This document shows positions 1 through 64,000 of a DNA stretch of 64,000 nucleotides, piece by piece (position 1 is the stretch's first letter; each line of letters begins with the position of its first letter). Location: NCBI RefSeq assembly GCF_035083965.1, contig NC_089724.1, forward strand, positions 26,546,974 through 26,610,973, in the 5' to 3' direction. A program made the translations under genes and the position numbers. This DNA comes from Branchiostoma lanceolatum. Lineage: Eukaryota; Chordata; Leptocardii; Amphioxiformes; Branchiostomatidae. Under the pieces are notes generated by a model that saw nothing but the letters and a program-made list of their open reading frames with translations, searched no databases and was not told the DNA's origin.

Positions 1-1619
1 ACAAGTGTTTTGCTTTGCTTTGTTGGCAATTAGCCTTCGGGAATTGCAATAATTATTATGATCATTATTAATCTTGAATACATATGGGTAGTCCCTTCAG
101 CCAAATTGGGCTAATTTCCAAGGTAATGATCCATAACAGAGTATGCACAAAACAAACCTAGGAGTTCAAAAATTATACAAAAATATTTATTACAGGATAA
201 AGGGGCATCACAGGGCTTGAAACACTTTTTGTTCTCTTCTGTACTTGATTCGTGATACATTATGTAGCACATATTGTCAGCTTGCCAAATTGCTTGTTTA
301 AATCTTTCTATGCGATCACAAAAATTTTTCTAGAAACGGAAAATTGCAGGTGAGTATTTTGTGCCCTCGGCTGATATTGTCTTCCTACCCTCTGTAAAAA
401 CCCAAAGGGGCAAGTACGCCGCTCCCGGGATTCGAACCCTCGCCGATCCCGATCCGCATGGCTTGGGAATCAAACACGCTAACCACTAGGCTAAAAGGTC
501 TGGACCAGTTAGGCTGGTCAGTTAGTGGAGGTTGATCCCCACTGTTACACCTCTGCCAGATACATAGCAAGCAGTGCCTTGATACACCAATGTTATAACA
601 GTTTCACTACAGACATACGTACATACTACATAAGGTAACTTGAAGACATAAATATAAATTCCAAGGGCCTTTAATAAACAAACACCTATTGCTCAACAGA
701 TCTTTCTGATTAGCTTTAATGAACATAACCTTTCAGATGACATAACTTGACGACCGGAAATATACTATGATCAAAGGGAAAGAAGTGATGTATGTTTATC
801 TTTTGATTGTCTCATGATAACGTGAATAAATTCTTTCATTTCCCAGTAGTTTTATTAGAAGTTCCCAGCAACGTCTGACAGCCAAGTTGTTAGGGATGAG
901 AGCACCTCATATCACTGCCATTTATCAACGGAAGACAGATTTTCCCTTTCAACAAAGTGAGCGGATGTCTTCTGTAACGTCATGGCTGTCCTACCTTGAA
1001 GATGAAGGGATAAGAACCCTTTCAAGAATACTTTTGAATAAATGACAGCACTCGATACATCACTCTCTGCCATGGGCTCTAGCCCCCTGCTGTATGGATT
1101 GTACAAAGTTGCGTGGCCCAAGGGCTTAGAATCGGAGATAGACGCTACCTTAAGCAGCATGTATGGTGCGGGGAAGACTTTAAGTTTGTACCAGTCCTAT
1201 AAAAGATGCATATCAAAATCATGTCTCCAAGTCTTTACTGTATATAAAGTAAAAGATTTGTAGGAAGTTTAATAATAAGTGAAGTAATATTTATTTTTAT
1301 TTTTTTATTTGTTTGACTGTGTACACGGTACAGCAGCCAAGGTTGCCCGACTAGCAGTAGCTATTATAAGGGGCAACCTTGCTACATTAGTTAACAAGAT
1401 AAAATCATACAGGCATACAATCACACAAGCTCTCACAATTAATATACATGTACATTCTTTAAGTAACACGCTATATAAAATTGTAGAATCTAAAGGGCAG
1501 AAAATTCATTGTCGATCAACGGGATGTACACTTAAATAATAGTAACTTCATACTAGGACCGGTAATTTTTCCACTTTTTCATGACTATAATCAGAGAGGC
1601 TCAGAGTTGTGATTCTCAC
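1..1619. other. Left-edge sequence, presumably CATSPERE intron or 3' region
   Basis: Apart from a tRNA-like repeat near 427-503 I see no convincing exon here. A minus-strand open stretch at about 1160-912 follows a possible acceptor (ttttatag at 1200) and a possible donor near 994. It could hold a further CATSPERE exon, but its translation shows none of the conserved cysteines or the hydrophobic membrane helix, so I do not call it. Confidence 0.4.
400..515 (-). repeat. tRNA-derived SINE head
   Basis: On the minus strand there is an A-box-like AGCCTAGTGGTTAGCG (about 503-488) and a perfect B-box GGTTCGAATCC (about 438-428), spaced as in a tRNA. The acceptor and anticodon stems do not pair as a functional tRNA would, so this is a tRNA-related SINE relic rather than a tRNA gene. 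Confidence 0.6.
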
Positions 1620-1706
1620 CTGAGGGCCCCATGCATCACCTGGACTGCTTACATTTCCAGCTGTCAGCATTGCCGCTAGCGTCTGAGCCTCGCAAGCACA
1701 GCCAGC
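1620..1706 (-). CDS. CATSPERE: CATSPERE exon 32 (last one found)
   Basis: A 29-codon exon between a CCAG acceptor and a gtgaga donor, phase 0 on both sides. It reads AGCACEAQTLAAML and ends AWGPQ. This continues the stem after NATMQQ and matches the G-C-x-x-EAQT-W and WGP pattern expected at this point of CatSper epsilon. The preceding intron is 3.1 kb and full of repeats. The following exons, with the membrane helix and short cytoplasmic tail, were not found between 1 and 1619 and are probably beyond the window. Confidence 0.75.
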
Positions 1707-4700
1707 CTGGAAAGGGGACATTTCATCTTTATTTACATATAAACATAATTGGAGACATACATACAAACAAGAGCTATCTACCAGTAAAAATTACAACCGT
1801 AGCATGTCATGAGCTATCTACAATTCAAAAGTTATGACTGTAGCATGACCGTATAGCATGTAGCACATGAGATATCAAAACTGGAAGTTTTGCTGGAGTA
1901 CCATGTAAAGCCGCCAGGGGGCCCAAAATCTAAAAATTTCTTCCTTTTGCCAATCCCTACCGATACACTAAATATCATAAAGATCTACTGATGACTTCTT
2001 GAGTTATGCCGTTCACACAAAAACAGACAGACACACAGCCCCAAAAACATAACCTTCTTGACGAAGGTAACGACATGCTTGAGTGGTGCTAAATTTAAAA
2101 TGCTCACACTTCTTTACAAATACATTTTGTATACAAACTACTCTGACATGTACCCAATTACTGCATCTGTAGTGCCTGGGTATATGGCTGGATTGCCCGA
2201 TGAAGGATAGAGTCCCAGAGTCTTAAGAGTGGGCGGGTTTGTCACGTCACGTCTTCCCACACAGGTGATGATGCATAGAGCTGAGACTCCATCGGACTCC
2301 ATCGGAGACTTCATTGAACACACCCATTATCAACAAACTCACTTTTACAGAAGCACTGGAAGTTTAGGATATGGCTAGTGCAAAAATGACACTATGTACA
2401 TTTTGTATATATTAGTAGAACCATTTTACAAACAAAAAAAGACATTGGCAGAGTTTAAGACATGAAAGCCAAAGAATACACTATGATGCTTACAATGACA
2501 CCTAAGTAGAAAAGCCATTTTACACAAGAAATAGACATTGACAAAGTTCAACACATGACCTGTAAAGAAGACACTAGATGTACATCTAATACTTAGTGTA
2601 GAAAAGCCATTTTAGTATTTTTACACAAGAAAAAGACATGACCTGTAAAGAAGACAATATCTGTACATCTAATACTGAGTAGAAAAGCCATTTTACACAA
2701 GAAAAAGACATTGCCAAAGTTCAAGACTTGACCTGCAAATAAAGAAGACACTTGATGTACATCTAAGTAGAAGAACCTATTTGCACAAGAAAGAGACATT
2801 GCCAAAGTTTAAGACACGGCCTGCAAAGAAGACACTATGTCTATTCTAATCTAAGTGGAGAGGCCCTTTTACTTCAGAAATAGACATTGCCAAAGTTCAA
2901 GACATGACCTGCAAATAAGAAGACACTAGATGTACATCTAAGTAGAAGAGCCTATTTGCACAAGAAGGAGACATTGCCAAAGTTTAAGACATCAGCATGG
3001 CCTGCAAAGATGACACTATATATATGTACATCTATTCTAATCTAAGTGGAGAAGCCCATCTACAGCAGAAAGAGACATTGACAATTAAATGAAAGTTCAA
3101 GACATGACATGCAAAGAAGACACTAGAATGACTAGATGTACATCTAAGTAGAAGAGCCTGTTTGCACAAGAAGGAGACATTGCCAAAGTTCAAGACATGG
3201 CCTGCAAAGAAGACACTAAATGTACATCTAAGTAAGCAGAAGAGCCCTTAAGGCCTCAAAGTACTCAGCTGTCAGAAGCAATATCCACAGACATAAATCA
3301 CAACCACTTAGTACATCTTTCTGAATTTAATCCCAAGTACATCATCAGACTCTCTCGGAGGACAGTAAAATTTTGACATTTGGCCGCTGAGAAATTTTCA
3401 ATGCAATAATAAGACTGTGGTCTTGCTGATGATTTCCCAAGTGGTCTTATGTAAGAAAGGAGGTCTTGGATGGAGGTTAAACGGTCAAGTGATTAAGCCC
3501 CCTCTCACTGGACTCTGGCACGCTGGCGTCATCGCTGCTGTCGATCGAATTGACAAAGCACTGGACGAATTTCATTGACAAAAAAAAATCTTTTAAAATT
3601 TTGGTGTGCGTTTTGTTGCCTTCTTGGTCATACTTGACACTACGTTTTAAATGATATTCCAATTAAATATTATAAAGTCAAGGGTTATACAAATCCAGTT
3701 TAGGACACAGCAACGCAGCCAGCGTGCCGCTGGTCCAGTGAGAGGGGGGCTTTAAGATACACAATGCAAAGGTTATATAGACAAGCAAATGGATAAGTTT
3801 TGTAACAAGAAAGGAGGTATATTTCACCATTAAGGTATTGATGGCATTGTACATTATTGAAGCATACGTTTAGTCCTGACCATCATATTCTATTCTGTGT
3901 CTGTATCGGTATCTATGTAGCCGGTATATCCGCCCTTCTGCATAACACACCAAAAATTGGTAATTCCACTTTTCAATCATAAAGCATGTATATGAGAGTT
4001 GAATTCGAGATGAGTCGTCAGACTTTTCAGTGACATACTGCATGCTACTGGTTGTCGCGGTGGCAGTGCTTGGCCCAGAACTCAGAGGTCCCGGGTTTGA
4101 ATCTGGGGTCCCCTGTTTTGTCCAGTTGACATGCCCTTGGGAAAGGTAGTTTACTTGACTTTTCTCATTCCACTCTCATGAGTACCATATTAGCTTCCTT
4201 CAGAAGTTCAACACTGCAAGCTGTCGGTTCGGTCTTGAAAGAAAGCCTTGAAGCAACGTCATCAAAGAAGCCACAATATTTCTTGAAGAGTGTGGTGACT
4301 CGCCCTTAAGCCATGGCTTAAGGCAATTTGTCCCCAAGCACAACTTGTACTGACGGTAAGTACAGTCGTATCATGCAAATCAGCTGGCTACAAATGGCAA
4401 TGATAAAAACTCATTGACAAGCTTTTTGGTCTGGAAACAGGATCAACTATCCACTGGACCATGGCAGAGCTGTCTCAAGCTTTCAATGTTTTTCCTTCCC
4501 ACCCCTTGCTTGGGAGCCCATGTTGTTCTTTTTTGTTGGTTAATTTGTCATTTAAGCTTATACGCTTACGAAAATACATGTACATCAATTTCATCTCATT
4601 AAGTTCAGATTTTTGGCGCCGACAGGGTGAATTTTTTTCTGTCCCAACAAGCAAATTTCCGTCCTGGGACGGAGGGATGCATGGGTCCTAAACCAAGGCC

Positions 4701-7700
4701 ACTTTAGTTAGCTGGTTATCATCTGGTTTCATCACCTGGTAAACATCACCTAAAAAAAATTTAAACACTGCAGTTCACTGACCTGCTGCATGGTGGCGTT
4801 GTAGCCGTACCCTGTCCTGCCGTGAGCCTCCCATACAAAGAAGTCTTCTGTCACCTCCCTTACAAACTGGTCTCCGTCATAGCTGGGTGATGTCAAGTGG
4901 TAAAGGTGAGTTCATGGCAACAACAGCTAACTCCACATCGAATAAACCATCACAAGAAATGATGTCCTTTATTCATAGGAAAAATCAAAACTGTAACAAC
5001 AAAACACGAACACAGAGATCACATATGAGTGTGATTCAAGAAATAAGAATTGAAATTCATAATTGCAAATTTCTTTTCTGTAGTTAATGCTGTAGCCAGA
5101 TGGGATTTCTTGATCAAACTCATTGAAGAAGCAGGCAAAATGCTTAGAATATGTAAAAATTCTTCCAGGACCTGTGGCTTGACTGATACCTCTTTTCATG
5201 CTTCTACTGTTACTACAAAGATGAGGATTTATGAAGACCTTCAATAAAAAGATAGCAGTTTAAAACATACAGGTCTACAGTTGGCCGGAAGTGGTCGGAG
5301 TAGAACACATCAATTGGGCAACCAAGGTTGTCCAGGTCATAGGTCACCTCCTGAAATGAAAAAGATTTTTATGAACACAAAAGGGACAGTTCATGATGTC
5401 TGATAATTGATTTTATCACTGTTTCAAGTTCGTTGAAATTAAACTCCTATGTGACTTTGTTGTACAGATACTGTCACTTAAAGAAAGGAAACTTTGAAAT
5501 GGATGACTAAGTAACACATTAATGTTACATTATAAACTTGTCATGTTTATATTTGTAATTTACATGTAAATCTACCGTACTACTATAGCTGTACATGTAT
5601 GCTGGTAAGGTACAGTTGTGTGTGTGTATTTCTTCATTAGGAAAGTGTGCCATCTAGCAGATCTAGTGGGAACTGCACCATAAGTAAGATAGAACTTTAT
5701 TGCGCGACTATTGTAGCAGGTACAAAGTATGGCAGCAACAGTAAACATAGAACAAGAAATAAGTATGGAAGAAGACTATTCACTACAACAAATGACTATC
5801 TTAGGTTTTACATGATTCAAGTTGGGCTAATTTTGAGTATCATTATTTTTTATAAGTAACTTTGCACAGTTTTCAAACGAAGACGGAAAATGCGACAAAC
5901 CGTTGAATTCTCTGCACAGCCCTGACAGCCTTCTCCTTTGTATGTCGGATCATACATATCTGGTGACCTGAAAAGGATAGAAACACTTCTATTTACATTT
6001 TGCTTACAGGAAATTCCCTTAAGAATGGAACAATGGCACTGCACCATCACATTTGTAGGGTACAATGTATAATCCCAGTCCCCTCAAACTGATTTTGAAA
6101 AATAAGGGTTTCTAGCCTTATTCCAGGTTAAATTTACACAAAATTGATGTAAAGATTAACTTCCATGAAGTATTGTATTTTAAAAGGCAAGAGCTTCCAC
6201 CACCAAACTATAAACTCGAATATCTAAAACAGATTTAGGACTTACAAGGTATAGATGTAGTTCTGGTATGAACTGCACTCTTCTGTTGAGGAGGGTCTAA
6301 ATATTCAAGAGGACAAAAGATTTTTTTGAAGTTAACAGTGATCTTGAAACAGTTTAGCTCACTGAAGAGCTAATCTTCTACTGATTGTGACAGAGAAGTA
6401 CAGTATTTACAGGATCATGGTACAGGAAATTCCCCTAGCTCTTTTCGATAAGTACAATGATGAACAGCGGCCCATGGCTTAACATCCCGTCCTTAGGACT
6501 GTGACCCTTTCTAGTAGCATGTGTGTCCAGTGAACGACAATAGCTGGGATTCAAACTCCAAAGCGATGGCAAGGTCACTCATCACTGGACTACACATGAT
6601 GAGCAAGATAAAATCAATGAAATAAAAATGAGCCTGTTCCAAAAGCAAGTAAGAATTTACTGTTACAGCATTGCCTAGTTTATACAACATTAGCTTCTGA
6701 ATAAGAAAAACAATTATCGCAATACAATAATGTTAGAACATCATGATAGACTATATATGAACACTGAACTCAGTTGCAGCTAAAGCTGATACATACCTTC
6801 TAACCCTTATATGTCGATTTGGAGGACACCCCACAGAAATTGATGTCACCTATAACAAAAACAATATGTAAGGTAATTTAAAAAAAAGTATTATACTGTG
6901 ATTCACATCACTTGTTCTGCTTCCGATCTCTAATTGGTACTGGATTCTTTATAAACAACGCTGTTGGTTCAAACCAGGGCTCTTCAAAGGTGAATAAAAT
7001 AGCACAGTTTCAGTAAATTTTACCTCCCATGCCACACTAAGTATTGTTTTCATCTCTATTCCTCTGTCTGAAATGGCCCAAGCATTCTCTTTGCTATATA
7101 GAGACCAAATTCATGCTAGACATAACATACTATTAGGTATTAGCAGAAAGAAGACTGCAACCTGGAAATACAATCTAATTATCTCTCAGGTACAGTTTCA
7201 CAAGAATGTTGAACTGCACTCACCATGTTAACAGGTCCACGACAGGCATACAATGTCTGCTTTGGCCTGACTTCAACTGTCACGACGCCAGTTGTCCCAT
7301 AACTGCTGTCAATCATCAAATCATCAATTCAGAAATGTATCAAACATGTAAGGAACGGAACCGAATTGAAAACAGAAAAATGCACATCATTATCGTGATT
7401 AAATGTTGAAAGGATGAAATAAGATGCATGTAATACCTCCCAGAGTTTACTACCTGCAGCATTTCAAAAGTCACATTGCTGGAGAAATGTAAGGTCTGGA
7501 ACAAACAAAGAATGTTTTGAATAGGCCAAAAATAGTTACTCAAGCAACTGGATAAAACTTTGAAACAGTCAGACCATTTCAAATAGTTTTAAATGTTTTA
7601 AATAGTCACCCCTGATCATAGGAATGTAAAAAAAAATGGTTTTCATTATACTTCAATTGTTGACAGTAAGAAATGATAATGATTATCAGCGGAGCTATAA

Positions 7701-10105
7701 ACTGAAAGTGTAAGCAACAGATTCTAAAGAAGGGACACCTTTGTTTCTTACCTTGTTCTCTGTTGTGTACAGGCTGGAGGGCAGTATCTCCGAGCTGAAG
7801 TTCTGTTGTAGTAGGTGCCCATTCCTCACTAACACTTCCACACTGTTATATGAGCCACTCGGGTACAATAGGGAGGCCCATATCTGTGCATTGGAGAAAT
7901 TAAGGCTATATTACGGTTATTAAGGATGTTACATCTACTGCACTGATAACAAAAGAACCATCCCTGGCCCTGGCCTAGGTACTGCTGAACCGACTCTGTT
8001 TCTGGTATTGAAGAACAATCTCTTTCCCTGAAGGGCCATCCCTATCCCTGGTACTAAAGAACCATCTCTGTCCTTAGTGCTGAAGGACGAGCAATGAAAA
8101 ATTGTAAAGTGTCACAAATGGATGGGTCCTTGAAAGTTAGATGGAGTTGCATCAAGCAAAATCAGAAACTTAAATTTGTTGTTCCTCCCTCAAAAAATGC
8201 CCATATTTACCAAGAAGCATTAAGAAAAGCTAGAAGGATGCAAGTAAGGAAAATGAAACAACACACATACCTTCAGCTCCTCCCCCACATCTATGTAGTA
8301 GCCATCAACATCAATGCCGTGGGAGAACCTATGATACTGACGTAAAAACAAAGCAGTGTTTTTAACCAATATCTAAAAGCAACATTTGCTACCGTGGCAA
8401 CAAGTGTGAAAAAAACATCAAAGAATTTCTACCTTTCTCTGATGCAATCTACAAACATTTATAAACTTAATAGCTATTCTAACTATTTTCTCCTATATTA
8501 ATGGTCAAATGTCTCGGACTTCCAAGCAACCGCAATTGATCACAATCTATCATTTAAGATGCATGGACAATGATTTCAAGAAAGAACATTACTCATGGTT
8601 TGGTGCTCTTTAAATATGGTGTCTATAGAAAAAAAGCAGGACCTACATGATGTGTTGAAATAAAAGGATATCTACGGTTCAGAGAACTTCTCACATGCTT
8701 GTAACATACCAACACGGTTAACAATAAATCACATGTAGCCTTGTGGCAGAAAATACCCTAATATCAGGCCTTAAGTACAACAGAATTCACATTCAGCACC
8801 AAGGACAGGTACCGTCTGCTAAACCAATGTGTTGCACATTACAGTCGTTGCCATCAAGTAACAGTAGGAGCATCCTCACTAGCTTTAGTTTAAACAATGC
8901 TTACAGTCAGATGTGCAATGGTTAAGTGCAACAGGTCGTTCAGTATAATATATATTCTTTCCGCTTGCTCAACAGAATTTGATACATTCCATTCTATAGG
9001 TAAATTCAAATACATTCTAGAAGGAGACAACCCTTACTGTGTACAAATAGGTAAACATATCAAAGAACGTTTAGACCTTAGAACTAGTAGTGTAAGTGAA
9101 TCACTGATAGTTTAAACTCGACATGTTGAAGTATTCATATACTTGATATACGTGTACGTAGGTTAATTATTTTGTATCCCATTGTTGTTGCTTGCATGTC
9201 TAGTTGAAGAAGACCTTACAGAAGTCGCTGTACTTTTGTTGTGTCAATAAAGATTTCTGTATAAATGACTGCTGCCGCGCCACGTGCCTGCAAAGCTGCA
9301 AGCGTTACGCCAAAGGAATATATATGCAACAAAATCCACAATAACAACCCTACTTACAGGGCAGGATGTGGCAGGGTACATGCGGCTGTATACTTCAGCT
9401 TGGAGAGGGAACAACCTTGCAGTGGCTAAACTCACAGTGCTGAAATTCAATATGTTATGCAATTTAGAAAACATCTTGTTACATGAAGTAAGTCAAAAGA
9501 TAGTTGTTAGCACCCTCTCCCATCTATGTAACTATGTATAGTCTTTCATAAATATTGAGTATTCTGTGCTCCACAGGAAACATGTGTAGGAATGTTTTTA
9601 ATAACCCAGTGGATAGCGATACTGCCTGAGTGTGGAATACAAGATCAGGGGTTCCAATTTTGTTCAACCTGGTTGTTTGAATATAGAGACCCTTTTTACT
9701 GCTGAATGCATTACAAGAGACTGGATAAGGGAGACAAGGGTATCTGTATCAGTGCTGATTAAAATACTACCAAACTGATGTTTTTGTGGACATTTTCACC
9801 CCATTTCTCCCGTGGAAAATGCTGAGTCATCTGGAAGAAGCTTAAAACTTGTGGAGGGTGCTTACCTGTCATAGTTCACCAGATGCAACCTGCCGAGTAC
9901 ATCAAAGAATAGCACAAACTCAGCTTCTGGCAGCTCACCAGGGGATAACTAGTGAAAAGGCAATAAAGATTGAAGTGATGGTGAAGATAGAGCTGAAACT
10001 CTGTAAGAGGAAGATACTACTGAGTCCAAACAACCCAATCCAAATACAGATACACTGATTGTATTATGATTGATAAAACATAGTAAGGAAAGGGCCCCCC
10101 CCCCC

Positions 10106-10141
<36 letters not shown>

Positions 10142-13100
10142 TTTCAACAACCCACCTATAAATCAAGGAGACAGGCACTTACAAACTTGCTCCTAGGTAT
10201 ATCAAATCTGGTTCTTTCCACTTTTTACATCTTACTAATTCCCAATTCTAAGAAGTGGTCAACAGAGTATAGACATGGTTGTCTTTATATATGCAAAAAA
10301 CATTTTTACTTCAACAACGTTCTCCATGTCCACTCTCCCATAGTACAGTTTGTTGGATGTCAGATGTATCACAAAGTCTCCATTTGGACCTGAAACAACA
10401 AGAAAAGGATAATCTTTTTGACGACTTGCATAGACGTAGTTAAAACTATAAATACTCAGCAAAAAAACATTTCTTGGGTCTCAGATTTTGAAGTAGACAT
10501 CACTTAAAAAGATAAAAAAGAGAAAGAAGTCCGTATTTACCTGCTGTTATTTCCTGAATGGACTCCAGTGGGTCTTCAACCAGGTTAGATGTCACATTGC
10601 CCTCCAACACTTGTAGGGTACCTGTACCTATGACATCATCACAACAAAACAAGGCTAGTTTCAATATTCAATAGCTTATTCCTGAGGATTGTGCAGAAAA
10701 TACCCTTAAGTACAACAGAAGTCACTTTCAGCACCAAGGACAGGTACTATCTGATAAGCATGTCTAAACTATATCAAAAGAATGCGTATAGATTCCTGAA
10801 CACAGTTCTTCTGTTACAGGTCTATAGAAAAATGGTATCTTAGAACAGATGTTATCTTTGACATGATAAGGTCATTGTTACTGTTGTTTTCATTGGTTCC
10901 TTAGTACACTTCTATTTGCTGGTTAACACATAGATGCTACTCTTTTATTACAGTAACTGTTACTGCTGATGCATGACTGTATGTGAAAGGACAGTGGGTG
11001 GACCAAAGTTGTTGAAAAGTATTGTCGAAAATACATACGCTGTAACTTCTCTGTAGTAAGTATCAAATGTTCATAGTTCATTGCATGCACAGTGGTAAAC
11101 CAATCTGTTATTCTAAATGTGTACTCACCATTGCTGAAGGAGTATGTTACATTAGTGGGGTCCCACACTAATGCCTCGGGCATGGCACTTGCCAGGTACA
11201 TCAGGGAGTAATTACCTTGAGGAGTGAGAGCAAAGCAATCTTCAATATAACTATCGTTTGCAGGAAACTGTAGTAAGCTCTCCCTGGATACATTATTTCC
11301 ACACACAGAAAATGCATTGAATTTCCTACATTCTGTATATCAAGTAATACGACTAACAACTGCCAAGCCAAAAAAAAAAAATCAGTCACTGCTGTTTTGT
11401 GAAGTAAAATTAGAAAAATGATACTGCAATCTGTTATTATCATATATATTCTTATTCACATGTATAAAAAACATAGTCAAATTCTATGGAAAATAATTTT
11501 ATGACCACAGTATAAGCTCTTATACGAAACTATTACGTAGTGTTTCAGTCTTTTTGTAAACAAAAGATCTTCATTCATTATTTGTAACCTATCCCACCTG
11601 CAGAGCTATGTTGCACTGTGAAGTTAGGAAGGCTCCAGACAGTCGTGGACAGGTCATACTCTAAGGTCATGATCTACAAAATAAATTATATATAAAATGG
11701 TGGATTTATGGAGTCACACTTCTCACATTCACAGACAAACAAAAAGCTACAATGTACTCTCCCATTAAAATCACAGGACACACAAATTATAGAAAAAGTG
11801 GGGCTTATCATCTTCCTCTTAAGTATTTACCATAGATGTACATGTAGCCAACACTGAGTTTTTAAGTTACTATCATAATAATGGACTCTTGTTACAATTA
11901 AATGTCCATCACTCCTCCTGCTACATGAACTAATAGTAAGTATCTTAGACAATCCCTCTGTGAAACATCCTCCAATTTACAGTATGTTTTCAAAGCTCAC
12001 ATACTTACTTTGGGCACAAACTTGCAACTAAATGTATACTTTCATATCCATCATGATTTATAAGTACAAGAAAGTGGCATGTCTTGTCCATCAGTCTCTC
12101 TGAAATCACCTGCGTACCTTAGTTTCACTTTCAGCTGTAAGGACCTTCACCAAGACTCCAAGTTCCTCAGGATATGAGGGGAAGGAGACATCCAAGATGG
12201 GCACCTTGACAGGAAAAAAATTGATTGTCAATGATTAGTTTGATTGTGAACCAAAAAAGTTTAAACTTTGTGCATATATACTGTTCCCAATGCAAGTGAT
12301 GGCTGGTTCTATCACTATTTGATGAAAAATTTAATTTGTTTCAAACTTTTTTGAAGTGTTGGAATGATTTCAAATCTATCATCTTTATGATAGTGTGATA
12401 AAAACATCCCATCTCATTAACTTAAAGACTATTACTTGACTTGACATTATCTTGAGTGAAAATCATCATCTAAGATGTAAGACTGATTCAAAAGTAAATC
12501 TATGTCCCCCTCCCCCTTGACATGACACTGTCTTTTAGCTAGTAGGTACTTTCTCTAAGAGGAGTGACTATCTGTCCAACTGGTATTGTAGAAAATGACC
12601 CCTCCCCCACACACTGACTTACTGAGTTATTGCTGTAACCACTGGCTCCCAGCTGTGCGGTTGGTAGGGACGTCAGCTCTAGTCTGCTCTCTCTGGATGA
12701 CTTCACGAATAGCTGTGTGCTGGTCCACACTGCCAGGCATTCATCATCCAACTGCAAAAAAATATAAGACATAATTGATTTTCTTGACTAAATGATATAG
12801 AACAAAACTGTCTCACCCTTTCAACTAGTGCTGCGTAACGGTACTGTGTACCGGTACTGTACCGTAAAAACTAATAGGTACATGTACTGGTCCAAAATAC
12901 TGGATGATGAAGTACAATGTACCGGTACTGTACCGATATAAATTCACACCTGTACCTAAACCTGAGACTGTACCGGTACCTGTTACTGTACCTGATGTTA
13001 CGTTTAGGTACGTTGCTGCACTACTTTGAACGAACATGGAGGGATAAGAAAGAAACTCAATCCGAGTGTACATGTACATTTGTTACACAGGACTTTGCTG

Positions 13101-16100
13101 AGAATTCAGAGGCAGATCAACTGAAAGGTAATAAAAGTGACATAACTCAAAGGGAAAGCATTGATAAAAAATTGTATCATTGCACTCATTTTCTCACCTC
13201 CGATGAAAACGTTAGTAAAAACTTGGTCAACAAGTCTCAGGCTCAAAGCTCAGAAACAGACAAATTCAAAACTTTCGGAAATACATAATTAGTATCTAAT
13301 GTGACTAGCTGAACTGATAATCAACTTCTGAACAAAATGCTGCATTAAACTCCTGGCTCTCAACATGTACCTGTGCTCTGCCTACCCTACTGTGCCTATC
13401 TCTGGCTTTTAGCCCTACAAGTCCTCCCAACACTCCTGTAAATAATAAGGTTTCACATTTTTCCCTGCACTGCACAAAATCTGTTATGGAACATTGTTGA
13501 CGTATGCATGGGGTCAAGGCATAACAATTAACTTGATGTGAATATGATTTTAAAAACTGATAATGATATGCGTTAATGAATGTTAAACATCCAGGTAAGA
13601 AAAAATAGAGTGGTACAATTTAAACATTACTACTGGAAAAAATATGATAAAAATCAGACGTTTCGGGCGTCCATCTGACTGCCCTTTTCAACGAGAAGCA
13701 CTAGCTACATGTACAAGGCGTTGTATGTTCTGCTATGAACACATTATCCCCCAGTGGATAATGATATGATAATATTGTTACGGTATCATAATGATATGAT
13801 ATGCCACTACAAAGTATCAAATTGACATATTAGGCATGGTATGTTGTTGTATGTGGATAATAATATGATAATATTGTAAGTTATGGTATCATCATGATAT
13901 GATATGCCACTACAAAGTATCAAATTAGCATATTAGGCGTTGTATGTTCTGCTATGAACACATTATCTCCCAGTGGAGAATGATATGATGATATTGTTAA
14001 TAACAGATAATATCATAATGATATGATATGCCACTACAAAGTATCAAATTGAGTGTACATTCTTCAAACTTGAAGTGGATGGTGCCTTTCTATACCTTGA
14101 ACAGTGACTCGTTCCCACGTCCCATTCTGTGCCATCCTACACAGACTGTTGCAGGCTATCACATACAGACTGCTGGCTGTGAATGCCGCTCCTTGCACCT
14201 CACCACTACAAGACTGGGGAACAAAATTCATGTTGAGAAACAGTGTTGAACATTTCAATACTGATCTGAAAATAACTCACCTTAGTTAAACTTGCATACA
14301 TTTTAGTTTCTAATCATCCTTAGCTATTAGATATACAATCATGTGCTTTTTATGCTTAGGCCACACCAATTTAATTTCTTGGTTAACGGATTTTTATTTT
14401 CCCCAAAAAAAATTTTAGAAAAAAAAAATAATGAAAACAGCAGGCTTTTTTTTCTAAATTTTTTTTGGGGGAAAATAAAAATCCGTTTACCAAGAAATTA
14501 AATTGGTGTGGCCTTAAGTCCAACTTTTAATGTAGTACATGAACTAGATAGATACCAGAGCTGCCTTGTCAATGACTTTAAGATTTAAACAAACTCACCT
14601 CAAGAACATCATCAGGAATAATTAATGCTTCTGTTGTCAGGAAACTGTCTTGAGTAAAAAGAACCTCTGTGCTGAAACAATAACATATTTTAATACACCG
14701 GTAAGAAATCATGGCACTTCACTTTATTTTACAGTTGAAAATATTTTTTCATTATGGACGGAAGTACAGAAGCCGCTCAAAATATTTTCAACTACATGTA
14801 TCTGTCTTGAAAAGAATTAAAATACTATGACTGACCATGGACAACTGATTTTTAGGTGAGCAACATAATATAATAGATATTCAAACATGTTATGAGTGCC
14901 TCAAAAGTTTGCAAACCAAGTAGATAACTCAGGTAAGTTAGCAAAGTTGCTAAATACCTAGTAATGAGGAGAGCAACACCTGAGGAAACCGGACTCTGAA
15001 AAAGAAAGTTAGAGGACCATATATAAATGGCGTCAATTTCCTCCTGTGTTGAATGTCATATGCGTTGTAGAAATAAATTCAATGGTCTAAAACAAGCATT
15101 CTATTATTCCTCTAATATAACTACTAATAGTACTCAATATTAAGTATTTAATGAATCAGATATAAATTATCTGTACATCAAAAGGATCAAAATAAACACA
15201 CCTTTACAAGGACTGGTGCAGTAGCACTTCCTTTCAAAGACACCTGCAGTAAAAAAAAGTAAACGGACCATAAACCATATATTTTTTGTGTGTTTTGTTA
15301 CAGACCTCATCACCCCGACCAATGAAATCAGGTGAATCGCATTGAAACTCAGATTCGTATCAGCCATTTCCCGACAAATTGCTTTCTAACTTGCGTTAAC
15401 GACTACATCTGACCAAACAAACTCGCCAGTGAGATGGTGGAAGGTGTCAGCTTCCAAAAGACGTTTTCAGATTGACAATTTTGGCACTTTGGAAGTGATT
15501 GAATGCACCCGCGATTTAACTTCTAGTTTCTACTACTTTTCTCTAAACGTTAAATCACGGGCGGATTCAATATTGTCAATCTGAAAATGTCTTTTGGTAG
15601 CTGACACCCTCCACCATCTCACTGGCGAGTTTGTTTGGTCAGATGTAGTCGTTAATGCAAGTTAGATATGGCTGATACGAATCTGCGTTTCAATGCGATT
15701 CACAACGTCGTGATTTGATTTGTCGCGGTGCTCATGGCTTAGGCCTTGGAGCCATTGGCTAGTTGTGTGGATAAGGCTGTATGTCTCTCACAGCTGAACT
15801 GGTACATAGATAAACTTTCTGTACATTTGTATTGTTGACAATTCAGTGAGTCTACATTAGGAGTCACTGTGGAACCGTGGAAGGAAAGTCTGAAATTTCA
15901 GAACTAGTATGTTTCTGAACAACAAAAATGATGACCTTTCATTACATACAAGTTCATCCAAAGGTCTGAAATTATGCTTGACAATGATCAGAACATCTCA
16001 AGGACAGTGAAGTATCATACTGTAAAGACAGAGGTACATATTTATAGATATGTTAATTTACTTACTGAGCTTGATACAGTCCTGTCAGTAAACTGTGGTT

Positions 16101-19100
16101 GATGCAAAAGCACCTGCGTGTCCCTGAAAATGATGATATGTTCCATTTCATTTCTTTTCAGAAGGCATGTGTGCGGTCAAGAGGGAAAAAATGCATATCA
16201 AAGAATGTAGCTGTTTAGAAAAAAAATACTACCATTGGTTCTACCCCTTAGCCAAAAAGTTCAACACATGCACAATTAATAGCATAGCTATTAAATTATT
16301 TGAGTAGTTTTGCTTGTACTGTATATCCAGCATTGTCTAGAAGACCATCCTAGTCTAGTAATGGCCTGTAGTTTTTGGCGTGTCTGTCTGTGTGTGTGTG
16401 TGTTTCCTGATTTTGTAGTCGGTATAACTCAAGAACCTTCAGATGGATTACGATGACATGTGGTATGTGGGTAGGTCTTAAGAAGTCGATGACCAAGGTC
16501 AATTTTGGGCCCCTGGTATGTGACATTGTCAAATTTTCCAGCGAAAGGATAAGATTAATTAATCTTATCCAAATTAGATATTATAATATCTAATTTGTAA
16601 ACCCTTTCAACATACCCGACAAAACAGTTGTCCAGCATCACTGGCCGTCCTGAGACCAGCAGCGCCTGCTCCGCGGAGTTGTCCACCTCCACAACTATCT
16701 CCCACAGGCTGCAAGGAAAAACTGATGTTGAGATTTCTACAGCACAGAAAGGGTCTTCCAGTTTAAATCTATTTACCATTTGTGTTACGATAGATTAGTA
16801 CCTTCAAAAGTAGTTGAGTCTCTCTCTCTCCATCTCTCTGTCTTGATCTCATAATTAGACTGACATGTAGTAAAAATCATAAGTTGATTCCATAAAGTTA
16901 AAAATACTTCTGCTTATATATCCATTGACTCATTAATTATGTCAAGTATGGTAAGGAACAATACGTTACATGGAAAGTTGATAATTCTTTTGAGAGGGCA
17001 AAGACATTTGCTATGTGGTAGTGGTACCTTAACAAAGATGTCTGTGAAAAACTTTTGGAAGATTTTTTGTATCTTTAACACAACATCCAGAGTGCTTGAT
17101 GCACACACCTGCTGTTTCTGTTGTATGCTGTTCCCTTGGACAGCACATGCTGAACATGTGAGCTGTACAGCTGTCTCACCTCTGGGTGCTGTTTCTTCCT
17201 CCAGGACAGCTCAGTCAGCTGGGCTGAGTACTAGAAAATATTTTCAAAGCCTTTCTAATTTCATTCTAATCTAAATATGATAACACATAACTGTCTTTTG
17301 GTGTATCTTATTACCTGGATGTCTAACCTTCATCGCCATATGATTGCGTAATAACCAAAATAAAATAAAAAGTCTCTTAATGTTGAAAAGACAACATTAA
17401 ATTTTGCTATCAGTGAACTGTATGTTGTGTAAAAAAACAACCTTGAAGTTGAAGCAATTGATATTATCTTTCATCACTATCTCACATTTACTCCTGAACA
17501 GTATAACTTTAACGATAATGACCATTTAAACAGCTGGTGTCTTATGACGAATGGCGGTTATATTGGCTACACAGATACAGATACATGTATATGTATATAT
17601 CTACAGACAGAAGACATTCTGGCCACCAGGTCCCTAGCTACCTCAGAAGGCTCCTGTGCTGTGTTGTTCAGCTCACTCAAGCTGGCATGTCTGTCATCAA
17701 CTATCCACACATGGAGCAGCCACTGTGGGGAACAAGATAACAGGTCAAGTTTAAGTCTGAGGGTTGTTGCAAACGATATCAAGAAGAGAAATTCAATAAA
17801 AAGACTCTTTTTACACAACCAAAAGATTTATTCCACCAATGTTTCGGTGACCATGTGTCACCTTCTTCAAGGCAATTCTGACTGGTTCACATAGTAATAC
17901 AGCACATGCAGGTGTTGCTGCTTATACATAATAATGAGATGCATTCCCAAACGCAAAGTATTTACATATGTACAATCACAGGGGATGACATCACTATGCG
18001 GTCCCAAACGTACAGAAGAAGTACAAGCACATCGATGTAGTAAGAATAAATACAAATACAAATACAAGAGGAATTTTTAAAGAGCCTACCGTTTCTCCGC
18101 TCTTGTCAGGTACATCTGCTGTCCTGAATAGATAGAGGTAAATATGTTCCTATAAGTTATGAAGGAAGCTACAAATGCAATCATGATTATAATTGCCTTT
18201 CTTTCCATATTGCAGAGCAAAACTTTAGTAATCAGTTGGATCGTGACTGGGACCTCATAGGCCCTACATTTGTAAATATGTTGTATATGATTAAGTGTGG
18301 AAAAGCATTATCGAGGCCATAATAGTAATACACTGTAGTAAAACTAACATCGAACAACTTTGGCTCCAGTTATAAGACAGCATTTACTCACAAGTGAGAC
18401 ACCATTTGCTCATAAGAATAGTGTCTATATGTACAATGCACAAAGGTGCTGCAGGTGTACTAACTCACCTGTTGGCAGGTATCAGGTACCACCTGTAGCA
18501 GCTGGGACTGTCCAACACCTGCACATGGAGTGTGTTGTCATCTGATGCACCTGCCTGTAAAAAAATGTTAAGTTATTTTTAAGTTAAACTAATAAGTTAT
18601 AGTGCTATAAATGTACAGTATAGCTAGAGTTTCAAGAAGTCAAATACTGAAAGTTACCTGTGTGATAGAGTGTTCATTCAGTTTCATTCTGAAACTGAAT
18701 GAACACTCTTTCACACAGGTAAGACTTGCAACATAGTACATTCAGGGCCATATGGTTGCTGTTTCATTTGTTGTTTCTTGAAAAAAAAAATGTTCTAGGA
18801 AAAGGAAAAAAAACACGCTTGTGACACACAGTATCAAATTAAGACAAATATTTTTAGTAACTGTTGTTACCGTTGCATTGGTGTGATCTACACATTGTAA
18901 CAAATATGCAAATCACTGCTCATAGTAGTAGCTTACCCCCGCCACATCTGGATAGACCGCATACATTCCAGGGCTGCTACACCGGATGGAAGCACCCTGC
19001 GACCTGAAACATGTGTAACAGGTGAGGAAGATGCACATGACTGACTCTTAACCCCACAGCTATCATTCAAAGTGGATAAGCTGAAGATATTAGGTACAAA

Positions 19101-21131
19101 GCATTTTTTATTGTCATGGGCTGCAAGAATGAGGTTAGTTGTTTATTACATGAGGGTCTGCATGGGGGGGTCCTGACAACGCTTAACGGTAAATTCAGGC
19201 CAGCCGATAACGCTTAACGGTTAATTCAGGCCGGCCGATAACGCTTAACGGTAAATTCAGCATTTTTAGAACATGAGATACCCCTGAAGACGACGTTTTT
19301 TTGCCACTTGTCGTCCTGATCTTGTGGCAGGAGACCTATCCGAACCCTTTAATTACATTCGGCGGCGACAGGAAATTTCGTATTGGTGGAACAAAATATT
19401 CATGATCACGATGACGAGCACCGAAGGTGCGGCGAAAATTTTGAAATCTTAAGGATGACAAATAACGCTTAACGAGGAACTAAAACGACCAGTAACGTTA
19501 ACGCTTCACGATTAATATACCGATAACGCTTAACGGTAAATTCAGGGCGGCCGGTAATGATTAACGGTGAATTAAAATCGCTCGTAACGCTTCACGAAAA
19601 AGGGCATGCAGACCCTCTTACATGTACTTGAATATCGTAAGGTCAGCCACAAAAAGAGACAAAATATTCTTGAAGCACAAGGCAAGCATACATGCATGCA
19701 GGAAAAGGAATAATTTCATTCAAACTTAATATGCATGTAGCATTTTTTAGATGTCACAGCTATAGCTAGGATTGACCTTTTCTTTCCACATGGAAAATAT
19801 ATGTGCTGTGTGACTTTTGAATATTGTTTTCTTCCCCCCCCCCCATGTTTTTAAGTTTTATTGATTGTTCGATATAAAGCTGTAGGAAACTTAATCAGTC
19901 TGATTGCTAACCCTTGGGGTGTGACATGGCAAGCTGGCTCCACCTTCCACTGGAGATCAGACACGGTCTCAAGATGATCAACTATAATCTGGGATAAAAG
20001 GATGGGGACAACAACAGTATAACATAATAATAAATGGTTAATTGATTCGAAACTACCCGTGCAATGGCAGCCAGTGCTGAATTCCTGCAGGGTTTACAAT
20101 CACATAATACACAATAATACACAAGATACATATATGCTCCACACTTGCACTTTTTGGAACTGTTGCAAGGGTCTGGGAGGCTGCCATTCGGCGCCAGGAG
20201 GTGACCTCAATACAACCTTCCCTAACCAAAGTCAGGTACCCATTCACACCTGGGTGGAGTGAGGAAATTCGTGTTAAGTGCCTTTCCTAAGGGCACAACA
20301 TCGGGGCATACCGGTGGTTTCAAACCCGGGACCTCTCGGTTCTGGGCGAAACACACTACCGATTGCCCCATACGATGCCACACCATAAATATCTTGTTTG
20401 TTTTTCAAGCTGTTACAACACTCGATTTTGCCTTTGTGCCTTTTAAGATGGGAAGGTTCAAGAAATATAACGTTATAATTCATGCATGATAACAATTCAG
20501 ATGACAATATTTAAAGGGGAAAAGCCCAGAGTGTATGTCTGCAAGGTTGGTACTGATAATTGAATAATTAAAGAATTGAGAATTACAATTGAAATGCTTG
20601 ACAGGCCTAAATGACTTATTGTGCATAGCTTCGTTCAAATTTGATGTTACAACTGTCTGAAACCGTTACATACAGGGTCTCTGGTTGTGAAGCCCTCAGC
20701 TTGAGTCAGGGTACTGGAGTATCTGCAGAAAAGTAAAACAGTTACTGTTTAAAACCCATTGTTCAGCACAATTTCATCATAGCTAAGCTGGTGAGTTGGT
20801 TTATATCGAATGGCAATTATAACGGCTCATGGAATTCAGAGCCAGATCTCAAATCTTTTTGAATTCAGAAAAAAAGTACGACACTTGTCCTGTGATCAAC
20901 AATACTTGACAGGCTTGGACCGCCCCCCTCCCCAAATCTGGGATGTTCAAGATTTACATAAAATTCCATTCAAAATGCGAATTATTTCACCAATCTATTT
21001 GGTAAAAGGAAAATGCTTGTTTCAGATTTAAGCCTAAAGTACCTCCACACAGCCTGACATCTTCTGACAGACAGTAAAATCATCAGAAACAGACTTGTCA
21101 CAAGAAGAAGTCTGGCAGTAGCAGACGACAT
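1620..21131 (-). CDS. CATSPERE: CATSPERE-like CatSper channel auxiliary subunit epsilon (32 exons, C-terminus missing)
   Basis: CatSper epsilon is a single-pass auxiliary subunit of the sperm flagellar calcium channel; its large extracellular part forms part of the canopy over the pore. I join 32 exons with GT/AG borders and matching phases into 2607 nt (869 codons) without a stop, starting at the ATG at 21131-21129 (exon coordinates are in the four part-entries). Sequence support: a hydrophobic signal peptide, then AVWRYSS after it, a cysteine-rich N-terminal part, the stem motifs VGCPPNRHIRV and LGCPIDVFYSDHFRP, and VWEAHGRTGYGYNATM near the end. These match the pattern I know for CATSPERE better than for the delta, gamma or beta subunits. 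The human protein is about 950 residues, so roughly 80-100 residues with the membrane helix are not accounted for. No premature stop is seen. Family assignment is strong; the choice of epsilon is recalled, not searched. Confidence 0.85.
2425..3245. repeat. Degenerate ~90-bp minisatellite, about nine copies
   Basis: The phrase GACATTGCCAAAGTTCAAGA recurs with small changes near 2440, 2533, 2707, 2793, 2883, 2970, 3074 and 3176. Each copy is followed by GAAGACACTAGATGTACATC and AAGTAGAAGAGCC. Period varies roughly 85-105 bp. The array lies inside the large CATSPERE intron between exons 31 and 32. No function is visible. Confidence 0.85.
3495..3753. mobile_element. MITE, AAGCCCCC family (copy 1)
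   Basis: Terminal inverted repeats of about 35 bp start AAGCCCCCTCTCACTGGAC and end with the complement (CCAGTGAGAGGGGGGCTTTA). The inner part of each arm carries the GGCACGCTGGC motif. Two more copies lie at 62415 and 63030. There is no coding capacity, so it is a non-autonomous DNA element. Confidence 0.8.
3898..3947 (+). repeat. Dispersed repeat fragment with GTAGCCGGTATA core
   Basis: A block reading TGTATCGGTATCTATGTAGC, then CGGTATA and a CATAACACAC end. It recurs in similar form at about 38506-38563. A short dispersed repeat of unknown class. Confidence 0.5.
4050..4215 (+). repeat. tRNA-derived SINE
   Basis: Plus-strand tRNA-like head: A-box-like GTCGCGGTGGCAGTGC and B-box GGGTTTGAATC at 4093-4103. 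It is followed by a CCCTTGGGAAAGG block that is also found in the minus-strand SINEs at 20.2 and 45.8 kb. It lies in the CATSPERE intron. Confidence 0.6.
4783..10627 (-). CDS. CATSPERE: CATSPERE exons 20-31 (Ig-like and stem domains)
   Basis: Exons: 10541-10627, 10310-10389, 9866-9948, 8271-8328, 7752-7883, 7437-7495, 7224-7305, 6797-6849, 6246-6296, 5901-5967, 5271-5350, 4783-4882. They encode roughly residues 530-840. Conserved blocks in order: FVLFFDVLGRLHLVNYDRFS, GIDVDGYYIDVGEEL, LLYPSGSYNSVEVLVRNG, YACRGPVNM, VGCPPNRHIRV, EVTYDLDNLGCPID and VWEAHGRTGYGYNATM. The GCP and WE-HGR-Y-YN-TM blocks are the most diagnostic part of the CatSper delta/epsilon stem. Exon 23 begins after the second of two adjacent AGs, which is the one that keeps the frame. 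Exon 29 has a weaker gtttgt donor. Confidence 0.83.
6465..6605 (-). repeat. tRNA-derived SINE fragment
   Basis: The minus strand contains a B-box-like GAGTTTGAATCCCAG, an A-box-like start TGTAGTCCAGTGATGAG, and then CCATCGCTTT between them. The layout resembles the other tRNA-derived repeats here. Diverged and partial. Confidence 0.45.
8744..8825. repeat. Dispersed repeat, partner at 10690-10758
   Basis: The block GGCAGAAAATACCCTAATAT, then TTAAGTACAACAGAA and CAGCACCAAGGACAGGTAC, recurs at 10690-10758 in the same orientation. Both copies lie in CATSPERE introns. Nothing else identifies the family. Confidence 0.6.
10108..10138. repeat. (CA)n microsatellite with adjoining C tract
   Basis: About 15 CA dinucleotides, preceded by a run of C from about 10086. 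Inside a CATSPERE intron. Confidence 0.95.
11129..16123 (-). CDS. CATSPERE: CATSPERE exons 10-19 (beta-propeller region)
   Basis: Exons: 16066-16123, 15202-15243, 14958-14995, 14599-14671, 14096-14213, 13371-13435, 12623-12751, 12118-12204, 11598-11673, 11129-11332. They encode roughly residues 233-529. The segment has the short beta-strand character of a propeller: repeated LLITSTEVLFTQDSF-like hydrophobic/polar alternation and paired cysteines (SCSGEV, IACNSLCRM, ECRKFNAFSVCGNN). Several exons are only 38-65 nt, yet all phases agree. Exon 17 uses an acceptor ending in AAG rather than CAG or TAG. The beta-propeller label comes from the known fold of CatSper beta/gamma/delta/epsilon; I cannot model it here. 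Confidence 0.78.
12835..12990. repeat. GTACCGGTAC-rich degenerate repeat
   Basis: The self-complementary decamer GTACCGGTAC occurs three times, together with related TACTGTACCG words, in about 150 bp of a CATSPERE intron. It looks like a decayed short tandem repeat built on GTAC and CCGG palindromes. Confidence 0.6.
13700..14050. repeat. Imperfect tandem repeat, ~105-125 bp, three copies
   Basis: GATATGCCACTACAAAGTAT recurs at about 13801, 13905 and 14028, and CATTATC(C/T)CCCAGTGG at about 13741 and 13963. Copies include ATGATATGATAATATTGTTA. The array ends about 45 bp below CATSPERE exon 14. Confidence 0.75.
14359..14513. mobile_element. MITE, GGCCACACC family (copy 1)
   Basis: Terminal inverted repeats start GGCCACACCAATTTAATTTC and the arms extend about 65 bp, making a near-perfect foldback around a short centre. 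Flanked by TTA on both sides (14356-14358 and 14514-14516). A TWA duplication and GG-starting ends point to a PIF/Harbinger-type non-autonomous element. Confidence 0.9.
15333..15702. mobile_element. Foldback element with ~140-bp arms
   Basis: The left arm (15333-15478) and right arm (15567-15702) are near-exact reverse complements: TGAATCGCATTGAAACTCAG at the left end, and CGTTTCAATGCGATTCA at the right end. The centre carries a second small stem around CGATTTAAC. No ORF. It lies in a CATSPERE intron between exons 10 and 11. Confidence 0.85.
16547..16596. repeat. Two adjacent perfect palindromes
   Basis: 16547-16570 is a perfect 24-bp palindrome (half-site GGATAAGATTAA). 16571-16596 is a perfect 26-bp palindrome (half-site AAATTAGATATTA). 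They abut with no spacer, about 20 bp into the CATSPERE intron after exon 9. Confidence 0.9.
16616..21131 (-). CDS. CATSPERE: CATSPERE exons 1-9 (signal peptide and N-terminal domain)
   Basis: Exons: 21043-21131, 20674-20722, 19912-19988, 18937-19003, 18469-18554, 18090-18123, 17642-17722, 17109-17230, 16616-16708. Exon 1 encodes MSSATARLLLVTSLFLMILL and a short cysteine-containing stretch, a typical cleavable signal peptide. Exons 2-9 give about 200 residues with an SIRCSSPGMYAVYP motif, a CYRWYLIP motif and LWEIVVEVDNS followed by LDNCFVG. These correspond to the N-terminal domain of CatSper epsilon. Exon 8 uses the distal donor at 17109 (intron begins gtgtgtgc), because the nearer gtgaga donor would break the frame with exon 9. 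Exon 3 and exon 9 donors are set by phase (phase 2). Confidence 0.82.
18656..18720. repeat. Long hairpin, ~31-bp stem
   Basis: ACCTGTGTGATAGAGTGTTC and its inward continuation pair with the segment ending AACACTCTTTCACACAGGT around a 3-nt loop, with one or two mismatches. Intronic in CATSPERE, between exons 4 and 5. Confidence 0.9.
19152..19617. mobile_element. 466-bp TIR element with internal CGCTTAACGG repeats
   Basis: Perfect 13-bp inverted ends (GAGGGTCTGCATG at 19152 and its complement ending at 19617), flanked by a direct TTACAT (19146-19151 and 19618-19623). The interior holds at least five ACGCTTAACG-type words, three of them in tandem 30-31-bp units with AATTCAGGCC. No ORF. The superfamily is unclear; the ends faintly resemble hAT, but the duplication is 6 bp. 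Confidence 0.8.
20160..20370 (-). repeat. tRNA-derived SINE (5' part)
   Basis: The minus strand starts with GGGGCAATCGGTAGTGTGTT (A-box region), then has a B-box-like GGGTTTGAAACCACC. It is followed by a body block GTTGTGCCCTTAGGAAAGGC and ACTTAACACGAATTTCCTCA, shared with the fuller copy at 45.5-45.9 kb. Confidence 0.7.
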
Positions 21132-22400
21132 CTTGGGGACAGTTCGGTGAGTTCTCCTTCTTCCAGTTGCCCTTCAAATTATGGAGCCCGGGGAGATTTC
21201 AATTTTGGGTAGAATACTTTTAGTATTACAAAACCAAACCTCTTAACCCTCTGCCTGCATTTGTGGAAGAAGAATACAACTATGGCGAGCAGCAGACGAA
21301 ATTCTCTGCAAGCGGTCAAAATTTCGCGGGAATCCTGGACCTACGCACTACTAAAGTACGACCGCACCCCTGCTACAGTAACTGTATCACTCCGCCATGG
21401 TTAATGAACGAACGAGCAAAAGAACGATTGAATGAACAAAGCCTTTAAAGCGAATGATAAACGGGGAAAGGGGGATGGATGGATGGATGGATGGATGGAT
21501 GGATGGATGGATGGATGGATGGATGAGTAAATATATAAATGAAGGAAAGAAAGAAAGAAAGAACGAACGTCAAGTGGATAAAGGAAAGGCTGAATGAAAA
21601 CTAGAATGGCAACATTTTCGAGAAAATGCAGGATATTCCCCTCCCGATAAGCAGTGTAGTAATATGAAGTTTCTGCCCCCAATGTATGTAAATGCATATA
21701 TGTAGTAGGTAAATATAGAAGTGACTACTTCAGGGCTGTGTAGTCACTAAAGCCATGAAGGTGCCTTCAGTGTAAATGTGAGTTGGGGGTGTTGGCTTGA
21801 CAGCAGTCAGGGAATATGTGAAGTAGGTAGTTATATATAATTAAGTGTAATGCAGTAATCTTTATAATATTATGCCTGTAGTCAATGTTATGTAGTCTGT
21901 CTGTTGTATTTTCTGTTGTACTCCAGGAAGAGTAGGTTCATAGACATGGTATGTAACGTTAGGTAATGGAGGACATGAAGTATCCAAGTATCCAAGCAGT
22001 CTGAACTTTTGTCATTGAAACGGTGTCTTGTCAGGTTGCTATCAGACAGGTTCAGAGATGACTTCTCTGTACAATGCATGTTAATGTCATGGACATCTGC
22101 CTGTAGATCTCTGGCCTTAAGACCTCGGTAGTTTGCTAGTAGGGGCACTCTGAAATAGTGCAATATGTTAATATAGCTGTACATATCCAACATAAGATAC
22201 AATCAGCATTTTACATATACAATTATAGAATAACCTAATCCATACCTTAAAGCCTATTGAAACATATTACACTTTACTACACAATGTGGCTGAGAGCTGG
22301 AAAAGGCATCATACCCTGTTCTCCCATCCCTTCTACATTTGCTGTGAATTGTAAGAAAGAAAGAAAGAAATAGATAGAAAGTTGTAAAGAGCATTGTGAA
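21132..22400. other. Intergenic: CATSPERE 5' side and transposon 5' border
   Basis: Holds the CATSPERE 5' untranslated/promoter side (minus strand), a (GGAT)n tract, GAAA-rich runs near 21541-21570 and 22349-22375, and unassigned AT-rich sequence. No TATA box or CpG-island-like stretch is evident upstream of the CATSPERE start. The 5' end of the rolling-circle element could lie anywhere from about 21.7 to 22.4 kb; I see no clear terminus. Confidence 0.4.
21473..21525. repeat. (GGAT)n microsatellite, about 13 units
   Basis: Uninterrupted GGAT tetranucleotides about 340 bp upstream of the CATSPERE start codon (minus-strand gene). Confidence 0.97.
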
Positions 22401-23460
22401 AGTTAATAATAGAACTGCCTGTTGTGGCGTTTGCGCGGAGGGAATGAGGAATTGCTTGATGTATACTACAGTAATGTCTTCAGTAGTGTTGTTGGAAAGG
22501 AATTGATGGAAAGGGTTGGAAGTTTGGGTGCGAAATTATGTGGAAGAAGAATTTGTAGGTTGGTGAAGGAGGCCTGGAGAAGAAGTGACGTCTACTTGGA
22601 GAACTGGATCTGTTGTTCTTTGGAGGGCACATGGGGTCGTGTGAGGAAAGGTTGAGTTTCTGTTGAGTACATTGCATGGAGAGGGGGTATTGGTGTGGAA
22701 ATCTTAAAGTTGAAGATGCTAAGGATGAAAGTGTGGAAGGGATGGGGTGTTAGCTTCATATGGTATGCAGAGGAATTGTAAGTAAAAATGTGTATTGAGT
22801 TGAAGGAGTATTGAACCTTTGTATGTATTTGAAGGAAGAGAAGATGTCACCCCCTGTGGGTAGTGTGATGTTCCAACTTGGAAAGTTGGGGAAGTTTGAG
22901 TGACGTTAGGGCCTGCCTCATCAGTGATGTTATCTCTGCTGTAAGAGGCTGTACGCAGTGTTTGCCTGATGTTTTAGATTGTGTTTTCCGGAAGGAACCT
23001 TTTTTTTTTGCCTATGCTGATTTGGTGGTGTGCTGTGGAAGGATTTTGCTGTCTTGACGGATTGGAGGAGGACTGCTTGTAGACCAGGTAGGTGTTATAT
23101 TGTGTTGAGGGAGAGTTGAAGGTGTTTGTGTATTGAAGACGGTGTACATTGTTTGTTGGGTGGAAAAGACATGGACATTGAAATTCCTGGCAGTCGGGGA
23201 TAATTGTAGGATGGCAAAGATGTTATGAAAGGAACATGGGGTAATAGTAGTGTTGTTGCTAATTTAAAGATGCCATGCATGTTATAAATGGAATATGGGC
23301 TTTGCTGTGGTGAGGCAAGAAACTTCGGAGGGTGGGGAGCAGTACAAAATCGAGTTTGAAGTCTGGGTCTTGGGATCTATCTATCTTAGATGCAGGTTGT
23401 CTTTTTAAAGCATATGCAAAGTATGTATTAATTTTATATGTATTGTATGTTATGAAGTAG

Positions 23461-25797
23461 AACATTGTTGTCCATTGGATGTACTGAAAGACCAGACATG
23501 GGTAGAACCTTTGTGACCAGACCACGACAAATTGGGTGGCACCTGTAATGGGGTGGGAGTGACTGGTGTGTGTTACTGGCTGATTATAAGAAAACAACCT
23601 GTCTTGTTACTGTCTGGACAAGTGTCCCATTTCTAGGTCAGCTTCATGTGGACCAGTACTTGGGTAGTACCAGTGTGTAATTTGAGATGGATGGGAGAGA
23701 CAATGGGACAGACTGGATGTTTTGGGAGAATATACAAATGTATGCTGTGTGGAAGGTGAAGTGTTGTAAGTGAGATGACATTTGTTCTGTTCTTTTTTTA
23801 GGATTGTGGTGATAGTGTACAGGACAGCTGTGAGGGAGACCATCAAGTAGGAGGTGGTGGTTTGCAGTGGTGTCACTGTCTTTGGAGGTAAGGAGGAAGT
23901 GGAATATCTGTTTGTGTTGTGGTGAAGTGGAACATTGTGGTGGTAGAGGCTGGTAAGTTAGGGGGTGTAGTGTTGTGTGAAGAGGAGATGTTCTAAAGTG
24001 TAGAAGGCTGTGTTTTAAATGGCTGAATTGGTATTGTTTCAGGGTTGTGGTAGGTTTATTGCTGACTACGCTGGTGTTTGTAACAGTCCGGAGAACAAGG
24101 ATTGGTGTTGGCAGATCTGTTGGCCAGGCTTTGGAGTTGAAGAAGAGGTGGGTGGAGCTTGTGTGTAGTGGGAGTTTTGTGTGTGTGATGGTATCTGAAT
24201 ATGCTGGTGGAAAGGATGGTTTTGTCCTTGACTGTTGGGGGAACATTGTTGTCTATTGGATGTACTGAAAGACCAGACAAGGGTAGAACCTTTGTGACCA
24301 GACCACGACAAATTGGGTGGCACCTGTAATGGGGTGGGAGTGACTGGTGTGTGTTACTGGCTGATTATAAGAAAACAACCTGTCTTGTTACTGTCTGGAC
24401 AAGTGTCCCATTTCTAGATCAGCTTCATGTGGACCAGTACTTGGGTAGTACCAGTGTGTAATTTGAGATGGATGGGAGAGACAATGGGACAGACTGGATG
24501 TTCTGGGAGAATATACAAATGTATGCTGTGTGGAAGGTGAAGTGTTGTAAGTGAGATGACATTTGTTCTTTTCTTTTTTTAGGATTGTGGTGATAGTGTA
24601 CAGGACAGCTGTGAGGGAGACCATCAAGTAGGAGGTGGTGGTTTGCAGTGGTGTCACTGTCTTTGGAGGTAAGGAGGAAGTGGAATATCTGTTTGTGTTG
24701 TGGTGAAGTGGAACATTGTGGTGGTAGAGGCTGGTAAGTTAGGGGGTGTAGTGTTGTGTGAAGAGGAGATGTTCTAAAGTGTAGAAGGCTGTGTTTTAAA
24801 TGGCTGAATTGGTATTGTTTCAGGGTTGTGGTAGGTTTATTGCTGACTACGCTGGTGTTTGTAACAGTCCGGAGAACAAGGATTGGTGTTGGCAGATCTG
24901 TTGGCCAGGCTTTGGAGTTGAAGAAGAGGTGGGTGGAGCTTGTGTGTAGTGGGAGTTTTGTGTGTGTGATGGTATCTGAATATGCTGGTGGAAAGGATGG
25001 TTTTGTCCTTGACTGTTGGGGGAACATTGTTGTCTATTGGATGTACTGAAAGACAAGACAAGGGTAGAACCTTTGTGACCAGACCACGACAAATTGGGTG
25101 GCACCTGTAATGGGGTGGGAGTGACTGGTGTGTGTTACTGGCTGATTATAAGAAAACAACCTGTCTTGTTACTGTCTGGACAAGTGTCCCATTTCTAGAT
25201 CAGCTTCATGTGGACCAGTACTTGGGTAGTACCAGTGTGTAATTTGAGATGGATGGGAGAGACAATGGGACAGACTGGATGTTCTGGGAGAATATACAAA
25301 TGTATGCTGTGTGGAAGGTGAAGTGTTGTAAGTGAGATGACATTTGTTCTTTTCTTTTTGTAGGATTGTGGTGATAGTGTACAGGACAGCTGTGAGGGAG
25401 ACCATCAAGTAGGAGGTGGTGGTTTGCAGTGGTGTCACTGTCTTTGGAGGTAAGGAGGAAGTGGAATATCTGTTTGTGTTGTGGTGAAGTGGAACATTGT
25501 GGTGGTAGAGGCTGGTAAGTTAGGGGGTGTAGTGTTGTGTGAAGAGGAGATGGTCTAAAGTGTAGAAGGCTGTGTTTTAAATGGCTGAATTGGTATTGTT
25601 TCAGGGTTGTGGTAGGTTTATTGCTGACTACGCTGGTGTTTGTAACAGTCCGGAGAACAAGGATTGGTGTTGGCAGATCTGTTGGCCAGGCTTTGGAGTT
25701 GAAGAAGAGGTGGGTGAAGCTTGTGTGTAGTGGGAGTTTTGTGTGTGTGATGGTATGTGAATATGCTGGTGGAAAGGATGGTTTTGTCCTTGACTGC
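23461..25797 (+). repeat. Three tandem 781-bp units in the transposon 5' region
   Basis: Units begin at 23461, 24242 and 25023 with AACATTGTTGTC(C/T)ATTGG, and the spacing is exactly 781 bp. They differ at only a handful of positions that I noticed, so the duplication is recent. Each unit has good-looking splice signals: CTTTTTTTAG acceptor, GAG/GTAAGG donor, TTGTTTCAG acceptor. These surround two short stretches with cysteine-rich open frames. The plus strand is G/T-rich. The long minus-strand open frames here are H/T/P/S-rich and look like a consequence of composition. Near-identical tandem copies may be miscounted by assembly. Confidence 0.95.
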
Positions 25798-27125
25798 TGT
25801 AGATAATTGTGTTATAGTGAAGGTATTATGTCGTATATAGTGGTGTGAGCATCAGGAGTGAGGACGTTTTGTTGACTATGATGTGAATGCTATGATATTT
25901 GTTGGTGCTGCAGCAGGCAGGTTGCTATTGATGGGGGGAGAAGGATTACAATGTGTTGGAAGTAGTGGTGAAGGAGGTGGACTTAGGTGAGAATGATGAT
26001 GTTGGCACGGGTGGCAACTGTTAGCTTCAAGGGCAGCTTTTCTATCTGTGTCACAGTTTTTTGGCTGCAACGGGCATAGTAAGTGCAGTTGGCTTGACAG
26101 TTGTGTGTAGAGTGAGGAAGGGTAGTACCAGTGTGTAATTTGAGATGGATGTGACAGACAATGGGACAGACTGGATGTACTGGGAGAATATGTGCTGTGT
26201 GGAAGGTGAAGTGTGTAAGTGAGATGAACATTTGTTCTTTTCTTTTTTTAGGATTGTGGTGATAGTGTACAGGACAGCTGTGAGGGAGACCATCAAGTAG
26301 GAGGTGGTGGTTTGCAGTGCTGTCACTGTCTTTGGAGGTAAGGAGGAAGTGGAATATCTGTTTGTGTTGTGGTGAAGTGGAACATTGTGGTGGTAGAGGC
26401 TGGTAAGTTAGGGGGTGTAGTGTTGTATGAAGAGGAGATGGTCTAAAGTGTAGAAGGCTGTGTTTTAAATGGCTGAATTGGTATTGTTTCAGGGTTGTGG
26501 TAGGTTTACTGCTGACTACCTGGTGTTTGTAACAGTCCGGAGTACAACGATTGGTGTTGGCATATCTGGTGGCCAGGCTTTGGAGTTGAAGAAGAGGTGG
26601 GTGAAGCTTGTGTGTAGTGGGAGTTTTGTGTGTATGAATGCTGGTTTTGTCCTTGCGTCAGTAAGTGAAGAAGAGGCATTGAGGTCATGATTCATTATTC
26701 AAGAAGAACACATGTATTGGCGTTGACTGTTGTAGATAATTGTGTAATATTGAAGGTATATGTTGTAGTGGTGTGCCAGGATCAGGAGTGAGGATGTATT
26801 GCAGTATGATGTGAATGCTATGATGTTTGTTAGAAGGTGCTGGATGCAGGTTTGTAATGATGGAGGGAGATGTATTTCAATGTGTTGGAATTAGTGGTGA
26901 AGGAGGTGGACTTAGTGTGAATTATGATTGGGCATGGGTGTCACTAAGTGTTGTATTTGTGATGTGTTGATGATGTGGAATGTTCATTTCTTCTGGTGGA
27001 AGAGGGTGGAGGTAATGTCAGGTACTTCACTGAGTACTTTGTCTGGGTTGTCTGTACCTGTTAGCTTCAATGATAGCTTTTTTGTCAGTGTCACAGTGGT
27101 ATAGCTGTATATTATCTGGTGTGCA
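25798..27125 (+). repeat. Diverged fourth unit (~933 bp) and partial fifth unit
   Basis: GACTG(C/T)TGTAGATAATTGTG occurs at 25792 and again at 26725, an offset of 933 bp. After a 5' part not found in the 781-bp units, the fourth unit resumes the same order from about 26120 (GTACCAGTGTGTAATTTGAG) to 26680. It contains small deletions that shift reading frames, for example in the GACTAC(G)CTGG stretch near 26515. The partial fifth unit runs to about 27.1 kb and includes a TGTTAGCTTCAA block shared with the fourth. Confidence 0.85.
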
Positions 27126-27241
27126 TAGCATATATGCATCTAGATATATAGTTGTGAAAATCGAAATGGATGTGGGTAAGTGTGTGTGGATGTTTCTGGT
27201 GAATCTGTGAGGTTGTGTACTTTTGTACAGATCTGAGTGTC

Positions 27242-28057
27242 ATGCCCATAGATTGTGATGGTCATGGTTTGAAGTGGGGTCCATTGTTTCCAACAGATAT
27301 GGCAAGTGCTGGGGTGGAGCACCGAGTGGTGCAATGTTGCTGTCTGGCAACGTTGAGTGAGGAGAACGCAGTGCCAGCTGATGCAAGCCTGCCCCCGGAT
27401 TTGGTGGGGAGTACACCTGCCTTGTATGATGAGTGGTGTACAGAGGGTGTTCTGACCTTGTGGAAAAAAGCAGGTTGTGTTGAGGATTGGAGTGTGCCTT
27501 GGGATGATCTGGGGATGACGGCTACAGTACAGTATGATGACTATGGTGTTTACGCGGTAGCGTCTGGTTTTGTGACTACAGACATGGAAGTTATGGGGCT
27601 GTGTTTCAAAGGTGGTGACAATGATTACCTGTACGTCAAGTTGCCAGGGAGTCTGTCAGACTACCCAAGCATAGCAGATATTGTGTCATTTCTGCAGGCG
27701 GAGGCAAGGGTCCATATTAGTATGGACGGAGTTGACCTTGAGGAGTCATGTGTAAGGTTACACTGTTATGTGAGGGATCCATGGTGCTGGAGTTATCCTC
27801 TCTGTGCTCATTATAAGTACAAGGGAGATGTTGGCAGGCTGTCAGAGGTCTTGAAGTATGGACAGGCTGTGCAGAGTTTAGCTGGTTATCAGCCATTCAT
27901 GTCTTTCGAGAGGCCTTTTGGTACTCTGTCACTCGAGTGGGAAGACCATTGGCAGGATTATGATGTGGAAGAGGCAGTGTTCCCGCCGTTGATGTGTATG
28001 GTTGGAGTGTTCGAGCTGGGTCGGATGCCTGAACCTGCTGGGCTGTGGGATGCATGA
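27242..28057 (+). CDS. Unidentified 272-residue protein upstream of the Helentron replicase
   Basis: The first ATG of this open frame is at 27242; the frame is open from 27203. I do not recognise the product. It is acidic, rich in Trp, Tyr, Cys and Asp, with no membrane segment. It has motifs such as WSVPWDDLGMTATVQYDDYG, CVRLHCYVRDPWCWSYPLC and LEWEDHWQDYDVEE. It could be a complete accessory protein of the transposon or the 3' exon of a spliced N-terminal extension of the replicase. A good acceptor (TTTTGTACAG at about 27223-27232) lies just before its ATG. It stops 137 bp before the replicase ATG and is in a different frame. Its base composition (G/T-rich plus strand) matches the rest of the element. 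Unlike most transposon relics nearby it has no internal stop, which argues that it is coding. Confidence 0.6.
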   Translation: MPIDCDGHGLKWGPLFPTDMASAGVEHRVVQCCCLATLSEENAVPADASLPPDLVGSTPALYDEWCTEGVLTLWKKAGCVEDWSVPWDDLGMTATVQYDDYGVYAVASGFVTTDMEVMGLCFKGGDNDYLYVKLPGSLSDYPSIADIVSFLQAEARVHISMDGVDLEESCVRLHCYVRDPWCWSYPLCAHYKYKGDVGRLSEVLKYGQAVQSLAGYQPFMSFERPFGTLSLEWEDHWQDYDVEEAVFPPLMCMVGVFELGRMPEPAGLWDA

Positions 28058-28077
28058 ATTATGTGCATTGTTGGAAG

Positions 28078-28144
28078 GTGAGTACAGACTTAGTGTAGGT
28101 GTTCTTTTCTTCATTATGTCCTTTGTTTTGTGTTGTCTTTGCAG
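28078..28144 (+). other. Possible 67-bp intron before the replicase ORF
   Basis: GAAG/gtgagtac at 28077/28078 is a near-ideal donor and TTGTCTTTGCAG ending at 28144 a near-ideal acceptor. The donor is phase 1 in the frame open around 28002-28077, and the acceptor is phase 1 in the replicase frame, so the two join without a stop. That upstream frame is not the frame of the 27242-28057 ORF. Splicing would therefore give the replicase an alternative N-terminus rather than simply fuse the two ORFs. Confidence 0.45.
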
Positions 28145-28194
28145 GGTTTGGAGTGTTGAGTACAAGAACGTGCAGGGCAGGTCATCCAACTGAC

Positions 28195-31100
28195 ATGGAG
28201 ACCTTGGAAGCTGATGGGGTAGAGGTAACAGGGTTTAGAGAGGGAGGAGGTTTCCTCTTCACACCCATTACCAGGGAGGACCAGGCGAAGTTAGCACGTA
28301 GGGTGAACATTCCTGTTCGAGGATTACCTCCTTTTGGACATGGCAACATTGCGTTGCAAGGTCCTGTAAAGCACAGTAAGATGGTTGGGGATGGGTCATG
28401 TTTTTACCGCTGCATAAGTTATCTGATCACTGGTGTGCAAAGTTATCATGCAGATGTGCGTAGGTTTGTAACTGCACATATGCAAGCAGTGGATGCTGAG
28501 GTGTATGAAATGTGGTTGCCTGATGGTGTGTCGATAGGACAGTACTTTCATGAAAGACGTCCGGAGCATCTAGACACATGGGCAACGGATGTAGAGATCT
28601 TTGCAACTTCGCATTGTTTGGGTTTACCAATTTTTGTATACAGCAAGTGGGGAGATAGGGGGGGATGGAAGTGGCAAAAGTATTTTGACGATAGAGGTGC
28701 TGTGTTAGATAGTGAGCAAGCGTTGTACATTGATAACATACATGAGGTTCACTATGATGTAGTGACAGCTGTGAAAGCCTCTGAAGGAGATAAGAGGAAG
28801 ACGGGTATGTTGCAAGGAAAGGAGGAGCAGTGGAAGAAGGTTAAACGAGATCGAGAGCGGAAACGTTACTGGTTGGAGGAGAACGTGGCTGAAAGGAAGA
28901 AAGCACAACAGAAGAGGCGATACCAGGTGGAGCCACAACATGCACAGGCCAAGAAGGAGAAACAGAAGACACGGTATGAGAAGGAGCCACAACATGCACA
29001 GGCAAAGAAGGAGAAACAGAAGACACGGTATGAGAAGGAGCCACAATTTGCACAGGCCAAGAGAGATACCGTGAGAAGGCTGATGAGGACACGCTATCAG
29101 GATAAGGTAGCTGCCCAGGCTAAAAAAGATCAGGAGAAACTGCGCTACCAGGGGGACCCAGAACATGCACAGGCCAAGAAGGAGAAACAGAAGACACGGT
29201 ACGAGAAGGAGCCACAATTTGCACAGGCCAAGAGAGATACCGTGAGAAGGCTGATGAGGACACGCTATCAGGATAAGGTAGCTGCCCAGGCTAAAAAAGA
29301 TCAGGAGAAACTGCGCTACCAGGGGGACCCAGAACATGCACAGGCCAAGAAGGAGAAACAGAAGGCACGGTATGAGAAGGAGCCACAACATGCACAGGCA
29401 AAGAAGGAGAAACAAAAGACACGGTATGAGAAGGAGCCACAACATGCACAGGCAAAGAAGGAGAAACAGAAGGCACGTTACAGGGAAGATGTGGAGCATG
29501 CAGAGGGTAAAAGACAGGCGCGTAGGATGCGCTACAAGAAGGAGAAGGATGATGTGTTGGCTAGTATGGAGCAAGGTGAAGTATTGGCAGGGACAGCAGA
29601 GTCTGCGAGAAGTAAAATTCCTGCAGGGGGACATGGAGAGACTGGTAGTGTGCAGAAAGCTATAAGGAAGTTTCAGCTGGAATGCCAGAAGGGGTTAGTA
29701 TATGTATGTACCGTGTGCATTAAAGTTTTCTTTCGTAACCAGGTGGTTACTTGTGACAGGAGTAAGTATCCTGATGCAGTGAAGTTCTGTTTGACTGGTA
29801 ACTATGTGCATAGATGTACTGAAGACTGTACGAAACTGCCATGTCCTTTGTTGGAATGTTTTGGGAAGGAATGGATATGTCACACTTGCCGAAGTAACTT
29901 GAATAGGAGGAAAATACCAGCACAGGCTCAGGTGAACAAGATGTGTGTGCCTGACATTCCTCCTGAGCTGGCATGTTTGAACACTCTTGAGGCACAGTTG
30001 ATAGCTCCAAGACTTGCGTTCATGAAGGTAACCGCTTTACCAAGAGGTGGTCAAAAAGGTGTGCATGGAGCAGTCATATGTGTGCCTGCAGATGTTCGTG
30101 AAACGCAGTCTATTCTTCCGAGGATGCCTACTGAGGCCCAGTTTGTAAAAGTGAAATTGAAGAGGAAGTTGGAATACAGTGGCCATGTCATGTACCGGCA
30201 GATTAGCCCATTGCGGATTGACCTGGCTCTGCAGTACCTCAGTGAAAGCAATGTACATTATAAGGATAAAACCATCCTATCTGATTGGGCTGTGGTATGG
30301 AGAGAAGAAGATGGAGTAATGAAGGATGGTGAGAATTTGTCAGAGAAAGAAGATAATGAAGATGACAGAGCAGGAGGGATAGTGGAGAGTATTGGAAGAG
30401 ATTGTGAGCAAAAGGTTGCAAGGTGCGGTGACTTCATGGAAGTAGATGAGCTGGATGATGTTCTACGTGGCATGAAGGTGACGGAAGTCATGGAGGAATT
30501 GGAGGAACCAGAGGAAGATGATTTGTACAGCAGGTTGCGTGGGGTTGTACATGACACATGTCTGCAACCAGTTGATATCGGGCAGCACTATCTGGACCAT
30601 TATGATGAACTTGTACTGTGTGTGGCACCTGGAGAAGGGAAGAGGCCAATGTCAGTGTTTAAGGACATGGGAGGTGAAGCAATGTGCTTTCCAGTGCAGT
30701 TCCCTACAGGGGAAGGTTCGTTCACTGATGATCGGGACATTCGCATCACACCGAGTCAGTATTTTAAGGCGCGTCTGTTTAGTGCCGATGCTCGATTTGC
30801 ACGTGATACCAGTTATATATTCTATGCTCAGTTTGTCAATGAGCTACATTTCATTCAGTCTAATATTTCAATCTCTATGCGTAAAGGCTCAGCTGTTACA
30901 GCAGGCGGCCGGACCATTTCTGCGGAAATGCTGTCCAACAAAGAGGATGTGAAGGAAATTATGAAGTCAGATGAAGGTTATAGGTTTCTCCAGCCAATTA
31001 GAGGCACCCCACAGTACTGGGATCGGACACTGAAAGATCTTTTCGGTATGATAAGACAGCTCGGTTTGCCCACTTTCTTCTGTACCTTTTCCGCAGCAGA

Positions 31101-34100
31101 TTTGCGATGGACAGAAGTCCTAGAGTCAATTCGTGGAGGAAATGGTGGAGTTGCAGTTGGTGATTTATCATGGGAGGAACGTTGTAACATTTTAAGAAGC
31201 AACCCCGTTACTGCTGCACGGATGTTTGATCACCGTGTCAGGTTGTTCTATCAACATGTCATTCTGTCTCCTAGTAAGCCAATAGGAGAGGTGGTCGATT
31301 TCTTCCATCGCGTGGAGTTTCAGATGCGCGGCTCGCCTCACATTCACTGTTTGTTTTGGGTGAAAGATGCGCCTAAGTTGAAGGAGAACTCTGAGGAGGA
31401 GGTATGTGCGTTTGTAGATAGGTACATTTCCGCTCAGCTTCCGAATCGGCAGACAGACAAAGAGTTGTACGACATAGTAACAGAGGTGAACATGCATCGC
31501 AAGGGTCATACACAATCATGCAAGAAAGGAGGCAAGTTGTGTAGGTATGGGTTTCCCAAACCTCCAGTAAAAGAGACATTTGTATGTGTGCCTGAGGTGA
31601 AGGATGATGCTGATTCAACAGCCATGGCTGGAAGACAGGCTGACGCTAAAGTGCTCCTCCAGAAAGTGTTTGATGTGTTGAATGGCAAGGTGGAGCTTGC
31701 AACATGCAGTACTAATGACATTTTAAAAGAGGCTCAGGTCAGCAGCGAGCAATTTTGTGAAGCTTTAAACCTGGTGGCAAGTAGACAGCAGGTGATGCTC
31801 CAACGTGACCCTAGTGACCTTTGGGTCAACAATTATAATCCGCATTTATTGAGGGCATGGAATGCAAATATGGATATCCAGTATGTGGTTGATCCCTACA
31901 GTTGTGCCAAGTACATTGTGTCCTACATAAGTAAGGCAGAAAGAGAGATGGGGAAGCTGCTGAAAGAAGCACAGAAGGAGGCTAGGGAAGGCAATGAAGA
32001 TGTAGTGAATGAAATGCGGAAAGTTGGAAGTGTGTACCTAACCCATAGGGAAGTGTCTGCCCAGGAGTCGGTGTATAGAGTCGGCAGTCTGAAGTTGAAG
32101 GAGTGTTCGAGGCAAGTAATATTCATTCCCACTGATGAGAAGGCAAGTCGTTTGTCAAAGCCTTTGGCAACCATCCAGAAACTTGCATCAGCTGGAAATG
32201 TTGATGATGGAAGTATTTGGATGCCAAACATTGTTGATAGATACCGTGCTATCCCACAGCAGGACCCTTTAGGTGCGATGAGTCTTGCTGAGTTTGTGTC
32301 AGAATACCGTGTAGTTAGCTCGACAACCGAAGGAGGTGATGGCAGTCAGTCGTGTGGGCGAGCTGTCAAGTATCTGTTACGTGATAATCTTGGTGTTGTG
32401 CAAAAGCGTACAAAATCTAAACCTGCTGTCATTCGCTTTGCAAAGTTTTCCAAGGAGAAAGAGCCTGAGCGTTATTATGCAAATTTATTGAAGTTATATT
32501 TGCCCCACTACTCTGACAGAGACTTGAAGCCACCACCTTATGGAACGTATGAGGACTTCTACACCTGTGGGACAGTATCGTTGTTGGGTGGTGAAGATTC
32601 TGTCAGGGTGTGTGATATCGTGGAGAAGGAGAAGTGTAAGTTTGAAGGCCATGTGGACCATGTGGAGCAGGCCCGTGAAGACCTGGAGAAGAATGTTGAT
32701 GTGGAAGATGCGTGGGCGCAAATATTGCCTGATGTACAGGAAGATATGCATGCTGCCTCTAAAGAGCAGGAAGTGATAGGAAGGGAAGAGAGTGAGGATG
32801 AGACAGAAGAAGACATTCCTGATCTTGCACAACGTCCAAAATCGAAGGATGAGCATTTCACGTTACAGAAGTGCCAGGTACAGATGACCAGGGAAACTGC
32901 TGTTAGGCTCATGCAGTCGCTTAATTCCAAGCAGAAGGAGGTGTTCTACTTTGTGCGTGATTGGTGTTTGAAAGTAGTACAAGGGAAGCGACCTGATCCG
33001 TTTCATGTTTTTGTCACGGGTGGGGGTGGTACCGGGAAAAGTCACCTGATCAAATGCATATCATATATGGCATCCCAACTTTTGCAGCCAACACAGGAAA
33101 ATCCGGACAAAGTCTGCGTTGTCCTAACAGCTCCCACGGGAACAGCTGCCTTCAACATTGGAGGAAGTACAGTCCACCACGCGTTTCATGTAGGACGACT
33201 CCAGGGTATGAAATATCAGCCTTTGTCCGAGAGCACCTTGAATGCGTTGAGGGCCGAATATGAAAGTCTGAAAATTGTTGTCATTGACGAAGTGTCCATG
33301 GTGGATAAGAAGCTGATGTCCACAGTGCACGGACGGTTGGTGCAACTGTGCCAAGGGCGGCCTGATGCACGGTTTGGCAACGTCAGTATTCTGGCAGTAG
33401 GTGATATGTTTCAGATTCCTCCAGTGAAAGGGCAAAGTCTGCACAAGGCAGGAAAGGGTGACATCTTTCCCTTGTGGCATGGAGTTTTCCAAGTGTGTGA
33501 GTTGACAGAGATTATGAGGCAGAGAGATGATGTTGCCTTTGCTCAGCTGTTAAATAGACTGAGGGTAAAGAGCAAGAGCCAGAAACTTTCTGAGGACGAT
33601 GATCGAACATTGTTGTCCAGGGTGTTGTCTGTTGACTTTTCATCTGACCAATATCCGAAAGATGTGCTACATATCTTTGCGACCAATATCTTAGTTGCTC
33701 AGCATAATGACAAAATGTTGAAGATAAGATGTGCGACTGTGATGACCTTGGAAGCTACAGACTTTCAGAAAAATGCAAGTACAGGTGCTCTGAACAAGAT
33801 GAAGAGTATTGTCAAAGGAGGACCAGATGACTTACCAAATGTCTTTAGTGTTGGTGTCGGTGCACGGGTCATGCTGTCCAGAAATGTGGATGTGGAGGAT
33901 GGTCTGGTGAATGGAGCTTTTGGAACAGTGACAGGTGTGTCTATTGGAGAGGGTAATAAACCAGCTGTAGTGTTTGTGACATTTGACAACTCAAGGGTTG
34001 GTGTAGTAGCAAGGCAGAAAAATGTTGTGCGTGAAGAACAGCATGTGAATTCTGTTGCTATACATCCAATGGAGGATACATTGAAGTCGCATAGTAACGT

Positions 34101-35079
34101 CAGGAGATACCAGGTGCCTTTGAAGCTGGCATGGGCCTGCACAGTACATAAAGTACAGGGCCTGACCGTTGATGCTGCAGTGGTGTGTATGAGGAAGATG
34201 TTTTTATCGGGGATGTCATATGTAGCACTTAGCAGGGTTCGCAGTCTAGGTGGACTTTACCTTACTGAGTACAATCAGGAGGGCATCTACTGCAATGAGG
34301 ATGTGCAAGAGGCTTTGGAAGGCATGAGCCAGTTTGAGTACTGTTACAACCCATTTCAAGAGGTGTCTGCACATGACGGTGTAAAAATTGTGCATCACAA
34401 TACCGAAGGACTCGCAAATCACCTGAAGAGTCTGAAGAGCAGCTGTTTACTTGAAGCTGATGTCCTGTGTTTGACGGAAACCTGGCTGTTTGGAGATGGA
34501 CACAAGCATGTTCAGTTGGAGGAGTATACGATGTTTCACAGGAACCGACTGAGTGATGATACGGGTGACAGTGTGTTAGGAACTGTGAGAAGCTGTCACG
34601 GAGGAGTGGCAATATATGTTCGGAAGACACTGAAGTGTCAGGAAGTAGCGTTGCCAGCTGACACCAAGTTGGAATGTGTGGCTGTGCATGTGTCACTTGG
34701 ATGGCTGGAAACGCTGATTTTAGTCATGTATCGGGCTCCACACGAGAAGAAAGTGAACTTTATATCTAAAGTAGACAAAGTGTTGGACTATGTGTGCAAG
34801 GTGGACAGAGATACTACAATCATACTTGGTGATTTCAATGAGAACCTGTTGGGTTCTGAAGACAGCCAGGCAATGAAATCATTCCTGAAGACACATGGGT
34901 ATGTGCAGGTAATTGAGGACCCATCTACTGCGAAAGGGACTCTTCTAGATCATATTTACATGTCATCAGTAGTGCCATTAGTGAAGAGTGGGGTCATTCA
35001 GACTTTCTACAGTTATCATGATGCTGTTTATTGTATGTTGTCTGAGGGAGCAGTAGAGGGGCTTGAAGATGGTCACTAA
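28195..35079 (+). CDS. Helentron replicase-helicase: OTU, Rep (HUH-Y2), PIF1-like helicase, EEP endonuclease
   Basis: An intact 2294-residue protein from the first in-frame ATG. An OTU cysteine-protease domain comes first (D66, C69 in GDGSCFYR; H186 in EVHYDVV). Then a basic repeat tract (about 231-456) and a cysteine cluster (CTVC at 505-508 to CHTC). The Helitron replication-initiator domain follows, with HUH motif H1049/H1051 (GSPHIHCLFW) and two tyrosines Y1240 and Y1244 (KYIVSYISK). A PIF1/RecD-like helicase comes next, with Walker A GGGGTGKS 1609-1616, Walker B IDE 1697-1699, VHKVQG 1984-1989 and ALSRVRS. The C-terminal endonuclease/exonuclease/phosphatase domain has N2069, E2095, GDFN 2212-2215, D2252/H2253 and H2275/D2276. 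In this family the protein nicks one strand, stays linked through tyrosine and drives rolling-circle transfer. All these key residues are present and there are no stops, so the copy may be active or recently active. OTU plus EEP domains indicate the Helentron branch. Confidence 0.95.
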   Translation: METLEADGVEVTGFREGGGFLFTPITREDQAKLARRVNIPVRGLPPFGHGNIALQGPVKHSKMVGDGSCFYRCISYLITGVQSYHADVRRFVTAHMQAVDAEVYEMWLPDGVSIGQYFHERRPEHLDTWATDVEIFATSHCLGLPIFVYSKWGDRGGWKWQKYFDDRGAVLDSEQALYIDNIHEVHYDVVTAVKASEGDKRKTGMLQGKEEQWKKVKRDRERKRYWLEENVAERKKAQQKRRYQVEPQHAQAKKEKQKTRYEKEPQHAQAKKEKQKTRYEKEPQFAQAKRDTVRRLMRTRYQDKVAAQAKKDQEKLRYQGDPEHAQAKKEKQKTRYEKEPQFAQAKRDTVRRLMRTRYQDKVAAQAKKDQEKLRYQGDPEHAQAKKEKQKARYEKEPQHAQAKKEKQKTRYEKEPQHAQAKKEKQKARYREDVEHAEGKRQARRMRYKKEKDDVLASMEQGEVLAGTAESARSKIPAGGHGETGSVQKAIRKFQLECQKGLVYVCTVCIKVFFRNQVVTCDRSKYPDAVKFCLTGNYVHRCTEDCTKLPCPLLECFGKEWICHTCRSNLNRRKIPAQAQVNKMCVPDIPPELACLNTLEAQLIAPRLAFMKVTALPRGGQKGVHGAVICVPADVRETQSILPRMPTEAQFVKVKLKRKLEYSGHVMYRQISPLRIDLALQYLSESNVHYKDKTILSDWAVVWREEDGVMKDGENLSEKEDNEDDRAGGIVESIGRDCEQKVARCGDFMEVDELDDVLRGMKVTEVMEELEEPEEDDLYSRLRGVVHDTCLQPVDIGQHYLDHYDELVLCVAPGEGKRPMSVFKDMGGEAMCFPVQFPTGEGSFTDDRDIRITPSQYFKARLFSADARFARDTSYIFYAQFVNELHFIQSNISISMRKGSAVTAGGRTISAEMLSNKEDVKEIMKSDEGYRFLQPIRGTPQYWDRTLKDLFGMIRQLGLPTFFCTFSAADLRWTEVLESIRGGNGGVAVGDLSWEERCNILRSNPVTAARMFDHRVRLFYQHVILSPSKPIGEVVDFFHRVEFQMRGSPHIHCLFWVKDAPKLKENSEEEVCAFVDRYISAQLPNRQTDKELYDIVTEVNMHRKGHTQSCKKGGKLCRYGFPKPPVKETFVCVPEVKDDADSTAMAGRQADAKVLLQKVFDVLNGKVELATCSTNDILKEAQVSSEQFCEALNLVASRQQVMLQRDPSDLWVNNYNPHLLRAWNANMDIQYVVDPYSCAKYIVSYISKAEREMGKLLKEAQKEAREGNEDVVNEMRKVGSVYLTHREVSAQESVYRVGSLKLKECSRQVIFIPTDEKASRLSKPLATIQKLASAGNVDDGSIWMPNIVDRYRAIPQQDPLGAMSLAEFVSEYRVVSSTTEGGDGSQSCGRAVKYLLRDNLGVVQKRTKSKPAVIRFAKFSKEKEPERYYANLLKLYLPHYSDRDLKPPPYGTYEDFYTCGTVSLLGGEDSVRVCDIVEKEKCKFEGHVDHVEQAREDLEKNVDVEDAWAQILPDVQEDMHAASKEQEVIGREESEDETEEDIPDLAQRPKSKDEHFTLQKCQVQMTRETAVRLMQSLNSKQKEVFYFVRDWCLKVVQGKRPDPFHVFVTGGGGTGKSHLIKCISYMASQLLQPTQENPDKVCVVLTAPTGTAAFNIGGSTVHHAFHVGRLQGMKYQPLSESTLNALRAEYESLKIVVIDEVSMVDKKLMSTVHGRLVQLCQGRPDARFGNVSILAVGDMFQIPPVKGQSLHKAGKGDIFPLWHGVFQVCELTEIMRQRDDVAFAQLLNRLRVKSKSQKLSEDDDRTLLSRVLSVDFSSDQYPKDVLHIFATNILVAQHNDKMLKIRCATVMTLEATDFQKNASTGALNKMKSIVKGGPDDLPNVFSVGVGARVMLSRNVDVEDGLVNGAFGTVTGVSIGEGNKPAVVFVTFDNSRVGVVARQKNVVREEQHVNSVAIHPMEDTLKSHSNVRRYQVPLKLAWACTVHKVQGLTVDAAVVCMRKMFLSGMSYVALSRVRSLGGLYLTEYNQEGIYCNEDVQEALEGMSQFEYCYNPFQEVSAHDGVKIVHHNTEGLANHLKSLKSSCLLEADVLCLTETWLFGDGHKHVQLEEYTMFHRNRLSDDTGDSVLGTVRSCHGGVAIYVRKTLKCQEVALPADTKLECVAVHVSLGWLETLILVMYRAPHEKKVNFISKVDKVLDYVCKVDRDTTIILGDFNENLLGSEDSQAMKSFLKTHGYVQVIEDPSTAKGTLLDHIYMSSVVPLVKSGVIQTFYSYHDAVYCMLSEGAVEGLEDGH
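28880..29560 (+). repeat. In-frame coding repeat of 18 residues (54 bp) within the replicase
   Basis: The tract is built from copies of the 18-residue unit AKKEKQKTRYEKEPQHAQ and a variant with KRDTVRRLMRTRYQDKVAAQ. Two 180-bp (60-residue) blocks, at about 29031 and 29211, are nearly identical, so the tract grew by unequal duplication. It lies between the OTU domain and the zinc-binding cysteines and is strongly basic, probably helical. It may act as a nucleic-acid-binding linker (inference). Confidence 0.9.
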
Positions 35080-36110
35080 GCACATGGTCCATGCTATTAA
35101 CCCATGCCACATCGCCAGCCATGTGCAGAAGGGCAGAAAATGTATATGATGGGGAAAGGGCCCAGGTGTTGGTAAATACTCTGTCCATATAGGGTAGGCT
35201 GTTGTTTTGAAAGTACAATGCATATGCTTTATGATACCTATGGCTAATATACCATTTCAATCTGTACAGGTGCAAGGGTTGACGTACCGTGGTGACTTCT
35301 ACAGTAGTTGGAAGACCCTTATGTACATGTAGTTATAGGTTGGAAGTTTTTTTTTGGTATACATAAAGTGTTGTGCTGTTCCTTGAGAACTGAGGTTGTA
35401 CTACTTGTTATTGTTGTTGTTGTTTTTGTTGTTGTGCTGTAGCTTGTACGGTAAGAAAATACATAATTTATGGCCAGGTGTAGTCACCTTTGCTATACAG
35501 CATGCACATGAGGACCGCATTAGCGTAGTATTAGCATAAACCAGGTGTTGAGGTCTGCTTTTTCGTCTGTAGCCTGATTTATGGCCAGGTGTGTTTGACC
35601 TACATCTGAAATATGCCAGGTAGAAGGGTCCACGTACCATGATGGTGACTTCTAGAGTAGTTCGAAGAGCCTTTTGTAGTTCTTAGTACAAAGCGATATT
35701 TTTGTATACATAAAGTGTAGTTTTGTTAGTTCTTGTACTTGTATTGTAATGTTCACATTGGTGACTAGTAGCCTAGGTGGGAGAGGTAATGTTGACATTG
35801 GTGACTTCTAGAGTAGTTGGAAAAGCCTTTTGTAGTTGTTGGTTGGAAGCAATATTTTTGTATACATAAAGTGTAGTGCAACAAGAGCACCTTGGGCAGA
35901 AGAGATATTTTTGTTTACATAAAGTGTAGTGCAAGAGGAGCACTTTGGCAGAAGAGATATTTTGTGACTACTTCTTTAATTGTAATGTTTACATGAAGTG
36001 TAGTGCAACAGGAGATGCCAAAGTGCATGTAGAGTCCTTTGTTGTCCTGTATCGGAATTAAAGTTACTTGAGTTGCACTACTTGTTGTTGTTGTGTTGTT
36101 TTTGTTATTG
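35080..36110 (+). repeat. Helentron 3' flank with internal direct repeats
   Basis: No gene. A block GGTGACTTCTAGAGTAGTT, then TTTTTGTATACATAAAGTG, occurs near 35291, 35645 and 35800. ACTACTTGTTGTTGTTG-type T/G-rich tracts followed by GCTGTAGCTTGTACGGTAAG occur at about 35400-35455 and 36075-36130. A degenerate copy of the 127-bp array unit (GTACGGTAAG, TATGGCCAGGTGT, CACCTTT) is already recognisable at 35446-35620, about 0.5 kb before the array proper. Confidence 0.75.
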
Positions 36111-38310
36111 TGCTGTAGCTTGTACGGTAAGGAAATACATGATATATGGCCAGATGTTTTCACCTTTCCTCAAGGTACCTTCATCTGAAATATGACATCC
36201 GCAGCTTTTACAGTAACGGAAATACAACTTTCTGCATAAATTATGGAAATGAGGTCCTCAGTAGCACAATATATGTCCAGGTTTGTTGACTTTTCCATAA
36301 AGGTACCGTTATCTGAAATATGACATCCGCAGCTTTCACGGTAAGAAAAATACAAGTTTGTACATAAATCATGCACCTGACGTCCTCATTAGTATAATAT
36401 ATGGCCAGGTGTGCTCACCTTTCCTCAAGGAACCTTCATCTGAAATATGACCTCTGCAGCTTTTACGGTAAGGAAAATACAGCTTTCTGCATAAATTATG
36501 CAAAATACAGCTTTCTGCATAAATTATGCAAATGAAGTCCTCTTAAGCATAACATATGGGCAGGTGTGTTCACCTGTCCTTAAGGTACCTTCATCTGAAA
36601 TATGACATCTGCAGCTTTTACGGCAAGGAAAATACAACTTTCTGCATAAATTATGCAAAGGAGGTCCTCTTCAGCATAAAATATGGGCAGGCGTGTTCAC
36701 CTTTCCTCAAGGTACCTTCATCTCAAATATGACATCCGCAGCTTTTACGGTAAGGGAAATATAAGTTTGAACATAAATTATGCACATGAGATCCTCATTA
36801 GCATAAAATATGGGCAGGTGTGTTGACCTTTCCTAAAGGTACCTCCTTCTCAAATATGACATCCTCAGATTTTACGGTAAGGGAAATATAAGTTTCTGCA
36901 TAAATTATGCAAATGAGGTCCTCATTAGCATAACATATGGCCAGGTGTGTTGACCTTTCCTAAAGGTACCTCCTTGTCAAATATGACATCCCCAGCTTTT
37001 ACGGTAAGGGAAATATAAGTTTCTGCATAAATTATGCAAACGAGGTCCTCATTAGCATAACATATGGCCAGGTGTGTTCACCTTTCCTTAAGGTACCTCC
37101 ATCTGAAATATGACATCTGCAGCTTTAACGGTAAGGGAATTATAGGTTTCTGCATAAATTATGCAAATGAGGTCCTCATTAGCATAACATATGGCCATGT
37201 GTGTTCACCTTTCCTTAAGGTACCTCCATCTCAAATATGACATCCGCAGCTTGTACGGTAAGGGAAATAAAGGTTTCTGCATACATTATGCAAATGAGGT
37301 CCTCATTAGCATAATATATGGCCAGGTGTGTTCACCTTTCCTAAAGGTACCTCCTTCTCAAATATGACATCCTCAGCTTTCACGGTAAGGGAAATATAAG
37401 TTTGTGCATAAATTATGCAAATGAGGTCCTCATTACCATAACATATGGCCAGGTGTGTTGACCTTTCCTAAAGGTACCTCCTTCTCAAATATGACATCCG
37501 CAGCTTTTACGGTAAGGGAAATACAACTTTCTGCATAAATTATGCAAATGAGGTCCTCATTAGCATAACATATGGCCAGGTGTGTTCACCTTTCCTTAAG
37601 GTACCTCCATCTGAAATATGACATCTGCAGCTTTTACGGTAAGGGAAATAAAGGTTTCTGCATAAATTATGCAAATGAGGTCCTCATTAGCATAATATAT
37701 GGCCAGGTGTGTTCACCTTTCCTAAAGGTACCTCCTTCTCAAATATGACATCCGCAGCTTTTACGGTAAGGGAAATGTAAGTTTCTGCATAAATTATGCA
37801 AATGAGGTCCTCATTAGCATAACATATCGCCAGGTGTGTTCACCTTTCCTTAAGGTACCTCCATCTCAAATATGACATCCGCAGCTTGTACGGCAAGGGA
37901 AATATAGGTTTCTGCATAAATTATGCAAATGAGGTCCTCATTAGCATAATATATGGCCAGGTGTGTTCACCTTTCCTTAAGGTACCTTCATGTGAAATAT
38001 GACATCCACAGCTTTTACGGTAAGGGAAATATAAGTTTCCGCATAAATTATGCAAATGAGCTCCTCATCACCATAATATATGGCCAGGTGTGTTCACCTT
38101 TCCTTAAGCTACCTCCATGTCAAATATGATATACGTAGCTTTTACGGTAAGGGAAATACAAGTTTCTGCATAAATTATGGAAATGAGGTCCTCATTAGCA
38201 TAATTTATTGTCAGGTGAACTCACCTTTTCTTCAGGTACCTACATCTTACATAATAAAACATCCGTACATTGTAACATAAGGTACAAGAACAATAACTTT
38301 CTGCAATACC
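36110..38310. repeat. 127-bp tandem array, about 17 units
   Basis: The landmark TAAATTATG falls at 36520, 36647, 36774, 36901, 37028, 37155, 37282, 37409, 37536, 37663, 37790, 37917, 38044 and 38171: an exact 127-bp period across 13 intervals. One 28-bp internal duplication sits near 36492-36520, and two earlier units start at 36237 and 36365. Each unit contains the imperfect palindrome GCATAAATTATGC, in most units the octamer ATGCAAAT, the inverted repeat AGGTGTGTTCACCT, a GGTACC site and a GCTTTTACGGTAAGG block. There is no indel drift apart from the 28-bp event. Not a CRISPR: there are no unique spacers. Confidence 0.97.
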
Positions 38311-40387
38311 ATTAGTAGACCTGCTACCGCACATCTACTTGGTTTTTGGCAGAAGAAGAAGAAAGAAGAAGAAAGAAGAAGAAGAAGAACAGGCAAGCAA
38401 AAACAGTATATTCCCTCTCTGGAGGGGAATATAATGAACGAATAAAGAACCAATGAACGAAGGTGCAAATGAACGAATGAATGAATGGATGGATGGATGA
38501 ACGAATATGTCTGTATCTGTATCTAAAGTATATAGCCGGTATAAACGTCATTAGGCGTAACACACGAATGAGAGTGAACTAATAAATGAGGGAATGAGCA
38601 AGTACTGTTGACGAAGGCTGGACATTCAGGTAAACAATATCTAAAGACAAATCCATCTCAACAACTGAACATGGCACGGAGATGGCTTTCAGATGGCTGG
38701 AGTGACGTCCATCACTTTAGAAATTAAATATCTTCCATAAGGAGGTCTTCCAATAGGTTTCTGTTGAAGGGGGCGGGGTTAGACGAAGGACTCACGAAGA
38801 AAAGGTCACCGTAAAGATCCCGGTAAAGAACCGACGGAAGAAAAAGTAGGACGGCAGTAGAAAACTTTGCGTTGTTACCTTGCCTAGTGACAATTACCAG
38901 GGACTCATTGGCTGTTTAAAGCCACAGTACGGCAGGTTTTGGCAACAAGTAACTCTTTAAATTCAAAGTTTCTAGTCTGTTCTAAATGATGACATTGTTT
39001 TACATCATAGGAGCGAATGGAAAGTATCGGTTTCCACTTTGTGTGCATGGTAAACCGAGAGTGGTCTTGTGAGTCACCTGATTCTCTGCTAGAAAGGAAT
39101 TCAATAGTGCACAGGCCTATACAGGTGTCACAGCTACCTAACCGACTTGTCATTTCAACGCCATAGGCGTGACGGTCCACAACACCGAACGGTCGAACGC
39201 AATGTTGCTGAACAGCACTCTTAGAGTTAAATTCTTGAGATAAATCAAACTTTTGTGTTGTGGCTAGTGTGCATTTATGTGAACAATGTTAATATAGACT
39301 GGCCTAGAGTGCTTTCTTGTGATCTATTTTTTCTTGTTTCAAATTATTGATCGAGGGTATCGGGATCCGTTTATTCACGTTTGATCTCAAAGCCTGACTG
39401 CTATGATTTTGACGCAGGTGTGCCTCACTATATACAAAATACGGTATCTCGCGTACACTGATCCCTCACCAAGCTTCCAGAAAGTACCACAAGGGGAATG
39501 ATATTAAAGTACTCCTGAGGTACATTGTTTGATATCATTGTGCCTGGGATAGTATTGTATGGTTAGCCCTTGCACAACTATTGAAACATCCCAATAAAAT
39601 AAATCGGTCATGAAAAGATATAAGTCATATAAGCCACATGCTGTTCAGACCCAAAATCTAGGGCAATGGGAGCTTTTCTAGTTTCACTGGGACACCAAAA
39701 GGTCCAAAAGACGCTATTTTTTCGATGTCACCGTTGCATGTTGTGCGTAATTTTTTGATAGACCGCTCATTTTCATCAAGGAGGTTAAAGCTCCTTGGTC
39801 TTATAAAATAATTGTCACTTTCTATTCGTTCTTTTTCCAATTGGTTAAAAACAGTTGGCATTGGATTTGTGTATGTCGTCTAGACATTTTGTGTCATTGC
39901 ATCATCCTAAAACTGTGCTTTCTTTGTCCGAAAAAAATCCCATCGTAAAACAGGGCCCATTCAACCCTTACCTAGCACGTGCACAGCGCGTGATCATGCT
40001 TCCTTCACGTGAACACTCCGCCGCAGGGCTTGTCACGTCTCGGATTTCATTACTTCGATTTTTCGCGCCAAATGGTCGAGTCCATTATAAAGGGATCATG
40101 AATGTCAATGAGGATAAATTGTACTCATTTATCTTCATAAATTTCCATAAACTGAACAATTAATACATTTATACTTATATTAATAATTGTTTTATGTACA
40201 TTTTTGACTCTTTTTAAATATGACAGACTGTCAAAAATGTATTGATAAAATTTTGGTCCCCTTATGTCAAGAGTGCATCATTCTCAAGCGACCCATAACA
40301 AGACAAAACCCGGCGAAGACACGTTGCTTCACAACCTTCTCTCCTGGACACCTTAGGGCCCGCACAGAAGACATATCTCGTAAGAAA
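38311..40387. other. Intergenic region upstream of the ammonium transporter
   Basis: Contains a GAA/AGA-rich tract at 38348-38390, GAATGAATGGATG-type tetranucleotides near 38440-38500, and a copy of the GTAGCCGGTATA dispersed repeat at about 38506-38563. The small open frames here (for example minus 39658-39861) have no recognisable domain and no supporting splice structure. The 3' end of this interval holds the transporter promoter. Confidence 0.5.
39976..40091 (+). promoter_or_regulatory. Candidate promoter of the ammonium transporter gene: two E-boxes and TATA
   Basis: Two canonical CACGTG E-boxes at 39976-39981 and 40006-40011 are exactly 30 bp apart; the second is in a palindromic TTCACGTGAA. 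They are followed by TATAAA at 40086-40091, about 300 bp upstream of the start codon. This is what the sequence shows; use as a promoter is inferred from position. Confidence 0.45.
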
Positions 40388-43300
40388 ATGTCAAGTAACG
40401 CAACCAACACCACCGAGTCGCCGGAACCTTCCCTGGAGCAACAGCTGGTCGCTCTGATGGGGAATTCCGACGAGTTTTTCCTTCTTATGATGGGCTGTTT
40501 CGTCTTTCGTGAGTACAAAATCATAATTTTCTTTTTACGTCATTCATTTATTCCTGTACAAAATTAAAAGCTATTTCCTTGTCATAGTGTTACTTGATAA
40601 GGGATATGAAATCTGTTTTGACTTTCAGAAATTTCTTGTCTACAATTTGGATTTCAGCATATGTTTGTGCAATGTTTTGTTTAGGGAAAACGCGCGCTTT
40701 TTAATGAGCCACCATCTGGGCGAAGGCGGAATCAAAATATTTTGAATTTTAGTTTGAATTATCAAATACACTCTGTCGTGGAACTGAATGGTAAGCGTGT
40801 CTATTCGCACTTTCAATTATGTTTTAACATACTTTACGTTATTGCTTTACCCTATTGAAAAGTCTCCAAACTTTATTAAAAGTGCAGTCTTAAAAGAAAT
40901 GCTATGTACTCTAATATCGATACTAAAGTTATGATATGTAACGTTATATCCAATGTAAATTGATCTTCATGTGAAGAAATGCTGGATATCTGAGCACAAA
41001 CGCCAAGTTAGTATCAAGGAGGTTATATAGACCTTTACTAAGATAACCTCCTTGTTTGGAGAGAGGGGCGGCGCTGTTAGAGAGCGGGACTGTCGGACAG
41101 TGTTTGCATATCGGGTTACATCTTGTGAATAGATTTTTGTGAATAGCTGATGGGCCCGCAACTATAGTACCGTAAGAGCGTTAGGTTTAATTACGTCCAA
41201 AGTATTAATGCGAAAAGAGGATTAACGTTATATGTCAAAAGACGATTGTCACAGCACATGAAATAATGAACGGAAAGTGTCTGGAAATATCCAGAAAAGT
41301 AGTCTGACTCTGGGTAAAAAGTTGTACTGTAGTCTAGACTTTGGTGCCCCTTGCCTTCGGAATCAAGACTACTGTGATTACAATTCAAGGCAGTATTCTT
41401 TTGTTAGACAATAGGAATTCAAATACAGAATAGGACAAAAGCTGTACCTTAGCTACAGACAATTTTCTAGTGTGGTTGTGATGGTAATGGTTAAGCCTTT
41501 TGTGACTGGATAGTGGCCATGCTTTGCTTGATTATTGATACTGAGATGAGTTTGCTTATTTATATGACTTCCAGTACCAAGCTCTTAATTGCTTTCTAAC
41601 TGGGTTTTAATGGGCAATAACTCCTACAGTGCCCTTTTTATGTTACACCTGCTACTTTTTATTGGAAGAAAAAATGTATTAAGCCCCTAGGACTTGTGGA
41701 TAAAATTCAAAAGGATTTTGACCGAATTGTCACTTTTGTTTTGATAGGTGAAATGTAGAAATATATCCACAGGGGTTTGTAATAATGTTCTACCCAACAA
41801 CAGCTTAATATCCATTTCCACTGAATGCCATTCACTGAGAGCCGAGCTAAGCTGACCAGTTCTTCAGTACAGTCTGCGGAAAATATCATTTTTGTGGAAT
41901 CTTTCTGTCAATTGGAATTGAACCTGTCTAAAATATCATTTCATTTTCCATCAATCTATGTTATATTGTATCGACACCTCAACTTGGAAACATGTTGTGA
42001 GTGGATCCTTTTCAAGGCAACCACCTGTCCAACGTGACTGATTTTCCTCGATCCCCCTGGTGGTGCCTTGGGCAAGATTTGACTGTACTTAGCCATTAAA
42101 ACCTTTTATGAAAAATTGCAATTAAAGATATGATTGTGTCAATTTGTCAATACTGGTCTGACAGCATTTTTTGGCCTGAGGTGTGTCTATCTTTTCAGGG
42201 ATGATTAAAGTTAGTTGTCAGGGTGTCAGGCAGTGTTTTGTCTGGATGGGCATTTAACTTGTAAGTCACAATGATGGATGGTACATGAACAGGCCAGGAA
42301 TTTTTGCTTCCTCAGCAGGTTTTTACCATCTGATTCTGAGCTATCAGAACTGGGGCTGGCTGACCAGATGTTGGTATGTAGTAGCTAAAGCCTAAATGGG
42401 CTTAAATTAATTCAGGTTTGCATAGCAAAACCTTTGTTGGATCCGTTGGCATGTGTGGTGGCTGCCATCTTGAATTATGATGTCATAGGGTAGCCATACC
42501 AATTTTTTGGGAGGGGTGTCTTTTGGAGTCGCAAGCGTTCTCTTTTCAAGAAATTGGCACACAACTATCACACATTCAACTCAAATAAAAATTCAATACC
42601 AATTCATATTTATAAAAAGACGCCGTAATCGCTAAACTAACATAGCAAACCTGAAGTATATGAAGCACAAATACTTAACTCTAGTTTGCCAAATATTTAA
42701 GTTTAACCCTTTAGCACACTTACGTAGCCATTGGCACCCAATTCCCTATTGGTTACAGAGTTCGGCAGCATGGAGAAGGAACTGAGCTACATGCAACATT
42801 ATGAGAAAATCTCTGACCTAATTTCATTCCTCTACTTAAGAAACTATGTCTTAAATCTGGGTTATTATTTATAATCTCATAATTATGCCAAATGCTTTAT
42901 AAACTGATCAGATCCAAAAGTTTCACCCCGGATTTTTTGAAGAACATTGGAGCAGTGTTCAATAGTTCATGATAGAGTGGTATGGCACCATCAGTCCTCT
43001 GTCTTGAGAAAATATGCCATTACTGGAAAATATAAGAAGGCTTGGCACAACCTTTTCCATTCCAGAGGGCAATCTTAACCATTTTGTCTCAGAATGCAGC
43101 TGGATTTTGTCCGAAAACAGTCTCAGTTCCCTGCACTCCACTGTGCAAAAACTGGAAGAATCTTTGGATGCCTTTTTTTGTTCGTCATCGGATCTTGAAT
43201 CTAATTCATTACGAAGTTTGTCGAACTCATTTTGGATTTTGCAGCATATGTATACCAATGTTTTTGACAATTGTTTTCACTGTACATGTCTTTACAGTTA

Positions 43301-46300
43301 TGCAGGCTGGGTTTGCTTTCCTGGAGGCTGGATCAGTCAGGAGCAAGAACACCACCAACATCCTGCTGAAGAACATCCTGGATGTTTGTAAGTATTAATA
43401 TGTGTTTCTTTTATCGTGTCAGCCCGGAATGTGTATGTAGTTTGTATGTGTGTGTGTGTTAAAGATTGTGGTTTTCCCTTAAACTTTTTTTTAGTACAAT
43501 TGCACTGTTTTACACTGTGTTGATGCAATATTAAGGGTCAACATTCCTTTAATAACTTTAGGCCACACCAATTTATTTTCTTGGTTAACGGAATAAATTT
43601 TTTTTTTTTAAATGCTAGATTGGGAAAACAACATGAAAACAGAATCTCACAGGAATGTTTTTAATTTGGTCACACAGTTTCAGGGAGTGAACAGGGCCAG
43701 GTGCAAGTTTTCACCCCAGCCTAATCTGTTTTCATGATTTTTTTTTTGGCTAAAATTTAAAAAAAATCATTTAACCAAGAAATTAAATTGGTGTGGCCTT
43801 AAATGCTGTAAGAAGGGTCTAGACAATTCATTCCATGTAATTAAACATTGCCACTGCCACCTGCCTGCAAAGCTAGTGTGTTTACATAAAAGGGCAGAAA
43901 GTTGCACTAAACCTTACTTTTTTTGCCCAGAAAATTTGGATAGTATCAGAAAAACAAAGATTTCTTCTGGCCTCTATTTTAATGGACCCCTGGGAAGAAC
44001 GGACATGTATATATATGTATATGTACTGGCCGACAGGGCCTTCCAAGGAAAATAAAGGTTTGCTAATACTAATAATGTACAATATATATGTATATGTACT
44101 GGCCGACAGGGCCTTCCAAGGAAAATAAAGGTTTGCTAATACTAATAATCAGTGTTGATGTCATAACATCACAGGTATCGGAGCAATCTCGTACTGGGCG
44201 GTCGGCTACGCCTTCGCTTTCGGAACACCAAGCAACCTGTTCATAGGACACGGACACTTCTTCCTAGAGGGCATCGAGGGATCGCAGTACGCCCATTGGT
44301 TCTTCCACTTCGTGTTCGCCGCCACCGCTTCGACAATCGTGTCGGGGGCCATGGCGGAGAGGACGGAGTTCAGCGCCTACCTTGTGTACTGTGCCGTGCT
44401 CACCGGTAGGTGTGATTTTTATAGTCGCGCCAAGAATTTAGTTTTACACAGAATGATATCGATTCCAGTCATAGCTCCAGTTATCTAACTCTGAAGTCTT
44501 TGTTGATCTAAGCACATAGAGTAGATATATTGTAATGCCCAAGCTGGATAGAATTTTGTAACAGTCAGACGTTTCAGACAGCATCCGCTGTCTTTCGTCA
44601 GTACTAGTGACTAACGATAGGACTGGAGAACACGGTTTTATACCAAAACTCTGAATAGCTATGTTATTTTATCTTTAACTTACTAAACCTGGATGTCTAA
44701 CCTTCATCAACACATAGAGTAGAAATTGATTGGAATTAAATGTAGTTGGTATTTACTAACAAGAGAAATCATGGATTGTTACTGTAACCATCAATAACAC
44801 ACATATATTAAGTCCTGTAGTACACCCACTACCTTTCTCTAACTTTCTAAAAGTTAAACAGCCAGGAGTGACTACTGAGTTGATAGATGACCTGCAGGTC
44901 AAATTAACAATTGCTTAGGCCACACCAATTTAAAATCTTGGTTAACAGATTGTTTAAAAATTTTAGCACAAGGACATCGTTAAAACAGAAGGCTGGGGTG
45001 AAAACTTGCACCTGACCATATTCGCTCCCTGAATTATATATAAATTGTGTGCACCAAAGTACAGACTTTCATCTGATATTCTGTTTTCATGTTGATTTTC
45101 CAATCTAGCATTTTTTTTAAAATTCTGTTAACCAAGAAATTAAATTGATGTGGCAAACATGATACACAAGTCCTCTGACTCGGCATTTGTCCCTTCTTTT
45201 TCTTTTGTTATCAAGCTGATTACATGATTGTGTTATATGATGTAAATTGCATTGCAGGTGTGGTGTACCCTGTGGCAGCTCACTGGGCCTGGGACCCCAA
45301 GGGTTGGCTCTTTACAGGTGTGGGCACTGGACTCACCTACCAGGTAATCTTTACGAAATTTAATTTCTTCTTTCTTATAAGTTTTACATAAATGTGAGGG
45401 TTGTACGTTGATTGTGAAAAAATCACGGGGGCAAATACAAAAAAATTCTGACTTTTCAGGAGGGGCCAAGGAATTGGGGTGTTACAGCTCCAAAAGACTT
45501 TTTTGAAAACCTTGAAGTAGACATTTATTTATTTCGATTTACCACATTTGTGGAAGGATTGACATAACAGGTGAACTATCACCTTTTCAAGATGTCATCC
45601 CAGACCGGACTGTAAGGTTTTGGACCATCGCACACCGGGGCATGCCCCTACTCTTTTTCGAAAGGTGTGGTGAGTTCTTTAACGTGCGCGGAGTGTGGCT
45701 CTCCCCAAACACGGGACCTCCATTTAATGTCCTATCCGAGGGACGTTCCTAACCCTAGATGAGCTAGGTACTCATTTACACCTGAGTGAAGTGAGGAAAG
45801 TCGTGTTAAGTGCCTTTCCCAAGGGCACAACGTCCGGACATGTCTCTGGGCACACCGGGATACGAACCGGGGACCCATTGTTTGACAGCCGAGTGATCTA
45901 CCACTGCACCACACAGATGTTCAGCAACCGGGCCCATTCCCTATTGGTTACAAAGTTAGGCAGCAGGGAGAAGGTTAAAGAAACACACATGTAGGACTCA
46001 TAGAATCATAGAATTATAGATCAAACATGTATGCAGTGGACTATCAGCACTGACTTGGAAACAAAGATTTTAGCATTGTAATTTATTAAACACTCTTATC
46101 TTTAGAAGATATCACAGGAGAAGGATTGTTGTCATCATTTGCTGTGCAAACAGTTGGACATTATTGATGTGTTTTTCTACAGGACTTTGCGGGGAGTGGT
46201 GTGGTGCACATTGTTGGCGGCATCGCAGCCCTGGCGGGTGCCTCCGTAGTCGGGCCCAGGATCGGGCGCTTCCAGCACGGGAAACCTGTCCAGATCTCCG

Positions 46301-49300
46301 GCCACACTGTTCCAGTAAGTTACATCAAGGACATTATTACTATATAGCATTCTTTGCTTAGCACTCAGCACTCATAGGAAAGGTATGAGAAGGATTTTAA
46401 CTTTCCCTTAATTGCATGTTAATTTTGCAATCTTACAGATAATTGCACTTGTCATTAAGAGCTGTAAGTACAGCGTATTGGCTCACAGTGGCTGTGATCA
46501 TTTTAGAAGAACAATGACGATGATAATGATGATCTTTATTTGAACATTCATGACCACATGGGGTAAATGCAGTAGTTTAACTATTAGTTTTACTTGAAAT
46601 GTTTACGTACAGAATCATAAATAACGTTTCAGTAAACTGTTAAGTCAGATAAGGCCACACCAATTTTTTTGTTGCTTCTCGGAATAGCCTCTCCTGTTTT
46701 TCCCATTATGACAACAACAAAAAATTGGGTCACTATTCCCATTCACAAATTTTTACTCACGATTTTACTATTTGTTCAGTTGTAAATCTCAATAGCCACC
46801 AAAATAGATTATGAAGGCCTGCACATACCTAAAAAGTGTGGTCATATGTTATCATAAGTTATAATTTTTATTACAACTATGTGTGAATAGACGATGATTC
46901 TTCCCCCCATATTATAATTATGTACTATTGACGGCATAGTATGATGATTTATAAGACCACAAAGAATTGAATTATTGGACTAAACCAAAAAAACTCCTTT
47001 TGATACAGAATGCCATTGAGAAGGATCTACTGTAAATGCATTTAAGTTTGCGTGGTTTTAATTTCGCGGTAGGGAGAAAATGGAGTGTTCGCGGTAGTTT
47101 TGTGTTTGCGTTTGAAACAATAGTAGCGCTACAGGAACGCCGGTGAACTGTAAATGCAGAAATGTTCGCGGTGGTTTTGAGTTTGCGGCAAAGAGCTAAC
47201 CGCAAACAGAAAACCACCGCAAACATTTCAGCATTTACAGTACTTAATTAGCGTAATCAGACGTTCTTTAGAATTCATTATTTTGCCATGTGTGAATGGA
47301 CAACGATTGTTCTTCCCCCAGCTTGCTGCTCTCGGTGCCTTCATCCTGTTCTTCGGTTTCCTGGCGTTCAACGGCGGATCGCAGGGCGCCATCTCCAACC
47401 CTGGGGACGGGGTCATCGTAGCGCTGGCCATCACTAACACTGTCATATCTGGTGAGTGCCAGAGTGCAGAATTAATGTTCAGAAAAAAAGGATTGCAATG
47501 ATAGAATCTTGTTCCAAGACAAGTACCATTAGTGTAATTTGAAAGTCATAATGTTTTAGAGGCAATTATATATTAAGTGTGACATTCTTACACATCTGAA
47601 TTTTGGTGTTGAATTTGTGAATCAATATTTTACAAAAACATGTATAAAACCAGAAAAAGAATTCGATTAACCCAATAATTTAAGTAAGAATTCAGTGACA
47701 GTAGTGAGACTGAGTAGGAATTGGGGAAGGAGGCACTCAAGCTAACCGACATCTTTCGCACCGCAATCATCCTTCAGTAAGACAGCTGGAGCCACATGGT
47801 TCACGTTTGGGAACTTTGGAACGCTTTATTCAGCCTTTTACACAAATCGATTTCGCCGATGTGGCTTCATCAGTGGTTAAGGCTTAAATGACATGAAGTT
47901 CTCACGTTTATACCATCCAGTGCAAATTGCCCTTGAAATGAGATACCATACAGGTCCTTGTGCTTATTTATTTTCGGAGTAGTGAGACTAGAGTAGTTAC
48001 ATGCTATATTGTTCGTCATTGTCTGTCCGTCCTTTTTATGTAACATATACTTGCAATTAGCCTCTTGAAGCTCAGAACTTGCAATAAAACTTTCAATTGT
48101 ATAACAAATTTAATCCAGCTCTCAACTTTCTATCTTCGACTGTGTAAGATATCTTTCGGTACAAAAACCCCTACTTTTTAACTTTTTAGCTCAGACACCA
48201 TTTAGGAATATTATTCTGACAAATCTAAACTTGGAGATTTTTTTTCTGTGCCGCCAGGTTCCAGTGCTGGACTGATCGCCATGGTGATCAAGCGTGTGGG
48301 GCTGCTGGGAGATCTGCACTGGAGTCTGCTGACCACTCTGAACGGAGCGCTGACTGGCATGGTAGGTGTTGATTTGTTTTTTTATATACCTAGCACCATG
48401 CCTGACTGCTTATGCTTTGGTCCCAATTTTGCATCAGTGCCCATTGGGGCTGTAGTCCCGCCCGTACTTAAAATCCGAGCTAAAATGATTTGGGGGCTAG
48501 GCCGGACCGCAGGTAGTCCAAAGGGGCCATGTAGGGGCCACGCCTGAAAGTGCGTCAATTACCCGACGGGAATGCTGTTTAGAAATCAGTTGGAACTTAG
48601 CAGTGTAATCCACAGGCCGTCTCAATCATAAAAACTGCCCTGGCCTTTAACGGGAGTCGCCCAAACATAGGACGTTTTTTTACGCGCTCGAACTCACGGC
48701 GCTCCATTGCTGGTTGCCAGAGAATGGTCATGTTTTAATGAATGAATTTTGCCAGAGAATTTTTGCCAGAGAATGGTCATGTTTTAATGAATGAATTTTG
48801 AACACATTTATCTAAAGAACATACATGGACAGGAAATGTATTCATACTGTTCATGTGCCCTTCACACTCCGATTTACAAGCGGCAAACGCTGTGAGACGT
48901 TTTCACGAATGTACCTTCTGATTTAGTGCTACGCCAGATAGTGTGCCTAACTTAGTACGCTTTGGTAATTTTGCTCTCTTCGGAAGTTGGTGATGAAGTT
49001 AGGGAAATGTAAATAAGGCTTGAAGTCTGCTATATTCTAGCTTTCTTTTGACCGGAAAATTTTGACTGTGTGCACTTCTAACGTCATGTGAGAAGGGCTA
49101 TATCTAGCGCATCCCAGCTCATGTTTTTGCGGGAAATAGGCTACTACGCACTTTGCGCGCGGCCCGACGTACGTCTTGCATGCGACCCGACTTACAGAAT
49201 CATTACGAAAAAACGACACCGCTTACAGCAACAATACTCCGTCTACTTATTGGGAAATATCTTTGCCATATCTGTATTCAGTTTCCTTTTCATAGACGGT

Positions 49301-52300
49301 ACCAATCACATGTTAGAGCGTTACAAAGCTGTGCGTTGAATTGCCGTCCGCCACCATCGCTACCCCAAAAAATGGCGGGAAAACAACGTTGCCAGACGGC
49401 AGCGATGTTTACGTTGTTTTCTTTGGTCGGTTTTCTTCTCAACAAACACTTAAAGACCCAATTTTCTTGTGTTTTATGAAGTTATATTTCTTATGTGCAT
49501 GATAGTTGTATATCTGCTTGGCACAGGTCGTATATTTAGGTGTCGGGCCGTCTAGCTACGCAGTGACCCTCTACTCACCGTTGCCATCATTATTGTCAAA
49601 ATACTATTCTCGATAAAACAAGAAATGAATATGTTCACATATGTTTTGAATGCAAATAAAAATTATGTGCATGGACTTGGTTTATTTATCTTCCTTATGA
49701 GCATAGTCAGTGGACACAAACACGGCGTACTTATGCATAACAAGATCACTAAAAAATCCGTCCTAAGTTAGGGCGCGTCCTAAGGTAGGGCAACCCCCGT
49801 TAAATATACCACTAAGTACTTTCTCAATAGATGAAAACCTTGAAAACCTTTGAGAATTTCAGCTGCTGGTAAATCCTAGATTGATCACCACTCAATTGTT
49901 TGGCTTAAAGTCAGTCTGCAAACAATGACAACAAGAATCTACTCACAACTTGTAGTTGACGATATTCTGTTCATGTTCCAACTGAGGTGAAAGCTCCAAT
50001 CAAAGGCCAGGCGATCAATTTAGCTTGAAATGCAGGTTTTGTACAGTACTAGTCTTGTGCCAGCTTAATTGAGTCATGGAAAGCAAAGCACCACAGCGCC
50101 ACCTAGCTGTTTTGTAGATAAGTGCACATTGAGTCCACATTGCCCATAATTTAAATGCACATCATGTTCCATGCCAGACTGTCTACAAACAGGTAACCGC
50201 ATTAATCATACTCAATAGGCATGTCACAATGACATGTCACTTTGGTTGTATCACACTTCATGGCATTTTGATCTTAATCTTACTTACTGTAAATGCCTCC
50301 AAATTTGTGTGGATACAATTTCACAGTGGTTTTAACTTTTCTTCTTGGTAAATTTGTTTTTCTTTAAGTTTTCATCTTCAGTTGGTAAACTTCTATTTTT
50401 TTACCATTTGATTGTATATAAAACAGTGCAGTAATACTGTAAATGTTGAAATTTTTCATGTTTGTTTAATGTTCGCGTTTTTTGCGATGACCCTTTCAGC
50501 TAAGAATTTAAAACTACCGCAAAAATTCCATTTTCCGAATTTCAGTTACCACCCTGTTTGATCATATACAATTAGATAGTAGAGGAATGTTTCTTACACT
50601 ACCATAAACGTTCCCTGTACAGGTGACTAACTGCACAGGCTGTGATGATGCCTGCTGACAGTTGGCTAATCAGACTCTAATTGAGTATGGATGCCCACAA
50701 TTAAAATGCACATCACGTTCCATGCCAGACTGTCTGCAGATTGTGGGTTGGCTTAAGCACATTAATCAACAACAACTTGTTTGACAACTCTTGTTGTGTC
50801 ACACTTTGGTCTTGATAGAGTTTTTATCATCTTTATTTGCCATCTGTACAGGTTTTAACCTGTTGACAGTTGGCTATGATGACATTAATACTCTTTTTGC
50901 AACTTGTGTCACACTTGAGATGTTACAGACTGAGTTCAAGCAGGCAACTATGTCAATCATACTCAAGTCACAATAAGTTGTACGTGACAACTTTGGTTGT
51001 AGCACACTTGTTGACATTTAATGTGGTCAGTACTAAATGTTACCACTTGAATTTAGCCTGGGTGCTGGCTTTTTTAGCTTTAGTCCGCTCCCTCGGTTGC
51101 CTCCACATCTTTTCAGCTTCAGTCCGCCCTCTCGGTCACTTCCTAGCCACAATTAAACTGCACATCACGTACCATGCCAGACTGTCTGCTTACAGTTGGC
51201 TTAACCACAATTAATCAACATCAACTTGTTTGACAACTCTGGTTGTGTCACACTTTGGTCTTGATGCCACTTGAATTTATGTACAAGCATCACAATAACA
51301 TTTTCTTAAACTAGAGTATTAAACATCTCTACTCCAGAGTCCTTCTCTGCTATCTGTGCTGGTTGTAACAGTTGGCTATGACATTAATCATACTCATGTC
51401 GCAACTTGTATTGTTGCCTCGATGCTTTGCCAAATTCTGTGGATCCTGGGGCCGAGTTCGATCCTTAGGGGTCGACTCCAACTTGGACATGTTAGGGATT
51501 GCACTCGTCATTTCGGATGGTGATGAAAGGTCAGGCACAGGCCTCAAGCGTCAAACCTACATGTATGCACGTTTAAGAACCCAACACACTTAACAAGAAG
51601 AGTAGGGGTGGCCAAAAACGTGAGCCGTAGCAAAGCCACATGGCACTGCCACTATGTACTTGAAAAAGCATCATGCTTCACCTCAATCGAGGATGACTGC
51701 TTTACCTTTACCCTTAGGTCACATTTAATTTCTTGGTTAACGGAATTTAAAAAAATGTAAAAAAAAAATGCTAGATTGGAAAAACAACATGAAAACAGAA
51801 TGTTTTTGCTTTGATGCACACAATTTCAGGGAGTAAACAGGGTCAGGTGCAAGTTTTACCCCAGCCTTTTGTTTTAATGATTTTTTTGTTGCTAAAATTA
51901 AAAATAAAAATCTGTTAACCAAGAAATTGAATTGGTGTGGCCTTATACACTTTACTTATGAAACATCTCCCCTCCAGGTGGCCATCTGTGCAGGCTGTAA
52001 CAACGTCTACCCCTGGGCCGCCTGCATCATCGGTGTCGTGGCGGGCGTGGCCTACTGTGGATGGAGTCAGCTGATCCTCAAGGTCATGAAGGTCGACGAC
52101 CCGCTGGACGCTGTGGCAGGTGAGATGCTTAATTAAACTTGAACTTGAAGTTTGTGTTGTTGAGATAATGCTGGTCCAAACGGAAATTTTCATGTGTTAA
52201 CACAAGTCATATGCTACTACTAGTACTAGTACTCAATTTGCCTTTTCTGACATCTGTTCCTTCAGTAGTTAGATTTTCCTTTTACTGTATTAATCTACAG

Positions 52301-55300
52301 GCACTATGAAATTGAATTGTGACGTTGTAGATGGATGACGTTGTAGTCTCCTGTTTGACGGACAGGAACAGAGTGGCCTTGACATTAAAAAATGTGCGGA
52401 AACACAAGCAGAGAGACATACAGGCATAAATACACACAAACATCATCATCATCATCGGGGGGGGGGGTTAAATCAGGAGGGAGGAGGTCCCAGGCTAAGG
52501 CAGGCAGGCCTCCAGCCTGGCACGGTATGACTCAACGGTGGGAGCCGATACAACCGTGCCAGGCAGGGCGTTCCACCGGGGGATGATGCGGGGGAAGAAC
52601 AAATATTTGTATGAGTCTGTCTGGGCGTTGAGTGGTTGAAATTTCAGATGGTGACTACCCCGAGTGCGCCCCTGAGCTGGTTTGTTATTAAAGTAGACTG
52701 TCAGCGTTTATATTGACATGATTATTAACAAGTTTTTAGAAAAAGGTGAGGCGGGCATTCCTCCTCCTTTTGGAGAGAAGCAAACATAGCAGAAAGTACA
52801 CTTTATCACTCCTTTGAAGTATTAGTAGACCAGGATGTGACATATTGCATGGTCATTAATGAATTGAACAGTACAATATGCATTATGAACTGTAACACGT
52901 CTTAATTCTTAATTTCCTCCACAGTTCACTTCGGCGGAGGGTTCTGGGGAGTGATTGCAGTTCCGATCTTCGCCACCGAGGGCGGCATCATCACATCTGG
53001 AGGGTCTCTCATGGCTTTCAAGGCAGGTTTTGTTTTGTTACGTTACAGGGTGATTAGTTAATTGCCCAGTATAATATTGGGGGAGTTACAAGCTTTAGCA
53101 ACACACATCAAACCTCTGCACGTAAAAAAAACACATGGTTTGGCTGAAAATACCATCTGTAACTGAGCAAAGCCACATTGTATTATCAGTGGCTACTTGA
53201 AAAAACATTATGCTTTACCTCTTTACTTTTATAGCTTTTACATGTACCTTTTGTCTTTGTACATGTAGCTTTTATTACACTCAGGGTGAAATGGATTAGC
53301 AGTTCTTTCCCAGAAATTGCCAGTGTAACAAAAATTTACATCAATTTACTAAATGAAACAATTGAAATTTAGCACTGATTTACATCTCTGACTAGAACTT
53401 TTTACTGTTGTACATCGCTTTTGTTTGATGGTTTAGATACCACCTGTAAGTTGAGTGTAAGATTCTATTGTACCTATGTGATGACATGTTGATGCACATC
53501 TGGTTTATAATCTCTGATTTTGATACCTTTCTCTCACGCAGGGCTTGGGATGGAACATTCTGGGTGCGGTAGCCATCGCTGTGTGGACAGGCGTCATCAC
53601 CACCACCATGTTTGGGTTCCTCCGCCTGGCCGGCGTGCTCAGGGTCGAACCAGAGATCGAGGAGAAAGGTACGTCATCAACAGCTCTGTGTGTTTCTTCA
53701 GTGCAGTCATGATGAACTCTCCTAGTGCCACCTGAAGTTACACATGCACTCAGACTGGCTTGACTAATGCTACGGTCCCAATTGCGCCGGTGCCCGTAGG
53801 GGGTGTAGTCCCGGCCCGGCCCAGAAGCCGCAAATTTGTCCAGGTGGGCCCCTCTTTCCAATTGGGACCTAAGCAATAAATCTGACCCTCCTTAGTAACG
53901 ACTCACCAATCCCTGCCAACAAGAGATTGTGTAAACGCAGGCTAGCACTGGGGCCTGAATGTCTTTTCTGTAGGGTATCAAACCAGGAAGCCATTTTAAT
54001 TCTTCAGCAAGTAACTGCTTTAACTGAGCTTAATACATTAATATAAGTTGCTGCCTCCCTGAATTTTGCATTAAGCAATCTACCAGTGTATGCCAGACAT
54101 AAGGCCCCTGTAGATATACAGAGGTAAATTTGTTTGATTTTTGTTTACACTCCTATATATCTGACATTATGTCCCTCTACCTGCTCCAGGCCTGGACATT
54201 CCGAAGCACGGCGAGCCAGCCTACCCTCAGGAGAGCTACGGACACGGCTGGCTCCTGGAGACGGCCGAGGACAACCTGCCCAAGTGTCGGGCTAAGGGCA
54301 TCAACGACTCCCCTCCTGGTGAGTTACACTTTATTTCATTTTATTTTGTAATGTTTGTACAAACAAACAAACAAACACTAACTGTAGTTCAGAGACTCTG
54401 CATAACTTGGGGAGACATGATTTAGGGATGAAATGGGGACAGGATTACGGTTGAAAAGGTAATAGGTAAAAATAAACCATGATTCTGATACTGGAGACGC
54501 CCGTCGGGACAAGCTGCCCAAGTGCCGGGCTAAAGGCATGAACGAGTCCTCCACTCCTGGTGAGAGTTGAGACTGTTAGGAAACTCTTCAAAACCTGTCC
54601 ACGTTTACAGCGGGGTATTAACTTCCGGGTTAAGGCACTTACACGTGCGGCAATGCCGTTTTCTTCCAGGGAATACCCTATCCCGGTTGTAACCGAAGTG
54701 GCACTCTTCGCAACTGTCTGTATCCCGGTCGTAACTGGGAGCGGCAGCTTAAGGGTTAAAGAGACATGATTTCCTGATGCTGTGGAAAAAACTCTCAACT
54801 TTATGACAGGAAAATGTATTTACGCAAGCTAAAATTCACAGATTTATCAATTAGAATGAGAAACATTGGCTTCCAAATTCCAATTGACTAAATCTTTGCC
54901 TTTCCTTTGCAAAGCTCCAACCATTATGGTCAATGCCTTCCAAGGCCAGGTGCAATATATAAACTCCCCCACCCCTCAAGAAAGAGTCAGGGACTGACAA
55001 AAGTTTAAAGCTGGAGACAACCCTGGTCCTAACGCTCTTTCATGGTCACTAAACAACTTAATAGAGACATGATTGAGAGCTGTGCTTTATTATATATTCT
55101 ATCGCAGAGTGATACAGCCACTTGGGTGAAAATCAATTACGGTATTTTTCGGAATCCACATGGTATTATTCGTACTGAATATAACTTAACAACTTGATGT
55201 TGCTATCTACAGGCTACAATCATGGAGACCCCTCTAATATGCTGGCGATGACCCACCCTGCGTCCATGGCGATACCACGCCCCTCCGTGGTCACAGGTCC

Positions 55301-55370
55301 GGCTCTGACGGAGCTTGTTTACGACAACGAGGGATACCTTCCCGAACCAGTCCACAACACCAGGCTGTGA
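40388..55370 (+). CDS. Ammonium transporter (Amt/Mep family), 12 exons, complete
   Basis: A channel-like plasma-membrane protein of about 11 helices that moves ammonium/ammonia. Exons: 40388-40508, 43298-43387, 44175-44405, 45258-45343, 46183-46314, 47322-47451, 48258-48361, 51978-52119, 52925-53022, 53542-53668, 54190-54318, 55213-55370. They join in phase into 1548 nt (515 residues) with a TGA at 55370, the usual length for animal Amt proteins. Family hallmarks: [20 protein letters not shown], the signature [13 protein letters not shown] with conserved D177, [11 protein letters not shown]-type loop, and VHFGGGFWG. The twin pore histidines are H185 and H347. The start is the only ATG in frame before the first helix ([11 protein letters not shown]). 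The short extracellular N-terminus has N-glycosylation-type NATN/NTT sites. Vertebrates keep only the related Rh proteins; the Amt-type signature argues for a non-vertebrate host. Confidence 0.95.
40509..43297 (+). other. Amt intron 1 (2.8 kb)
   Basis: Mostly unassigned AT-rich sequence. A CCCTATTGGTTACAGAGTT block near 42745 also occurs at 45937, next to a SINE. I see no gene. Confidence 0.6.
43298..44405 (+). CDS. Amt exons 2-3 (first helices and outer vestibule)
   Basis: Exon 2 (43298-43387) encodes [20 protein letters not shown] and onward, the most conserved N-terminal Amt block. Exon 3 (44175-44405, 231 nt, the longest exon) encodes [16 protein letters not shown], a glycine/histidine-rich loop and [20 protein letters not shown] followed by MAERTEF. 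This contains the aromatic residues that form the outer ammonium gate in the family. Both exons have standard GT-AG borders, phase 1 at each end. Confidence 0.95.
43561..43798. mobile_element. MITE, GGCCACACC family (copy 2)
   Basis: Ends GGCCACACCAATTTATTTTC and its complement, flanked by TTA on both sides. The interior has ACAACATGAAAACAGAAT and AGGTGCAAGTTTTCACCCC, shared with copies 3 and 5, so these three form a longer subfamily than copy 1. Confidence 0.9.
44008..44149. repeat. 73-bp tandem duplication
   Basis: ACTGGCCGACAGGGCCTTCC with its flanks, ending TTTGCTAATACTAATAAT, occurs twice, 73 bp apart. It ends about 25 bp before Amt exon 3. Both copies include an AATAAA word on the plus strand. 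Confidence 0.9.
44918..45154. mobile_element. MITE, GGCCACACC family (copy 3)
   Basis: The left end GGCCACACCAATTTAAAATC follows TTA. The right end has decayed to GATGTGGC without a clear duplication. The interior is inverted relative to copies 2 and 5. Confidence 0.8.
45515..45925 (-). repeat. Near full-length tRNA-derived SINE
   Basis: On the minus strand the head reads TGGTGCAGTGGTAGATCACT (A-box) and then GGTTCGTATCCCGG (B-box) at about 45860. A shared body follows (CCCTTGGGAAAGGCACTTAA, then GTTAAAGAACTCACCACACC and GGGGCATGCCCCGGTGTGCG). The copy ends in an AAATAAATAAATG tail near 45530. It lies in Amt intron 4. The central GCATGCCCC block is itself palindromic. Confidence 0.75.
46183..46314 (+). 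CDS. Amt exon 5 (signature and first pore histidine)
   Basis: 44 codons, phase 0 at both ends, reading [20 protein letters not shown] and then VGPRIGRF. It carries the Amt family signature with the substrate-site aspartate D177 and pore histidine H185. Confidence 0.95.
46653..46690. mobile_element. MITE end, GGCCACACC family (partial copy 4)
   Basis: Only the left end (GGCCACACCAATTTTTTTG after TAA) is clear. A matching right end was not found, so the copy is truncated or decayed. Confidence 0.5.
47029..47241. mobile_element. MITE with ACTGTAAATGC ends and a nested foldback
   Basis: Outer ends ACTGTAAATGCATTTAAGT and AGCATTTACAGT. A second ACTGTAAATGCAGAAATG at 47149 pairs almost completely with the right end, making a 92-bp foldback whose arms hold TTCGCGGTGGTTTT and AAAACCACCGC. 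A more decayed relative with TACTGTAAATG lies at about 50287-50545. Confidence 0.85.
48362..51977 (+). other. Amt intron 7 (3.6 kb) with diverged internal repeats
   Basis: Contains a direct duplication near 48716-48811, a decayed ACTGTAAATG repeat at 50.3-50.5 kb, three diverged blocks with CATGCCAGACTGTCTGC (about 50172, 50720, 51174), and a MITE at 51717-51942. Sequences resembling the exon 8 acceptor region occur near 50618, 50838 and 51330. Confidence 0.65.
51717..51942. mobile_element. MITE, GGCCACACC family (copy 5)
   Basis: Left end GGTCACATTTAATTTCTTGG, right end AATTGGTGTGGCC, flanked by TTA on both sides. It ends only 35 bp before Amt exon 8, yet the acceptor CCCCTCCAG is intact. 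Confidence 0.85.
52925..53022 (+). CDS. Amt exon 9 (second pore histidine) with GC splice donor
   Basis: It encodes [20 protein letters not shown] and ends SLMAFK, with pore histidine H347. The reading frame into exon 10 ([15 protein letters not shown]) requires the donor AAG/gcaggt at 53023, a GC-AG intron. The nearest GT (gtttt at 53027) would shift the frame. Confidence 0.85.
53773..53867. mobile_element. Short MITE with GGTCCCAATT ends
   Basis: GGTCCCAATTGCGCC at the left and CCAATTGGGACC at the right, about 95 bp in Amt intron 10. A related GGTCCCAATTTTGC block with TGTAGTCCCGCCC lies at 48418 in intron 7. Confidence 0.7.
54490..54559 (+). pseudogene. Relic duplicate of Amt exon 11
   Basis: The segment repeats the 3' half of exon 11: GACAAGCTGCCCAAGTGCCG, then GGCTAAAGGCATGAACGAG and a CCTG/gtgaga donor, matching [11 protein letters not shown] and the real donor at 54318. 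It has a 2-bp insertion near its start, no obvious acceptor and no obvious polypyrimidine tract. It is probably a decayed tandem exon duplicate, though a cryptic or alternative exon is possible (frame [20 protein letters not shown]). Confidence 0.75.
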
Positions 55371-55599
55371 ACAAGAAATAAAAAGAGATTTAACATCTCA
55401 CTCGCTCACACCCACTATCATGTTTAAGGTCTTCTGTTCCCCATCACCTGGGGGTCAGACGTGGTTGCACATGGGTGGGGTAGCTACTAACATAATTCCA
55501 CCAGGGTACATAATTCCGCCATGCTGAAAAGATACGTCCTAACAAATCCCCAACCCAACGTCCCCCAGTATGATGCACTCCTGTATATCTAAAGTGTGC

Positions 55600-55939
55600 A
55601 TACCTGGGGGTGCTGCACTAGAGATCTCTCAAACCCACTGTTTTTCAAAGTGGCGGATTTATGTAAACTGACGGATTAACGTTAAACTTAATGGAGGTTA
55701 AAGCAGTCGTGGTAGATTTGGAAAAGTTCACGGTTGCGTTTGACTGTCTTTTCAACCTCGGTTCACTTGAAAAGTATAGAAATTGTCACAACAATTAACC
55801 TGGCAAGTCAGAAATGGTTTGATATTGTCATATTTTGTTTCCCCATCTAAACTCAATATCAACCTACATTAACATTTATCCACCACATTCAAAAACGTTG
55901 TGTTTGAGAGATCTCTAGCCCAGCACCCCCCAGGTATAT
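55600..55939. mobile_element. MITE with ATACCTGGGGGTGC ends
   Basis: About 40-bp inverted arms: ATACCTGGGGGTGCTG, then CTAGAGATCTCTCAAAC at the left, and GTTTGAGAGATCTCTAG then CAGCACCCCCCAGGTAT at the right. It lies in the Amt 3' region. Confidence 0.85.
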
Positions 55940-56241
55940 ACAGTTCAGATATACAAGTCAGAGTGTATTGTACTGGGAGATTGGAGTCTCTTTAGACACC
56001 ACACATTTTTCAGGGTTGTGGATAAATGTGGCCTGTCGGAATTCTGTTAGCAGACTTTACCAAACTTCTCCATCATATTTGAGTAAGTTTTGTCATATTA
56101 AGAAGGTGCTAACTCCTTATGTTATGGATCTGCTAAACCCACAGTTTTGTTGCTCTTCAGCATTTCTATGCAACTGTAGACATCTATGCAATGTATCATT
56201 TCTGAAAATAATTTCATCAAGTTGGTAGAACATAGGATCTT

Positions 56242-56440
56242 GGAGATTCTTTTAACACAACCAGGAAATCTCACCTGCTAACGTTTAGGTGTCTGTCAGA
56301 CAACTTCCTCAGAGCTCCACCTACCTTAGCTGCTTATAGTGGTGAGAAGAAGTACTCCAGTCAGAAGCTCTGAGGAAGGTGTCTGACAGACACTGAAACA
56401 TCAGTAGGTGAGAGTCACTGGTTGTGTTGAATGAATCTCC
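56242..56440. mobile_element. ~200-bp foldback with a hairpin motif in each arm
   Basis: Arms start GGAGATTC, then TTTAACACAACCAG, and end CTGGTTGTGTTGAATGAATC. Each arm contains TGTCTGTCAGACA flanked by CTGAGGA and GAAAC or TAAAC. No ORF. Confidence 0.8.
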
Positions 56441-58793
56441 AACATCCAATGTATCATTATTTGCAGTGGAGTCAGTTGTGAAAACTTAGCTAATGTTTTT
56501 GGTGCATATTATATATATGCACCGAGGAGGTTTAGAATAAGAATTAAAAGGCCTTTTGATTAAACCTTGTATGGACCAAATGTACAGTTGCACTCCAGGA
56601 ATACTGGTTAGTACCTTTATGATTCCTAATTGGTGATTATGCAATGTATATTTGACAAGTATTGACTGGTGCTAAGAGTAAACGGGGGGGGGGGGGGGGG
56701 ATAGGTTGAAAAAAAGATGTAAAAAAATGTATGCATGTTGTCCAAATGCACAAAAACCATCCAGGAAGACACACCTGTTGTACCTGTCTCTTTCGTCTTT
56801 AATGCAAATTTTGCTTGTTCAATAGATAGACTATAAAAGACTAATATCAACAGGTTTTTTTTTTTAAATCACTGTAGGAAACAAAATGTTCACCATGCAC
56901 TGAGCTATCTTTGGTTTTTCAAGGCATCAAAACACACGCTATTGTTGTAGATTTTATTTGCAATGAGGTTTTTCTTGATAAGCCTATGTATGAAAACTAA
57001 TCAATGTACCGTAGAAACTCAAATACATGTACGAGCATTAGTCAGTTCAAATCTATGTATTAGGAAATGTATCGATGTACCATTGCATGAATCGCGTTAG
57101 CCTGGATCGTGTCTATTATTGCACAAAACATGTAGTCAAGGTAGATTTTAGATAGAGGCTTAATGAATAGATATCAGCACCTGTAACAGTTGCATGTTAG
57201 GGCCCTGTCACACTTGTGTGTACATTCAAGCGTGCGTGAGTTGCGCATTAACATTTTTTGGGTTTGCGGGGAAGAAGTTGTTTTCTACTAGATTGACCCA
57301 CTGTTGTGCAGCCTAGTGATCGAGCCTAAGAAATGACTTATTCGGCTGTAAACTTAACCTAAACCCAAAACATGTTCATACGCAACTTATGCGAACTTGT
57401 ATATACGCACAAGTGTGACAGAGGTTTAACAGTTATGTTAAAGCATATTTGTGACAGAATAGTGTAATGCTTGCATCAGTTTATATGTATGTCGACCTAT
57501 GACCACTTGGTTTATATATACTAAGTACTGTTGCTTTCTATCTAATACTCGAGCCGTACAAATACATGTTTAATAATATTAAATACTTCCTTGATCATAC
57601 GCGTTTAAAAAAAACAAGTGGTCTTTTTATTGACCTTGGTGTCAATTACTTGTTGGTTTTGCTAATGAAGCTTAAAAGCTGGTCAAACCATCACCTAATC
57701 TGATGATCATACACATTCATATTTCTTTTGCTTTCGTAGATAAACCTGCCATTTCGTAGATAAACCTTATCTATATCTGTTCTTAATCATCCATCATCAC
57801 AAAGAAGCTATATATATGAAATATACGTGTGCGTGTGTGTGTGACATGAAAACGCTTTGTTCTTGTGAAAAAAACGGCCTTGGAATCAAAGAAGTACATT
57901 ATAATGTAATATGGTTAAATGTAACGTCCTTGGTAAAACCGCCCGCCGACGTCGTGCATGGAAAAAAATCAATGCGCATGAATCATTCGCCCATTATTTA
58001 TTCAGTACCTTTATTGACCCACGTCGGATAATTGTTGCCCCAAAGGGCTCAGCGGGTTTCGATAATCCGGTACCAGCAACACTCGTGGACACAGACAGCA
58101 GAAAACGGACAACAAAACTCGATCTTTAAGAAAGGAAAATGTGGCTGGAGAAAAAGAGAGGAATAGCATTGAACTTCAGCCGTGTTACAAACTTTTAAAA
58201 CTCCCGCCTTATGAGTGGATGCATGTCTCGGGCATCCGGTCGAACCGGACTTATCTGGTTCCACTTAAAGCACAAAAACAAACTTAGCAGAAATCGTTAC
58301 GTGGCGGGTCATTGGGGTACATATCGGTCGGACTGGCTACATGCAACCCCCTTGCTGGAAGGAAGAGCGGTATATTTTCCTACTCAGAAGTGCGGAGGTA
58401 AAACTGTGTGAATATTTAGTGACTAAACAGCTGTTTATATGAATACCAGGAGTTAGTGTTCACCGGACGATAATAACGTCGCCGAAAACCAGGCCACTGC
58501 TGGTCTGAAGATTGGGTCCGCCCCTCCACCAAACCAAACCAAACCAGACCAGACCAGAACTTTACTGTGGTAGGCTGTTTACTCGGCTCCTAAGGTTAGT
58601 CCATTTCATTATGATGATTTTATCATTCGTGAGGAGGGCTAGGGTGCTTGAACAGGAACGTTCCTCATATAGTCCGATGAAAGAGAACATAGGTGGCAAG
58701 AACGTCGATTAAGCATACAACTCTATATGACCTGTAGTGACATATTGACACTGCAAGTGTACAAAGGTTCTCATGTGCTCACCTTTTCTGCAG

Positions 58794-58867
58794 GTGGTGT
58801 GAGAGGTGACCGATAACAGCACACCAAGAGAGAGGAGCATCACGTGCATCGTCAAGGACCCTTACAG
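58794..58867 (+). other. Possible 5' untranslated exon of the METTL21-like gene
   Basis: Bounded by TTTTCTGCAG and CTTACAG/gtgaag. There is no ATG in frame with the next exon. It is placed 0.3 kb upstream of the first coding exon. Weak evidence: splice-like borders only. Confidence 0.3.
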
Positions 58868-59201
58868 GTGAAGAGGTATACTATAATCATACAGGTGAGA
58901 ACGAGTTTTGCATAATGATAAACCAAAAACTCCATTTGTAATCAAAGGAATTTCGTTGATAAAGACATGATTGTATTCTGTAAGTTTAATGTGTTTTGCT
59001 GTCGTTCAATTTCAAATAATACTTGTATACCATGGATAACATTCAATTTGATAAGTCATAGGTCATTCGCATCCAATTTTGGTCGCACAACGGTCGCTCG
59101 AAGGTCTCCATCCAGTGGAAAGGGGGTCTAATAGAAGGCCATTTATTTATTATCGGCTACAATCTTTTATCCATGATTATCGTTGTCTGTCACAGCAGGC
59201 C

Positions 59202-62200
59202 ATGGATGATTTCGGTTTCCATGACGACGATGACATCATCTTCAGCTGGCTTATTCCCGATGAAGAAGACGGGATCGATGGAGGGCGAGATGGAGAAGTA
59301 AACGGGAACATCGATGGATCTTTAGAAAATTCACTAGTATCGGTATGTGTCATTCCTCTTACTCGCTTCTGTGCCAATTCGAATTCCAAATCACGTTTTC
59401 CTATATATAAACGCCTTTTTTTCCGATACTCCTCACTCGCACCATAGGCTGTAGGCCTCGGAAGGAGAGTTTGATACGCCCGAAGAGTTTGATAGGCCCG
59501 AAAGCCGCCCTCGCCCGAAGGGCGCGCGGATCCCGAACTTACCCGAAAGCCGCCCTCGCCCGAATTCCGCCGGAAGCGCGCGCCCCCGAAGCGCGCCCGA
59601 AGGGCGCGCCCCGTGGCGCCGCTGGCGCCAAGAATGAGCGATATTTTGAAGTTAGCTTCGCCGAGCGACTTTCGCGCAAGGGACGACGGGAGGCCGACGG
59701 GTATTTGCATAACTACCGACCGGGAGAGTCTAACGCAACTGCTCAGCGGGGAAGAAAACTCGCTATTGTTTATTGAGTCCGCGGAGCTGAGGCCAAATGC
59801 CCATGCTCGCACTAGCCTGGGTGCCATCCTATTACTACCGCGGCTCCTACACCCGATACCCTGGAGTGTAGCAACCCCGGCCAGTTAGTAATATGATGGC
59901 ACCCAGGTTACACTTACAAGGGATAACGTCAAATTTCCATCTTAAGGGACCCACGTATCAAGAAGTGTCAATACTGGTTCATTCATGACTCATTCTATCC
60001 GATTGACTCACACAATATTGATAGCAGTGTCAGTCTATGAATGATATATGAATATGAGTGATACGTACGGAAGTGTCTAGCTGTAGTTGGCTAGTATACT
60101 TGGCTAATATATCTTATCCTCATTCAAAAAGATATGAGTGTTTTTGAAGAAGATAATCTTCATAACATAAGCTGCTATCTAGATCCACTGAAGTGTCGCT
60201 AAGTAATCAGCCTACCCAGGGGTCCTGCCAGCGTGCAGGAAGTTGTTGTTTACAAACATTAGGCTCTAGGTTGAGGTGGTGTCACAGACTTTTGCAGCTT
60301 GTTTTTGTACAGTTAAAAAACACCACACTGGCCAGAAATGGACGAATTAATGATGGAAATATGCTGAAAAGTGCTTGTCCTTGTCATTTGTATTAGGATT
60401 TGTTCACAAGAATATTTTCAATTTTTGTGCCAAAATATTATATAGTGGGCCTTTAATCGATGTCAGTTCGTGTATAACCATCATAGATTTCATCATATAT
60501 TGAATGGGATAACGTGAAAATATCATCTGAAGTGTCGATTGGTTCATTCGTTCGTTCCAATTGATGAATTATAGTCACACAAAAATTATAGCGTGCGTTA
60601 CGTTACCGTAACGTCATGTTGCGTTAAGTTAGATTATACAATAGAAGCCACTTAATTGCACAACGGATAAACGCACACTCCTGTTAACTGCACGGAATCC
60701 CCAAATCCCAAACCAGTTCCCATTCACGCCATTGTTAGTGACTCCACATATCTGCACGGCGCATGGTCACCAATGCCGGATAACTGCACCAAAAATGTAT
60801 CAGAACGTGTATAATATTACTTCTCGTCTTTCCCCATCGTTAGAATATTGAACCTGTGTGTCCCGCAGTGTGCACAACTCAAGATGTGCTGGAGAGAACA
60901 AAAGAATACACCAGAGTCATAGAAGCTTCGCCTCTGAACGGTGGAAGGAACGGATACACGAGTCGCGAGCAGACAGGCGATTCAACAAGACCAGCCATGT
61001 TCCCTGGGGTCATGGTGGACACGAAGTGAGTCATATAAGGTCTCATTCATGAGTTTTTTCGCCCCATAGGCTTACATGTTATAAAACGTGTTTTACATGG
61101 GCGCGTTCGTAATGAAGATATAGAAAATGTGCCAATGTTTTTCCTTCCATGTTGAGACCATTTACTCTAGATTATGTAAAAAAATTGACAACATTTTCAC
61201 TACACACAATCTCTTTTAATAGCAATTACAAACTGCACTTGGCTACACCTCCAAAAAGGCATTTCCAGCTGTAAGCGCAGGACCGAATCACACGCACTGC
61301 CCGGGCTGTGTACTTCCAACCTCGCGCGCGGCTGCCGAACTTTGCCTGCTAATTTCTTCAGTTACAAACGAGCTTTCATCAGTTTGACGCTTGATATCAG
61401 CTGGGCTAGCTAAAAGGGAATTTTAAACCGATAAAGCCACGTATACATGCAGCCGTTCATTTTTTGGGGCACGGACCCCTTTAGGGTACCCACTCGGAGT
61501 AATACAGGAATGATACCTTAACATTGGTTTATTCATTTCATTTCACACACAATACATTACAATAAAAGCATACACTGCCATTCACCTCGCAGCCTTATGT
61601 CGGCTGAATTATGTGGAAACATGGCGTTTACAAACAGTGACAATAAAGCCATATACCTTTACATTAATAAAATTCTTCTAAAATTCTTGGTAGACCAAAT
61701 ATATGGGGTTGTTTATGTGGTGGGTAAGGTACGGTAATGTGCTTTTGTTATATCTTTCGGTGCGTGCCAGCAATCGGTCAAGTTTGTTTGTTGTCTCGTT
61801 GTCCTCCCGCTGATCTCCCCCCTGGTTTGTGGCAGCCAGTGTCGGTACATGGTAGAAGTATGAAAGTTCTTTGCAAACTTTCTACAAAAAGAACAAAGTT
61901 TGACATTATGAGTTATGCACGTGGCTTCATTGAATTTGATAACCATGAAGTTGATAACCACTGTGCTATAGTCTATTGTGGACGCATAACAATATATGTA
62001 TATCTCGTTATATTTCTTGAAATTCATTCGTGAAATTTAAAGAGTAGCTCGAATTCTTTGTTTTTACCTGATAAGGTCACACCAATTCAATTCCTTGGTT
62101 TTCGGACTTTTTTAAATGATAATATAGCAAGCAGACAACATAAGAGCAGAGGGCAGAAAGGAGAACTTGGATATGACTGTATTCGATCCATAAAACTGAG

Positions 62201-63613
62201 TGCTCCCCGAAGGTGTAAACCTCTGGCTTTCTTTTCGACATCTTTTTCCACTTATGCATATTTTCAAAAAATCCGAGAACCAACAAATTAAATTGGTGTG
62301 GCCTAAAAGTGATTATGAATACTAGCATTGGCATTTCCATTTAATCCACAAATAATACAATTTCGCCATAACCATAGTCATGGGTTAACTTTTATTGCGA
62401 TCCAATTAGGTTCCTAAAGCCCCCCTCTCACTGGACCCGCGGAACGCTGGCGGCGTCGCTGCGTCCTAAACTGGATTTGTGTTACCCTTGACTTCATAAT
62501 GGGAATATCACTCAAAATGTACAAGTATGACCAAAAAGACAACAAAACTTTTGCTTTGTCAATTCGATCGGCCGCAGCGACGCGGCCAGCGTGCCGTGGG
62601 TCCAGTGAGAGAGGGGCTTTAGAAGGGTCGATACGATACAGGACTTAGCACAACATAACATAGTTAAAATTCGCAAGTGTAACTTGACGCATGTTTGCTT
62701 ACATATGTTGGACATGGTTTCCCCCACAGTTATCGCCATACAACAGTGTCCTTCGGAGAGAAAGTGAGGGTACTGGGGAGAGTTATAGACGGACTGAAGG
62801 ATGGTATGTATGAGATAACCACTGGTACTTGCAGAACGCAATGAGTGGCTCTCTAACATAGAATATGGATCGTTATATAACAATTTAGTTGTACACATTT
62901 ATAGCCCTAGAATCCTAATCCTTACACTAAATATATATATATATAATTCTTAACCACACAAGAAAAGCACCGTGGAAGTTAAGGGCTATTTCTTAACATG
63001 AACTAGCCTGGTGTTCAATTGCAACCTACTAAAGCCCCCTTCTCACTGGACTCGCGGCACGCTGCGTCCTAAACTGGATTTGTGTTACCCTTGACTTTAC
63101 AATGGGCATACCATTGAAAACGTACAAGTATGACCAAAAAGACAGCAAAACACACAAAGCTTAAAAAGATTCGTTTTTTTGTCGCTGACATTCGTTGAGT
63201 GCTTTGTCCAGCGACGCAGCCAGTGTGCCGCGGGTCCTGTGAGAGGGGGGCTTAAGTTTTACCTCCGGTTTGCTCCTTCGATCCCCTCCGTTGCTAAATA
63301 TTCTTCAGAGAAGCGAGATAGAACGGAATGGATGCCAGGCTAATCAATTAAGCAGCCCTCATTAACCTAATAATCACTATTTTAATAATCACTATTGAGC
63401 GGTCAGTTAAAACTGACAGCTCAATCTGGAAAACGCATGTAATTAAGTAATGCATGCACTGGTCTCTTAGAGAAATGAATGGTGGTCTTGTCTGTCTGTG
63501 TGAACCCACTATCTGTATTTCTTGACTTGTATTGGTTTATATTTCTTGACAAAAAAACACCTGTAGATTTGAATGTACAACAAACTGGATTCGTGGTGTG
63601 GCCGGCAGCTATG
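59202..63613 (+). CDS. METTL21-like (methyltransferase family 16) protein, 5' part, runs off right edge
   Basis: Four exons join in phase without a stop: 59202-59342 (start ATG), 60844-61025, 62730-62803, 63567-63613 (148 codons). The first encodes an acidic N-terminus, MDDFGFHDDDDIIFSWLIPD. The second reads NIEPVCPAVCTTQDVLERTK and uses the acceptor at 60843 (CGTTAG), because the later CGCAG would introduce a stop. The third reads YRHTTVSFGEKVRVLGRVID and the fourth QQTGFVVWPAAM, followed by a gtaggt donor. A beta-strand segment leading into G-x-V-x-W-P-x-A is typical just before the SAM-binding motif I of METTL21/22/23-type lysine methyltransferases. The SAM-binding core would be in exons beyond the window, so the enzyme assignment rests on this short block. 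Confidence 0.5.
59343..60843. other. Intron of the METTL21-like gene with a GC-rich repeat
   Basis: 59460-59640 is GC-rich and made of CCCGAAAGCCGCCCTCG, GCGCGCCCGAAGGGCGCGC and TTTGATAGGCCCGAA repeats. It is probably a repeat or part of an element, and it creates long spurious open frames on both strands. 59815-59909 is a short inverted-repeat element. The rest is unassigned. Confidence 0.55.
59815..59909. mobile_element. 95-bp MITE with TAGCCTGGGTGCCATC ends
   Basis: The left end TAGCCTGGGTGCCATC and right end GATGGCACCCAGGTTA are inverted copies, with CTATTACTA and TTAGTAATA continuing the arms. It lies in an intron. Confidence 0.8.
62075..62303. mobile_element. MITE, GGCCACACC family (copy 6)
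   Basis: Left end GGTCACACCAATTCAATTCC, right end AATTGGTGTGGCC, flanked by TAA on both sides (62072-62074 and 62304-62306). With the TTA-flanked copies this supports a TWA duplication. Confidence 0.85.
62415..62621. mobile_element. MITE, AAGCCCCC family (copy 2)
   Basis: Ends TAAAGCCCCCCTCTCACTGG and CCAGTGAGAGAGGGGCTTTA. The interior GTCCTAAACTGGATTTGTGT and AGTATGACCAAAAAGACA is shared with copy 3. Confidence 0.85.
63030..63255. mobile_element. MITE, AAGCCCCC family (copy 3)
   Basis: Ends TAAAGCCCCCTTCTCACTGG and CCTGTGAGAGGGGGGCTTAA, same interior as copy 2. It lies 0.6 kb from copy 2, within the METTL21-like gene intron. Confidence 0.85.
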
Positions 63614-64000
63614 GTAGGTTTGAATTCGAAGCTAAGATTTGAAAATAAGAAGTCTCAAACATACAGGAAAATGCACTTAGAAGTCAGGACTAGGGACGCC
63701 AGCACATGCAGTGACAGTTTTGAAAAATGATGATAGCGATTTTTGGTAATTTTGAACCGGCTTCGGGTATAAAACTAATATTTTCCGTCATTACTGCGAA
63801 TAGTATGAACTTAAGCTTTCAGCAAGAAACTTCGACTTTGGCTTCTTTTTTTAAACAACTTTCACCCCCATCCCCAGTGTTAGAAACCGAAAGTTTGAGT
63901 AGCTAAAGACCGTATCAATCAGAAGACAACGTTTAGTTTACAAAAGGTGGGAATTATACATTAAAACTCCGTAGCAAAAACGTCTTACATGAAATCCGGT
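63614..64000 (+). other. Right-edge intron of the METTL21-like gene
   Basis: Begins with a gtaggt donor at 63614. No further acceptor-exon-donor combination that I can support before the window ends. Confidence 0.5.

Follow-up and report, generated by a model that had tools for sequence, protein, structure and literature searches.

The window analysed here, a stretch of 64,000 nucleotides of Branchiostoma lanceolatum DNA, contains a long open reading frame (ORF) that we identify, with a probability of roughly 0.9, as a Helentron gene. The best explanation that the sequence offers for its surroundings is an autonomous Helentron, from the subgroup of Helitron rolling-circle transposons that carries an EEP domain, with an unbroken main gene (Table 1). 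The frame is open from position 28099, and its first ATG lies at 28195. Its length is far above chance, as the longest open frame in simulated sequence reached at most 321 codons with the composition of the region and at most 435 codons with that of the left noncoding region (second-order Markov sequences of 20 kb, both strands, read from stop to stop, 50 simulations per composition). An earlier note on this DNA had described 2294 residues without a stop at 28195-35079, and we verified the coordinates, the length, and the open frame. Its description of an intact Helentron is likewise backed by the domains, the serine of motif II, and the unbroken frame.

Pfam listed 14 families at E-values up to 1, and 7 of these scored above their own curated cut-off: Helitron_like_N, PIF1, DUF6570, AAA_19, OTU, Exo_endo_phos, and Pif1_2B. 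The order within the single frame is OTU, charged in-frame repeats, DUF6570, Rep, helicase, and EEP. String searches located the OTU motifs DGSC at residue 66 (Cys) and HYD at residue 186 (His); the best PDB match of this domain by phmmer was OTUD1, with an E-value of 0.019. Zinc-finger-like motifs in the N-terminal part are a Helentron trait; here, residues 481-601 include 13 Cys, and no zinc-finger family was present among the Pfam matches. In the Rep domain, motif II reads EFQMRGSPHIH at residue 1041, with the HUH histidines kept and a Ser between Gly and Pro. Such a serine is diagnostic of Helentrons in the available text of PMC4067079, where the signature near motif II is given as F/Y, then w/l/y/k, then R. 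The protein reads F-H-R at this place, the outer residues fitting and the middle His being outside the listed set.

The tyrosines Y1240 and Y1244 named in the earlier note are both present and form, with K1247, the sole Y...Y..K of the protein by string search. When viral contigs (IMG/VR) were searched with the motif-II pattern, 16 loci (L003-L018) were fetched, 14 of which encoded a prokaryotic-type Rep with an RGAPHxH-like motif. Reps of this motif type, close to that of Helitrons, are distant kin discussed in PMC6213432. Those from the viral contigs are too distant and were therefore used for the tyrosine check alone: after L010 and L016 had been dropped, Y...Y..K was found in the downstream part of 3 of the 14 Reps, a set in which L007, L009, and L013 look alike. 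Further downstream, a Dda-like helicase PHROG matched residues 1502-2038 (E 9.2e-64), and the strings GGGGTGKS (1609), DEVSMV (1698), GDMFQIPP (1736), VHKVQGLT (1984), and ALSRVR (2011) confirmed the Walker A/B and C-terminal helicase motifs.

The EEP endonuclease was the one domain in which the earlier description had to be corrected. Its motifs were located by string search at residues 2069 (NTEG), 2094 (TETW), 2179 (YRAP), 2212 (GDFNEN), and 2249 (TLLDHIY). The last motif, YSYHDAV (residues 2272-2278, positions 35008-35028), lies beyond the Pfam match, which ends at residue 2267; its His is kept and the preceding residue is Tyr. When E. coli ExoIII was compared with the PDB, Asp-His was seen in 5 of the 5 displayed alignments, among 55 matches, and these alignments cover 3 distinct proteins, ExoIII itself included. 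By our own reading of the motif, YSYHDAV would correspond to this Asp-His. All EEP catalytic residues had been said to be present, but the last motif (SYHD) has a Tyr where the ExoIII-family alignments have Asp. On account of this Tyr, the label "catalytically complete" goes too far. The Asp of the last EEP motif is of less importance than the His and its partner Asp, and the Tyr ahead of the His may be a trait of the Helentron family. The EEP domain gave no PDB match by phmmer at E-values up to 1 and only an unrelated methyltransferase at 1.2; its single-sequence AlphaFold model had a mean pLDDT of 35.7, too low for use.

Table 1 Features of the proposed Helentron and its main gene, with positions in the window
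Feature	Position	Strand	Details
Whole Helentron, proposed	21601-38432	-	16.8 kb; structural 5' end at right
CTAG, proposed 3' end	21601-21604	-	followed by TTTT on minus strand
Hairpin near structural 3' end	21613-21628	.	7-bp stem, 2-nt loop; reached by 13/1000 shuffles
3' subterminal inverted repeat	21633-21644	-	reads GGAGGGGAATAT on minus strand
G/T-rich plus strand	22420-36160	+	broken by A-rich coding repeat 28727-29476
781-bp tandem array	23460-26640	+	about 3.6-4 copies; register-matched parts 96-100% alike
ORF, 280 aa	27215-28057	+	first in-frame ATG at 27242; no family
Helentron protein ORF	28195-35079	+	2294 codons plus stop, no internal stop
OTU domain	28387-28758	+	Pfam residues 65-181, PF02338, E 2.7e-08
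In-frame coding repeat, 54/171 bp	28907-29481	+	charged 18-residue units
DUF6570	29905-30276	+	Pfam residues 571-694; Cys-rich stretch directly ahead
Helitron Rep domain with HUH motif II	30760-31353	+	Helitron_like_N residues 856-1053
Candidate catalytic tyrosines Y1240, Y1244	31912-31926	+	pattern only
PIF1-type helicase	32920-34242	+	PF05970, E 7.5e-21, PIF1 residues 1576-1779
EEP (AP-type) endonuclease	34396-35028	+	PF03372, E 1.8e-07 (above cut-off), residues 2068-2267
ATTAAA, possible poly(A) signal	36057-36062	+	sole A[A/T]TAAA hexamer reported in 34900-36160, plus strand
127-bp tandem array	36142-38247	+	about 14 main units
Structural 5' hairpin	38407-38433	.	9-bp stem, 9-nt loop; reached by 2/1000 shuffles
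5' subterminal inverted repeat	38421-38432	-	reads ATATTCCCCTCC on minus strand

The combination of OTU, Rep, helicase, and EEP is already known in Helentrons. In the portions of PMC4067079 and PMC6431247 at hand, Helentrons carry, as here, Rep, a PIF1 helicase, and a C-terminal AP endonuclease in one protein, include OTU proteases in the group, and have the motif II serine; they also show subterminal inverted repeats, a 3' hairpin, and T-flanked insertion, for which the ends proposed below offer candidates. Compared with these descriptions, our copy differs in having OTU fused into the same ORF with no RPA found, and in its extra 280-aa ORF, its 781-bp array, and the Tyr of its last EEP motif. 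Its gene also runs antisense to the inferred polarity; one such case, Helentron-Da-40, is reported in the available text of PMC4067079. Proto-Helentron-Pi of Phytophthora, as outlined there, is likewise large (about 14 kb), with 5' TT, 3' CTAG, and additional ORFs, but lacks an endonuclease, and its insertions fall between A and T, whereas the present element has an EEP domain and T residues beside both proposed ends. Deubiquitinase-type domains are also found in the VTD/OTU Helentrons of Erven et al. 2022 (PMC9741609), among which, according to the portion available, 121 VTD Helitrons also have OTU; here, only OTU was detected by Pfam. The oyster Cg_HINE (PMC7492417) likewise has a short satellite-like array between terminal modules, but it is non-autonomous and, in the sections available, was not tied by its authors to autonomous partners, whereas here an array would lie within a coding copy. 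Canonical Helitrons have Leu in motif II, no EEP, a 5' TC end, and a 3' CTRR end, and insert between A and T; here, motif II has Ser, EEP is present, the proposed 5' end is not TC, and the proposed 3' CTAG fits CTRR. Searches of viral contigs with the whole protein, with its Rep stretch, helicase, and EEP, and with the 280-aa ORF found no relative, nor did a search of prokaryotic contigs with the Rep domain; an animal transposon is hardly expected in either collection. A tblastn search of phages with 467 residues of the Rep region gave no match.

We consider the element ends given in Table 1 (about 21,601-38,432) probable, together with a structural 5' end on the right, which makes the gene antisense to the polarity of the element. 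The two subterminal repeats form an exact 12-nt inverted match, a length also attained in 20 of 1000 dinucleotide shuffles of the 601-nt end regions; this and the other shuffle counts are post hoc, because the ends were located by inspection, on one copy. One arm of the 5' hairpin falls within the right repeat, and the 7-bp hairpin sits 4 nt outside the left one. When the opposite polarity was considered, the outer right 60 nt gave a 2-bp stem only, reached in 1000 of 1000 shuffles. The CTAG lies 8 nt beyond the left hairpin, and the background at such offsets is 0.024 of positions, compared with 0.160 for CTRR. On the minus strand, the right end reads CATT-ATATTCCCCTCC... and the left end ...hairpin-TTGCCATT-CTAG-TTTTCATTC, with TT and TTTT bordering the proposed ends; the element may include up to four flanking T (reaching 21597 and 38434), which leaves the junction uncertain by as much. 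Helentron insertion is described in the available text of PMC4067079 as occurring in a T-rich target with at least 2 T per side, and it leaves no duplication of the target. By the distances published there, the 3' hairpin, 12 nt from the proposed 3' end, is within the range of 8-35 nt, the left repeat, at 32-36 nt from the same end, falls short of 38-60 nt, and the right repeat lies 0-2 nt from the proposed 5' end, versus 2-4 nt. Both flanks contain sequence rich in tetranucleotides of the GAAT/GAAC/GGAT type that can be rejoined into one such tract, and we propose that the element inserted, flanked by T, into this tract.

Several other features lie between these ends. The 127-bp units compared in register (n = 13) are on average 91.0% alike (range 82.7-96.9%), and single-copy DNA just past the gene (35395-35494) is 89% alike to the start of this array (36072-36170). 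The consensus of its units at 36512-38247 contains a near-palindrome, TTATGCAAATGAGGTCCTCATTAGCATAA, with an octamer-like ATGCAAAT, and the array is a possible factor-binding array ahead of the transporter gene described below. The 280-aa ORF was matched by no entry of Pfam, PHROGs, or the PDB, and its single-sequence AlphaFold model (mean pLDDT 32.9) was too low for use. Its length is within chance for its composition (simulated longest frame: mean 252 codons, maximum 435). Its codon-position chi-square is 34.3, compared with maxima of 24.6 over 233 overlapping noncoding windows of the element and 22.7 over 560 flank windows, a signal that suggests a coding ORF. No known RNA family matched anywhere in the window.

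The element has a marked strand asymmetry, with change points of composition at 22420 and 36161. Over about 4.7 kb of noncoding DNA (22.45-27.2 kb), the GC skew reaches about +0.54, with a G+T fraction of 0.65-0.67; past the gene, the values are +0.28 and 0.60, and the skew is near zero in the 127-bp array. The 46 flanking 1-kb windows range from -0.128 to +0.133 in GC skew, with G+T at most 0.536. Both outer ends, like the 127-bp array, are without the skew of the remaining element. Fourfold sites of the gene are poor in C (0.141 of 937), without a smooth gradient. APOBEC-type editing was rejected as the cause, because C depletion was not strongest in TC (plus/minus dinucleotide counts in 2350 nt of noncoding DNA: CC 25/222, AC 59/281, TC 62/200), and so was a pure C-to-T change, because G is raised too. 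The minus-strand ORFs of the skewed stretch were taken, as a group, for a by-product of composition. Among the literature matches listed for Helitron GC skew and for rolling-circle asymmetry or deamination, no paper on the subject was evident by title or start of abstract.

By analogy with the family, Rep would nick the element end via Y1240/Y1244 and the helicase would unwind the strand; a circular intermediate would then form and be inserted between T residues. EEP may assist in opening the target, and OTU may deubiquitinate host or element proteins. In a rough model of frame survival, in which 3.75% of substitutions create a stop and indels are assumed at 0.05, 0.1, or 0.2 per substitution, the chance of an unbroken frame is down to 5% at 0.50%, 0.32%, or 0.18% neutral divergence, respectively. 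As a neutral frame would break within about 0.2-0.5% divergence, either the copy is young or the frame is under selection; frame survival favours youth or continuing selection, without showing movement. Across the remaining window, positions 1-21400 and 38521-64000, a search at E-values up to 1e-5 with low-complexity filtering gave no further copy of the element. The earlier view of a live or very recent mover is drawn from intactness alone and is plausible, and we put recent or still possible movement at even odds.

The proposed ends have to be weighed against the possibility that the Helentron gene is real but its limits lie elsewhere, the repeat and hairpins being chance matches and the arrays or the skewed stretch being neighbouring DNA or other repeats. 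There is one copy, the statistics are post hoc, and control regions likewise contain inverted matches of 12-13 nt, an unrelated control pair giving two of 13 nt. In a wider search, a 13-nt match elsewhere (23406/35219) was longer than the 12-nt end match. The 127-bp array is also unskewed, and its unit resembles DNA near the gene over a short stretch only (33 nt, 85%). Such a misplacement nevertheless seems unlikely to us, as the three end features and the T-flanks give one polarity, with shuffle counts of 20, 2, and 13 of 1000, and as the 100 nt past the gene resemble the array start at 89%. For the strand asymmetry, long germline transcription of one unit (about 22.4-36.1 kb) competes with single-stranded replication intermediates and comes only a little short of even odds. 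The G/T excess is on the coding strand and stops about 100 nt past the ATTAAA. The strand inferred to be transferred is the minus strand, which is A/C-rich, the opposite of what single-stranded deamination predicts; in mitochondria, such deamination yields a G/T strand, the H-strand pattern, in the available part of PMC3269012. Against transcription, plus-strand poly(A) hexamers number 2 versus 5.00 expected, a difference that is not significant (30 of 300 shuffles were equally low), and fourfold sites lack a smooth gradient. Transcription-linked GC skew in ordinary genes amounts to a few per cent only, and a value of about +0.54 is very strong for this process.

An immobile Helentron relic that the host retains as a domesticated protein, with purifying selection acting on it, would account for the intact frame and the one copy in view, and it would fit a gene about 2 kb before the by-eye first exon of an ammonium-transporter gene; the lost Asp of the last EEP motif could then indicate that the endonuclease is not maintained as an active enzyme. 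However, every transposition domain and the proposed element ends are still there, whereas domestication usually retains a part, and we regard this explanation as very unlikely. The autonomous Helentron can also be taken further, as a still-mobile element of mixed build (EEP with a 3' CTAG) whose gene is antisense to the replication polarity and which is growing a satellite array of its own, with a strand composition that records a long single-stranded life or long germline transcription; this full combination appears improbable to us.

Unbroken autonomous Helentrons are of use, as stops and frameshifts often had to be corrected in published ones, according to the available text of PMC4067079. 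If the proposed ends hold, a satellite-like array would be tied directly to a coding Helentron, a connection that was out of reach in the available part of the oyster study (PMC7492417), and the strand skew would be a composition mark for studying the life cycle of the element.

The surroundings contain other genes and repeats. Ammonium-transporter exons (PF00909) were matched by 4 of the 7 downstream ORFs tried, all on the plus strand at 43036-52133, so that the transporter gene is a spliced one, as in a eukaryote and most likely an animal; by eye, a first exon is possible near 40.4 kb, some 2 kb past the element. A hairpin-like repeat at 14358-14514, with 69-nt arms that are 96% complementary, has kin near 43.6, 44.9, 51.7-51.9, and 62.3 kb and, from its sequence, looks like a MITE family. 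A dispersed 76-nt repeat, SINE-like by eye, is found at 20234-20309 and 45766-45841 (88% alike), and a degenerate tandem array with a spacing of about 88 nt lies at 2360-3249.
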